The position numbers and the translations under genes were made by a program. A model generated the notes under the pieces. That model was not told where the DNA came from and did not search any database. It saw nothing but the letters and a program-made list of their open reading frames with translations. Positions 1 to 64,000 of a stretch of DNA of 64,000 nucleotides are shown here, in pieces (the stretch's first letter is position 1; each line of letters begins with the position of its first letter). Origin of the DNA: Archivesica marissinica (lineage: Eukaryota; Mollusca; Bivalvia; Venerida; Vesicomyidae); NCBI GenBank assembly GCA_014843695.1, contig CM026404.1, forward strand, positions 84,908,712 to 84,972,711, read 5' to 3'.

Positions 1-1214
1 TGTGCAGTCTCATCCATCTGTCACGCCAACATGTGCAGTCTCATCCATCTGTCCCACCAACATGTGCAGTCTCATCCATCTGTCCCATCAACATGTGCAG
101 TCTCATCCATCTGTCACGCCAACATGTGCAGTCTCATTCATCTGTCCCACCAACATGTGCAGTCTCATCCATCTGTCCCACCAACATGTGTTGTCTCATC
201 CATCTGTCACACCAACATGTGCAGTCTCATCCATCTGTCACACCAACATGTGCAGTCTCATCCATCTGTCCCACCAACATGTGCAGTCTCATCCATCTGT
301 CACGCCAACATGTGCAGTCTCATCCATCTGTCCCACCAACATGTGCAGTCTCATCCATCTGTCCCACCAACATGTGATGTCTCATCCATCTGTCACGCCA
401 ACATGTGCAGTCTCATCCATCTGTCCCACCAACATGTGATGTCTCATCCATCTGTCACGCCAACATGTGCAGTCTCATCCATCTGTCCCACCACAGTCAT
501 CCTGAAATCCGTAGGACCGCCTGACATGTCAGACAAAAAATCCTTTGGTCAGACAAAATATATTGAAAGTTTAAGTGCATTTTAATCATTTGTTTGACCG
601 GTGTCAGACAGACTCTGGCAAAGTTTCGTGAAGACTGCCACCAACGTGTGAAGTCTCATCCATCTGTCCCGCCAACGTGTGATGTCTCATCCATCTGTCC
701 CGCCAACGTGTGATGTCTCATCCATCTGTCCCACCAACATGTGCAGTCTCATCCATCTGTCCCGCCAATATGTGAAGTCTCATCCATCTGTCCCACCAAC
801 ATGTGCAGTCTCATCCATCTGTCCCACCAACATGTGATATCTCATCCATCTGTCGCGCCAATATGTGAAGTCTCATCCATCTGTCCCACCAACATGTGTA
901 GTCTCATCCATCTGTCCCACCAATATCTGATGTCTCATCCATCTGTCCCACCAACATGTGAAGACAGTGAAGTCTCATCCATCTGTCCCACCAACATGTG
1001 ATGTCTCATCCATCTGTCCCGCCAATATGTGAAGTCTCATCCATCTGTCCCACCAACATGTGTAGTCTCATCCATCTGTCCCACCAATATCTGATGTCTC
1101 ATCCATCTGTCCCACCAACATGTGTAGTCTCATCCATCTGTCCCGCCAACATGTGCAGTCTCATCCATCTGTCCCACCAATATGTGATGTCTCATCCATC
1201 TGTCCCGCCAATAT

Positions 1215-1441
1215 CACAGGCACCAGACACAAAAATATTTTTTTAATTTTTGGCCTATGTCATATGTAAGTAATATATAATAAAGGCAACCAACGAAATT
1301 GAAACATGCATGCAGAAACATCGACGAAAACTAGGTAAAAAGACCAGATCACTGATTTGCCCTCGTGTCCACCGGAAGACCTTCTGTCCCGGGGCGGGAA
1401 ATACCGGTATTTCCCGGCGGTATTTCCCGCCCGTATTTCCC
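1215..1441 (+). mobile_element. Truncated transposon end plus palindromic GGGAAATAC patch
   Basis: Starts CACAGGCACCAGACACAAAA, identical to the terminus of the complete element at 2322-3223, and follows it to about the CTGTC at 1384-1388. It then switches to an inverted-repeat patch built from CGGGAAATACCGG and TATTTCCCG. It shows many single-base deletions relative to the copies at 1760 and 2322 (for example CCTATGTCATATG against CCTATGGTCATATAG), which suggests residual long-read error or decay. Confidence 0.8.
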
Positions 1442-1759
1442 GCCAACGTGTGAAGTCTCATCCATCTGTCCCACCAACATGTGATGTCTCATCCATCTGT
1501 CCCGCCAATATGTGAAGTCTCATCCATCTGTCCCACCAACATGTGTAGTCTCATCCATCTGTCCCACCAATATCTGATGTCTCATCCATCTGTCCCACCA
1601 ACATGTGAAGTCTCATCCATCTGTCCCACCAATATCTGATGTCTCATCCATCTATCCCACCAACATGTGTAGTCTCATCCATCTGTCCCGCCAATATGTG
1701 ATGTCTCATCCATCTGTCCCACCAATATGTGATGTCTCATCCATCTGTCCCGCCAATAT

Positions 1760-2005
1760 CACAGGCACCAGACACAAAAATATTTTTTTAATTTTTGGCC
1801 TATGGTCATATAGTAAGTAATATATAATAAAGGCAACCAACGAAATTGAAACATGCATGCAGAAACATCGACGAGAAACTAGGTAAAAACGACCAGATCA
1901 CTGATTTGCCCTCGTGGTCCCGACCGGAAGACCTTTTTCTGTCCCGGGGCGGGAAATACCGGTATTTCCCGGCGGTATTTCCCGCCCCCGGTATTTCCCG
2001 GCCAA
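1760..2005 (+). mobile_element. Second truncated transposon end plus palindromic patch
   Basis: Same composition as 1215-1441 but without the small deletions: the element terminus begins at 1760 right after GCCAATAT, runs to CTGTC near 1944, and is followed by CCGGGGCGGGAAATACCGG and its inverse. The 31-bp satellite resumes directly after. It therefore represents block amplification after transposon insertion rather than independent insertions. Confidence 0.8.
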
Positions 2006-2321
2006 CCCTGTGTGAAGTCTCATCCATCTGTCCCACCAACATGTGATGTCTCATCCATCTGTCCCGCCAATATGTGAAGTCTCATCCATCTGTCCCACCA
2101 ACATGTGTAGTCTCATCCATCTGTCCCACCAATATCTGATGTCTCATCCATCTGTCACACCAACATGTGAAGTCTCATCCATCTGTCCCACCAACATGTG
2201 AAGTCTCATCCATCTATCCCACCAACATGTGTAGTCTCATCCATCTGTCCCGCCAATATGTGATGTCTCATCCATCTGTCCCACCAATATGTGATGTCTC
2301 ATCCATCTGTCCCGCCAATAT

Positions 2322-3223
2322 CACAGGCACCAGACACAAAAATATTTTTTTAATTTTTGGCCTATGGTCATATAGTAAGTAATATATAATAAAGGCAACC
2401 AACGAAATTGAAACATGCATGCAGAAACATCGACGAGAAACTAGGTAAAAACGACCAGATCACTGATTTGCCCTCGTGGTCCCGACCGGAAGACCTTTTT
2501 CTGTCAACAAATACTTTTTATTTCATCGAGATCGATCAAATAACAACTGAACGGCGCATTGTTTCATCGGGAACAGCAGGAAACGAAAAGTTGTCGTTTT
2601 GGCTGGGCGATCGGTTTTTGACAACATACGATGTGAATGAATGCTTTTTTCTCATTGGTCAAAAATGAAACATGTAAATACATATATAAACAACAGCCAA
2701 TGAAATGCCGCTGTATATTCACCGCGGATCTTATCCAAAATGGAACAATTATTGAATTTTACTTTTGTTTTGTATTTGATTCCTGTATTGCTCTGTTGGA
2801 TCTGCACGCCGAGGCTGCAAACAACATGATTCGCGAGAGAAAGATTCCATTTAACGAAGTAGGAGTGATTTTTAGATGTTATGAGTATTACACTGGGTAA
2901 AAGGCCGAGAAAACATACCGCCAAATCAAAAACGAACACCCAGCCAAAACGACAACATTTCATGTCCTGCTGTTCACGATGAAACAATGTGCCATTCTGG
3001 TGTTATTTGACCGATCTCGATGAAATAAAAAGTATTTGTTGACAGAAAAAGGTTTTCCGGTCGGGACCACGAGGGCAAATCAGTGATCTGGTCGTTTTTA
3101 CCTAGTTTCTCGTCGATGTTTCTGCATGCATGTTTCAATTTCATTGGTTGCATTTATTATATATTACTTACTATATGACCATAGGCCAAAAATTAAAAAA
3201 ATATTTTGTGTCTGGTGCCTGTG
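2322..3223. mobile_element. 902-bp non-autonomous DNA transposon with ~300-bp TIRs
   Basis: Both ends read CACAGGCACCAGACACAAAA inward. The inverted similarity extends about 300 bp per side (2322-2620 against 2930-3223, with some mismatches). The element is flanked on both sides by GCCAATAT (2314-2321 and 3224-3231), an 8-bp target-site duplication, so it inserted into a unit of the 31-bp satellite. An 8-bp duplication is usual for hAT-like transposases, but other superfamilies also make one. The core (2640-2900) has an open frame of 87 codons that I do not recognise; no transposase is visible. Confidence 0.85.
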
Positions 3224-3484
3224 GCCAATATGTGCATTATCAAATATAAACAAACTCTATTGGTCAACCCCAGTATAATCCATGACCCTATTGAAGTGTC
3301 ATTTTCTATTGCTGGAAAGTTGCAAACTAAACATATAATGTGAATGTATGTTATACGGTAGCCTATGGATATTTCAATAGTGGTGTCTAACCGTATTTTG
3401 ACTCGCGAAAATATATTACTATTAAATAAATGTCACTTTACTGGTTATACAAAGAGTAACATGCATTACAGATATGCACACATC

Positions 3485-3601
3485 ATACTTTGCTAGCGGG
3501 TGGTCTATTTTCTTGATGTTTGTTTTCACGACGGACTGTTTTTCTCTCATTAAACGACGTAAATCATCTTTGGTCACAATTTTTTTCTTTTTTGACGCCA
3601 T
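3485..3601 (-). CDS. ZNF830: ZNF830-like zinc-finger protein, first coding exon (partial)
   Basis: The minus-strand ATG at 3601 opens a lysine-rich start (MASKKKKIVTKDDLRRLMRE) that continues KQSVVKTN, then KKIDHPLAKY. This matches the N-terminus of ZNF830/CCDC16, where a basic start and an ELRRLMKEKQ-like helix are followed by a P-[FL]-AKY segment just before the C2H2 zinc finger. In animals ZNF830 is a nuclear protein associated with the spliceosome and needed in early development. A donor AAA|GTATGA lies at 3488-3489; the zinc finger would be on the next exon, which I do not find between 1 and 3484, so the rest of the gene presumably lies beyond the left edge. Coding ends at about 3485-3489 depending on the donor. 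Identification rests on 39 residues of good similarity, recalled not searched. Confidence 0.7.
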
Positions 3602-3840
3602 TTTGAATATGTTTCCTTTAACCGCAGCAACGGATTGTAAGAACGAAGATTTTAATATCTGAAACACATAGCCTTTCGTCAATCTTCTATGATACGTCAC
3701 TTATTTTGACCTATGTTTCGTTACTCGATCTTATAATTTATTCGTCTATTCCAGGCATGGATAATATTTGATGGTGGCTCTGTAGCACAAAGTGAAAGTA
3801 GAAATAAATAACTCGTGTTATATTTGTAATCCTTCATTGG
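3602..3840. promoter_or_regulatory. Probable ZNF830 5' region, possibly shared promoter
   Basis: Unique sequence immediately upstream of the ZNF830-like start codon on the minus strand. It contains TACGTCA at 3693-3699 (CREB/ATF-like). MGME1 lies downstream on the opposite strand and its first coding exon has a 3' splice site, so an upstream noncoding exon must exist; this is a reasonable place for a divergent promoter, but no transcription start can be proven from sequence. Confidence 0.25.
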
Positions 3841-3845
3841 TGAGT

Positions 3846-4072
3846 GGGGCCTCCGTGGCAGAGCGGTTAACGTCGTTGAGTTCAAATCACTTGCCCCTCA
3901 CCGTTGTAGGTTCGAATCCCACTGGGATGTTGAGTTTTCATGTGAGGAAACTTGTTTGAGACTGGTCGATGGTTCTACACAGATGGCAAAAACCGTAATC
4001 TATTGACCCAAGAGGCTAGGCTGTTCATTCAACTTTGAACCCCAAAATAAATAAACGGACAAAATCCTGAGT
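3846..4072 (+). mobile_element. tRNA-derived SINE
   Basis: The head resembles a class II tRNA (Ser/Leu-like): GCCTCCGTGGCAGAGCGGTT acts as A box and GGTTCGAATCCC (3910-3921) as B box, with a long region between them. A unique body follows and the copy ends in AAATAAATAAA near 4050. It lacks the features of a functional tRNA because there is no matching 3' acceptor stem. It was transcribed by RNA polymerase III and mobilised by a LINE, by family analogy. Confidence 0.75.
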
Positions 4073-4344
4073 CTTGTCTCATTCTATGGTAACTTGTGTA
4101 CAGTTGAACACTTACACAATTTACCCGTCACACTTAGTCCAAATATATATACTATAGTATAGGACTACTGTCACACCGTGGTAATTTCTTCAGTGGAAAC
4201 GAAATAGCAAGATTACCATGGGCATACCAGCCAGTTTTCAGGCCTCCGGTTGGAGTTGGTGAATAAATTGTTGTCGTAATATTTTACAGCAGGTAAAATA
4301 TATATTAGAAAATCCACGTAAATCAAAATCATGTGGAAGTGTGG

Positions 4345-4492
4345 TAGCATATTCGCTTTAAGTGCGAAAAGGCTCGGAGTTTGCACCCAACTGTAGCCGT
4401 TACGATTGTGCCACAAGGCATTGAATTCCACATTGCCTCTTCTCGTGGCGATGGATTCCATCAATTCTGAGGTTTAGAGAGTGATAAATATA
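4345..4492 (+). mobile_element. Degenerate SINE fragment
   Basis: Contains the body and tail of the SINE type seen better at 13290-13522 (minus): TTACGATTGTGCC, then CCTCTTCTCGTGGCGATGGA, TTCCATCA and GAGAGTGATAAATATAAGTT. The tRNA-like head is not recognisable. Confidence 0.6.
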
Positions 4493-4540
4493 AGTTCTTT
4501 CTGTGATTCACATGGCTGGCTGCTTAAGACAGGTTTGACT

Positions 4541-5870
4541 TTATCTGCTTCTGATCATAAGGTGTAGGAATTCCTTGGTATACCTGCCACTGATCATAAG
4601 GTAGAGGAATTCCTTGGTATATCTGACACTGATCATAAGGTGTAGGAATTCCTCGGTATATCTGACACTGATCATAAAGTAGAGGAATTCCTCGGTATAT
4701 CTGACACTGATCATAAGGTAGAGGAATTCCTCGGTATATCTGACACTGATCATAAGGTAGAGGAATTCCTCGGTATATCTGACACTGATCATAAAGTAGA
4801 GGAATTCCTCGGTATATCTGCCACTGATCATAAGGTAGAGGAATTCCTCGGTATATCTGACACTGATCATAAGGTAGAGGAATTCCTCGGTATATCTGCC
4901 ACTGATCATAAGGTAGAGGAATTCCTCGGTATATCTGACACTGATCATAAAGTAGAGGAATTCCTCGGTATATCTGACACTGATCATAAGGTGTAGGAAT
5001 TCCTTGGTATATCTGACACTGATCATAAGGTAGAGGAATTCCTTGGTATATCTGACACTGATCATAAGGTAGAGGAATTCCTTGGTATATCTGTCACTGA
5101 TCATAAAGTAGAGGAATTCCTCGGTATATCTGACACTGATCATAAGGTGTAGGAATTCCTTGGTATATCTGCCACTGATCATAAGGTAGAGGAATTCCTT
5201 GGTATATCTGACACTGATCATAAGGTAGAGGAATTCCTTGGTATATCTGTCACTGATCATAAAGTAGAGGAATTCCTCGGTATATCTGACACTGATCATA
5301 AGGTGTAGGAATTCCTCGGTATATCTGACACTGATCATAAAGTAGCGGAATTCCTTGGTATATCTGCCACTGATCATAAGGTAGAGGAATTCCTCGGTAT
5401 ATCTGACACTGATCATAAGGTGTAGGAATTCCTGGGTATATCTGACACTGATCATAAGGTGTAGGAATTCCTCGGTATATCTGACACTGATCATAAAGTA
5501 GAGGAATTCCTTGGTATATCTGACACTGATCATAAGGTGTAGGAATTCCTCGGTATATCTGACACTGATCATAAAGTAGAGGAATTCCTCGGTATATCTG
5601 ACACTGATCATAAGGTGTAGGAATTCCTTGGTATATCTGCCACTGATCATAAGGTAGAGGAATTCCTTGGTATATCTGACACTGATCATAAGGTAGAGGA
5701 ATTCCTTGGTATATCTGACACTGATCATAAGGTAGAGGAATTCCTCGGTATATCTGTCACTGATCATAAAGTAGAGGAATTCCTTGGTATATCTGCCACT
5801 GATCATAAGGTGTAGGAATTCCTTGGTATATCTGTCACTGATCTAAGGTAGAGGAATTCCTTGGTATATC
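4541..5870. repeat. 39-bp tandem array, ~34 copies
   Basis: Unit of 39 bp built on CTGATCATAAGGTAGAGGAA followed by TTCCTCGGTATATCTGACA; GGTGTAGG and AAAGTAG are alternating variants. Because 39 is divisible by three, the minus strand stays open for 421 codons as a 13-residue repeat; this is a by-product, with no start context, domain or splice support. It lies between ZNF830 and MGME1, probably in the first MGME1 intron or the intergenic space. Confidence 0.95.
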
Positions 5871-5954
5871 CACAGGGATTCGGCACGTTTGGGGGTACTA
5901 GTATATATATTTAAGTATATATACTAGTACCCCCAAATGTGCCGAATCCCTGTG
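5871..5954. mobile_element. 84-bp near-perfect hairpin: solo MITE termini head to head
   Basis: CACAGGGATTCGGCACGTTT runs inward from 5871 and its inverse ends at 5954, with a short AT-rich centre (TATATATATTTAAGTATATA). The arms match the termini of the larger elements at 10074-10639 and 30555-31045. It is therefore a minimal derivative consisting almost only of the palindromic end, located 78 bp before the 3' splice site of the first MGME1 coding exon. Confidence 0.8.
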
Positions 5955-6043
5955 CTTATATCTGCCTCTGCCTCATTACTGTTAGATGTGTCATAATAAA
6001 AATTATCTTTCTGTTTTGTTCTCCTCTTTCAGGTGTTAACAGA

Positions 6044-6548
6044 ATGCTGTGTCAGAACATTATACGTAACTGTATGATCAGGAAGCTCTGGAATGCGACA
6101 TGTGTTAACTGTGTAAGTAGGACATGTGTAGTGTCGCACTGTGCCAGAATGTACTCATCTAAACAATTTGATATCAACCAGATTGCTTTGTCTAACAGGG
6201 AAAACAGTTCCCTGGATGGAGTAAAAAAGTCAGTTAAACAGAAAGTGAAAGTGTCTAAGACTAAGAAAGATGTGGTTGACACTAAACAACAGCAGACTGA
6301 GATTTTTATTCCCGACTGGTTTAGTGTTGTACTGGAAAGTCCGCTGTACTCGGACAAACAGATTGATCGTTCAAAACACGCACAATTCAAAGAATTTGTT
6401 GAAGAATTAGACATTAAATACATGCCATCAGTAAGCACAGTAATCAAGAAAACAGAATCGAAAACTCAGCAAGAAGTGTTGAGGAAATGGAAGGAATCAA
6501 AAACGAGAGAACTTGGTGGAGAGGAACAGTTTCAGAACTATCAACAAG
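6044..6548 (+). CDS. MGME1: MGME1 mitochondrial exonuclease, exon 1 of 4 (coding)
   Basis: Start of a complete gene: coding 6044-6548, 7744-7954, 9890-10025 and 12595-12753, giving 336 residues (human protein about 344). MGME1 is a single-strand-specific RecB-type (PD-(D/E)XK) nuclease that processes DNA ends during mitochondrial DNA replication and degradation. Exon 1 is preceded by a 3' splice site (CTCTTTCAG, ends 6032), so a 5' noncoding exon exists. The first ATG after it begins an Arg/Cys-rich, acid-poor N-terminus (MLCQNIIRNCMIRKLWNATC), as expected for a mitochondrial presequence. The conserved family segments include FIPDWFSVVLESPLY and MPSVSTVI, then LRKWKESKTRELG. The donor is CAACAAG|GTATGA (phase 1). 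Exon joins were checked by reading frame and family similarity; no transcript evidence. Confidence 0.92.
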
Positions 6549-6591
6549 GTATGATCAACAATGTGTGTAGAGAAACACTGGAAGGTGATCA

Positions 6592-6786
6592 ATGGGATTT
6601 GAGAATAATTGATCTATGACTGGGATTTGAGAATAATTGATCTATGAATGCGATTTGAGAATAATTGATCTATGACTGGGATTTGAGAATAATTGATCTA
6701 TGACTGGGATTTGAGAATAATTGATCTATGACTGGGATTTGAGAATAATTGATCTGTGACTGGGATTTGAAAACAATTGATCTGTG
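6592..6786 (+). repeat. 28-bp tandem repeat, ~7 copies
   Basis: Unit GGGATTTGAGAATAATTGAT plus CTATGACT, starting 43 bp after the donor of MGME1 exon 1 and ending where a SINE begins. It lies in intron 1. Confidence 0.9.
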
Positions 6787-7023
6787 TCTGTCAGAATAGC
6801 GCAGTGGTTAGCGCGCTCGCTTCTCACCAATGAAACCCGGGTTCGATCCTCGGGCCGGGAAGTATGTGAGATGGTATGGTGGTCGCCAGATCGGACATGT
6901 GGGTTTTCTCCGGGTACTCCGGTTTCCTCCCGCATGAATGATCACATTTACGCTTTTATCCGCGCCAATGAGAGTGATTAATATAAGTTGTTAAAACTTA
7001 CTTCGTAAAATAAATAAAGTTTA
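6787..7023 (+). mobile_element. tRNA-derived SINE (bivalve-type central domain)
   Basis: The head has an A box-like AGCGCAGTGGTTAGCGCGCT and a B box GGTTCGATCC (6841-6850). The central conserved stretch contains GGGTTTTCTCCGGGTACTCC and GGTTTCCTCCCGCA, typical of the SINE superfamily widespread in bivalves and other metazoans (naming from memory). The tail is TTAATATAAGTTGTTAAAAC and ends in AAATAAATAAAGTTTA. Related copies lie at 9626-9857, 10964-11091 (minus), 23407-23610 and, as tail only, 57947-58022. Confidence 0.85.
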
Positions 7024-7743
7024 CAAAAAACCAATAAATCAATTGATCATGCACAAGAAATATCGATTTCAGCTGGGACTGTTTACCATAACACAACTGC
7101 CCATTGATGACACTTTGGAATGAGAATTACCACTGTGTGGCACAGAAGTTTGGGGTCTGGGCAAATGATTCCTAGCGTCCGGTTATCCCAAAATATATAG
7201 GGACATTAAGATATATACAGAAACACCAGTGACTTGACACTGCACACACATTTAGTTTAAACATATTTTATTGCTTTCGAATAACATACATATACACAAA
7301 ATGCACAATATACAACAAATGAAATGTAACGAATATTATATTAGTGAAACTGTTATAATTTATAAGAAGCAAATGGGTTGAGTCACAAGTTTTACCAACA
7401 TTAGTGATGACCCTCCCCTTAGATCAAACATATGTAACAGAATGGACAGACTTTTTCTACGATTCTTAAACACACATAAAAGACTGTATTCAATCAAATA
7501 TAAATATGACATCTATCACATGATGGAGAACATGCTACTGGTGAATGGATACCGGCACCATTTTGTCTGATCACTTCATCTGTACAGAGCCGGGCACAAA
7601 TTTTAAATTAGTCATTAGAGCACCAACTGGATTGAGGTCCCAAACGCGATTAATATAATGTTGATAGAACTTATTTTGCAAATGAAGCTAAAATAAATTG
7701 GTGTCTATCTATTGTGTCAAGTATTTTGACTATCTTATTTCAG
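7024..7743 (+). other. Rest of MGME1 intron 1
   Basis: AT-rich sequence with no coding signal. The stretch 7645-7702 (TTAATATAATGTTGATAGAA through AAAATAAATT) is a decayed SINE tail related to that of the copy at 6787. The intron ends with the acceptor TCTTATTTCAG at 7743. Confidence 0.6.
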
Positions 7744-7954
7744 AAACAATTGGGAAAGGCATTGACCTACATAAGTGTATTGAGCTACACCTGAAGGGCT
7801 GCAAGGATTTCAAGGTTAATCCTGGTAATGAAGGTCACTGGAAGAGTGTTCAGGCAGCACTAGGTGAAGTACACAATGTCAGAACCCTCGAACATGACTG
7901 TGTTCACCCGGAGATGTTCTACAGAGGAAAGTTTGACTGCATGGCACAATTACG
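7744..7954 (+). CDS. MGME1: MGME1 exon 2
   Basis: Completes codon 169 (G|AA) and encodes residues 169-238 plus two bases of 239. It contains the family's conserved GKGIDLHKCIE helix, a VQAALGEVHNVRTLE segment equivalent to the human VQHILKDVSGVRALE region, and FDC with the metal-binding Asp at residue 233. Acceptor TCTTATTTCAG|A, donor ATTACG|GTACAA. The reading frame happens to run 25 bp past the donor to a stop in the intron. Confidence 0.9.
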
Positions 7955-8019
7955 GTACAAAACATTAAAAGTACTATGATAATAATAAAGACTTTATTTA
8001 ACGAGAGAATTTAAGTACT

Positions 8020-8080
8020 GCACTAGTTATACCGTATATGGGCAACCGGTAGTGACGATAAATAAACGTAAAACAAACAC
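8020..8080 (+). mobile_element. SINE tail fragment
   Basis: TATGGGCAACCGGTAGTGAC followed by GATAAATAAACGTAAAAC matches in inverse the end of the element family seen at 55640-56047, 14202-14462 and 57755-57940. Only the terminal part is present. Confidence 0.6.
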
Positions 8081-8089
8081 AAGGTAAAT

Positions 8090-8357
8090 TATATTATTTA
8101 TATATTTCGGGTTTTGCGCCTGCATCAGCACCATTTTGGGCTATATCACTGACGGGCAGTTTACCTAACAACACCTTTCCTGGGCAGGCTTCAACGGTTA
8201 ACCAGTACTTGGGTGCACCAACCTCCGTAAGAAACTGCCAACTTTTTCATATAAATGAGACACGGTTTGAGCGGGGCTCGAACCCATGACCATCAGTGAT
8301 GATTGGTTACAGTGGTATACAAGTGAGCGACCTTAACCACTCAACCATGGAGGCGGA
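8090..8357 (-). mobile_element. tRNA-derived SINE with (ATA)n tail, minus strand
   Basis: Read on the minus strand: GTCCGCCTCCATGGTTGAGT starts a class II tRNA-like head with B box GGGTTCGAGCCC, then a body with AGTTGGCAGTTTCTTACGGA and a terminal GCAAAACCCGAAATATA. It is the same family as the full copy at 26224-26491, whose target duplication defines the ends. Confidence 0.85.
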
Positions 8358-8404
8358 CTCACAAGATAAATTAACAGTTCAAATACAAAGGCTTACCTTA
8401 GCAT

Positions 8405-9452
8405 GTCACAAAATATAAACCATGCAGTCTTAGTAGCAGCACGGTTCTGTTACACAATATAAACCATGCAGTCTTAGTAGCAGCACGGTTCTGTTACAAA
8501 ATATAAACCATGCAGTCTTAGTAGCAGCACGGTTCTGTCACAAAATATAAACCATGCAGTCTTAGTAGCAGCATGGTTCTGTCACACAATATAAACCATG
8601 CAGTCTTAGTAGCAGCACTGTTCTGTCACACAATATAAACCATGCAGTCTTAGTAGCAGCATGGTTCTGTCACACAATATAAACCATGCAGTCTTAGTAG
8701 CAGCACACTTCTGTCACACAATATAAACCATGCAGTCTTAGTAGCAGCAAGGTTCTGTCACACAATATAAACCATGCAGTCTTAGTAGCAGCACACTTCT
8801 GTCACACAATATAAACCATGCAGTCTTAGTAGCAGCATGGTTCTGTCACACAATATAAACCATGCAGTCTTAGTAGCAGCATGGTTCTGTCACACAATAT
8901 AAACCATGCAGTCTTAGTAGCAGCACGGTTCTGTCACAAAATATAAACCATGCAGTCTTAGTAGCAGCATGGTTCTGTCACACAATATAAACCATGCAGT
9001 CTTAGTAGCAGCATGGTTCTGTCACACAATATAAACCATGCAGTCTTAGTAGCAGCACGGTTCTGTCACACAATATAAACCATGCAGTCTTAGTAGCAGC
9101 ATGGTTCTGTCACACAATATAAATCATGCAATCTTAGTAGCAGCACTGTTCTGTCACACAATATAAACCATGCAGTCTTAGTAGCAGCATGGTTCTGTCA
9201 CACAATATAAACCATGCAGTCTTAGTAGCAGCATGGTTCTGTCACACAATATAAACCATGCAGTCTTAGTAGCAGCATGGTTCTGTCACACAATATAAAC
9301 CATGCAGTCTTAGTAGCAGCACGGTTCTGTCACACAATATAAACCATGCAGTCTTAGTAGCAGCACAGTTCTGTCACACAATATAAACCATGTAGTCTTA
9401 GTAGCAGCACAGTTCTGTCACACAATATAAACCATGCAGTCTTAGTAGCAGC
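8405..9452. repeat. 44-bp tandem array, ~24 copies
   Basis: Unit of 44 bp: AATATAAACCATGCAGTCTT, then AGTAGCAGCATGGTTCTGTC and ACAC. Variants occur mostly at the CATGGTT/CACGGTT/CACACTT position. It is highly homogeneous, located in MGME1 intron 2. Confidence 0.95.
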
Positions 9453-9625
9453 CCATTCTGCCCCTTAGATTGTCAACATCTCCATGGAAATGTTTAGTCT
9501 GTACATGGGGCGTCCCTAACATTATTACAACTTTGTACAAATGATCATCATATGACAGCCCGATGCTGGCACGCCCACGTTAGTAGCTTCATTGATGATT
9601 TCATGAACTCTTCTACTATTATTAT

Positions 9626-9857
9626 GGCTGTCCGATTAGCGCAGTGGTTAGCGCGCTCGCTTCTCACCAATGCAACCCGGGTTTAATCCTCGAACCGGGA
9701 AGTATGTGAGATGGTAGGTGTTCGCCAGATCGGACAGGTGTGTTTTCTCCTCCTACACGAATGACCACATTTACACTTTCATCCGTGCCAACGAGAGTGA
9801 TTAATATAAGTTGTTAGAACTTGCTTCGCAATCGTTGTAAAATAAATAAAGTTTAAA
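9626..9857 (+). mobile_element. tRNA-derived SINE, slightly truncated centre
   Basis: Same family as 6787-7023: TTAGCGCAGTGGTTAGCGCG head and the same TTAATATAAGTTGTTAGAAC tail, but the central CTCCGGGTACTCCGG stretch is deleted. It ends 33 bp upstream of MGME1 exon 3, so its T-rich tail region forms part of the branch-point neighbourhood. Confidence 0.8.
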
Positions 9858-9889
9858 CTTTAATATTTGTTTCTATTATTATAACTCAG

Positions 9890-10025
9890 GGATACTCTGT
9901 GTTTGATTGAATGGAAAACATCTACTAGACCAAAACCCCTGCTGAGTGCAACATACGACAATCCTCTGCAAGTGGCAGCTTACATCGGTGCTGTAAATAG
10001 AAGTGGCCTTGTGAAACAGTTTGAC
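9890..10025 (+). CDS. MGME1: MGME1 exon 3 (catalytic motif)
   Basis: Encodes the rest of codon 239 to residue 284. It contains LCLIEWKTSTRPKP, the family's catalytic (D/E)xK strand (human LCVIDWKTSEKPKP): Glu246 and Lys248 lie 13 and 15 residues after Asp233, the same spacing as in the human enzyme. The human Asp is replaced by Glu here, which the PD-(D/E)XK fold tolerates. DNPLQVAAYIGAVN follows, also diagnostic. Acceptor ATAACTCAG|G, donor TTTGAC|GTAAGT, phase 0 at the end. Confidence 0.93.
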
Positions 10026-10073
10026 GTAAGTACATGTACACCCAAACTTGTTGTGAATGCCAGTAAAAAGCTT

Positions 10074-10639
10074 TAAAGCGGCGCAATTCGCGTTGAAACG
10101 AGCGTTCTGATTGGATTATGATTGTTCTTCATATATAAAAAAACATCTTGTTACATTCTAATAATCCAATCAGAACGCTCGTTTCAACGCTGGTTTCAAC
10201 GCGAATTGCGCCGCTTTAGAAATTTTCAAAACAAATTGAAAATGCTACGAAATCTCTTTTTGACGTACATTTTTGCCGAATAAACATACAGGTTAGTGGA
10301 AACACATTTTATTGATAATGTTATTCACAGTTAAAACTCTCCCGTCGAAGATTTTTTTTGTTGCTGACAGAACCCGTGTCCTAGTATGGAAATGTGACCT
10401 GCTATGGCCAATGTATGTGGCAATTGTTTGCAAAGTATACATGCATGCAGCTTAAAGTTGTGTTTTATTTGAAGAACAATATAAAGACTCGGGATAGGCG
10501 TTATATTTGGACAGCTTTGTACAAAATTGTTTCAGATATGGCCATTTTACTGATCGATGCGAAATCTGACATCCCACAGAGTAGAATCCCTGTACTTAAA
10601 TATATATACTAGTACCCCCAAACGTGCCGAATCCCTGTG
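10074..10639. mobile_element. ~566-bp MITE with terminal hairpin, in MGME1 intron 3
   Basis: The right end reads inward as CACAGGGATTCGGCACGTTT (inverse, ending 10639). The left end is a hairpin in which AGCGGCGCAATTCGCGTTGA (10077 on) is repeated in inverse near 10196-10217, around a spacer. A second copy lies in inverse orientation in the 7B2 intron (30555-31045) and the solo terminus at 5871-5954. The two large copies share an open frame of about 70 codons, which is more simply explained by recent common origin. The element is bracketed by imperfect direct repeats of 27-30 bp (10052-10078 and 10636-10665). Confidence 0.75.
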
Positions 10640-10692
10640 AATGCCACAAGTAAAAAGCTTTAAAGTGACAACATACCTGGTGCTGTTGTTTC

Positions 10693-10761
10693 TAAACTTT
10701 ATTTATTTTACAACGATTGCGAAGCAAGTTTTAACAACTGATATTAATCGCTCTCGTTGGC
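10693..10761 (-). mobile_element. SINE tail fragment (minus)
   Basis: AAACTTTATTTATTTTACAA and GCGAAGCAAGTTTTAACAAC are the inverse of the 3' tail of the 6787-type SINE. It is broken by another SINE starting at about 10762. Confidence 0.7.
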
Positions 10762-10961
10762 TCTGATTGATGGTCACGGGTTCGAGCCTCGCTCATTTAT
10801 ATGAAAAAGTTGGCAGTTTCTTACGGAGGTTGGTGCACCCAAGTACTGGTTAACCGCTGGAGCCTGCCCAGGAAAAGTGTTGTTAAGTAAGCTGCCCGCC
10901 AGCAATATAGCCTGAAATGGTGCTGATGCAGGCGTAAAACCCGAAATATAACATATAACAT
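10762..10961 (+). mobile_element. 5'-truncated SINE of the 26224 family
   Basis: Begins within the tRNA-like head at GATGGTCACGGGTTCGAGCC, then AAGTTGGCAGTTTCTTACGG and CGTAAAACCCGAAATATAAC. Together with its neighbours it forms a cluster of four SINE pieces in MGME1 intron 3. Confidence 0.8.
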
Positions 10962-10963
10962 AA

Positions 10964-11091
10964 CTGATGAAAGCGTAAATGTGGTCATTCGTGTAGGAGG
11001 AAACTGGAGTACCCGGAGAAAACTCACCTGTCCGATCTGGCGACCACCGTACCATTTCACATATTTCCCGGTCCGAGGATCGAACCCGGGT
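10964..11091 (-). mobile_element. SINE fragment (minus), 6787 family
   Basis: Inverse of the central domain and B box: GATGAAAGCGTAAATGTGGT through GGAGTACCCGGAGAAAACTC to GAGGATCGAACCCGGG. Confidence 0.8.
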
Positions 11092-11225
11092 GATTGTGCC
11101 CTTAGGCAAGGCACTTAAATTACACTTTTCCTCTTCTCTCTCCTTCATGACAATGGATTCCATCAGGAATAGGGTCTCTAAAATGATTAAACTAATGTTG
11201 TAAGAATCGCAATCGAGGTATTATA
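11092..11225 (+). mobile_element. SINE fragment, 13290 family
   Basis: GATTGTGCCCTTAGGCAAGG, then CAATGGATTCCATCAGGAAT and a decayed tail. It continues directly from the fragment before, so this may be a composite of two SINE families. Confidence 0.6.
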
Positions 11226-11800
11226 AATATGTATACACGAATTTGAAACATGCTGATTACCGATAGATACATTACATGATTATTTAATAGTTCCGATCGT
11301 TTCATAATAACGTTTCTATATATTAATTAATAACTTTGCTTGTATTCAGTTTCATACAGCCAGCACATATTTTCTTATATGTACGTACGTGCAATAACAC
11401 CTGGAAGAATTCTGATTGGTTGAGAGAATAATCTGTAAATTAAACCATGTAATATGCATATTTCTCTTTGAACTGGTACATAATGTTAATGGTAAGACAA
11501 ACTACGATTTAAAAGAAGTATCAACGCAATTATAACGCTGTTTAAAACATAAATATAACGCTGCTCTGTGTAGTGACAATTTAGTAGGTAGACCTCATGA
11601 CAATTTGTGCGACACTTGGCGCCAAAATGAAAGTAGAACCGTTGTTTATTAAAACTAGCAAAATTCCGAAACGCTTTCATAAAATATGATATGAAATCAC
11701 CAATCATGTGAGATCCTATGTATAATACTGGTTGGTATCAAAGACAATATGTCATAGCAACTGTTTTGGACATTTTTGGAAATTGTGTATACATGTAGTC
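11226..11800 (+). other. Unique stretch of MGME1 intron 3
   Basis: AT-rich, without coding signal, known repeat or hairpin that I can see. Confidence 0.5.
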
Positions 11801-12310
11801 AGTTTAAATAGGAAAGTGATATTAAATTATCTCTGTGTACATAATTTAAATAGGAAAGTGACATTAAATTCTCTCTGTGCACCTGTGCACACTATTTAAA
11901 TAGGAAACTGACATTAAATTCTCTCTGTGCACATAATTTAAATAGGAAAGTGACATTAAATTCTCTCTGTGCACCTGTGCACACTATTTAAATAGGAAAG
12001 TGACATTAAATTATCTCTGTGCACCTGTGCACACTATTTAAATAGGAAAGTGACATTAAATTCTCTCTGTGCACCTGTGCACACTATTTAAATGGGAAAG
12101 TGACATTAAATTCTCTCTGTGTACACTATTTAAATAGGAAAGTGACATTATTTTCTCTGTGTACACTATTTAAATAGGAAAGTGACATTATTTTCTCTGT
12201 GTACACTATATAAATAGGAAAGTGACATTATTTTCTCTGTGTACACTATATAAATAGGAAAGTGACATTATTTTCTCTGTGTACACTATATAAATAGGAA
12301 AGTGACATTA
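11801..12310. repeat. 40-50-bp tandem array
   Basis: Units begin TAGGAAAGTGACATTAAATT and end in CTCTGTG plus one of several tails: ACCTGTGCACACTATTTAAA (50-bp units), ACATAATTTAAA (42 bp), or the shorter TTTTCTCTGTGTACACTATT form (40 bp). The short form takes over toward the right and grades into the 18-bp array. Confidence 0.9.
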
Positions 12311-12594
12311 TTTTCTCTGTGTACACTATTTTCTCTGTGTACACTATTCTCTCTGTGTACACTATTTTCTCTGTGTACACTATTTTCTCTGTGTACACTA
12401 TTCTCTCTGTGTACACTATTTTCTCTGTGTACACTATTTTCTCTGTGTACACTATTTTCTCTGTGTACACTATTCTCTCTGTGTACACTATTTTCTCTGT
12501 GTACATTATTTTCTCTGTGTACACTATTTTCTCTGTGTACACTATTTTCTCTGTGTACACTATTTTATCTGTGTACACTATTTTATCTTTACAG
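12311..12594 (+). repeat. 18-bp array that runs into the exon 4 splice acceptor
   Basis: About 15 units of TATTTTCTCTGTGTACAC. The unit is the distal part of the preceding 40-bp repeat. The last units (TATTTTATCTGTGTACAC, then TATTTTATCTTTACAG) show that the polypyrimidine tract and AG of MGME1 exon 4 are the final, truncated copy or the seed of the array. The pyrimidine-rich units may all bind splicing factors, an inference. Confidence 0.9.
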
Positions 12595-12753
12595 CTTACT
12601 AATGTGACTACTGGTGCTCTGGTGATAGCCTACCCTAGTGGTGAGCCTGCCACTGTACACATGATGTCGCAGAAGGTTTGTGAGAGGTACTGGGCCAAAT
12701 GGATAGACAGACTATATCTCTACTGGACATCACAGTTCCTACAAGAGGAATGA
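12595..12753 (+). CDS. MGME1: MGME1 exon 4 (C-terminus and stop)
   Basis: Begins in phase 0 at CTTACT after CTTTACAG and encodes TGALVIAYPSGEPATVHMMS, then a RYWAKWIDRLYLYW helix similar to the C-terminal SQYWTKWLLRLEEY of vertebrate MGME1. TGA at 12751-12753. Confidence 0.92.
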   Translation, partial: LTNVTTGALVIAYPSGEPATVHMMSQKVCERYWAKWIDRLYLYWTSQFLQEE

Positions 12754-13180
12754 ATATAATAAGAGATGATTCAGAAGGTTCAACGTCCTACAAGATTTAA
12801 GAGTACCATTCTTATGCACTGGTGTGGCAAGGATATTCCACTCAAGTGGTCAGAATATGTTTGTCAGAAGCTTGGCTTTGACAAGGATATACCACCCGAG
12901 TGGTCCGAATATGTCGTCAGAAACGTGGTTTCCACGGATGGTGGAATATCCTTGTCTACTGTTGGATACTTTTTCTCACACTTGCCAGGACACACGTTTT
13001 ATTGCCAACTTGATTACTCGGATTTCAATGAATCGGCAGTGTGTAATTACGTATTTCTGGACAACTTTAATATGCCTGTGTTACTATGAAAATGTCTAGA
13101 CACAGACAATTATGTCATCCAACTGATTCCTCGCGTGTGCGTATGTACTTACCTGAATAAAAGAGATCAATTGAATGTGT
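12754..13180 (+). other. MGME1 3' untranslated region
   Basis: Contains two imperfect direct copies of a ~42-bp segment (CAAGGATATTCCACTCAAGT near 12829 and CAAGGATATACCACCCGAGT near 12890) and a short inverse (GTGGAATATCCTTG) near 12942, so a stem is possible. A polyadenylation signal AATAAA is at 13156-13161. No protein-coding case for the overlapping open frames. Confidence 0.6.
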
Positions 13181-13289
13181 TTTCTTATTTGTAACTGAAA
13201 ACTGTGGAAATGTTTCTTGGCATTTCATTAGAATGTCATTGACAAGTATTTTAGTAATAAAAACATATGTAATATAATGGGGTTATATG

Positions 13290-13522
13290 TTAGTTTATAC
13301 AAATTTATTTTAGCTCGATTGCGAAACAAGTTCTTATAACTTATATTAATCACTCTCGAGACCTCATTCCTGATGGAATCCATCGCCACGAGGGAGAGAG
13401 AAGAGGCAACGTGGCCATTAAATGCCTTGCCTAAGGGCACAATCGTAACATCTCCAGCGGGGCTCGAACTCCGGACCTTTCGCACCTGAAGCGAACGCGC
13501 ATCCACTGCGCTATCACGACTT
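13290..13522 (-). mobile_element. tRNA-derived SINE (minus)
   Basis: On the minus strand: GTCGTGATAGCGCAGTGGAT head, B box GAGTTCGAGCCCC, body GTTACGATTGTGCCCTTAGG and GATGGATTCCATCAGGAATG, tail GAGAGTGATTAATATAAGTT. The tail is shared with the 6787 family although head and body differ. Confidence 0.85.
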
Positions 13523-14201
13523 ATATGTTGATTATGTTAATTAATTACCTCCATAATTAGTTGTATAGCATGATACATATTCATGAGTATTGGTCCATTT
13601 ATAATAATGCTGTATACGGTCGTTATACAAGGCAATTATACATGGTACTGTACTAACTGTTTATGTTGGTAGAGAAGCAAGTACATTTGGCAGAGAAACA
13701 AGTATACTTGGCGTGGACATCCCTAAACATGTATGCCTGATCAGCATATTAAAGGTTTTCCCACACATGTGTGCTATTACATCAGAAATGTACTCTGATG
13801 TTTTAAGTTTAAACAGTACAATTTCAAAATATTAACATGTTATTTCCGTACAAGCATGTGTTTGCACCAAAACAATATATCCGAATTGATATATTGAGTG
13901 GCAGTTATGCCAAACATGTTTACTGGAACATCTGTAGCTTGACATTTTATGGAATACCTGTCCAAGCTTGCTTCTCTCTAAAAGATGGGATAAATTTAGA
14001 TTAGGGGGAGACGAACTGGGATTATTGAAAGTGCCATATGGTGCTTGGACACACCGTAGAAATTTATTTAAATAAACACTTATAACTTGGACTTGTTTTG
14101 GAACTTATACGATTACGGTACACATACAGACAGATTTGTTGCTTGGAGGCTATCTGGCCACATGCGAGCATGGGCAGTCAGTTAAGAAACACTCACATTG
14201 C
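13523..14201. other. Unique intergenic stretch
   Basis: No gene, RNA or repeat that I can support; AT-rich with a few weak short direct repeats near 13670-13710 (AGAGAAGCAAGTACATTTGG and a variant). Confidence 0.5.
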
Positions 14202-14462
14202 AATGTGTGTTTTACGTTTATTTATCATCGCTACCAGTTGCCCATATGAGCGACGCCTCCTGAAGAGATTAGTCATTTTAGATTTTTGGAGGATAGTGCA
14301 ATAATACAGACAGAGACACATTCCAGAATCTCCTCTGGTTCTTTTATGTGCACAGAGTAAAGCACCTGCACGAGACCTCAGTTTATAGACCCATCTGAAT
14401 GACTCTTAATTTTATTAGGGTCAGCCGGAGGATCGTTCCTGTGATCCCTGGATTGCCTCACA
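14202..14462 (-). mobile_element. SINE body (minus), head missing
   Basis: Contains TTTACGTTTATTTATCATCG, GAGCGACGCCTCCTGAAGAG and CTTAATTTTATTAGGGTCAG, matching the full copy at 55640-56047. The tRNA-like head is lost after CCCTGGATTGCC. Confidence 0.75.
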
Positions 14463-14587
14463 TTGCAACATCAAAATACATTCTTTGATAGTCAGTAATA
14501 GTGGTCGCTAATAAGATTATGTCAATATTGTTTTTACCTTTGCCATCTCTCCGCTTTACTTTGTTCGCACTTCATCTCCATAACCCC

Positions 14588-16560
14588 TTGTTGGATGTTC
14601 ACCAAACTTGACAGGAAGCATCTGTATGATGTCTAGTTGTGCATATTGTAACCCTGTTCTTGTTGGATGTTCACCAAACTTGACAGGAAGCATCTGTATG
14701 ATGTCTAGTTGTGCGTATTGTAACCCTGTTCTTGTTGGATGTTCACCAAACTTGACAGGAAGCATCTGTATGATGTCTAGTTGTGCGTATTGTAACCCTG
14801 TTCTTGTTGGATGTTCACCAAACTTGACAGGAAGCATCTGTATGATGTCTAGTTGTGCGTATTGTAACCCTGTTCTTGTTGGATGTTCACCAAACTTGAC
14901 AGGAAGCATCTGTATGATGTCTAGTTGTGCGTATTGTAACCCTGTTCTTGTTGGATGTTCACCAAACTTGACAGGAAGCATCTGTATGATGTCTAGTTGT
15001 GCGTATTGTAACCCTGTTCTTGTTGGATGTTCACCAAACTTGACAGGAAGCATCTGTATGATGTCTAGTTGTGCATATTGTAACCCTGTTCTTGTTGGAT
15101 GTTCACCAAACTTGACAGGAAGCATCAGTATGATGTCTAGTTGTGCATATTGTAACCCTGTTCTTGTTGGATGTTCACCAAGCTTGACATGAAGCATCAG
15201 TATGATGTCTAGTTGTGCATATTGTAACCCTGTTCTTGTTGGATGTTCACCAAACTTGACAGGAAGCATCTGTATGATGTCTAGTTGTGCATATTGTAAC
15301 CCCTTATTGGATGTTCACCAAACTTGACAGGAAGCATCGGTATGATGTCTAGTTGTGCATATTGTAACCCTATTCTGGTTGGATGTTCACCATGCTTGAC
15401 AGGAAGCATTGGTATGCTGTCTAGTTGTGCATATTGTAACCCTGTTCTTGTTGGATGTTCACCAAACTTGACAGGAAGCATCTGTATGATGTCTAGTTGT
15501 GCATATTGTAACCCCTTGTTGGATGTTCACCAAACTTGACAGGAAGCATCGGTATGATGTCTAGTTGTGCATATTGTAACCCTGTTCCTGTTGGATGTTC
15601 ACCAAACTTGACAGGAAGCATTGGTATGATGTCTAGTTGTGCATATTGTAACCCTGTTCCTGTTGGATGTTCACCAAACTTGACAGGAAGCATCTGTATG
15701 ATGTCTAGTTGTGCATATTGTAACCCTGTTCTTGTTGGATGTTCACCAAACTTGGCAGGAAGCATCGGTATGATGTCTAGTTGTGCATATTGTAACCCTG
15801 TTCTTGTTGGATGTTCACCAAACTTGGCAGGAAGCATCGGTATGATGTCTAGTTGTGCATATTGTAACCCTGTTCTTGTTGGATGTTCACCAAACTTGAC
15901 AGGAAGCATTGGTATGCTGTCTAGTTGTGCATATTGTAACCCTGTTCTTGTTGGATGTTCACCAAACTTGACAGGAAGCATCTGTATGATGTCTAGTTGT
16001 GCATATTGTAACCCCGTGTTGGATGTTCACCAAACTTGACAGGAAGCATCTGTATGATGTCTAGTTGTGCATATTGTAACCCCGTGTTGGATGTTCACCA
16101 AACTTGGCAGGAAGCATCTGTATGATGTCTAGTTGTGCATATTGTAACCCTGTTCTTGTTGGATGTTCACCAAACTTGACAGGAAGCATCTGTATGATGT
16201 CTAGTTGTGCATATTGTAACGCTGTTCTTGTTGGATGTTCACCAAACTTGACAGGAAGCATTGGTATGATGTCTAGTTGTGCATATTGTAATCCCATTTC
16301 AACACAAAGCTTGTCTGGGTATCATCTCCAAAACCCCTTTTAGGATTTTCACCAAACTTGGCAGGATATAACATCTAGTTGTGCATATTGTAGCCCCGTT
16401 TTGGTATGATGATTGTTTTGCGGATTTACGGCCATTTGAGCATTTTTATAACACACTGCTTGTCCGTGCTTCATCTCTAATATGCCTTTATGGTTCGGCA
16501 TGAAGCGCCAGAATGATGTCTAGTTGTGCATATTGTAATCCCGTTCCGGTTGGATGACTT
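14588..16560. repeat. 72-bp tandem array, ~24 copies, with decayed edge
   Basis: Unit of 72 bp containing GGATGTTCACCAAACTTGAC, AGGAAGCATCTGTATGATGT and CTAGTTGTGCATATTGTAAC; some units are 7-9 bp shorter, lacking the TGTTCTTG segment. The left part (14608-15190) is nearly identical unit to unit. Past about 16290 the units diverge and lengthen (16300-16560), typical of an old array edge. Open frames of 24-residue periodicity on both strands are by-products of a length divisible by three. Confidence 0.95.
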
Positions 16561-16596
16561 ATGGTTGATTATCTACTAAACTTCTTAATACTACAT

Positions 16597-17032
16597 ATGA
16601 GTTTATTTTGCTATGACTTGATATTGTTATGACTTTATTTTGCTATGACTTTATTTTGCTATGACTTTATTTTGTTATGACTTTATTTTGCTATGACTTT
16701 ATTTTGTTATGACTTTATTTTGCTATGACTTTATTTTGCTATGACTTTATTTTGTTATGACTTTATATTGTTATGACTTTATTTTGCTATGACTTTATTT
16801 TGTTATGACTTTATTTTGTTATGACTTTATTTTGCTATGACTTTATTTTGCTATGACTTTATTTTGCTATGACTTTATATTATTATGACTTTATATTTTT
16901 ATGACTTTATTTTGCTATGACTTTATTTTGTTATGACTTTATTTTGCTATGACTTTATTTTGCTATGACTTTATTTTGCTATGACTATATTGTTATGACT
17001 TTATATTGCTATGACTTTATATTGTTAAATCT
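16597..17032. repeat. 17-bp tandem array, ~25 copies
   Basis: Unit TTATGACTTTATTTTGC, with GCTATGAC/GTTATGAC alternation. It abuts a SINE tail on the right. Confidence 0.95.
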
Positions 17033-17104
17033 AAAATGACTAATCTCTTCAGGAGGCGTCGCTCATATGGGCAACCGGCAGCGATAATAAATAAACATAA
17101 AACA
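17033..17104 (+). mobile_element. SINE tail fragment
   Basis: AATGACTAATCTCTTCAGGA and GGCGTCGCTCATATGGGCAA plus AATAAATAAACATAAAAC: the inverse of the 55640 family terminus. Confidence 0.7.
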
Positions 17105-17477
17105 CACACACATTACAAAAAGATTTGTTTATGCTATGTCGTCCCGGATGGCAAGATGCTAATTAATTGTTGAAAAATATAATAAATATACACACATAAA
17201 TATGAAAAAAAAGTATGGCATGAAGGTTTTTTTGGTTCTATGGTCTGTGGTTAAAACAATGCAATCAAGATGACCATAGAGCGCTCATAAGTGTCCATGA
17301 CATGCCATAGTTGACCTTTAGTTGAGACCGTGACCTAGCTTTTGGCCACATTTAAACAAAGTTAGATGTCCTTGTAGGTATGCTAAAGACAAAATTTTAC
17401 AATTTTCCTGTCATTTGTTTATGATAAAATTATTGTTAAATGCTTTCCCTTAACATACGGACATAATTTTTGACCAT
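17105..17477. other. Unique intergenic stretch
   Basis: Nothing recognisable. A phrase-like repeat of TTGACCATAG/TTGACCTTTAG motifs suggests an old decayed repeat. Confidence 0.4.
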
Positions 17478-17668
17478 AGTTTATACAAATTTATTTGAGC
17501 TCGATTGTGAAACAAGTTATTACAACTTATATTAATCACTCTCGATACCTCATTCCTGATGGAATCCATCGCCAGGAGGGAGAGAGAAGAGGCAACGTGG
17601 AATTTAAATGCCCTAAGGGCACAATCGTAATGGCTCCATCGGGGCTCGAACTCCGGACCATTTGCTGA
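17478..17668 (-). mobile_element. SINE (minus), head missing
   Basis: Close copy of 13290-13522: TTTATACAAATTTATTTGAG, ATTAATCACTCTCGATACCT, GATGGAATCCATCGCCAGGA, ending at CGGGGCTCGAACTCCGGACC. Confidence 0.8.
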
Positions 17669-17739
17669 TTTTTGACCATAGGAAGCACACTTATTTGAAA
17701 TTGTTCTAAGAATGTTCTAAGGATGTTCTAAGACCACCC

Positions 17740-17955
17740 AGTACTATGAGTTATTGGAGATCTGGAACAATTATAAGAACACAATCTTGTACATTTAAGC
17801 TCTTTTAAGCATATAAAATGATTAACCAGGTCAAAAGCTGTTGATAGATCTAGAAATAGTGTAAACACTATTTCAATGTCATCAATACCTGTAGTGCAAT
17901 CTAAAATTGACAATATTGATGTTGTAGAAGTGAGATTGGCAATCGTATAGCGACA
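17740..17955 (-). pseudogene. Non-LTR retrotransposon reverse-transcriptase fragment
   Basis: The minus-strand frame reads TSTTSILSILDCTTGIDD and then VFTLFLDLSTAFDLVNH. FLDLSxAFDxVNH is the conserved motif of LINE-type reverse transcriptases that contains the first catalytic Asp. Only about 70 codons survive before the frame breaks, and no other domain is nearby. The clade cannot be assigned from this length. Confidence 0.65.
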
Positions 17956-18960
17956 ATACAAATATTTTACATATTAGATCCGTTTGAGGCTTATATCCTA
18001 TACATATTGAAGATAACAATCTTACTTAAAAAACGATATCCTTATAATTAAAATTGTTAATTTCGTACCTTTACAAGTAGTATTTAATAAAGCACTGGGG
18101 TATTTTGACAATAATGGACTGCAAGGTATGACGTCACGATGGTGTTTTATGACTACGGATATGTCATTTAAGAATGAAGTAATTGTAGAATTGAAACGGT
18201 TGTCTAAATTGACGTGCCTCTTGGCCCTCTTTGTGCAAAGACATGATTGGCGATTATGAATGAATGCTACTGGAGATTAATTAGTTTGTGTGCTAGATTT
18301 AAATATGGCTGTAATAGCAGGTGCAATAACTGATGCGGATATTTTGAGATATTTCATATTGATTGCATCATTACTAGTGCACGTTGAAATGGCGATGCTC
18401 GAAATGCTTTTCGAAGTAATATATTGATATTAATCCTGCCAACACTACATACCTCTAATACAATGTAGGCTGTGGTTCAATACAAAAAGTATAGATCCTG
18501 ATGAGATGGTTCGTCACTTTTTGCTAGTAATTGTACTATCTTTAGACTGTTTTATTGCCCATTTTGATAAATGAACTGATCCAAATGTAATTTCTGATTA
18601 ATTTATTTGTCTAAAATTGTCATGGACCAGTCCATGTCAGTTACTTATATATATGGAATATAGGCCTAAAACGATCCAATATGTAAACTATTTTACATTG
18701 TAGGCCTTTATCTTACTTAAAACACACACTTATATAATAACAAGATCATACTTATTAAAGTTGTTAATTTCGTACATTTACGGCTATAATTTAATATAAT
18801 ACTCTGCCATATCTGGCCTTTTGAAAGCAGTTCAATATTAATAATAATGGACAACAAGTACAAAGGTATGACGTCATCACGTTTTAATAGTAATGAATGG
18901 GTTACTATAGAGCTGTTCAGTGTTTAGTAGTTTGTGATGTTTATACTCTTATAAGATTCA
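17956..18960. other. Region with two diverged direct copies of a ~180-bp segment
   Basis: About 17990-18150 and 18700-18890 share TTGTTAATTTCGTAC, ATAATGGAC and AAGGTATGACGTCA at matching positions, about 720 bp apart. No coding signal. Probably an old dispersed repeat or tandem duplication. Confidence 0.5.
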
Positions 18961-18969
18961 TTAGAGTAG

Positions 18970-19975
18970 TTTGCAGTGTTGCTGAATACTTTGTCATCTC
19001 GACACAGACTCTTCCTCACAGCATCAGCTTGTTCAATACTTTGTGTCATCTCCACACAGTCTCGGTTCCTCACAGCATCAGCTGGCTGGTTCAATACTTT
19101 GGCATTTCGACACAGTCTCGGTTCCTCACAGCATCAGCTGGCTGGTTCAATACTTTGGCATTTCGACACAGTCTCGGTTCCTCACAGCATCAGCTGGCTG
19201 GTTCAATATTTTGGCATTTCGACACAGACTCGGTTCCTCACAGCATCAGCTGGCTGGTTCAATACTTTGGCATTTCGACACAGACTCGGTTCCTCACAGC
19301 ATCAGCTGGCTGGTTCAATACTTTGTCATCTCCACACAGACTCGGTTCCTCACAGCATCAGCTGGTTCAATACTTTGTCATCCCCACACAGACTCGGTTC
19401 CTCACATCATTAGCTGGTTCAGTACTTTGTCATCTCCACACAGACTCGGTTCCTCACAACATCAGCTGGCTGATTCAATACTTTGTCATCCCCACACAGA
19501 CTCGGTTCCTCACATCATTAGCTGGTTCAGTACTTTGTCATCCCCACACAGACTCGGTTCCTCACATCATTAGCTGATTCAATACTTTGTCATCTCCACA
19601 CAGTCTCGGTTCCTCACAGCATCAGCTGGTTCAATACTTTGGCATTTCGACACAGACTCGGTTCCTCACAGCATCAGCTGGCTGGTTCAATACTTTGGCA
19701 TCTCCACACAGTCTCGGTTCCTCACAGCATCAGCTGGTTCAATACTTTCGATCTCCACACAGACTCGGTTCCTCACAGCATCAGCTGGTTCAATACTTTG
19801 CCATTTCGACACAGTCTCGGTTCCTCACAGCATCAGCTGGCTGGGTCAATACTTTGGCATCTCCACACAGACTCGGTTCCTCACAGCATCAGCTGGTTCA
19901 ATACTTTGTGTCATCTCCACACAGACTCGGTTCCTCACAGCATCAGCTGGCTCGTCCAATGTGTGACCTCGACAC
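18970..19975. repeat. 52/56-bp tandem array, ~18 copies
   Basis: Unit TCGGTTCCTCACAGCATCAG, CTGGCTGGTTCAATACTTTG, then TCATCTCCACACAGAC or GCATTTCGACACAGAC; short units lack one CTGG. The equal 56-bp length to the large array at 31169 is coincidental: the sequences are unrelated. Confidence 0.95.
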
Positions 19976-20249
19976 ATATTCAGTTCCTCGTGTTGTCTTG
20001 ACGCCGTGAATAGTTTTGTTATTCGACAGAATGTCTGATTCGACATAACCGGTTTTGACATAACGGATGTAGACGGTGTGTATATATGACGGAAATGTTA
20101 ATGTAAAGGCGAAAAGGAGAACTAGAAATATTAAGAATTAGAAAGAACACAACCTGTTCATAAATTCATCAATCATTCGATGAAAAGAAGATACCAAAAT
20201 GAAGCAAAGAAAGAAAAAAAAACTATTCCTTGGCTGTCTCAGCCCAGTC

Positions 20250-20660
20250 CTAGCCCCCTCCATCCCCGCCCGAGATCCGAGGTAGTAAACCCACTCCATC
20301 CCCGCCCGAGATCCGAGGTAGTAAACCCAGTCCTATCCCCGCCCGAGGTAGTAAACCCAGTCCTAGCCCTCCATCCCCCACCGAGATCCGAGGTAGTAAA
20401 CTCAGCCCTAGCCCCCTCCATCCCCCACCCGAGATCCGAGGTAGTAAACCCAGTCCTAGCCCCCTCCATCCCCCACCCGAGATCCGAGGTAGTAAACCCA
20501 GTCCCATCCCCCACCGAGATAGTAAACTCAGCCCTAGCCCCCTCCATCCCCGCCCGAGATCGGAGGTAGTAAACCTAGTCCTAGCCCCCACCCGAGATCC
20601 GCGGTAATAAGCCCAGTTCTAGCCCCCTCCATCCCCCGCCCGAGATCCGATGTAGTAAAA
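20250..20660. repeat. GC-rich minisatellite
   Basis: About ten units of variable length (about 25-47 bp) with CCATCCCCCACCCGAGATCC, GAGGTAGTAAACCCAGTCCT and AGCCCCCT. One strand is strongly C-rich. It contrasts with AT-rich surroundings. Confidence 0.9.
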
Positions 20661-20772
20661 CAAGAAATTCCATTCTGTAGATATATGATTTTTCCCCGAT
20701 GTAATGTCGCTTTAATATACATGTATATAATTATGGTTATATAATCTCCATATTTATTCCATCCAAATTCCT

Positions 20773-21016
20773 TTGGATTCCAACGGGAATGTACATGTAC
20801 CGTTAATTATCGGGACAGCAAACATGCGATGGCTGTTATTGATTATGAACTGTCCCTATAGTGTTTCCGTTGACGGAGAGCATGGCAGTACTGGATCGAT
20901 ATCGGATTCTGCCATGGTGATGTTGTCGTCTTATCTGCTATTGACGTACACGGTCGCAGACATATTGGATACATTAAAGGAAGGAACGAAAATAACAGAC
21001 TTTCTGCCAGAAACAT
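20773..21016 (+). CDS. Possible first exon of an unknown membrane protein
   Basis: Open from ATG at 20773 for 81 codons to a good donor (GAAACAT|GTAAGT near 21016). It has a hydrophobic stretch (MRWLLLIMNC) and a second one (VMLSSYLLLTYTVADI) followed by a mixed-charge LDTLKEGTKITDFLPE. The balanced composition in a region of simple repeats is suggestive, but I recognise no family and see no partner exon downstream. It could equally be chance or an old element. Confidence 0.25.
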
Positions 21017-21529
21017 GTAAGTTTTCTCTGTTTTAATTCGACTGTTTATTAAACATAATAATTCTAAGTAACTGTCTTTGAATCATTTTGTATTAGAATT
21101 AGCACCGGTAGGACAAACTACTGCCTTCTTGCCTGCGTGCTATTTGGAGGATTGTAAATAGAAATGATATAAAAACAAAAACAACCCAGCGCAGTTTCTA
21201 CAGACAGTTCTAGTAATAAAAATGTAAGGTAAAATACAATATAAATATATCTATGATGTGTAATAATAAGAAAGTGCCAAGGACAATGGCCGAATGGGTA
21301 TGTATCGGTCGATTACATGTGAAATATGGCAGGAAATATGCTGCACTGTTTACGTAGAAATCGTTTCCATACAAACAGTATGCTAATGAGCTAAGTCGAG
21401 AAATGTAGCTATGGCCACAGCCGCTGGGGTTCTGGACAAGTTTCGTGTTCAAAACCAAATATTTAAGAACATTTTCATAAACCATAGGCTTGACACTATA
21501 CGTACGAACAAAGTATGCCATACCGAAGC
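21017..21529. other. Unique stretch
   Basis: No gene or repeat visible. The right end (ACTATACGTACGAACAAAGT) leads into the 73-bp array. Confidence 0.4.
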
Positions 21530-22837
21530 ATATTTAAAAATGACATTCCGTCATTAGCAGAGCAATTATATTAACATATGTCGTCCATACGCCATACCCA
21601 AACATATTTAAAATGACATTCCGTCATTAGCAGAGCAATTGTATTTACATATGTCGTCCATACGCCATACCCAAGCATATTTAAAATGACATTCCGTCAT
21701 TAGCAGAGCAATTATAGTTACATATGTCGTCCATACGCCATACCCAAGCATATTTAAAAATGACATTCCGTCATTAGCAGAGCAATTGTATTTACATATG
21801 TCGTCCATACGCCATACCCAAGCATATTTAAAATGACATTCCGTCATTAGCAGAGCAATTATAGTTACATATGTCGTCCATACGCCATACCCAAGCATAT
21901 TTAAAAATGACATTCCGTCATTAGCAGAGCAATTGTATTTACATATGTCGTCCATACGCCATACCCAAGCATATTTAAAATGACATTCCGTCATTAGCAG
22001 AGCAATTATAGTTACATATGTCGTCCATACGCCATACCCAAGCATATTTAAAAATGACATTCCGTCATTAGCAGAGCAATTGTATTTACATATGTCGTCC
22101 ATACGCCATACCCAAGCATATTTAAAATGACATTCCGTCATTAGCAGAGCAATTATAGTTACATATGTCGTCCATACGCCATACCCAAGCATATTTAAAA
22201 ATGACATTCCGTCATTAGCAGAGCAATTGTATTTACATATGTCGTCCATACGCCATACCCAAGCATATTTAAAATGACATTCCGTCATTAGCAGAGCAAT
22301 TATAGTTACATATGTCGTCCATACGCCATACCCAAGCATATTTAAAAATGACATTCCGTCATTAGCAGAGCAATTGTATTTACATATGTCGTCCATACGC
22401 CATACCCAAGCATATTTAAAATGACATTCCGTCATTAGCAGAGCAATTATAGTTACATATGTCGTCCATACGCCATACCCAAGCATATTTAAAAATGACA
22501 TTCCGTCATTAGCAGAGCAATTGTATTTACATATGTCGTCCATACGCCATACCCAAGCATATTTAAAATGACATTCCGTCATTAGCAGAGCAATTATAGT
22601 TACATATGTCGTCCATACGCCATACCCAAGCATATTTAAAATGACATTCCGTCACTAGCAGAGCAATTATATTTATATATGTCGTCCATACGCCATACCC
22701 AAGCATATTTAAAATGACATTCCGTCATTAGCAGAGCAATTATATTTATATATGTCGTCCATACGCCATACCCAAGCATATTTAAAAAGGACATTCCGTC
22801 ACTAGCAGAGCAATTATATTTACATATGTCGTCCATC
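21530..22837. repeat. 73/74-bp array organised as 147-bp dimers, ~18 monomers
   Basis: Monomer: TTAGCAGAGCAATTGTATTT, ACATATGTCGTCCATACGCC, ATACCCAAGCATATTTAAAA, TGACATTCCGTCA. Two monomer types alternate strictly from 21610 to about 22630: one with AATTGTATTTAC, the other with AATTATAGTTAC, and with A-runs of four or five. The dimers are nearly identical, hence a 341-codon open frame on the minus strand with 49-residue period. The rightmost three or four monomers break the pattern. Confidence 0.95.
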
Positions 22838-22862
22838 ATAATTACTCTGATTGTAATATTGT

Positions 22863-23080
22863 TTGGCAATATTAAACTGAGACATTTGCATATTCCGTGA
22901 ACTTACTTCGTTAATAATCGGATTTCCGAAGTAAACTATGAGCTTTAGATTATGGTACAATTACTTACTGACTTGATTCAAATAGTAACGGTAAAAACCT
23001 AAGGCATGTCCTGGTCGTAGTTCACGGAAACTTACGAAGGCTTTGGCGGAGATTAATGAGTCTCAGTTTAATGTTGCCAA
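22863..23080. mobile_element. 218-bp MITE-like element with ~21-bp TIRs
   Basis: TTGGCAATATTAAACTGAGA at 22863 is matched in inverse by TCTCAGTTTAATGTTGCCAA ending 23080 (one mismatch), and TTCCGTGAAC occurs inward from both ends. No coding content. Target duplication not clear. Confidence 0.65.
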
Positions 23081-23406
23081 GTAATACATAGCTTAGTTTA
23101 TTTATTTAGACGTATACATATAGTACATACTTATATACATATTATACATGTATTGAGTTGTTTAGACTAGAATTAGAATAGATATTATATTGTTTTTATA
23201 GATGATAAACTTTAAACTTTAAAATTACAAATTACTTTTTGTTTAGTATTTATTCAAATATACGTGTGCATGTCTACTTGTTTATTCTGCAATATGATAT
23301 TTATCTTCCTTTAATGTCGAACCCCTCGCGGGGATGTATACATGGTATGCTTAGATAAGGCCTATATGTTTTGTATGTATAGTATCAAGCATATGATTTA
23401 TGAAAA
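23081..23406. other. Unique AT-rich stretch
   Basis: Nothing recognisable. Confidence 0.4.
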
Positions 23407-23610
23407 TGATTAGCGCACTCGCTTCTCACCAATGCATCCCGGGTTCGATCCTCGGACCGGGAAGTATGTGAGATGGTACGGTGGTCGCCAGATCGGACAG
23501 GTGAGTTTTCTCCGGGTACTCCGGTTTCCTCCCACACGAATGACCACATTTACGCTTTCATCCGCGCCAACGAGAGTGATTAATATAAGTTGTTAGAACT
23601 TGTTTAAAAA
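23407..23610 (+). mobile_element. 5'-truncated SINE, 6787 family
   Basis: Starts in the head at ATTAGCGCACTCGCTTCTCA, B box GGGTTCGATCC, complete central domain (GTTTTCTCCGGGTACTCCGG) and tail TTAATATAAGTTGTTAGAAC, then a short A-run. Confidence 0.85.
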
Positions 23611-24424
23611 AAGCCTATGGTTTATCAAAATGCTTTTAAAAAATCAAAAAAAATCGTTTTGAACCCGAAACCACGTATCCAGACCCAACGCGTCTGTGTC
23701 TACGTCTGGTCAGGAACCTTGATAGACATGTCAATCAAGTAGATACCGGCCTGGTGGATAGAGCTCTTAGTGTGCAACTCATAGAAACTAGCAACATACA
23801 CTTTCGATTTTCACATGCAATGAGAAACATCTCTAATTTTCTATTACCTCCCTTGGCAGATAAAGTCTGATTTATTCCAAAATGTGAATAGGTCATTTCA
23901 GTTAGAATCCTTTGTTTTTACCGTTGTTCCCTAACCAGATGTTGCGGTATGATAAATGTGAGTTTATCAAAATCGTGTTAATTAACTGATAATATTGTTT
24001 TACAAATAAGTATCCATTGCATATACTGTAGGAGATCTCTCGAGATATAGTAATTTAATAATCATATAAAGCGATAGTGGAATAAAATTGCTAAAAACAG
24101 AGGATAACACTTGATATGAGCTATCTACTTTTAGGGAGTATTCAGGGGCAGTAACTGACCGATGTCTCTCATTGTTTTCTAAATGTTTTGTCTCTATTAT
24201 ACTGTGTTCTTCCTACTTCAAAATAGAAGAAATAACAGTTTATGCATGAATCACGAACACGTAGGCCCTACACTAATATTTAAAATCCTATTTAATTTCG
24301 ACAATCCTCAGATATCAAGTTACATTTCCACATGTTTAAGTTGTAATATGAGCGCATGTTTATCCAGGAAGTATTGTATCGCATTACGGATAATTGATGC
24401 GTTAGCTTGAATATGTAGAGGACG
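23611..24424. other. Unique intergenic stretch
   Basis: No supported gene. The 75-codon open frame at 24183 has no recognisable domain. Confidence 0.4.
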
Positions 24425-24885
24425 GAATACTGGCGACAGCACATAGCGGGAGAATATGGAGGAGATTTGTCATCCAAGTCAGCGCCGGAAGTGACATAGC
24501 TCTAGGTGGACATGGAATATTTATCATCCAAGTCAGCGCCAGAAGTGACATAGCTAGAGGTGGACATGGAGAGACTTGTCATCCAAGTCAGCACCGGAAG
24601 TGACATAGCTAGAGGTGGACATGGAGATATTTATCACCCAAGTCAGCGCCGGAAGTGACATAGCTCTAGGTGGACATGGAGAAATTTATCATCCAAGTCA
24701 GCGCCAGAAGTGGCATAGCTCGAGGTGGACATGGAGAGACTTGTCATCCAAGTCAGCACCGGAAGTGTCATAGCTCGAGGTGGACATGGAGAGACTTGTC
24801 ATCCAAGTCAGCACCGGAAGTGTCATAGCTAGAGGTGGACATGGAGATACTTGTCATCCAAGTCAGCGCCGGTGGTGGCATAGCT
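24425..24885. repeat. 55-bp array, left part (split by a transposon)
   Basis: Unit of 55 bp: AGACTTGTCATCCAAGTCAG, CGCCGGAAGTGACATAGCTC, GAGGTGGACATGGAG. The last unit breaks at CATAGCT, where a transposon is inserted; the array resumes at 28295. Confidence 0.9.
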
Positions 24886-25559
24886 GGGTGATTCTATTTT
24901 TTCTTAAAATTTCAAAAAGCTGAAAATAAAATTTGTAAATTCATGATTTCTATTCAATAATCTTCCCATAAATAGTTCCCACCTTCCTTACGTTGATTTA
25001 AATGACGGCAGTGAGATATTGGCCATCATAGTAATTAATTTCTTACGAACGTCAAGCCTGTTGACACAAAATGTCATTTCCATAACTGAACTAAATTCCC
25101 AGCATTTTCAGTTGTGATTTAAATAAAATGTATCAGTTTTTGGTTAAAACGCAAGTAGACGTTAATTTCTTCCTAACATAAACACAAATATTTGCTCTTC
25201 CGCAATCTAGAACATTTTACATTCATTTATAAGATGAAATTTGCTTTTTTGTATTATTACAATACTTACACTGGCACACATCAATAATAAAAGTGTTATT
25301 GACAATAAGATATACCTTAATTTAAGTCTGTACATTTTTTAGTTGTTCTAAAGAATATTCAGAAGAAAACGATGAAATATAACTGTATAAACTTGTAAAA
25401 TATTGCTGGTTACGGAAATGAAATTGAGTTATGGAAATGACATCAGGTTACGGAAATGACTATTATTTTCATACATATAGAATTAAGACCAACTCCAGAC
25501 TCTGAAACCAGATTATTAGTGTTTTATTTTTATACACATATACACTCTTGACTTGCATC

Positions 25560-26898
25560 ACAATATAAATGTCAGAGATTCCATTCGTGAACATTGTATA
25601 TGCAAGTTCAATGGTATCGTATGCCATGCTACTTGCTTTCCTAGTTCTAGTGCATTTTCTCTTAAAGGCAGTGTCTTCTCCTTGCATTGCGGACATTCCC
25701 TGTACATGCAACCTGTATCATCTAGCTTTCTGTCACAAGTAATAGTTTTTGCAAGGTCCTCACGTCCCGAGGAATACATGTATTCTACATATGCTCTTTC
25801 AAGTTAGTTTCTCGGTCTTTATATGTTGGAGCTCTTATCCAAAAAGGCAGCAGTTTGCAGAATAAAGGATACGAAATCTGTTGCTCCCTTCTGATATGTA
25901 TTTTGCATGAAGGTGTTTCATATCGTCTGTCAGTAGAAGCATCTGTTTCTTTTGTCTGTTCCTTGTGATTGTGGCTTTCTTGTCTGCCTTTAGACGGGAG
26001 TTATCGTCTCTTTCTAAGAACTGTGTAACTGCTTGCTTGATTCTAGTCGACTTAATCGTTATCCTTCTGCTGAGCGGGTTGCCAATATTGCCTGTTTTCA
26101 ACTGATAGTTCGTGAACCCGAACATCTTCTTTGCATATTGCCCCAACCGGTATCTTCTGATCAAGTCATATCTGCATATTAAACTTGATATGAATTTTCT
26201 ATGTCTGTAACTCTTTGTGCGGTAGTCCGCCTCCATGGTCGAGTGGTTAAGGTCACTGACTTGTATACCACTGTAACCTATCATCACTGATGGTCACGGG
26301 TTCGAGCCCCGTTTGACTGTGTTTCATTTATATCAAAAAGTTGGCAGTTTCTTACGGAGGTTGGTGCACCAAAGTACTGGTTAACCGCTGGAGCCTGCCC
26401 AGGAAAGGTGTTGTTAGGTAAACTGCCTGCCGGCGAAATAGCCCAAAATGGTGCTGAGGCAGACGCAAAACCCGAAATATAATAATAATAATCTTTGTGC
26501 GGTGATATCTCTTCTTCACATTTTCTACTATGATGAGCTTGAATATTTCTCTATAGGCTTTTGCCCTATCTTTACGTACTTTTCTTCTTCCCAACTTGCG
26601 TGCTACTTGTTGCTAGCGGTTCATCACTAATGCTGGGGATGTCGGTGGCGTTAAAGAGTGATCAATGGCTCCTATAATTTGTTTCTCTCGGGCCCTTTTT
26701 TCTTTGGTCGCTTTTCTCCACTGTCTACGTTTTCTTCGTTTTTCTCGTTCATTCATCTCTGAAACTGTTAGTATAACACCTTTCTTTTTTCTGTTGATAG
26801 CGTTCTCTTTCTTTGCGTTTATACTGACTATGTTTTGCTTCGTTTTCTCGTTGCCTTTGTCGCCACCGAGCCTGCTTCTCCGCATTTGTGAGTGCCAT
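25560..26898 (-). pseudogene. Transposon-encoded protein, frameshifted and SINE-interrupted
   Basis: Minus-strand coding remains in order: MALTNAEKQARWRQRQRENE from 26898, a basic coiled-coil-like stretch, SEMNEREKRRKRRQWR, SLTPPTSPALVMNR followed by an in-frame TAG, GRRKVRKDRAKAYREI, VENVKKRYHRTK, then after the SINE SYRHRKFISSLICRYDLIRR, KKMFGF, AVTQFLERDDNSRLKADKKA, and in shifted frames PFWIRAPTYKDRET and CMYRECPQCKEKTLPL. This architecture (basic N-terminal repeat-like region, ERDD/ADKK block, late CxxC motif) is that of a large protein family often annotated as uncharacterised in fish and invertebrates; its transposon origin is supported here by the TIRs. At least two frameshifts and one stop: not functional. 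Confidence 0.65.
26224..26491 (+). mobile_element. Full-length tRNA-derived SINE with 12-bp target duplication
   Basis: GTCCGCCTCCATGGTCGAGT head with a Ser/Leu-like long arm, B box GGGTTCGAGCCCC, body AGTTGGCAGTTTCTTACGGA and GGAGCCTGCCCAGGAAAGGT, end GCAAAACCCGAAATATAATA with (ATA)n. Direct repeats TCTTTGTGCGGT flank it (26212-26223, 26492-26503). Removing the SINE and one repeat restores the reading frame of the surrounding transposon protein, which confirms the boundaries. Confidence 0.95.
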
Positions 26899-28294
26899 TG
26901 TTCTAACTGTCTCCGTCTTAGTAATACCAAATCTTTGCAAAGTAGTATCTTATCAAGGAGTCCAACCACAGCGTTAGCCCATGCAAATGTATGTCTTCCT
27001 GATAAAAGCAAATTGCTGAACTGGCTCTACAAATGGCCCAAGTATATATCTAGGTTGTCTAGTCCCCTTTTCTGCCCTGAAATAAATAATATGGTGTATA
27101 AATCAGGTACATCCATACATTAAGCATTACACATGTACAACATATACATGTACTTACTTGATCACAAGAGACCCAACTAACATGCTGATCAAGATCGTAT
27201 GATTATTTAAAAAAATCATTCATTATTATGATCTAGTGATAATGGTGATGGTTATTATTACATGTATGGTAATGATTTCTGAATCACACACATGTATATT
27301 GCAAGTAGATCCATTATTGCTGCTATTATTATTAATTTGTATTAAACTATAAATCCAGAAGAAAGTCAACCTCAAACGAGAATTAGAACCCAAACCCAAC
27401 GGCAACACCACCTACAATGTAGCAGTGCATATTTTACATATATACACATATTTCATCCCCAAAACAGCAAATAGTCATTTCCGTAACCATGGCAAGTCAT
27501 TACCGTAACCGAAATCAGATTAAAAACGGTTACGGAACTGACAGTTACGGAAATGATCATTCTTAATGTAAATTCCCCCTCATAGAGCCCCAATAGGCAG
27601 TTTCAATATGGCGTAATCGGAAACTTAAAATGGAACGGGGCGGACATACAACTACAGAAGAAGTTTTTCTCTAAAATCTTCGGTTCCTGTATAAACATGG
27701 GTACGGAAATGACTGTGATTAAATGTATGCATTCAAAAGCATGTACTTACATTGAAATACTTCGTCTTCCATGTCATGTTGAAAGTTGCCTTCTTAGTTA
27801 ACTATATGTATCGCGCGCTAAGCTTTAAATGACGTCACGGCTTGGGTTTATTATACGGACACTATATGAAATATGCGTGTTATAGTAACTTGGTTACGGA
27901 TATGACATAAATTACAGGGACAATATTCAAGATCATTTTTTGTCAAAGGTATGTCTTCTGAATGTTGGTGGAACTTAACACTACAACAACATAACACATT
28001 TATAAATATATTCATGCAAAAAGCCAGTATAAAGTTATGTTTTCGTGTACATTTTTAAAACAACGTATGCGATGTTGGGCATCGGGACATAGCTAATTTG
28101 AAAGGGACATGACACAAACCACAAAATAATTTATATCCGTGTCTATTTTATTTGACAGTTTCATAGTCTTTACTCAATAATATGACCAGTTCGTTAGATT
28201 CAATGTAGCTTCTCAAGAAAATCACAACTAGTTTCTCATTATTTGACTCGAAAACAGCGGGGACATAAAAATTAAAGAAAAAATAGAATCACCC

Positions 28295-28690
28295 AGCTAG
28301 AGGTGGACATGGAGAGACTTGTCATCCAAGTCAGCACCGGAAGTGACATAGCTAGAGGTGGTCATGGAGAGACTTGTCAACCAAGTCAGCGCCAGAAGTG
28401 ACATAGCTCGAGGTGGACATGAAGAGACATGTCATCCAAGTCAGCGCCGGAAGTGACATAGCTCGAGGTGGACATGGAGATACTTGTCATCCAAGTCAGC
28501 GCCAGAAGTGACATAGCTCGAGGTGGACATGGAGAGACGTGTCATCCAAGTTAGCACCGGAAGTGACCTAGCTTGAGATGGACATGGAGAGACATGTCAT
28601 CCAAGTCAGCGCCGGAAGTGACCTAGCTCGAGATGGACATGGAGATACTTATCATCCAAGTCAGCACCGGAAGTTACATAGCAAATTGTG
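28295..28690. repeat. 55-bp array, right part
   Basis: Continuation of the array at 24425-24885 with the same unit (CATCCAAGTCAGCGCCGGAA and CTCGAGGTGGACATGGAG). Confidence 0.9.
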
Positions 28691-29325
28691 GTCACGGATA
28701 TAGCGGTAATCCAATTCAGCTCCGACAGTGACATAGCCCAAGGCGAACATTGATAGATCGGTAATCCAAGTCAACTCCGACAGTGACATGGCACGAGGCG
28801 AATATTGATAGATCGGTAATCCAATTCAGCTCCGACAGTGACATAGCCCAAGGCGAACATTGATAGATCGGTAATCCAAGTCAACTCCGACAGTGACATA
28901 GCCCGAGGCGGACATTGATAGATCGGTAATCCAAGTCAACTCCGACAGTGACAAAGCCCGAAGCGGACATTGATAGATCGGTAATCCAAGTCAGCTCCGA
29001 CAGTGACAAAGCCCGAGGCGGACATTGATAGATCGGTAATCCAAGTCAGCTCCGACAGTGACATAGCCCGAGGCGGACATTGATAGATCGGTAATCCAAG
29101 TCAGCTCCGACAGTGACAAAGCCCGAGGCGGACATTGATAGATCGGTAATCCAAGTCAGCTCCGACAGTGACACAGCCCGAAGCGGACATTGGTAGATCG
29201 GTAACCCAAGTCAGCTCCGACAGTGACAAAGCCTGAAGTGGACATTGATAGATCGGTAACCCAAGTCAGCTCCGACAGTGACAAAGCCCGAGGCGGACAT
29301 TGATAGATCGGTAATAGAAGCCGGA
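28691..29325. repeat. Diverged 55-bp subfamily array, ~11 copies
   Basis: Unit GATAGATCGGTAATCCAAGT, CAGCTCCGACAGTGACAAAG, CCCGAGGCGGACATT: same length and same CCAAGTCAGC/AGTGACA/GGCGGACAT skeleton as the preceding array but a consistent set of substitutions. The boundary near 28690-28720 is sharp with one intermediate unit. The array ends about 420 bp before the 7B2 start codon. Confidence 0.9.
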
Positions 29326-29744
29326 CGCGGACATTGCATTATTCTCATCATTTCTTGTTGCATTTAGCATATGCATGTATAGTTCCTACTCGATATGATT
29401 ATGAAATATATTTGAGGTATGTATAATTATATTGTTTCAAGATATTATTTGCTGAACATCGCCTGGGAACAGGCGTCGATATATTTTGTCTGGTCAGTCA
29501 AATAAATATAGTTTAACACCTAATTAGAGACTATTAATTGGGCCGTATTGCGTTTCTGATCATATCATTTTGCCAGAAGTTAAAAAGTGAAAAATCGACA
29601 GACTGGCACCCAGGCTATGCTGAACAATGCGGACGACATATGTGCCATGCATATTGTCACATATGCCATGTCTAATTATTTCTTTTATACTTTCATGAGC
29701 AAATTCTATCAGAAACAATATATCACTTTATTTTAACAGAAACG
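29326..29744 (+). other. SCG5: Upstream region of 7B2
   Basis: Unique sequence. The 3' splice site TTTTAACAG ends at 29739, five bases before the ATG, so a 5' noncoding exon should lie upstream, perhaps beyond the arrays. No promoter elements that I can defend. Confidence 0.4.
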
Positions 29745-30033
29745 ATGAGTCCTTTACATTTTCTCGGACTTGTGAGCCTTGTCTATGCAGTGCAAGCTAC
29801 CAGCTACTCGGACCTACTCGCCGACCTGCAGTATCTTTACAACATAGACCAGCTGCAGAAGACAGATTATTACCAGGGTGACCCGTACAACGATAAGATA
29901 GCAGACGACTGGGACGTGACGTACCCGGATACACTCTCTGACCCCAAGGAACAACGTGACTACGGCGAGGCAGCCCTCCGAGACCAAGAGTACATGAAAC
30001 AGTTGCCCATAACCGGCTACCAGTTCATTTCAG
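29745..30033 (+). CDS. SCG5: Neuroendocrine protein 7B2 (secretogranin V), exon with start codon
   Basis: 7B2 is a secretory-granule chaperone that binds pro-prohormone convertase 2 and allows it to mature; its C-terminal peptide inhibits the enzyme. The exon encodes a signal peptide (MSPLHFLGLVSLVYAVQA, residues 1-18), then TSYSDLLADLQYLYNIDQLQ, an acidic middle with YCQGD-like DPYNDKIADDWDVTYPD, and ITGYQFIS before a phase-1 donor TTTCAG|GTTAAT at 30033. The family assignment comes mostly from the next exon (PPNPCP motif) and from the general layout: short secreted acidic protein with this motif near residue 120. It sits just downstream of a 55-bp array. The C-terminal exons are not in the window, so this gene model is partial. 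Confidence 0.78.
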
Positions 30034-31121
30034 GTTAATTCGTGCGTTTATATTTAAAGATGTCTGTCTTAATGTCATATTCCTGTTGAAAATGATGTAT
30101 CACAATATTGAACTCATTATAAACCAATTATTACCCAAAATCTCTCATTAATGAAATGCAAACAAAGACATATATGTATACATGTACGCGAGAACAAAAC
30201 ACCACATGGTGATTGAGCTTATGTACCCTCGCCACCGGCGAACCATGTGAGCGAGAGTGACCCCCCCCCTCAAACAACGATAAATATTATCCCGAATTTG
30301 GCCGAAAGTCGTTCGGCTTTGTCCACAGTCGCTTCCTGGGTTTCCAGAATGACCTGTCAATGGCGGGGCATTCAAAAGTTGACGATTGTGTATCCAGTTC
30401 CATCCGCTAGCATACGTTGCATGCTATATATATGTTTATGTTGTGGCGAACACGTGGTCCTCCAGAGTTTGGCTGACGAGCCCCAAGTGGGTGTGGTGGC
30501 CCACACTTCGATATATCTCTCATTATCTCAGTTGAGCTCCTGCCAGGGTATAACCACAGGGATTCGGCACGTTTGGGGGTACTAATATATATATTTAAGT
30601 ACAGGGATTGTACTCTGTGGGATGTCAGATTTCGCATCGATCAGTAAAATGGCCCTATCTGAAACAATTTTGAACAAATCTGTCCAAATATAACGCCTAT
30701 CCCGAGTCTTTATATTGTTCTTCAAATAAAACAAAACTTTAAGCTGCATGCATGTATACTTTGCAAACAATTGCCACAGACATTGGCCATAGCAGGTCAC
30801 ATTTCCATAATAGGACACAGGTTCTGTCAGCAACAACAAAAAATCTTCGACGGGAGAGTTTTAACAGTGAATAACATTATCAATAAAATGTGTTTCCACT
30901 AACGTGTAGGTTTATTCGGCAAAAATGTATGTCAAAAAGAGATTTCGTAGAATGTTTCAATTTGTTTTGAAAATTTCAAAAGCGGCTCAGTTCGCATTGA
31001 AACGAGCGTTCTGATTGGATTATTATAATATAACCAGATGTTTATTTGTTTTATGAAGAATAATCATAATTCCTAACTACATGTAATTATGACTGACTGT
31101 AAAGTATGCATTTTTTTAAAG
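30034..31121 (+). other. SCG5: 7B2 intron between the two recognised exons
   Basis: Contains unique sequence (30034-30554, including a C9 run at 30262-30270), the MITE at 30555-31045, and the acceptor TTTTTTTAAAG at 31121. No other exon seen. Confidence 0.6.
30555..31045. mobile_element. ~490-bp MITE, inverse copy of the one in MGME1
   Basis: CACAGGGATTCGGCACGTTT at 30555 through the shared core (GTGGGATGTCAGATTTCGCA) to AACGAGCGTTCTGATTGGAT near 31000. It corresponds in inverse to 10110-10639; the outer arm of the terminal hairpin is missing. It lies in the intron between the 7B2 exons. Confidence 0.8.
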
Positions 31122-31220
31122 GTGGCACTGGCAGACAGGAGGATCCGTCAGAAGTGAAGACAGACAAAGTACTTCCCGCATACTGTACTCCACCCAACCC
31201 CTGTCCTCAGGGATATACGG
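31122..31220 (+). CDS. SCG5: 7B2 exon with PPNPCP motif; seed of the 56-bp array
   Basis: Completes the split Gly codon and encodes GTGRQEDPSEVKTDK then VLPAYCTPPNPCPQGYT. PPNPCP followed by a Gly is the signature of 7B2 (vertebrate PPNPCPVGKT), the proline-rich segment needed for PC2 binding. The donor is ATACGG|GTAAGT at 31220/31221, phase 1, which fits the Ala or Gly that follows in other 7B2 proteins. From 31169 (codon Val113) to the donor and four intron bases, the exon is itself the first unit of the giant tandem array. The 3' exons, expected to hold the DGCLE-like and C-terminal peptide regions, are not found up to 64000. Confidence 0.82.
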
Positions 31221-34200
31221 GTAAGTACTTCCCGTATACTGTACTCCACCCAACCCCTGTCCACAGGGATATAAGGGTAAGTACTTCCAGCATACTGTAC
31301 TCCACCCAACCCCTGTCCACAGGGATATACGGGTAAGTACTTCCCGTATACTGTACTCCACCCAACCCCAGTCCACAGGGATATACGGGTAAGTACTTCC
31401 CGTATACTGTACTCCACCCAACCCCTGTCCACAGGGATATAAGGGTAAGTACTCCCCGCATACTGTACTCCACACAGCCCCTGTCCACAGGGATATAAGG
31501 ATAAGTACTTCCAGAATACTGTACTCCACCCAACCCCTGTCCACAGGGATATAAGGGTATGTACTACCCGTATACTGTACTCCACCCAACCCCTGTCCAC
31601 AGGGATATAAGGGTAAGTACTCCCCGCATACTGTACTCCACACAGCCCCTGTCCACAGGGATATAAGGATAAGTACTTCCCGCATACTGTACTCCACCCA
31701 ACCCCTGTCCACAGGGATATAAGGGTAAGTACTTCCCGCATACTGTACTCCACCCAACCCCTATCCACAGGGATATAAGGGTATGTACTACCCGCATACT
31801 GTACTCCACCCAACCCCTGTCCACAGGGATATAAGGATAAGTACTTCCCGCATAGCGTACTCCACCCACCCCCTGTCCACAGGGATATAAGGGTAAGTAC
31901 TTCCCGCATACTGTACTCCACCCAACCCCTGTCCACATGGATATAAGGATAAGTACTTCCCGCATAGCGTACTCCACCCACCCCCTGTCCACAGGGATAT
32001 AAGGGTAAGTACTTCCCGCATACTGTACTCCACCCAACCCCTGTCCACAGGGATATAAGGATAAGTACTTCCCGCATAGCGTACTCCACCCACCCCCTGT
32101 CCACAGGGATATAAAGGTATGTACTTCCTGCATACTGTACTCCACCCAACCCCTGTCCACAGGGATATAAGGGTAAGTACTTCCTGCATACTGTTCTCCA
32201 CCCAACCCCTGTCCACAGGGATATAAGGGATAGTACCTCCCGCATACTGTACTCCACCCAACCCCTGTCCACAGGGATATAAGGGTAAGTACCTCCCACA
32301 TACTGTACTCCATCCAACCCCTGTCCACAGGGTTATAATGGTAAGTAACTCCCACATACTGTACTCCACCCAACCTCTGTCCTCAGGGATATAAGGGTAA
32401 GTACTTCCCGCATACTGTACTCCACCCAACACCTGTCCACAGGGATATAAGGGTAAGTACTCCGCGCATACTGTACTCCACCCAACCCTTGTCCACAGGG
32501 ATATAAGGGTATGTACTACCCGCGTACTGTACTCCACCCAACCCCTGTCCACAGGGATATAAGGGTATGTACTACCCGCACACTGTACTCCACCCAACAC
32601 CTGTCCACAGGGATATACGGGTAAGTACTTCCCGCATACTGTACTCCACCCAACCCCTATCCACACGGATATAAGGGTATGTACTCCCCGCATACTGTAC
32701 TCCACCCAACCCCTGTCCACAGGGATATAAGGGTAAGTACTCCCCGCATACTGTACTCCTCCCAACCACTGTCCACAGGGATATAAGGGTAAATACTTCC
32801 CGCATACTGTACTCCACACAGCCCCTGTCCACAGGGATATAAGGATAAGTACTTCCCGCATACTGTACTCCACCCAACCCCTGTCCACAGGGATATAAGG
32901 GTAAGTACTCTCCGCATACTGTACTCCACCCAACCCCTGTCCACAGGGATATAAGGGTATGCACTTCCCGCATACTGTACTCCACCCAACACCTGTCCAC
33001 GTGGATATAAGGGTAATTACTTCCCGCATACTGTACTCCACCCAACCCCTGTCCACGTGGATATAAGGGTAATTACTTCCCGCATACTGTACTCCACCCA
33101 ACCCCTGTCCACGTGGATATAAGGGTAATTACTTCCCGCATACTGTACTCCACCCAACCCCTGTCCACAGGGATATAAGGATAAGTACTTCCCGCATAGC
33201 GTACTCCACCCAACCCCTGTCCACAGGGATATAAGGGTATGTACTTTCCGCATACTGTACTCCACCCAACCCCTGTCCACAGGGATATAAGGGTAAGTAC
33301 TTCCCACATATTGTACTCCACCCAACCCCTGTCCACATGGATATAAGGGTAAGTACTTCCCACATACTGTACTCCACCCAACACTTGTCCAAAGGGATAT
33401 AAGGGTAAGTACCTCCCACATACTGTACTCCACCCAACCCCTGTCCACATGGATATAAGGGTAAGTACTCCCCGCACACTGTATTCCACCCAACCCTTGT
33501 CCACATGGATATAAGGATAAGTACCTCCCACATACTGTACTCCACCCAACCCCTGTCCACAGGGATATAAGGGTAAGTACTCCCCGCATACTGTACTCCA
33601 CCAACCCCTGTCCACAGGGATATAAGGGTAAGTACTTCCCGCATACTGTACTCCACCCAACACCTGTCCACATGGATATAAGGGTAAATACTTCCCGCAT
33701 ACTGTACTCCACCCAACCCCTGTCCACAGGGATATACGGGTATGTACTTCCCGCATACTGTACTCCACCCAACCCCTGTCCACAGGGATATACGGGTAAG
33801 TACTTCCCGCATACTGTACTCCACCCAACCCCTATCCACAGGGATATAAGGGTAAGTACTTCCCGTATACTGTACTCCACCCAGCCCGTGTCCACAGGGA
33901 TGTAAGGGTATGTACTACCCGCATACTGTACTACACCCAACCCCTGTCCACAGGGATATAAGCGTATGTACTACCCGCATACTGTACTCCACCCAACCCC
34001 TGTCCACAGGGATATACGGGTATGTACTTCCCGCATACTGTACTCCACTCAACACCTGTCCACAGGGATATAAGGGTAAGTACTTCCCGCATACTGTACT
34101 CCACCCAGCCCCTATCCACAGGGATATAAGGGAAGGTACTCCCCGCATACTGTATTCCACACAGCCCCTGTCCTCAGGGATATAAGGGTAAGTACTTCCC

Positions 34201-37200
34201 GCATACTGTACTCCACACAACACCTGTCCACAGGGATATAAGGGTATGTACTACCCGCGTACTGTACTCCACCCAACCCCTGTCCACAGGGATATAAGGG
34301 TATGTACTACCCGCATACTGTACTCCACCCAACACCTGTCCACAGGGATATACGGGTAAGTACTTCCCGCATACTGTACTCCATCCAGCCCCTATCCACA
34401 GGGATATAAGGGTAGGTACTCCCCGCATACTGTATTCCACACAGCCCCTGTCCACAGGGATATAAGGATAAGTACTTCCCGCATACTGTACTCCACCCAA
34501 CCCCTGTCCACAGGGAAATAAGGGTAAGTACTTCCCGCATGCTGTACTCCACCCAACCCCTGTCCACAGGGATATAAGGGTATGTACTTCCCGCATACTG
34601 TACTCCACCCAACCCCTGTCCACAGGGATATAAGGGTATGTACTCCCCGCATACTGTACTCCACCCAACCCCTGTCCACAGGGATATAAGGGTAAGTACT
34701 CCCCGCATACTGTACTCCTCCCAACCACTGTCCACAGGGATATAATGGTAAATACTTCCCGCATACTGTACTCCACACAGCCCCTGTCCACAGGGATATA
34801 AGGATAAGTACTTCCCGCATACTGTACTCCACCCAACCCCTGTCCACAGGGATATAAGGGTAAGTACTCTCCGCATACTGTACTCCACCCAACCCCTGTC
34901 CACAGGGATATAAGGGTATGTACTTCCCGCATAGTGTACTCCACCCAACACCTGTCCACGTGGATATAAGGGTAATTACTTCCCGCATACTGTACTCCAC
35001 CCAACCCCTGTCCATATGGATATAAGGGTAATTACCTCCCGCATACTGTACTCCACCCAACCCCTGTCCACGTGGATATAAGGGTAATTACTTCCCGCAT
35101 ACTGTACTCCACCCAACCCCTGTCCACAGGGATATAAGGATAAGTACTTCCCGCATAGCGTACTCCACCCAACCCCTGTCCACAGGGATATAAGGGTATG
35201 TACTTTCCGCATACTGTACTCCACCCAACACCTGTCCACAGGGATATAAGGGTAAGTACTTCCCACATACTGTACTCCACCCAACCCCTGTCCACATGGA
35301 TATAAGGGTAAGTACTTCCCACATACTGTACTCCACCCAACACCTGTCCAAAGGGATATAAGGGTAAGTAACTCCCACATACTGTACTCCACCCAACCCC
35401 TGTCCACATGGATATAAGGGTAAGTACTCCCCGCATACTGTATTCCACCCAACCCCTGTCCACATGGATATAAGGATAAGTACCTCCCACATACTGTACT
35501 CCACCCAACCCCTGTCCACAGGGATATAAGGGTAAGTACTTCCCGCATACTGTACTCCACCCAACCCCTGTCCACAGGGATATACGGGTATGTACTTCCC
35601 GCATACTGTACTCCACACAACCCCTGTCCACAGGGATATACGGGTAAGTACTTCCCGCATACTGTACTCCACCCAACCCCTATCTACAGGGATATAAGGG
35701 TAAGTACTTCCCGTATACTGTACTCCACCCAGCCCCTGTCCACATGGATATAAGGGTATGTACTACCCGCATACTGTACTCCACCCAACCCCTGTCCACA
35801 GGGATATAAGCGTATGTACTACCCGCATACTGTACTCCACCCAACCCCTGTCCACAGGGATATACGGGTATGTACTTCCCGCATACTGTACTCCACTCAA
35901 CACCTGTCCACAGGGATATAAGGGTAAGTACTTCCCGCATACTGTACTCCACCCAGCCCCTATCCACAGGGATATAAGGGAAGGTACTCCCCGCATACTG
36001 TATTCCACACAGCCCCTGTCCACAGGGATATAAGGATAAGTACTTCCCGCATAGCGTACTCCACCCACCCCCTGTCCACAGGGATATAAGGGTAAGTACT
36101 TCCCGCATACTGTACTCCACCCAACTCCTGTCCACAGGGATATAAGGATAAGTACTTCCCGCATAGCGTACTCCACCCACCCCCTGTCCACATGGATATA
36201 AGGGTAAGTACTTCCCGCATACTTTACTCCACCCAACCCCTGTCCACAGGGATATAAGGATAAGTACTTCCCGCATAGCGTACTCCACCCACCCCCTGTC
36301 CACAGGGATATAAAGGTATGTACTTCCTGCATACTGTACTCCACCCAACCCCTGTCCACAGGGATATAAGGGTAAGTACTTCCTGCATACTGTACTCCAC
36401 CCAACCCCTGTCCACAGGGATATACGGGTAAGTACCTCCCACATACTGTACTCCACCCAGCCCCTATCCACAGGGATATAAGGGAAGGTACTGCCCGCAT
36501 ACTGTATTCCACACAGCCCCTGTCCACAGGGATATAAGGATAAGTACTTCCCGCATAGCGTACTCCACCCACCCCCTGTCCACAGGGATATAAGGGTAAG
36601 TACTTCCCGCATACTGTACTCCACCCAACCTCTGTCCACAGGGATATAAGGATAAGTACTTCCCGCATAGCGTACTCCACCCACCCCCTGTCCACAGGGA
36701 TATAAAGGTATGTACTTCCCGCATACTGTACTCCACCCAACCCCTGTCCACAGGGATATAAGGGTAAGTACTTCCTGCATACTGTACTCCACCCAACCCC
36801 TGTCCACAGGGATATAAGGGTAAGTACTTCCCACATACTGTACTCCACCCAACCCCTGTCCACAGGGATATAAGGGTAAGTACTTCCCACATACTGTACT
36901 CCACCCAACCCCTGTCCACAGGGATATAAGGGTAAGTAACTCCCACATACTGTACTCCACCCAAACTCTGTCCTCAGGGATATAAGGGTAAGTACTTCGC
37001 GCATAGTGTACTCCACCCAACACCTTTCCACAGGGATATAAGGGTAAGTACTCCCCGCATACTGTACTCCACCCAACCCCTGTCCACAGTGATATAACGG
37101 TATGTACTACCCGCATACTGTACTCCACCCAACACCTGTCTACAGGGATATACGGGTATGTACTACCCGCATACTGTACTCCACCCAACCCCTGTCCACA

Positions 37201-40200
37201 GGGATATAAGGGTATGTACTACCCGCATACTGTACTCCACCCAACACCTGTCCAAAGGGATATAAGGGTAAGTACTTTCCGCATACTGTACTCCACCCAG
37301 CCCCTATCCACAGGGATATAAGGGAAAGTACTCCCCGCATACTGTATTCCACCCAGCCCCTATCCACAGGGATATAAGGGAAAGTACTCCCCGCATAGCG
37401 TACTCCACCCACCCCCTGTCCACAGGGATATAAGGGTAAGTACTTCCCGCATACTGTACTCCACCCAACCTCTGTCCACAGGGATATAAGGATAAGTACT
37501 TCCCGCATAGCGTACTCCACCCAACCCTGTCCACAGGGATATAAGGGTAAGTACTGCCCGCATACTTTACTCCACCCAACCCCTGTCCACAGAGATATAA
37601 GGATAAGTACTTCCCGCATAGCGTACTCCATCCAGCCCCTATCCACAGGGATATAAGGGTAGGTACTCCCCGCATACTGTATTCCACACAGCCCCTGTCC
37701 ACAGGGATATAAGGATAAGTACTTCCCGCATACTGTACTCCACCCAACCCCTGTCCACAGGGAAATAAGGGTAAGTACTTCCCGCATGCTGTACTCCACC
37801 CAACCTCTGTCCACAGGGATATAAGGATAAGTACCTCCCGCATAGCGTACTCCACCCACCCCCTGTCCACAGGGATATAAGGGTAAGTACTTCCCGCATA
37901 CTTTACTCCACCCAACCCCTGTCCACAGGGATATAAGTATAAGTACTTCCCGCATAGCGTACTCCACCCACCACCTGTCCACAGGGATATAAAGGTATGT
38001 ACTTCCTGCATACTGTACTCCACCCAACCCCTGTCCACAGGGATATACGGGTAAGTACCTCCCACATACTGTACTCCGCCCAACCCCTGTGCACAGGGAT
38101 ATAAGGGTAAGTACTTCCCACATACTGTACTCCACCCAACACCTGTCTACAGGGATATAAGGGTAAGTAGCTCCCGCATACTGTACTCCACCCAACCCCT
38201 GTCCACAGGGATATAAGGGTAAGTACTTCCCGCATACTGTACTCCACCCAACCCCTGTCCACAGGGATATAAGGGTAAGTAACTCCCGCATACTGTACTC
38301 CACCCAACCCCTGTCCACAGGGATATAAGGGTATGTACTACCCGCATACTGTACTCCACCCAACACCTGTCCACAGGGATATACGGGTAAGTACTTCCCG
38401 CATACTGTACTCCACCCAACCCCTGTCCACAGGGATATAAGGGTATGTACTCCCCGCATACTGTACTCCACCCAACCCCTGTCAACAGGGATATAAGAGT
38501 AAGTACTCGCCGCATACTGAACTCCTCACAACCATTGTCCACTGGGATATAAGGATAAGTACTTCCCGCTGTACTCCACCCAACCCCTGTCCACAGGGAT
38601 ATACGGGTAAGTACTTCCCGCATACTGTACTCCACCCAACCCCTGTCCACAGGGATATAAGGGTATGTACTCCCCGCACACTTTACTCCACCCAACCCAT
38701 GTCCACAGGGATATAAGGGTATGTACTCCCCGCATACTGTACTCCACCCAACCCCTGTCCACAGGGATATAAGGGTAAGTACTCCCCGCATACTGTACTC
38801 CTCCCAACCCCTGTCCACAGGGATATAAGGGTAAGTACTTCCCGCATACTGTACTCCACCCAACCTCTGTCCACAGGGATATAAGGGTAAGTACTTCGCG
38901 CATACTTTACTCCACCCAACCCCTGTCCACAGGGATATAAGTATAAGTACTTCCAGCATAGCGTACTCCACCCACCACCTGTCCACAGGGATATAAAGGT
39001 ATGTACTTCCTGCATACTGTACTCCACCCAACCCCTGTCCACAGGGATATACGGGTAAGTACCTCCCACATACTGTACTCCACCCAACCCCTGTCCACAG
39101 GGATATAAGGGTAAGTACTTCCCACATACAGTACTCCACCCAACACCTGTCCACAGGGATATAAGGGTAAGTAGCTCCCGCATACTGTACTCCACCCAAC
39201 CCATGTCCACAGGGATAAAAGGGTAAGTACTTCCCACATACTGTACTCCACCCAACCCCTGTCCACAGGGATATAAGGGTAAGTAACTCCCACATACTGT
39301 ACTCCACCCAACCTATGTCCTCAGGGATATAAGGGTAAGTACTTCGCGCATACTGTACTCCACCCAACACCTTTCCACAGGGATATACGGGTAAGTACTA
39401 CCCGCATACTGTACTCCACCCAACCCCTGTCCACAGTGATATAAGGGTATGTACTACCCGCATACTGTACTCCACCCAACACCTGTCCACAGGGATATAC
39501 GGGTAAGTACTTCCCGCATACTGTACTCCACCCAACCCCTGTCCACAGGGATATAAGGGTATGTACTCACCGCATACTGTACTCCACACAACCCCTGTCC
39601 ACAGGGATATAAGGGTATGTACTCCCCGCATACTGTACTCCACCAACCCTGGTGTACTCCCGCATACGACTCCACCAACCCCTGTCCACAGGGATATAAG
39701 GGTAAGTACTCCCGCATACTGTACTCCACCCAACCCCGTCCACAGGGATATAAGGGTAAGTACTTCTCGCATACTGTACTCCACCCAACACCTTTCCACA
39801 GGGATATACGAGTAAGTACTCCCCGCATACTGTACTCCACCCAACCCCTGTCCACAGTGATATAAGGGTATGTACTACCTGCATACTGTACTCCACCCAA
39901 CACCTGTCCACAGGGATATACGGGAAAGTACTTCCCGCATACTGTACTCCACCCAACCCCTGTCCACAGGGATATAAGGGTATGTACTCCCCGCATACTG
40001 TACTCCACCCAACCCCTGTCCACAGGGATATAAGGGTAAGTACTCCCCGCATACTGAACTCCTCCCAACCACTGTCCACTGGGATATAAGGGTAAGTACT
40101 TCCCGCATACTGTACTCCACACATCCACTGTCCACAGGGATATAAGGATACGTACTTCCCGCATACTGTACTCCACCCAACCCCTGTCCACAGGGATATA

Positions 40201-43200
40201 AGGGTAAGTACACCCCGCATACTGTACTCCACCCAACCCCTGTCCACAGGGATATAAGGGTATGTACTTCCCGCATACTGTACTCCACCCAACCCCTGTC
40301 CACAGGGATATAAGGGTATGTACTCCCCGCATACTGTACTCCACCCAACCCCTGTCCACAGGGATATAAGGGTAAGTACTTCCCGCATACTGTACTCCTC
40401 CCAACCCCTGTCCACAGGAATATAAGGGTATGTACTCCCCGCATACTGTACTCCTCCCAACCCCTGTCCACAGGGATATAAGGGTATGTACTCCCCGCAT
40501 ACTGTACTCCACCCAACCCCTGTCCACAGGGATATAAGGGTAAGTACTCCCCGCATACTGTACTCCTCCCAACCACTGTCCACAGGGATATAAGGGTAAG
40601 TACTTCTCGCATACTGTACTCCACCCAACCCCTGTCCACGTGGATATAAGGGTAATTACTTCCCCCATACTGTACTCCACCCAACCCCTGTCCACAGGGT
40701 TATAAGGGTTAAGTACTTCCCGCATACTGTACTCCACCCAACACCTGTCCACAGGGATATAAGGGTAAATACCTCCCGCATACTGTACTCCACCCAACCC
40801 CTGTCCACAGGGATATAAGCGTATGTACTTCCCGCATACTGTACTCCACCCAACCCCTGTCCACAGGGTTATACGGCTAAGTACTTACCGCATACTGTAC
40901 TCCACCCAACCCCTGTCCACAGGGAAATAAGGGTAAGTACTTCCCGCATGCTGTACTCCACCCAACCCCTGTCCACAGGGATATAAGGGTATGTACTTCC
41001 CGCATACTGTACTCCTCCCAACCCCTGTCCACAGGGATATAAGGGTATGTACTCCCCGCATACTGTACTCCACCCAACCCCTGTCCACAGTGATATAAGG
41101 GTAAGTACTCCCCGCATACTGAACTCCTCCCAACCACTGTCCACAGAGATATAAGGGTAAGTACTTCCCGCATACTGTACTCCACACATCCCCTGTCCAC
41201 AGGGATATACGGATAAGTACTTCCCGCATACTGTACTCCACCCAACCCCTGTCCACAGGGATATAAGGGTATGTACTTCCCGCATACTGTACTCCACCCA
41301 ATCCTGTCCACAGGGATATAAAGGTATGTACTCCCCGCATGCTGTACTCCACCCAACCCCTGTCCACAGGGATATAAGGGTAAGTACTCTCCGCATACTG
41401 TACTACTCCCAACCCCTGTCCTCAGGGATATAAGGGTAAGTACTTCTCGCATACTGTACTCCACCCAACCACTGTCCACGTGGATATAAGGGTAATTACT
41501 TCCCGCATACTGTACTCCACCCAACCCCTGTCCACAGGGATATAAGGGTAAGTACTTCCCGCATACTGTACTCCACCCAACCTCTGTCCACAGGGATATA
41601 AGGGTAAGTACTTCGCGCATACTGTACTCCACCCAACACCTTTCCACAGGGATATAAGGGTAAGTACTTCCCGCAAACTGTACTACACCCAACCCCTGTC
41701 CACAGGGATATAAGGGTATGTACTACCCGCATACTGTACTCCACCCAACACCTGTCCACAGGGATATAAGGGTATGTACTACCCGCATACTGTACTCCAA
41801 CCAACACCTGTCCACAGGGATATACGGGTAAGTACTTCCCGCATACTGTACTCCATCCAGCCCCTATCCACAGGGATATAAGGGTAGGTACTCCCCGCAT
41901 ACTGTATTCCACACAGCCCATATCCACAGGGATATAAGGATAAGTACTTCCCGCATACTGTACTCCACCCAACCCCTGTCCACAGGGAAATAAGGGTAAG
42001 TACTTCCCGCATGCTGTACTCCACCCAACCTCTGTCCACAGGGATATAAGGATACGTACTCCCCGCATAGCGTACTCCACCCATCCCCTGTCCACAGGGA
42101 TATAAGGGTAAGTACTTCCCGCATACTTTACTCTACCCAACCCCTGTCCACAGGGATATAAGTATAAGTACTTCCCGCATAGCGTACTCCACCCACCCCC
42201 TGTCCACAGGGATATAAAGGTATGTACTTCCTGCATACTGTACTCCACCCAACCCCTGTCCACAGGGATATAAGGGTAAGTACTTCCTGCATACTGTACT
42301 CCACCCAACCCCTGTCCACAGGGATATACGGGTAAGTACCTCCCACATACTGTACTCCACCCAACCCCTGTCCACAGGGATATAAGGGTAAGTACTTCCC
42401 GCATACTTTACTCTACCCAACCCCTGTCCACAGGGATATAAGTATAAGTACTTCCCGCATAGCGTACTCCACCCACCCCTGTCCACAGTGATATAAGGGT
42501 ATGTACTACCCGCATACTGTACTTCACCCAACACCTGTCCACAGGGATATACGGGTAAGTACTTCCCGCATACTGTACTCCACCCAACCCCTGTCCACAG
42601 GGATATAAGGGTAAGTACTTCCCGCATACTGTATTCCATCCAGCCCCTATCCACAGGGATATAAGGGTAGGTACTCCCCGCATACTGTATTCCACACAGC
42701 CCCTGTCCACAGGGTTATAAGGATAAGTACTTCCCGCATACTGTACTCCACCCAACCTCTGTCCACAGGGAAATAAGGGTAAGTACTTCCCGCATGCTGT
42801 ACTCCACCCAATCCCTGTCCAAAGGGATATAAGGGTATGTACTTCCCGCATACTGTACTCCACCCAACCCCTGTCTACAGGGATATAAGGGTATGTACTC
42901 CCTGCATACTGTACTCCAACAAACCCCTGTCCACAGGGATATAAGAGTAAGTACTCCCCGCATACTGAACTCCTCCCAACCACTGTCCACAGGGATATAA
43001 GGGTAAGTACTTCCCGCATACTGTACTCCACACATCCCCTGTCCACAGGGATATAAGGATAAGTACTTCCCGATACTGACTCCACCCAACCCCTGTCCAC
43101 AGGGATATAAGGGTAAGTACTTCCCGCATACTGTACTCCACCCAACCCCTGTCCACAGGGATATAAGGGTATGTACTTCCCGCATACTGTACTCCACCCA

Positions 43201-46200
43201 ACCCCTGTCCACAGGGATATAAGGGTAAGTACTCCCCGCATACTGTACTCCACCCAGCCCCTATCCACAGGGATATAAGGGTAGTACTCCCCGCATACTG
43301 TACTCCACACAGCCCCTGTCCACAGGGATATAAGGATAAGTACTTCCCGCATACTGTACTCCACCCAACCCCTGTCCACAGGGAAATAAGGGTAAGTACT
43401 TCCCGCATGCTGTACTCCACCCAACCCCTGTCCACAGGGATATAAGGGTAAGTACTTCCCGCATACTGTACTCCACCCAACCCCTGTCCACAGGGATATA
43501 AGGTAAGTACTCCCGCATACTACTCTACCCAACCCTGTCCACAGGGATATAAGTATAAGTACTTCCCGCATAGCGTACTCCACCCACCCCTGTCCACAGG
43601 GATATAAGGATGTACTTCCCGCATACTGTACTCCCAACCCTGTCCACAGGGATATAAGGTAAGTACTTCCGCTACTGTACCCACCCAACCCTGTCCACAA
43701 GATATAGGGTAATACCTCCACATATGTACTCACCCAACCCCTGTCCACAGGGATATAAGGGTAAGTACTTCCCGCATACTGTACTCCACACATCCCCTGT
43801 CCATAGGGATATAAGGATAAGTACTTCCCGCATACTGTACTCCACCCAACCCCTGTCCACATGGATATAAGGGTAAGTACTTCCCGCATACTGTACTCCA
43901 CCAAACCCCTGTCCAAAGGGATATAAGGGTATGTACTTCCCGCATACTGTACTCCACCCAACCCCTGTCCACAGGGATATAAGGGTAAGTACTCCCCGCA
44001 TACTGTACTCCATCCAGCCCCTATCCACAGGGATATAAGGGTAGGTACTCCCGCATACTGTATTCCACACAGCCCCTGTCCACAGGGATATAAGGATAAG
44101 TACTTCCCGCATACTGTACTCCACCCAACCCCTGTCCACAGGGAAATAAGGGTAAGTACTTCCCGCATGCTGTACTCCACCCAACCTCTGTCCACAGGGA
44201 TATAAGGATAAGTACTTCCCGCATAGCGTACTCCACCCACCCCCTGTCCACAGGGATATAAGGGTAAGTACTTCCCGCATACTTTACTCTACCCAACCCC
44301 TGTCCACAGGGATATAAGTATAAGTACTTCCCGCATAGCGTACTCCACCCACCCCCTGTCCACAGGGATATAAAGGTATGTACTTCCTGCATACTGTACT
44401 CCACCCAACCCCTGTCCACAGGGATATAAGGGTAAGTACTTCCTGCATACTGTACTCCACCCAACCCCTGTCCACAGGGATATACGGGTAAGTACCTCCC
44501 ACATACTGTACTCCACCCAACCCCTGTCCACAGGGATATAAGGGTAAGTACTTCCCACATACTGTACTCCACCCAACACCTGTCCACAGGGATATAAGGG
44601 TAAGTAGCTCCCGCATACTGTACTCCACCCAACCCCTGTCCACAGGGATAAAAGGGTAAGTACTTCCCACATACTGTACTCCACCCAACCCCTGTCCACA
44701 GGGATATAAGGGTAAGTAACTCCCACATACTGTACTCCACCCAACCTCTGTCCACAGGGATATAAGGGTAAGTACTTCCCGCATACTGTACTCCACCCAA
44801 CCCCTGTCCACAGGGATATAAGGGTATGTACTACCCGCATACTGTACTCCACCCAACACCTGTCCACAAGGATATAAGGGTAAGTACTTCCCGCATACTG
44901 TACTCCACCCACCCTGTCCACAGGGATATAAGGTAGTATCCCGCATACGTATCCACACAGCCCCCACAAAAAAACCACACTCCACCCAACACCTGTCCAC
45001 AGGGATATACGGGTAAGTACTACCCGCATACTGTACTCCACCCAACCCCTGTCCACAGGGATATAAGGGTATGTACTACCCGCATACTGTACTCCACCCA
45101 ACACCTGTCCACAGGGATATAAGGGTAAGTACTTCCCGCATACTGTACTCCACCCAGCCCCTATCCACAGGGATATAAGGGAAAGTACTCCCCGCATACT
45201 GTATTCCACCCAGCCCCTATCCACAGGGATATAAGGGAAAGTACTCCCCGCATACCGTACTCCACCCACCCCCTGTCCACAGGGATATAAGGGTAAGTAC
45301 TTCCCGCATACTGTACTCCACCCAACCCCTGTCCACAGGGATATAAGGATAAGTACTTCCCGCATAGCGTACTCCACCCAACCCTGTCCACAGGGATATA
45401 AGGGTAAGTACTTCCCGCATACTGTACTCCACCCAACCCCTGTCCACAGGGATATAAGGATAAGTACTTCCCGCATAGCGTACTCCACCCAACCCCTATC
45501 CACAGGGATATAAGGGTAAGTACTCCCCGCATACTGTACTCCACACAGCCCCTGTCCACAGGGATATAAGGATAAGTACTTCCCGCATACTGTACTCCAC
45601 CCAACCCCTGTCCACAGGGATATAAGGGTAAGTACTTCCCGCATACTGTACTCCACCCAACCCCTGTCCACAGGGATATAAGGATAAGTACTTCCCGCAT
45701 AGCGTACTCCACCCACCCCCTGTCCACAGGGATATAAGGGTAAGTACTTCCCGCATACTGTACTCCACCCAACCCCTGTCCACAGGGATATAAGGATAAG
45801 TACTTCCCGCATACCGTACTCCACCCACCACCTGTCCACAGGGATATAAAGGTAAGTACTTCCTGCATACTGTACTCCACCCAACCCCTGTCCACAGGGA
45901 TATAAGGGTAAGTACCTCCCACATACTGTACTCCACCCAACCCCTGTCCACAGGGATATAAGGGTAAGTACTTCCCACATACTGTACTCCACCCAACACC
46001 TGTCCACAGGGATATAAGGGTAAGTACCTCCCGCATACTGTACTCCACCCAACCCCTGTCCACAGGGATATAAGGGTAAGTACTTCCCACATACTGTACT
46101 CCACCCAACCCCTGTCCACAGGGATATAAGGGTAAGTAACTCCCACATACTGTACTCCACCCAACCCCTGTCCACAGTGATATAAGGGTATGTACTACCC

Positions 46201-47617
46201 GCATACTGTACTCCACCCAACACCTGTCCACAGGGATATAAGGGTAAGTACTTCCCGCATACTGTACTCCACCCAACCCCTGTCCACAGGGATATAAGGG
46301 TATGTACTCCCCGCATACTGTACTCCACCCAACCCCTGTCAACAGGGATATAAGGGTAAGTACTTCCCGCATACTGAACTCCTCCAACCACTGTCCACTG
46401 GGATATAAGGATAAGTACTTCCCGCTGTACTCCACCCAACCCCTGTCCACAGGGATATAAGGGTAAGTACTTCCCGCATACTGTACTCCACCCAACCCCT
46501 GTCCACAGGGATATAAGGGTAAGTACTCCCCGCATACTGTACTCCACCCAACCCCTGTCCACAGGGATATAAGGGTAAGTACTCCCCGCATACCGAACTC
46601 CACCACAACCACTGTCCACAGGGATATAAGGGTAAGTACTTCCCGCATACTGTACTCCACAACCCCTGTCCACAGGGATATAAGGTAAGTACTCCCGCAT
46701 ACTGTACTCCACCAACCCCGTCCACAGGGATATAAGGGTAAGTACTCCCGCATACTGTACTCACCCAACCCCTGTCCACAGGGATATAATGATAAGTACT
46801 TCCCCATACTGTACTCCACCAAACACCTGTCAACAGGATATAAGGGTAAGTACTCCCCGCATACTGTACTCCACCCAAACCTGTCCAAAGGATAAAGGGT
46901 ATGTATCCCCCATACTGTAATCACCCAACCCCTCTCACAGTGATATAAGGATAAGTACTCCGCATACTGTACTCACCCAACACCTGTCCACAGCGATATA
47001 AGGGTAAGTACTTCCCGCATACTGTACTCCAACCAACAACTGACCACAGGGATATAAGGAAGTACTACCAGCTACCGTACCCACCCACCTGTCCACAAGT
47101 ATATAAGGGTAAGTACTTCCCGCATACTGTACTCCATCCAGCCCCTATCCACAGGGATATAAGTGTAGGTACTCCCCGCATACTGTATTCCACACAGCCC
47201 CTGTCCACAGGGATATAAGGATAAGTAATTCCCGCATACTGTACTCCACCCAACACCTGTCCACACGGAAATAAGGGTAAGTACTTCCCGCATGCTGTAC
47301 TCCACCCAACCCCTGTCCACAGGGATATAAGGGTATGTACCTCCCGCATACTGTACTCCACCCAACCCCAGTCCACAGGGATATAATGGTATGTACACCC
47401 CGCATACTGTACTCCACCCAACCCCTGTCCACATGGATATAAGGGTAAGTACTCCCCACATACTGAACTCCTCCCAACCACTGTCCACAGGGATATAAGG
47501 GTAAGTACTTCCCGCATACTGTACTCCACACATCCCCTGTCCACAGGGATATAAGGATAAGTACTTCCCACATAGCGTACACCACCCACCCCCTGTCCAC
47601 AGGGATATAAGGGAAAG
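31169..47617 (+). repeat. 56-bp array of a 7B2 exon end plus splice donor, ~290 units
   Basis: Units of 56 bp: GTACTTCCCGCATACTGTAC, TCCACCCAACCCCTGTCCAC, AGGGATATAAGGGTAA. The first unit (31169-31224) is the coding 3' end of the 7B2 exon, with CCTCAG and ATACGG where most array units have CCACAG and ATAAGG. Nearly all units keep a GT at the donor position (GTAAGT, GTATGT or ATAAGT variants) and a CAG ten bases before it. Subfamilies (CATAGCGTACTCC, GGAAATAAGG with CATGCTGTAC, GGATATACGG) recur in blocks. The array is truncated by the assembly gap. The minus strand has no stop in any frame of the unit, giving spurious frames up to 808 codons. The array occupies what should be the following 7B2 intron. 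Confidence 0.95.
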
Positions 47618-48617
47618 NNNNNNNNNNNNNNNNNNNNNNNNNNNNNNNNNNNNNNNNNNNNNNNNNNNNNNNNNNNNNNNNNNNNNNNNNNNNNNNNNNN
47701 NNNNNNNNNNNNNNNNNNNNNNNNNNNNNNNNNNNNNNNNNNNNNNNNNNNNNNNNNNNNNNNNNNNNNNNNNNNNNNNNNNNNNNNNNNNNNNNNNNNN
47801 NNNNNNNNNNNNNNNNNNNNNNNNNNNNNNNNNNNNNNNNNNNNNNNNNNNNNNNNNNNNNNNNNNNNNNNNNNNNNNNNNNNNNNNNNNNNNNNNNNNN
47901 NNNNNNNNNNNNNNNNNNNNNNNNNNNNNNNNNNNNNNNNNNNNNNNNNNNNNNNNNNNNNNNNNNNNNNNNNNNNNNNNNNNNNNNNNNNNNNNNNNNN
48001 NNNNNNNNNNNNNNNNNNNNNNNNNNNNNNNNNNNNNNNNNNNNNNNNNNNNNNNNNNNNNNNNNNNNNNNNNNNNNNNNNNNNNNNNNNNNNNNNNNNN
48101 NNNNNNNNNNNNNNNNNNNNNNNNNNNNNNNNNNNNNNNNNNNNNNNNNNNNNNNNNNNNNNNNNNNNNNNNNNNNNNNNNNNNNNNNNNNNNNNNNNNN
48201 NNNNNNNNNNNNNNNNNNNNNNNNNNNNNNNNNNNNNNNNNNNNNNNNNNNNNNNNNNNNNNNNNNNNNNNNNNNNNNNNNNNNNNNNNNNNNNNNNNNN
48301 NNNNNNNNNNNNNNNNNNNNNNNNNNNNNNNNNNNNNNNNNNNNNNNNNNNNNNNNNNNNNNNNNNNNNNNNNNNNNNNNNNNNNNNNNNNNNNNNNNNN
48401 NNNNNNNNNNNNNNNNNNNNNNNNNNNNNNNNNNNNNNNNNNNNNNNNNNNNNNNNNNNNNNNNNNNNNNNNNNNNNNNNNNNNNNNNNNNNNNNNNNNN
48501 NNNNNNNNNNNNNNNNNNNNNNNNNNNNNNNNNNNNNNNNNNNNNNNNNNNNNNNNNNNNNNNNNNNNNNNNNNNNNNNNNNNNNNNNNNNNNNNNNNNN
48601 NNNNNNNNNNNNNNNNN
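47618..48617. other. Assembly gap of 1000 N
   Basis: Exactly 1000 N, the usual placeholder for a gap of unknown size, inside or at the end of the 56-bp array. True array length and the sequence joining it to 48618 are unknown; the two flanks may not be adjacent or even correctly oriented. Confidence 0.98.
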
Positions 48618-48661
48618 CAACAAAATGATTGAACAAAATCAACCTGGTTACACCTAAAGTA

Positions 48662-48788
48662 AGATTAAATGAAGGCGAAAAAACACACACATATAGTGAA
48701 GAACGGCGAAGAGCTTGGTAGGCAAGTATCGACAGAAAGGAAACTCCGACTGCAGCGTCTAGGATATGCTCAGATCATTTCATTACTG
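48662..48788 (+). pseudogene. THAP-domain exon with in-frame stop
   Basis: The frame reads RLNEGEKTHTYSEERRRAW, stop (TAG 48719-48721), then ASIDRKETPTAASRICSDHF and ITG before a donor CTG|GTATG at 48788. RRRAW, a W-x3-I spacing and the SxxICSDHF element match the middle and end of the THAP zinc-finger DNA-binding domain (the final CxxH). The N-terminal Cys pair is not visible, being upstream or in the gap. THAP domains occur in transcription factors and P-element-like transposases; which one this was cannot be told. Confidence 0.65.
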
Positions 48789-49165
48789 GTATGTTTTCTT
48801 CTCTTTTACACGTTTTAGTATTTATTTCTCACATTATGACCTAGATATATATAAGACCTCTACATAATTATTTCGATCTGTTATTTGAAAAATGCATTGA
48901 TAGTAAAATTTCACATTTTCAAGTCTAAATATTTGGATTACCCCACCCACTTCCGCTGGCTCTTGCCATTAGAGTGAAAACAAGCTAGCAATCAATAGTG
49001 TTTTGAGCAATAGGTTGCATTATGGGAAATTGGTAATGGGGCGTAACTGTCGTACACAAAATCAGAATGATTTGCGTCCCTTTACCGGTAATATTTACTA
49101 GACATTTTGTATATTCGGCGTTGACGCATTACACCAGGCTTTCTGGTGACATAAATTTCACAGCG
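48789..49165. other. Unique stretch after the THAP exon
   Basis: No gene seen. Contains GCATTATGGGAAATTG (49016 on), reminiscent of a short promoter element, followed 140 bp later by a possible start codon. Confidence 0.3.
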
Positions 49166-49218
49166 ATGGATATCAGCACGAGTTCCGTAGATGAAAAGCA
49201 AGCATCGCACATGACAAG
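49166..49218 (+). CDS. Possible short first coding exon
   Basis: ATG in a good context (CAGCGATGG) opens MDISTSSVDEKQASHMT and reaches a donor ACAAG|GTACAC. Joined in phase 2 with 51755-51790 it would give TRAMMFLEDASENR, but the next candidate exon stops quickly. No family recognised; weak. Confidence 0.2.
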
Positions 49219-49329
49219 GTACACTTTAATTGTAAAGATGTTTGACTAACAGTGTCATAGTAGTCGGATAAGGGAATGAGTCGGTCATATATACGATGTC
49301 TTTACCCGTCTACACATGTTTTATCTCGG

Positions 49330-51250
49330 GTTGCATGGGAGTGAGCCCGGATCCAATGGCACAGACTACACATAAGCCCAACTTTCTACCTTGAGGTTGG
49401 GATTGGATACCCAAAATACCCTCTCCATATCACTATGTAATTTCAGATACATAAGTCGAAATTCTACCTGTTGAACAGCCCCTAATACCCTAATCAGGGA
49501 ATGTGACACCACTGACTACCCATATACAGGGACCCACAAGCAATACACACATAACCCATACACCAATAAGTTTCTACCTTGGGGATGGATACCCAAAATA
49601 TGGGCTTCTCTAATACCACTATTTGCAGTAAAAATATATATGAAACAATCATCCGACATTTATTCACCAGCCCACTGGGCCTTAAATGAGGAATGTGACA
49701 CCACTGACTACCCATAGACAGTGGCCCACAATCAATACACACATAACCCATACACCAATAAGTTTCTACCTTGGGGATAGATACCCAAAATATGGGCTCT
49801 TCCATATTACTATGTAATTTCAGAAATAAAAGTCGAAATTTGAACTTGATGAACGGCCCCTGGGCCCATAAATAGGGAATGTGACACCAGTGACTACCAA
49901 TAGGCAGGGACCCACAACCAATACAAACATAACCCATACACCAATAAGTTTCTACCTTGGGGATGGATACCCAAAATAAGGGCTCTTTCATATTACTATG
50001 TAATTTCATCAATAAAAATTTGAACTTGATGAACGGACCCTGGGCCCTCTAAATAGGGAATGTGACACCAGTGACTACCCATAGGCAGGGACCCACAACC
50101 AAACAAACATAACCCATACACCAATAAGTTTCTACTTTGGGGATGGATACCCAAAATATGGGCTTCTCTAATACCACTATTTGCTGTAAAAATATATATG
50201 AAACAATCATCCGACATTTATTCACCAGCCCACTGGGTCTTAAATAAGGAATGTGACACCATTGACTACCCATAGACAGTGGCCCACAATCAATACACAC
50301 ATAATACATACACCAATAAGTTTCTACCTTGGGGATGGATACCCAAAATATGGGCTTCTTTAATGCCACTATTTGCATTAAAATATAATTATATGAAACA
50401 AATAGTCGATATTTATTCGACGGCCTACTGGGCCTTAAGTAAGGAATGTGACACCACTTGCTATGCACGGGCATGAGCCCGAATCAAATTGGCACACAAT
50501 ACATATAAGCCTAACTTTCTACCTTGGGGTTGGATACCCAATGTATGGGCTCTTCCATATTACTATTTCATTTCAGAAATAAAAGTCGAAATTTGAACTT
50601 GATGAATGGCCCCCGGGCCCCTAAATAGGGAATGTGACACCAGTGACTACCCATAGCCAGGAACCCATAAGCAATACTCACATAATACATACAACAATAG
50701 GTTTCTACCTTGGGGATGGATACCCAAAATAAGGGCTCTTCCATATGCTATGTAATTTCAGAAATAAAAGTCAAAATTTGAACTTGATGAACGGCTCCGG
50801 GGCCCTAAATAGGGAATGTGACACCAGTGACTATGCATATATGTGGACCCACAACTAATACACACATAACATATACAAGGATAAGTTTGTACCTTGGGGA
50901 TGGATACCCAAAATATGGGCTATTCTAATACCACTATTTGCAGTAAAAATATTGAAATATATATGAAACAAATAGCCGATATTTATTCAACGGCCCACTT
51001 GGCCTTAAATAAGGAATGTGATACCACTGACTATGCATGAGTGCGAGCCTGGATCCAATAGGCACACAATACATATACGCTCTACTTTCTACCTATGGGC
51101 TCTTCCATATCATTATGTAATTTCAGAAATAAAAGTCGAAATTCGACCTTGATGAACGGACCCTGGAGCCCTAACTAGGGAATGTGACACCAGTGACTAT
51201 GCATAGACGTGGGCCCATAACCAATTCACACATAACACACACAAGGATAG
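49330..51250 (-). repeat. 186-bp repeat family array, minus orientation, ~10 copies
   Basis: Inverse copies of the unit described at 58240-63650: recurrent TGGGTATCCATCCCCAAGGT, TGGTGTATGGGTTATG, AGTCACTGGTGTCACATTCC on the minus strand. Units are more diverged than in the downstream array and vary in length. The two arrays flank 51.25-58.24 kb as inverted repeats. Confidence 0.9.
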
Positions 51251-51754
51251 GTTTGTATCTTGGGAATGGAGACACGGGTTACATATAATAATAATTACAG
51301 TAACAATGTGAACGAATAATTCACAGCGGAAAAAGGGTCCATTCGCAGAAGTGCACAGGAACATCACACCGAGAACAAGGCAGTGCCGTCCAGCATATGG
51401 ACCCAATATACTAGTCCGTCCGTCCGTCCACCCCCCCTCAAGCAGGCAAATATGCACCATGCGCTCCGCAAACAGTCATGTTACATGCCTTGCTCACTGC
51501 ATTAAAGAAAATCAGTTAAAAGGTCAATTTACTTGATATGGCCTATACAAACTGTTCAATATAAATTGTAAACAATTACATTCATTATATGGCCCTTACA
51601 ATACTGATATCGTGCAGTCATTTCCATTTGTTGCAATAATATGTTTATGTTTGATGGTTTTGCCAGTTATTAACTCGTGTAGCATTCATATGTTTTGAGT
51701 AATAAAATTATGTTCTGTTATGTAGCAGTTATTATATAGCATACTGTTTTTCAG

Positions 51755-51790
51755 GGCAATGATGTTCCTGGAAGATGCTAGTGAAAACAG
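51755..51790 (+). other. Possible 36-nt microexon, tandemly duplicated
   Basis: TTTTTCAG|GGCAATGATGTTCC to GAAAACAG|GTATCG resembles a 36-nt exon with acceptor and donor. A copy of most of it (GTGATGTTCCTGGAACATGC through GAAAACAGGTATCG, 51907-51942) recurs about 150 bp later as part of a tandem duplication, but there the acceptor is lost. Support is only the splice-site fit. Confidence 0.2.
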
Positions 51791-53595
51791 GTATCGTCAT
51801 CATCGTCATCATAATCACAATCATTACAATAACATAATTGTTTCTCTTTATTAATCAACACAAGCATCATCGTCATCAGTATCATCATCATCGGCGTCGT
51901 CGTCCGTGATGTTCCTGGAACATGCTAGCGAAAACAGGTATCGTCATCATAATCACAATCATTACAATGACATAATTGTTTCTCTTTATTAATCAACACA
52001 AGCATCATCGTCATCATCATCATCATCACCACCACCACCACATCATCATCATCACAATCATCATTACAATCATCAATGTCAGCATCACAATTATCATCGC
52101 CATCATCATCATCGACATCGTTGTCGTTGCCGTCGTCATCACAATTATCAACATCATCAACAATCGTCATCACTCGTTGTCATCACCATTACATTCAACA
52201 TCGTCGTCATCATCGCCATCACGATTACCATCCTCATCATCAACAACTTCAGCATAGCAATCATCATCATTATCGTGGTCATCATCATCATAATCGTCAT
52301 CATCACAATCATCAACTTCGTCACCACAATCGTCTACATCATCGTTGTCATCATCATCATTACATTCAACATCGTCGTCGACGTCATCATCATCATCGAC
52401 ATCGTCATCATCACCGTTGTGGTCGTCGCCGTCGTCATCATCAGAATCATCAGCGTCATCACGCACCCGTCGTTGTCGTTGTCATCACCATTACATTCAA
52501 CATCGTCGTCATCACCACAATCATTTTCACAATCATCAACGTCAGCATCATAATCATCATCGTTGTCGTCATCCTCAATATCGTTGTCGTCGTCGTCATC
52601 ATCACAATCATCAACATCATCACCACACTCGTCATCGTTGTCGTTCAACATCGTCGTCATCATCACCACCGTCATCACCACAATCATTATCAAAATCATC
52701 AACGTCAGCATCACACTCATCATCGTTGTCGTCATCGTCGTCATCATCCTCATAATCATCATTGTCGGCATCGCCGTCATCATCACAATCGTCATCATTT
52801 GTTGTCATTGTCATCACCATTATATTCGACATCGTCTTCGTCGTCGACGACGTCATCATCGCCACATCATCATCATCATCACAAGCAGCGTCACAATCAT
52901 TATCACAATCATCAGCATCACAATCGTTGTCGTCATTGTCGTCGACGTCATCAGTATCATCATCGTCGTCATCATTATCATCACCACACTCGTCATCATC
53001 GTTGTCGTTGTAATCACCATTACATTCAACATCGTCATCATCATCGCCATTACCACACTCATCAACGTCAGCATCACAATCATCATCGTTGTCATCGTCG
53101 TCGACGTCATCCTCATAATCATCGTTGTCATAATCATCATCATCACCACAATCGTCATCATTTGTTGTCATTGTCATCACCATTATATTCGATATCGTCT
53201 TCGTCGTCGACGACGACGACATCATCACAATCATCAGCGTCAGCATCACAATCACCATCGTTGTTGTCATTGTCGTCGACGTCATCATCCTCATAATCAT
53301 CATCGTCGTCGCCATCGTCATCATCACAATCGTCAACGTCATCACCATAATAGTCATCATCGTCATCACGATTACCATCATTATCACAAGCATCATCACA
53401 ATCATCATATCATCATCGTTGTCGCCGTCATCATCATCATTTTAATCATCGCAATCATCAACGTCATCACTACAATCATCATTTGCGTTGTCGACGTCAT
53501 CATCACAACCAACATCGTTGTTGTCGCCGCCGTCATCATCATCATCATCATCACAACCAACATCAGTATCGTTGTTAATCACATGTGTAACTATG
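51791..53595. repeat. 1.8-kb trinucleotide-rich CAT/CGT/CAC/CAA tract
   Basis: Imperfect ATC, GTC and ACC triplets (CATCATCGTCATCATCATCA and similar) with interspersed CAATCATCA phrases; longer recurrent phrases such as CGTTGTCGTCGTCATCATCA suggest higher-order duplications of 100-400 bp. The translated His/Ser/Asp/Ile-rich frames on both strands (up to 406 codons) are all microsatellite artefacts. Confidence 0.95.
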
Positions 53596-53613
53596 TATTT
53601 ATTAATTGTTCAG

Positions 53614-53990
53614 ATGGATTACAGTAATCCCATAGACAATAGTTGCAAACCACCAACAGCTGCTTCGATGTCGGACTGGAAATAGGTTAACCCAACAACA
53701 GTGACTGAGGTGATTGTGGTGGAACAGGGAATCGGTACTAACGTATGCAAAGGAAACGCGTCGTTTTAAATATACTGACTATATTTGTTAGGTTTTATTT
53801 TAACGACGATCATCAGTGGCGTGATTATAACGGGCCAGACAGTTCATATTACGGACATAAGAACTTGTTGGAATCCCGGACACCCTATTATATCAGAGTA
53901 TGCACGCCGTGCGGTCAGAGGCTGTGAGATTAAAAACTTATGGCTGGTCTGGTGCACAATAAATGGGCAAGTTCAAGAACAGTAGCTGTA
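53614..53990 (+). other. Unclassified open stretches after the microsatellite
   Basis: After an acceptor-like TTGTTCAG (53613) the frame MDYSNPIDNSCKPPTAASM runs to a stop. Further on, overlapping frames read DHQWRDYNGPDSSYYGHKN and HPIISEYARRAVRGCE. Both look more protein-like than the surroundings, but I recognise no family and cannot join them. Confidence 0.2.
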
Positions 53991-55639
53991 CATGCTTATT
54001 CCACCCACAATAATGAATTTATTTGAATAACAAATACAGCAGGTCAAATTAATTGATATGTTGTATATGTGCGCAAAAGTTCATTACGAAATCTTAGCAC
54101 ATTATGAAGTGTATTAAGCTAGTTTGCATATTATGAATATTGCATATTTTCACTATTTGCATGTCAAAAACATTCCAAAATTGAAAGATGGTAAAACCTT
54201 TTTTTATCATTTAGAAAAATCCATTGCCCTTAATTTGAAGTTGTATCATGACTGAATACGCTTTCGTGGTAAAACATTTATGCTTTGTAATGGTTTATAA
54301 TACGGTTGTATCCCATGTTTTAGTTCATGTAGGAATAATAAACTGATATATTTTTAGTTTGAAAAAATATATATATCCTACAGTAAATCTAAAATAAGTT
54401 GTGATAGGAAAATGAATCGCCCCATTATTTCTTCTGCAAAATATATGATGTATGATGCCAAAAACATCCTATCATCACGGCAACAGTTCATTTTCATTTG
54501 TTCGGTATGAATTTAAAAAATATTAACAAAAAAGGAAGGTTATCCGTAATGTCCATCCTCGTAATGTCCTTCCCCACATAGATGACGTTTCATATACAAG
54601 AGTTTCAGTCATTTCTAAGGTAATATTTAGGAAAGAGTAGTTTTTTAAGTTAATATGTGACTATGATTAGGAAATAAGGCAATTTAAGTTGAAACATTAT
54701 TGAAATCAATTTTTCGTATATGTGTAGTCATTTGAAGTAAAATATACTTAGTTTAAGCATATTTATTTTCTATCATGTACATTATTATTTACAACACTTA
54801 GTGGACGGAAAGCAAGTGACAGCTTACGGTTTCTCTCTCCTGAAAATATACTTGAAGGGACGGACATTACTGTAATAAAGATAAATTGTAAACACTGACT
54901 GATAAACAGCTTCAGACTGAGAATTAAGTTGCGGATCTTGGGTGATAATTTTAATAGTTATAACTATTTGTTTGTTGGGGGTTTAAAGTTGCACCGACAG
55001 CTAATGTCATATGACGACTATCCATCTGTTATTGGTGTAAGAAGACACCGGGTGCACCTCCTAGCAGCATTTCATTCAATCACCAGTAACCATGTCGAAC
55101 CACTGATTTTCCGCAAGCCAACTCGACAGTTTCATCACATGAAAGAATACTACATATGCAGTGGGATTCACACCCACACTTTGTGTGTAAAATATGGTCC
55201 CCATCATTCACTAACTAGACACTAAACAGACACTGTGAAAGCTGTGGAACGAATTACTTAAGACAACAACATTAAGATATTTCCCATTGATAAGCCTATT
55301 ACTAAATGGAAGAAGCAGATTGTTCCCTTTGATAAAGAACGATGCGTTACTCGTATCGCGCTCAGCTGTTCATAGACCAACTGTACTTTCTTGGAGTCAC
55401 ATACTGATCATATGCTTAGAGAAAACCAGCCAGGCTTCCAGAAATAGTTCAGGTGCCCATCATCACTGTATGTTCGAATCTCGGTATCCGCCCGTGCCTG
55501 AAATACGTTTTGTATGGGTACCCGGGATCTTTCTCAACGAATAACAACTGGAGAACAATATAAGATTAGCAAAATCTAACTGTAAACCATTATAATTTGA
55601 AATAAAAATTCACAAAATGTTGTCATTAAATGTCTAGCT
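53991..55639. other. Intergenic stretch with weak repeat traces
   Basis: AT-rich. The 98-codon frame from 54929 and the 85-codon frame from 55287 have no recognisable domain. GTAATGTCC occurs twice near 54550-54580 and GGACATTAC once in inverse at 54863, hinting at an old inverted-repeat element spanning about 54535-54875. Confidence 0.35.
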
Positions 55640-56047
55640 TGTGTGTTACGTTTATTTATCGTCGCTACCGGTTGCCCATATGAGCGACGCCTCCTGAAGA
55701 GATTAGTCATTTTAGAATGTTGGAGGATAGTGCAATGAAACAGGCAGATACCCATTCCAGAGTCTCCTCTGGTTCTTTTACGTGCACGATGTAAAGCACC
55801 GACACGAGACCTCGTTTTAAAGTCCCATATGAAAGACTGTTAATTTTATTAGGGTCAGACGGGGGATCGAACATGCGACCCCTAATTGTAGTTGGTTGTT
55901 GTTAGTTGTGGTTTCCATCGTCGTCCTCGTTGCTGCGGTTGTTAATATTCTGAAAGACTGTTAATTTTATTATGGTCAGACGGGGATCGAACCTGCGACC
56001 CCTGGATTACCAGTCCAGCGTGTTACCACTGGACTACAGATCCGTCT
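55640..56047 (-). mobile_element. tRNA-derived SINE, longest copy of its family (minus)
   Basis: On the minus strand: ATCTGTAGTCCAGTGGTAAC starts the head near 56043, CTGGACTGGTAATCCAG forms an anticodon-like stem-loop (GGT anticodon if read as a tRNA), B box GGTTCGATCCC at about 55983-55993. The body contains TAACAGTCTTTCA twice because an internal ~100-bp segment is duplicated (55860-55995), then CCAGAGGAGACTCTGGAATG and GGCGTCGCTCATATGGGCAA. The acceptor stem does not pair, so it is not a functional tRNA. Related pieces: 8020, 14202, 17033 and 57755. Confidence 0.8.
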
Positions 56048-56920
56048 GTAATGTACAGCTTCTTTCATCAAAATTGACATATTCAAACTTTAATGCGTGA
56101 TGGGTACACATCGGTAGCAAGTCTCAAATCACCAGCGACCTTTCGTCCCTCACGTTGTGCAAAAGATAGAAAAAACAAACAATATATTTGCACGAATAAA
56201 TTATTGTCATATATAAATAGAAATGTATTATATAAATACATTTATTTATTTATATATATGACACATTGTTAACCATGAAATATGATTATTATGTATTATG
56301 TATAATCGTCTACTATTATTTTCGCGCCTAAATTATCAGTTCTCTGTTTGCGCGGGAGCAAAATATATTTTGACACCACCGAGTGCAGGTGGTCAGTTAT
56401 ATAAGATAATCGCCGCTTTCTTGATGACAGATAAACATGTAATAATATTATATAACATCACATATGTTTGGCGCCGTTATGTCTGTTATAGTAGTTAATT
56501 TTGCTATTTAAGAAATGAAAAATGATGAAGAAATTAGTGCAGTTTTATCCAGTCATGGAGGCGTTAAGGAAATATGTAACTCACTATTAGAATATAAACT
56601 GTTTCTATGATAGTTAGAAAAATTAATATTTAAAGAAGTATTAACTCTTAAATATTAAAGTCGTATTAAATACGTGAACGGAAGATAATTAGGCCTTTTA
56701 AGAAACGATTGTTTTGGCTAATATATCTATTGGAATAGTTTGATAAAGGAAGGGAATTAGTATAGTCATAGAACTATTATGAACACATGGAAATAGTGAG
56801 GCGAATAATAAGATACGAGATATCACGAATATATGATACATGTTATAGATTTGAAATAAATGAGATTGTTGTAAATGATATTATACCAAGGAAAATGATA
56901 GACTGTGTTGAGTTATAATA
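56048..56920. other. Unique AT-rich stretch
   Basis: No gene or repeat supported; a short palindromic ATATAAATA-rich patch at 56205-56265. Confidence 0.4.
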
Positions 56921-56923
56921 TAT

Positions 56924-57068
56924 GAAGGACGGTAGAGAAACCCCCTAGACAACTCCAGCGAGTCTACGATAGGATATACCCTGGTTAGAGCATTATTGAA
57001 GGACCGTAGAGAAACCCCCTAGACAACTCCAGCGAGTCTACGATAGGATAGACCCTGGTTAGAGCAAA
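56924..57068. repeat. Two tandem copies of a ~73-bp segment
   Basis: GACGGTAGAGAAACCCCCTA and CTCCAGCGAGTCTACGATAG, ending CCCTGGTTAGAGCA, occur twice back to back with a few differences. Confidence 0.85.
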
Positions 57069-57754
57069 TATATCGGAAAATAGACATAAGAAGAAAGAGA
57101 GGCTCGTGACAACGTACAGTGTCTTCCGACTGGCAGACCTATATAAACTGAAAACACAAGCTGAAAATGTATACTTTTCTGTTCGTTGATATAGGTTATA
57201 TATTGCAGGGTGTTTTGGGTTTCATGTGGCACATACAGATATATGTTGCATGTAATTATTTCGAATAAAATTAAAGCGACACTACATCGGTGAAAAAATG
57301 AAAATTTTACAGAATGTACTTTCCTATTTTAGTGTTTTTCCCTAAGAAGATTGGCCACAGAAACTAATAAATATACGACGTCTGTTGACATTACAAATGC
57401 ATGTAAATATGGTCAACAGCCATGCGTAATACATGGCGTGTAACAACTTTATGATATAGATTTACCATTATATCTCACAATGCATATTTATTATCATTTA
57501 CATTTTCTTTAAACAACAATATCACACATTTAGTATAGACTCAAATAATAAATCAACGTCAATTCAGGAGTACTGCTGCATGTCCGTTATATGAAATCCT
57601 ACTTTCACGTTTGAGAGTGTGTAGACCGCGTAAACACTATTTATTGATTGAAAGTTAATGTTCGGATTATTTCGGAAGAATTTGTAGTTGTATTGTTATT
57701 TATGTGTAAAAATACAGTTTGTGTGCATTGTAATATCGCTTTAACCATGTGTGT
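57069..57754. other. Unique stretch with one shared transposon-like end
   Basis: AAAGCGACACTACATCGG at 57271 matches in inverse CCGATGTAATGTCGCTTT at 20696, including the neighbouring A/T-run, so a dispersed element end is likely. A (GT)n run lies at 57749-57768. No gene. Confidence 0.4.
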
Positions 57755-57940
57755 GTGTGTGTGTGTGTTTTTACGTTTATTTATCGTCGCTACCGGTTAC
57801 CCATATGAGCGACGCCTCCTGAATAGATTAGTCATTTTAGATTTTGGAGGATAGTGCATGATACAGACAGAGACCCATTCCAGAGTCTCATCTGGTTCTT
57901 TTACGTGCATGGTGTAAAGCACCGACACGAGACCTCCTAT
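57755..57940 (-). mobile_element. SINE fragment (minus), 55640 family
   Basis: TTTTTACGTTTATTTATCGT, GAGCGACGCCTCCTGAATAG and CATTCCAGAGTCTCATCTGG; truncated after GACACGAGACCTC. Confidence 0.75.
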
Positions 57941-57946
57941 ATGTCA

Positions 57947-58022
57947 TACCGCTTTCATCCGCGCCAACGAGAGTGATTTATATAGGTTGTTAAAACTTGC
58001 TTCGCAATCGTTGTAAAATAAA
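57947..58022 (+). mobile_element. SINE tail, 6787 family
   Basis: CTTTCATCCGCGCCAACGAG, then AGTGATTTATATAGGTTGTT and TCGCAATCGTTGTAAAATAA. Confidence 0.75.
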
Positions 58023-58239
58023 TGTTATAGCTCATGAAAACAGCGTTTCATTTGCTAAAGGCATGTTTACACATATATTGCACGTTATATGTATAATTTG
58101 AATACATAATGTTTACACCAAGGGAGGAAATTTAACTTATGTGCAGTATGTGGGTAATGGTTATGGGTTCATGCCCAAGTATAGATTGTTGTGTCCCATG
58201 CTTTGCTTAGAGGCTCAGTGGTTCAATACTGTCGGAATT

Positions 58240-61200
58240 TCATTTCAGGTTAGTTATATTGTACTGTGACATTGGGAAGCGCATTGATCGGATAGCCAAA
58301 TATGTATCACCATAGTGTACGTGGGGATCGGCTCACAGAGATTAAAAATCTAGAAGTGTGTACAAAATTCATTCCCAAAGTAGAACGTTGGGCTGGTATA
58401 TATTACGTGTGCAGCGGTTGTGGGTCCACCTCCTGTGCATAGATGTGGTTATTACCACATATGTCGATCAATAATATTGTCATTTTTCTGAAATTGCATA
58501 GTAATATGAAACAATCCCTTAAATTGGGTATCCAACTCTAATGTACAAAGTTGGGCTTATGGTCTACTGGATACGGGCTCACACTAATGCATAGTCAGTG
58601 GTGTCACATTCCCTATTTAATGCCACTGGGCCGTTCATCAATGTCGAATTACGACTATTATTTCAGAAATTACATAGTGATATGGAAGAGCCAATACATT
58701 GGGTAGCCAAATCCAAGGTATAAAAATGGGCGTATGTGTAATGTGTGTCTGTGGATTCGGGCTTATATCCATGTATAGTCAATGGTGTCACATTCCCTAA
58801 TTAAGGCCCCAGGGGCCGTTCATCAAGGTCGAATGTCGACTTTTATTTCTGAAATTACATAGTGATATGGAAGAACCCAGAAATTGGGTATCCATCCCCA
58901 AGCTATGAGGTGTTGCGTATGTGTAGTGTGTGCCTATTTGACCCGGGCTCATACCCATGTATAGTCAGTTTTGTCACATTCCATAAATAAGCCCCAGTGG
59001 GCTGGTGAATAATTGTCGACTGTTTGTTTCATATATATATATTTACTGCAAATAGTGGCATTAGAGAAGCCCATATTATGGGTATCCATCCCCAAGGTAG
59101 AAACTTTTCCGTGTATGGTTTATGTTTGTATTAGTTGTGGGTCCATGTATATGCATCGTCACTGGTGTCACATTCCCTATTTAGGGGCACAGGGGCCGTT
59201 CACCAAGGTCGAATTTCGACGTTTATTTGTAAAATTACATAGTGATATGGACGAGCCCATAAAATGGGTATCCATCCCCAAGGTAGAAACTGATCCGTGT
59301 ATGGGTTATGTTTACATTGGTTGTGGGTCCCTGTCTATGAGTAGTCACTGGTGTTACATTCCCTATTTAGGGGCCCAGGGGCCGTTCATCAAGTTCAATT
59401 TCGACTTTTATTATTGAAATTACATAGTAATATGGAAGAGCCCATATTTTGGGTATCCATCCCCAAGGTAGAAACTTATTGGTGTATGTATTATGTGTGT
59501 ATTGATTTTTGGTTCCTAACTATGGGTAGTCACTGGTGTCACATTCCCTATTTAGGGGCCCAGTGGCAGTTCATCAAGTTCAAATTTCTACTTTTATTTC
59601 TGAAATTACATAGTAATATGGAAGAGCCCATATTTTGGGTATCCATCCCCAAGGTAGAATCTTTGGTGTATGGGTTATGTTTGTATTGGATCTCTGCCTA
59701 TGTGTAGTCACGGGTGTCACATTCCCTATTTAGGGCCCAGGGGCCGTTCATCAAGTTCAAATTTGTTTTATTTCTGAAATTACATAGTAATATAGAGAAG
59801 CCCATATTTTGGGTATCCATCCCCAAGGTAGAAACTTATTGGTGTATGGTTTATGTTTGTATTGGTTGTGGGTCCCTGCCTATGGGTAGTCACTGGTGTC
59901 ACATTCCTTATTTAAGGCCCAGTGGGCTGGTGAATAAATGTCGGATGATTGTTTCATATATATTTTTACTGCAAATAGTGGTCTTAGAGAAGCCCATATT
60001 TTGGGTATCCATCCCCAAGGTAGAAACTTATTGGTGTATGGGTTATGTTTGTATTGGTTGTAGTTCCCTGACTATGGGTAGTTACTGGTGTCACATTCCC
60101 TATTTAGGGACCCAGGGGCCGTTCATCAAGTTCAAATTTCGACTTTTATTTCTGAAATTACATAGTAATATGGAAGAGCCCATATTTTGGGTATCCATCC
60201 CCAAGGTAGAAACTTATTGGTGTATGGTTTATGTTTGTATTGGTTGTGGGTCCCTGCCTATGGGTAGTCACTGGTGTCACATTCCTTATTTAAGGCCCAG
60301 TGGGTTGGTGAATAAATGTCGGCTGATTGTTTCATATATATTTTTACTGCAAATAGTGGTCTTAGAGAAGCCCATAGTTTGGGTATCCATCCCCAAGGTA
60401 GAAACTTATTGGTGTATGGGTTATGTTTGTATTGGTTGTAGTTCCCTGACTATGGGTAGTTACTGGTGTCACATTCCCTATTTAGGGACCCAGGGGCCGT
60501 TCATCAAGTTCAAATTTCGACTTTTATTTCTGAAATTACATAGTAATATGGAAGAGCCCATATTTTGGGTATCCATCCCCAAGGTAGAAACTTATTGGTG
60601 TATGGGTTATGTTTGTATTGGTTGTAGGTCCCTGCCTATGTGTAGTCACTGGTGTCACATTCCCTATTTAGGGACCCAGGGGCCGTTCATCAAGTTCAAA
60701 TTTCGACTTTTATTTCTGAAATTACATAGTAATATGGAAGAGCCCATATTTTGGGTATCCATCCCCAAGGTAGAAACTTATTGGTGTATGATTTATGTTT
60801 GTATTAGTTGTGGGTCCCTGCCTATGGGTAGTCACTGGTGTCACATTCCTTATTTAAGGCCCAGTGGGCTGGTGAATAAATGTCGGATGATTGTTTCATA
60901 TATATTTTTACTGCAAATAGTGGTCTTAGAGAAGCCCATATTTTGGGTATCCATCCCCAAGGTAGAAACCTATTGGTGTATGGGTTATGTTTGTATTGGT
61001 TGTAGGTCCCTGACTATGGGTAGTCACTGGTGTCACATTCCCTATTTAGGGACCCAGGGGCCGTTCATCAAGTTCAAATTTCGACTTTTATTTCTGAAAT
61101 TACATAGTAATATGGAAGAGCCCATATTTTGGGTATCCATCCCCAAGGTAGAAACTTATTGGTGTATGGGTTATGTTTGTATTGGCTGTAGGTCCCTGAC

Positions 61201-63650
61201 TATGGGTAGTCACTGGTGTCACATTCCCTATTTAGGGACCCAGGGGCCGTTCATCAAGTTCAAATTTCGACTTTTATTTCTGAAATTACATAGTAATATG
61301 GAAGAGCCCATATTTTGGGTATCCATCCCCAAGGTAGAAACTTATTGTTGTATGTATTATGTGTGTATTGCTTGTGGGTCCCTGACTATGGGTAGTCACT
61401 GGTGTCACATTCCCTATTTAAGGACCCAGGGGCCGGTCATCAAGTTCAAATTTCACTTATATTTCTGAAATTACATAGTGATATAGAAAAGCCCATATTT
61501 TGGGTATCCATCCCCAAGGTAGAAACTTATTGGTGTATGGGTTATGTTTGTATTGGCTGTAGGTCCCTGACTATGGGTAGTCACTGGTGTCACATTCCCT
61601 ATTTAGGGACCCAGGGGCCGTTCATCAAGTTCAAATTTCGACTTTTATTTCTGAAATTACATAGTAATATGGAAGAGCCCTTATTTTGGGTATCCATCCC
61701 CAAGGTAGAAACTTATTGTTGTATGTATTATGTGTGTATTGCTTGTGGGTCCCTGACTATGGGTAGTCACTGGTGTCACATTCCTTATTTAAGGCCCAGT
61801 GGGCTGGTGAATAAATGTCAAATTTCACATATATTTTTACTGCAAATAGTGGTCTTAGAAAAGCCCATATTTTGGGTATCCATCCCCAAGGTAGAAACTT
61901 ATTGGTGTATGGGTTATGTTCGTATTGGTTGTAGTTCCCTGACTATGGGTAGTTACTGGTGTCACATTCCCTATTTAACCCAGGGGCCGTTCATCAAGTT
62001 CAAATTTCGACTTTTATTTCTGAAATTACATAGTAATATGGAAGAGCCCATATTTTGGGTATCCATCCCCAAGGTAGAAACTTATTGGTGTATGGGTTAT
62101 GTTTGTATTGGTTGTAGGTCCCTGCCTATGTGTAGTCACTGGTGTCACATTCCCTATTTAGGAGCCCAGGGGCCGTTCATCAAGTTCAAATTTCGACTTT
62201 TATTTCTGAAATTACATAGTAATATGGAAGAGCCCATATTTTGGGTATCCATCCCCAAGGTAGAAACTTATTGGTGTATGATTTATGTTTGTATTAGTTG
62301 TGGGTCACTGCCTATGGGTACTCACTGGTGTCACATTCCTTATTTAAGGCCCAGTGGGCTGGTGAATAAATGTCGGATGATTGTTTCATATATATTTTTA
62401 CTGCAAATAGTGGTCTTAGAGAAGCCCATATTTTGGGTATCCATCCCCAAGGTAGAAACCTATTGGTGTATGCGTTATGTTTGTATTGGTTGTGCGTCCC
62501 TGCCTATGGGTAGTCACTGGTGTCACATTCCCTATTTAGGGACCCAGGGGCCGTTCATCAAGTTCAAATTTCAACTTCCATATTTTGGGTATCCATCCCC
62601 AAGGTAGAAACTTATTTGTGTATGAGTTATGTTTGTATTGGTTGTAGTTCCCAGACTATTGGTAGTTACTGGTGTCACATTCCCTATTTAGGGACCCAGG
62701 GGCCGTTCATCACGTTCAAATTTTGACTTTTATTTCTGAAATTACATAGTAATATGGAAGAGCCCTTATTTTGGGTATCCATCCCCAAGGTAGAAACTTA
62801 TTGTTGTATGTATTATGTGTGTATTGCATGTGGGTCCCTGACTATGGGTAGTCACTGGTGTCACATTCCTTATTTAAGGCCCAGTGGGCTGGTGAATAAA
62901 TGTCGGATAATTGTTTCCTATATATTTTTACGGCAAATAGTGTTCTTAGAGAAGTCCATATTTTGGGTATCCATCCCCAAGGTAGAAACTTAATGGTGTA
63001 TGGGTTACGTTTGTATTAGCTGTAGGTCCCTGCCTATGGGTATTCACTGGTGTCACATTCCCTATTTAGGGACCCAGGGGCCGTTCATTAAGTTCAAATT
63101 TCGACTTTTATTTCTGAAATTACATAGTAATATGGAAGAGCCCTTATTTTGGGTATCCATCCCCAAGGTAGAAACTTATTGTTGTATGTATTATGTGTGT
63201 ATTGCTTGTGGGTCCCTGCCTATTGGTAGTCACTGGTGTCACATTCCTTATTTAAAGCCCAGTGGGCTGGTAAATAAATGTCGGCTGTTTGTTTCATATA
63301 TATGTTAATGCAAATAGTGGCATTAGAGAAGCCCATATTTTGGGTATCCACCCCCAAGGTATAAACCTATCGGTGGATGTAGTTTGTGTGTATTGCTTGG
63401 GGGCCCACGCCTATGCATATTCAGTAGCGTCACATTCCTTATTTAAGGCCCCAGATGTCATTCATCAATATCGAATTTCGGTTCTATTTCTGAATTAAGA
63501 TAGTGATATTAAAGAGCCCTTGAATTGTGTATCCAATCCCAATGTAGAAAGTTGGGTTATGTGTATTATGTGCATAATGGATATGGGCTCACAACTATCC
63601 ATAATCAGTGGTGTCACGTTCCTTATTTATGGCTCAAAATGCCGTTAACC
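58240..63650 (+). repeat. 186-bp repeat family array, plus orientation, ~29 units
   Basis: The constant part of each unit contains TTGGGTATCCATCCCCAAGG, TAGAAACTTATTGGTGTATG, GTCACTGGTGTCACATTCC. Two linker types alternate: type B with CAGGGGCCGTTCATCAAGTT and CATAGTAATATGGAAGAGCC (about 186 bp), type A with CAGTGGGCTGGTGAATAAAT and TACTGCAAATAGTGGTCTTA (about 192 bp). Units in the middle (59700-63300) are nearly identical; both ends (58240-58900, 63350-63650) are strongly diverged. Most lengths are multiples of three, so open frames up to 584 codons with a 62-residue period appear; see the findings. Confidence 0.95.
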
Positions 63651-64000
63651 TTTACTGTAATGTTCTCAATTGATTTCGCGTATTGCTTGCTAGAGGGTAC
63701 GCATTCACAAACGGATAACCGTATTTTACTCTATTGCGTTTCCTTATTGATTGGGCAAATGTTTTTCGGTTTTGATTTCCAGGTAAAAAAAGAGAAATCC
63801 AGGAAATGTTTTGTTGGTAAGAAGACATGTATATATATTTCCATATACGCAACACGATTGATGGGTAGTAGAACATTATAGAAATGTAAAACATGTATTA
63901 TAATTTTTATTTAAAACGGTTGGACTATTTGAATGAAATGTCAAGCTCAAACAACTTTCTCAGTTTCTAGGGGGGGACAAAATTACACATTTGTGTCTGC
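63651..64000. other. Unique sequence at the window edge
   Basis: A 118-codon frame begins in the last repeat units and runs to 63881; no domain recognised. Nothing else supported. Confidence 0.4.

Follow-up and report, generated by a model that had tools for sequence, protein, structure and literature searches.

A 56-bp tandem array built from an exon end and its splice donor in the 7B2 gene of Archivesica marissinica

The window analysed here, a whole stretch of 64,000 nucleotides (C19:84908712-84972711 of the 1.54-Gb genome), contains a long tandem array whose unit comprises the end of 7B2 exon 2 and the following splice donor (Table 1). It is very probable that this array is a neutral intronic minisatellite, which arose from the exon 2/intron 2 boundary of a single-copy 7B2 gene and was later split by a misassembly. 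The identity of the exon, the content of the unit, and the adjoining of array sequence to both exon 2 and exon 3 were directly observed.

Table 1. Coordinates of the 7B2 exons, the array and the assembly gap (positions in the window unless preceded by C19)
Feature	Position	Strand	Remarks
7B2 exon 1, coding part	29745..30033	+	Open frame and exon end
7B2 exon 2	31122..31220	+	99 nt; splice sites, translation, Pfam match
56-bp tandem array	31167..47617	+	Exon 2 end and donor per unit; stopped by assembly gap
Authentic 5' splice site of intron 2, GTAAGT	31221..31226	+	Copied in array units
Assembly gap	47618..48617		1000 N; array runs into it
Right-hand part of gene (array piece and exon 3)	C19:88351275-88359470	minus
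7B2 exon 3	C19:88351495-88351275	other (minus)	221 nt behind acceptor

The sequence-only reading had named the gene 7B2 from family knowledge, and the protein search bore this out, with the joined exons 1 and 2 matching Pfam Secretogranin_V at E=2.7e-18. Exon 1 has a start codon and a signal-peptide-like N-terminus, runs to ...GYQFISG, and ends in phase 1 at the donor G/GTTAAT (the slash marks the exon border); 12 of the 13 database matches aligned to 7B2 exon 1 or part thereof. The stretch that had been read as exon 2 proved to be an exon by its acceptor (ttttttaaag/GTGGC) and donor (G/GTAAGT), by its translation, GTGRQEDPSEVKTDKVLPAYCTPPNPCPQGYT, and by its own match to Secretogranin_V (E=3e-10). 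In the genome-wide Pfam search the match for exon 2 was placed at C19:84939817-84939930, and exon 2 of P0012, which comes from another source, was 81% identical over 37 aa. Exon 3 reads GGDNCVSVFENSPENNRRILEHQDCACDAEHMLSCP... and matched Secretogranin_V at 1.8e-7 alone and, together with exons 1 and 2, at E=4.2e-31. The phases fit, as exon 2 ends in phase 1 and its last G joined to exon 3 reads GGDNCVSVFENSPENN...; the frames of the three exons are open and mutually in phase. The next 7B2 exon was absent from the window by motif, where a single unrelated minus-strand motif match was obtained, and the 40 matches listed for human 7B2 against the window all fell in exon 2 or the array. For the C-terminal portion of 7B2, beyond exon 3, no match was obtained by motif in a 28-kb contig or with the human sequence.

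Tandem Repeats Finder (TRF) reported the array at 31167-47617 with a period of 56 and 294.1 copies, and the cyclic alignment gave 296 units plus 3 nt, in agreement with the about 290 derivatives that had been counted in the next intron. The array lies directly downstream of exon 2, and its unit consists of the last 54 nt of exon 2 (31167-31220) and the start of the donor, spanning the exon-intron boundary. The 3' end of the exon had rightly been taken as the first unit; however, the unit starts at 31167 and not at 31169, because AAGTA is common to the unit start and the donor. Similarly, the 16-kb array was present as described, but at 47617 it is cut off by a 1000-N gap rather than ending there, so that only the left part is assembled in the window. 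The 296 window units comprised 203 distinct ones, and the exon unit itself was present once. Among the clean units of both scaffold pieces (n=386), 4.4% of sites were off the consensus and the pairwise identity was 92%. The GC content of the array was approximately 0.51, and that of the other N-free 2-kb bins approximately 0.34-0.47. An intronic minisatellite of unrelated origin was ruled out, since the unit is exon sequence. A 3-unit higher-order repeat, for which TRF also gave a period of 168, was ruled out by a unit identity that was nearly flat with lag (best 0.917, mean 0.910). As a separate observation, scaffold C19 is rich in minisatellites: tandem repeats with a period of at least 10 made up 51.6% of 196,176 bases in 20 stretches of 10 kb, one of which was wholly filled by one array. 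Therefore, a long array is unexceptional on this scaffold, and it is the exon-plus-donor origin that stands out.

The published screen for exon stuttering (blastn-short, matches of at least 20 nt and at least 42.1 bits) was applied on the plus strand only, with an exon 1 lacking 6 nt. Exon 2 gave 288 matches in the window part of intron 2 and 139 in the piece of array next to exon 3 (the exon-3 piece, see below), 427 over the two pieces. No matches of 20 nt or more were obtained for exons 1 and 3, nor for exon 2 against intron 1, the sequence upstream of exon 1, the sequence downstream of exon 3, or shuffled targets. All 288 confident matches in the window began at exon position 45 or later (from 31166), so the exon stretch preceding the unit is unrepeated, as had been stated. 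As for the match ends, 27 of the 288 lay at exon position 98 or 99 (the exon being 99 nt long) and 239 lay at position 96, owing to a difference between exon and array consensus at position 97. The unit, for its part, continues through the exon border and the donor.

The sequence to the right of the gap is probably not the true neighbour of the array. A second array piece was found at C19:88359470-88351613 on the minus strand, 3.4 Mb away and inverted. In the direction of the gene, this piece starts at an N gap, contains 140 units, the first and the last of which are partial, and ends in GGATATAC, with the last match 116 nt before exon 3; its unit, and its orientation relative to the gene, match those of the window array. 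A third piece is the unplaced contig C2197 (31,945 bp), of which 11,945 bases were read and found to be array from end to end, with listed matches along the remainder. The end of this contig matched the window array at 98-99% over approximately 1.2 kb, and it may be the missing middle of the array or another haplotype. In the whole-genome Pfam search (1.54 Gb; 150 of the 608 first candidates scored; 315 matches, a part of them listed), the matches listed comprised a single place for exon 2, a single place for exon 3, and otherwise array units, which were confined to the window, the exon-3 piece, and C2197, these being lower bounds. A second intact 7B2 locus, which had been raised beforehand as a possibility, was not among them. 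We infer a single 7B2 gene whose two parts were set apart by an error in scaffolding, which failed at the array. Intron 2 would then consist almost wholly of array, at least 24.3 kb of it (16,451 + 7,858) with the two pieces taken as one array, and perhaps more than 56 kb should C2197 be the middle stretch and not another haplotype. An overlap between the end of the window array and the exon-3 piece was rejected, since the last 600 bp before the gap were only 85-86% identical to that piece in the five longest matches. This low identity and the missing C-terminal part count against the single-gene reading, in which the join across the gap is a probable one.

If the assembly were correct, an inversion between the array pieces would truly have broken the gene, and 7B2 would be split or dead. 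In the scaffold the pieces do lie 3.4 Mb from each other and in opposite orientation. However, we regard a true inversion as quite improbable, since both pieces end exactly at N gaps, the frames of exons 1-3 have stayed open and in phase, and the genome-wide matches listed contain no other 7B2 locus for a protein that is conserved in animals.

On the reading as a single gene, the following course of events is proposed. The pentamer AAGTA occurs at the left edge of the repeat, within the exonic AAA GTA, and again in the donor GTAAGTA, and the first duplication may have started from this homology of 5 bp. A 56-bp tandem duplication with both breakpoints in the common AAGTA would have copied the exon end along with the donor. 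The exon copy is, as had been claimed, the founder, because the exon codon ACG keeps the T of GYT that is also present in P0012, while the array consensus has AAG. Each added copy would be silent in the intron, because the copy nearest to the exon keeps a working donor. Unequal exchange and block duplication would then have multiplied the units until intron 2 was filled. Growth by block exchange is supported by blocks of 6 units with identities of up to 0.991 at lags of 35 and 39 units, compared to at most 0.979 in 20 shuffles of the unit order. Finally, the array would have broken the scaffold, and exon 3 would have been placed, with the right part of the array, inverted and 3.4 Mb off. The right edge of the array is at odds with the simplest duplication model: the last unit breaks off in its exonic part (GGATATAC followed by AGCTTGG), a perfect 9-bp inverted repeat, GGTGCGAAC/GTTCGCACC, adjoins this edge, and the old intron start was not seen there after the last donor.

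The array might alternatively be a maintained splicing device, with its hundreds of donors controlling the level of full-length 7B2 as decoys, U1-binding sites, or poison exons. In accordance with such a role, GTAAGT or GTATGT was kept in 331 of the 435 units on the two C19 pieces (GTAAGT in 149 window units and 85 of the exon-3 piece; GTATGT in 62 and 35, respectively; the window counts include the authentic site). The GT itself was retained in 234 of the 296 window units and in 128 of the 139 units of the exon-3 piece, and for this higher retention neutrality offers only the greater homogeneity of that piece as a reason. Furthermore, the use of any downstream GGGTA[AT]GT donor in the window part was predicted to give a premature stop before the end of exon 3 (188/188), as were 952 of the 958 possible pseudoexons of 20-400 nt. 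However, the eight splice columns were conserved no better than the rest of the unit (mean 0.930, vs. 0.956 for all columns in the 386 clean units), random sets of eight columns were conserved as well or better in 90% of the draws, and the G of GT was among the most variable columns (kept at 0.834 in the window piece); this conservation pattern speaks against a maintained splicing role. Moreover, intact donors were trendless along the window piece in blocks of 30 units, with the exon-3 piece retaining more, and the amphioxus repeats discussed below are reported not to disturb splicing (PMC3087553, PMC3902484). A maintained device is thus very unlikely in our judgement. Effects on splicing, transcript length, or prohormone processing, as had been suggested from the sequence, are hypothetical.

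Since the splice signals of the units are not specially conserved, the array looks selectively neutral. The variability by exon codon position was 0.030/0.046/0.040 in the same clean units, and a sense-frame coding role of the array was ruled out by this lack of a third-position excess. As downstream donors would truncate the protein, normal 7B2 requires the first donor, and the remaining donors are best read as tolerated decoys. It is most probably this first donor at which splicing continues to take place. That the array arose elsewhere and was then inserted, or that its antisense strand encodes a repetitive protein, can hardly be credited: long antisense open frames do occur (up to 823 aa), but the 56-bp period makes each antisense frame read the unit in every one of the three phases. 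Moreover, the unit is exon sequence, and the matches listed, which are lower bounds, were confined to the window array, the exon-3 piece, and the one unplaced contig.

One antisense array frame of 224 aa was searched against 5.8 billion proteins. Among the 2547 candidates a single protein passed, P0015 (E=7e-5), a predicted ORF of 135 aa on a 167-kb contig. Its best match in the window was the exon/array edge at 31392-31129, with 63 bits compared to 17.7-23.5 bits for 20 shuffled versions, and 198 of its 199 window matches at E<=10 lay in the array or exon 2. In back-translation, P0015 can accommodate YCTPPNPCP at five sites, none with more than one mismatch, whereas in 300 shuffles no more than two sites came within three mismatches. 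The donor-exon joint GTAAGTTGATGTCAAGAC (GTAAGT into VDVKT), which was picked after the P0015 ORF had been inspected, fits P0015 five times at a spacing of exactly 77 nt, the mismatches being 2, 1, 3, 2, and 0 (8 in 90 positions). Of the steps from 70 to 85 nt, 77 fitted best, and the 300 shuffles had at least 28 mismatches; the full GTAAGT is permitted at 2 of the 5 joints. The P0015 ORF was probably called in error on a 77-bp array, which would contain the exon 2 end and the donor with a different left breakpoint, and the 56-bp and 77-bp arrays may share descent. A protein search with P0015 returned only itself at E<=10 (10 candidates). Separately, 11 stretches of viral contigs yielded no relative. 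It is conceivable, yet more doubtful than probable, that 5' splice sites repeatedly nucleate satellites, and 7B2 exon 2 would have done so at least twice, in the 56-bp array and in the 77-bp array of P0015. A right breakpoint in the donor, with a joint that restores GTAAGT, would make the copies invisible to selection, and their growth could be limitless.

Canestro 2002 is said to be the founding paper on repeats of this kind, the mirages. The sequence-only reading had regarded the amplification of an exon end with its donor as an undescribed class; this did not hold, for such repeats are already known as mirages and as exon stuttering (PMC3087553, PMC3902484, PMC12954441). Mirages are amphioxus minisatellites in Adh3, the globins BflGb6/BflGb9, and TnC, and PGBD5 has been likened to them (PMC3087553, PMC3902484). 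Like the 7B2 array, they are tandem repeats that span the exon-intron boundary, carry AG/GT splice signals, and have imperfect units (81-100% identical in BflGb6) (PMC3087553, PMC3902484). In the 7B2 array, AG was present together with GTAAGT or GTATGT in 196 of the 296 window units and in 119 of the 139 units of the exon-3 piece. However, the two haplotypes of the mirage globin carry 3 and 6 units, respectively, each 150-160 bp long, compared to approximately 435 units in the two 7B2 pieces, and the Adh3 units are 10-72 bp, the 7B2 units being 56 bp and filling the intron. For mirages, RT-PCR and instability have been described, whereas the 7B2 array is known here from the sequence of one assembly.

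Exon stuttering was described for chicken dot chromosomes (Hron et al. 2026, PMC12954441). There too, direct tandem copies that take in one side of a coding exon together with the splice site occur in the adjacent intron only. In the chicken the source lies at the exon border, within approximately 1 base of it in >90% of the cases, and the clusters differ between orthologous introns (PMC12954441). The chicken copies number 1-44 (median 4) over spans of 112-23,555 bp (PMC12954441), compared to 427 matches for 7B2 in the same screen and a span of 16.5 kb in the window, or at least 24.3 kb with both pieces counted as one array. Exon stuttering is tied to GC-rich chromosomes, in contrast to the 7B2 setting, and its authors also mention gerbil genes, with data not shown (PMC12954441). 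In the potato RdRp, tandem duplication across an exon-intron boundary likewise copied splice signals and led to intron gain; a new intron was created there, whereas in 7B2 an existing intron seems to have been enlarged (PMC4974935). An old intron is favoured by P0012, a single relative, since its match to exon 2 also stops after GYTG.

The 7B2 array is therefore a very large case of a rare repeat kind that has already been described, and no new class. It extends a phenomenon published for amphioxus and chicken to a further genome and to a neuroendocrine gene, at a copy number far above that of the chicken screen, and suggests that GC-rich sequence is not required for such growth. The array would also account for the scaffold break and the split gene in the assembly. 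With one exon, one donor, and hundreds of near-identical decoy donors, it is a clean test bed: if the transcripts were normal, they would show the strength of the preference for the first donor. If splice sites did nucleate satellites repeatedly, a single process of intron growth across animals would underlie both mirages and exon stuttering. The case shows how introns can grow out of exons.

The 56-bp 7B2 array was clean except at four places, where units with small deletions or insertions were clustered (Table); these clusters seem to reflect a lack of polishing of long-read sequence and not a biological feature. A perfect inverted repeat was located where the array ends on the right, a short distance upstream of 7B2 exon 3 and outside the window (L012, the stretch holding both).

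Features listed by position (window positions unless marked L012)
Feature	Position	Details
MGME1-like exons	5915-6548, 7742-7953	weak matches to solved structures
28-bp tandem array	6593-6790	
Clusters of indel-bearing units in the 56-bp array	39617-39704, 43505-43711, 44882-44972, 46577-47060	
186-bp satellite family, two arrays	49399-51033, 58592-63629	mutually opposite orientation
tRNA-Thr-like gene	55972-56043	minus strand; ARAGORN
Perfect inverted repeat	L012:1581-1606	9 bp, loop 8 nt; GGTGCGAAC/GTTCGCACC

To the right of the 1000-N gap, a frame interrupted by an internal stop (48618-48790) directly adjoined the gap edge, and it may represent part of a THAP domain. The tRNA-Thr-like gene and the 186-bp satellite also lie on this side, and the consensus units of the two satellite arrays, when compared by eye, were reverse complements of each other.

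In the left part of the window, an apparent donor was present at 6549, and the 28-bp array began approximately 44 bp downstream of it. The two putative exons in this region weakly resemble mitochondrial genome maintenance exonuclease 1 (MGME1), with best E values of 0.05 and 0.007 against solved structures.
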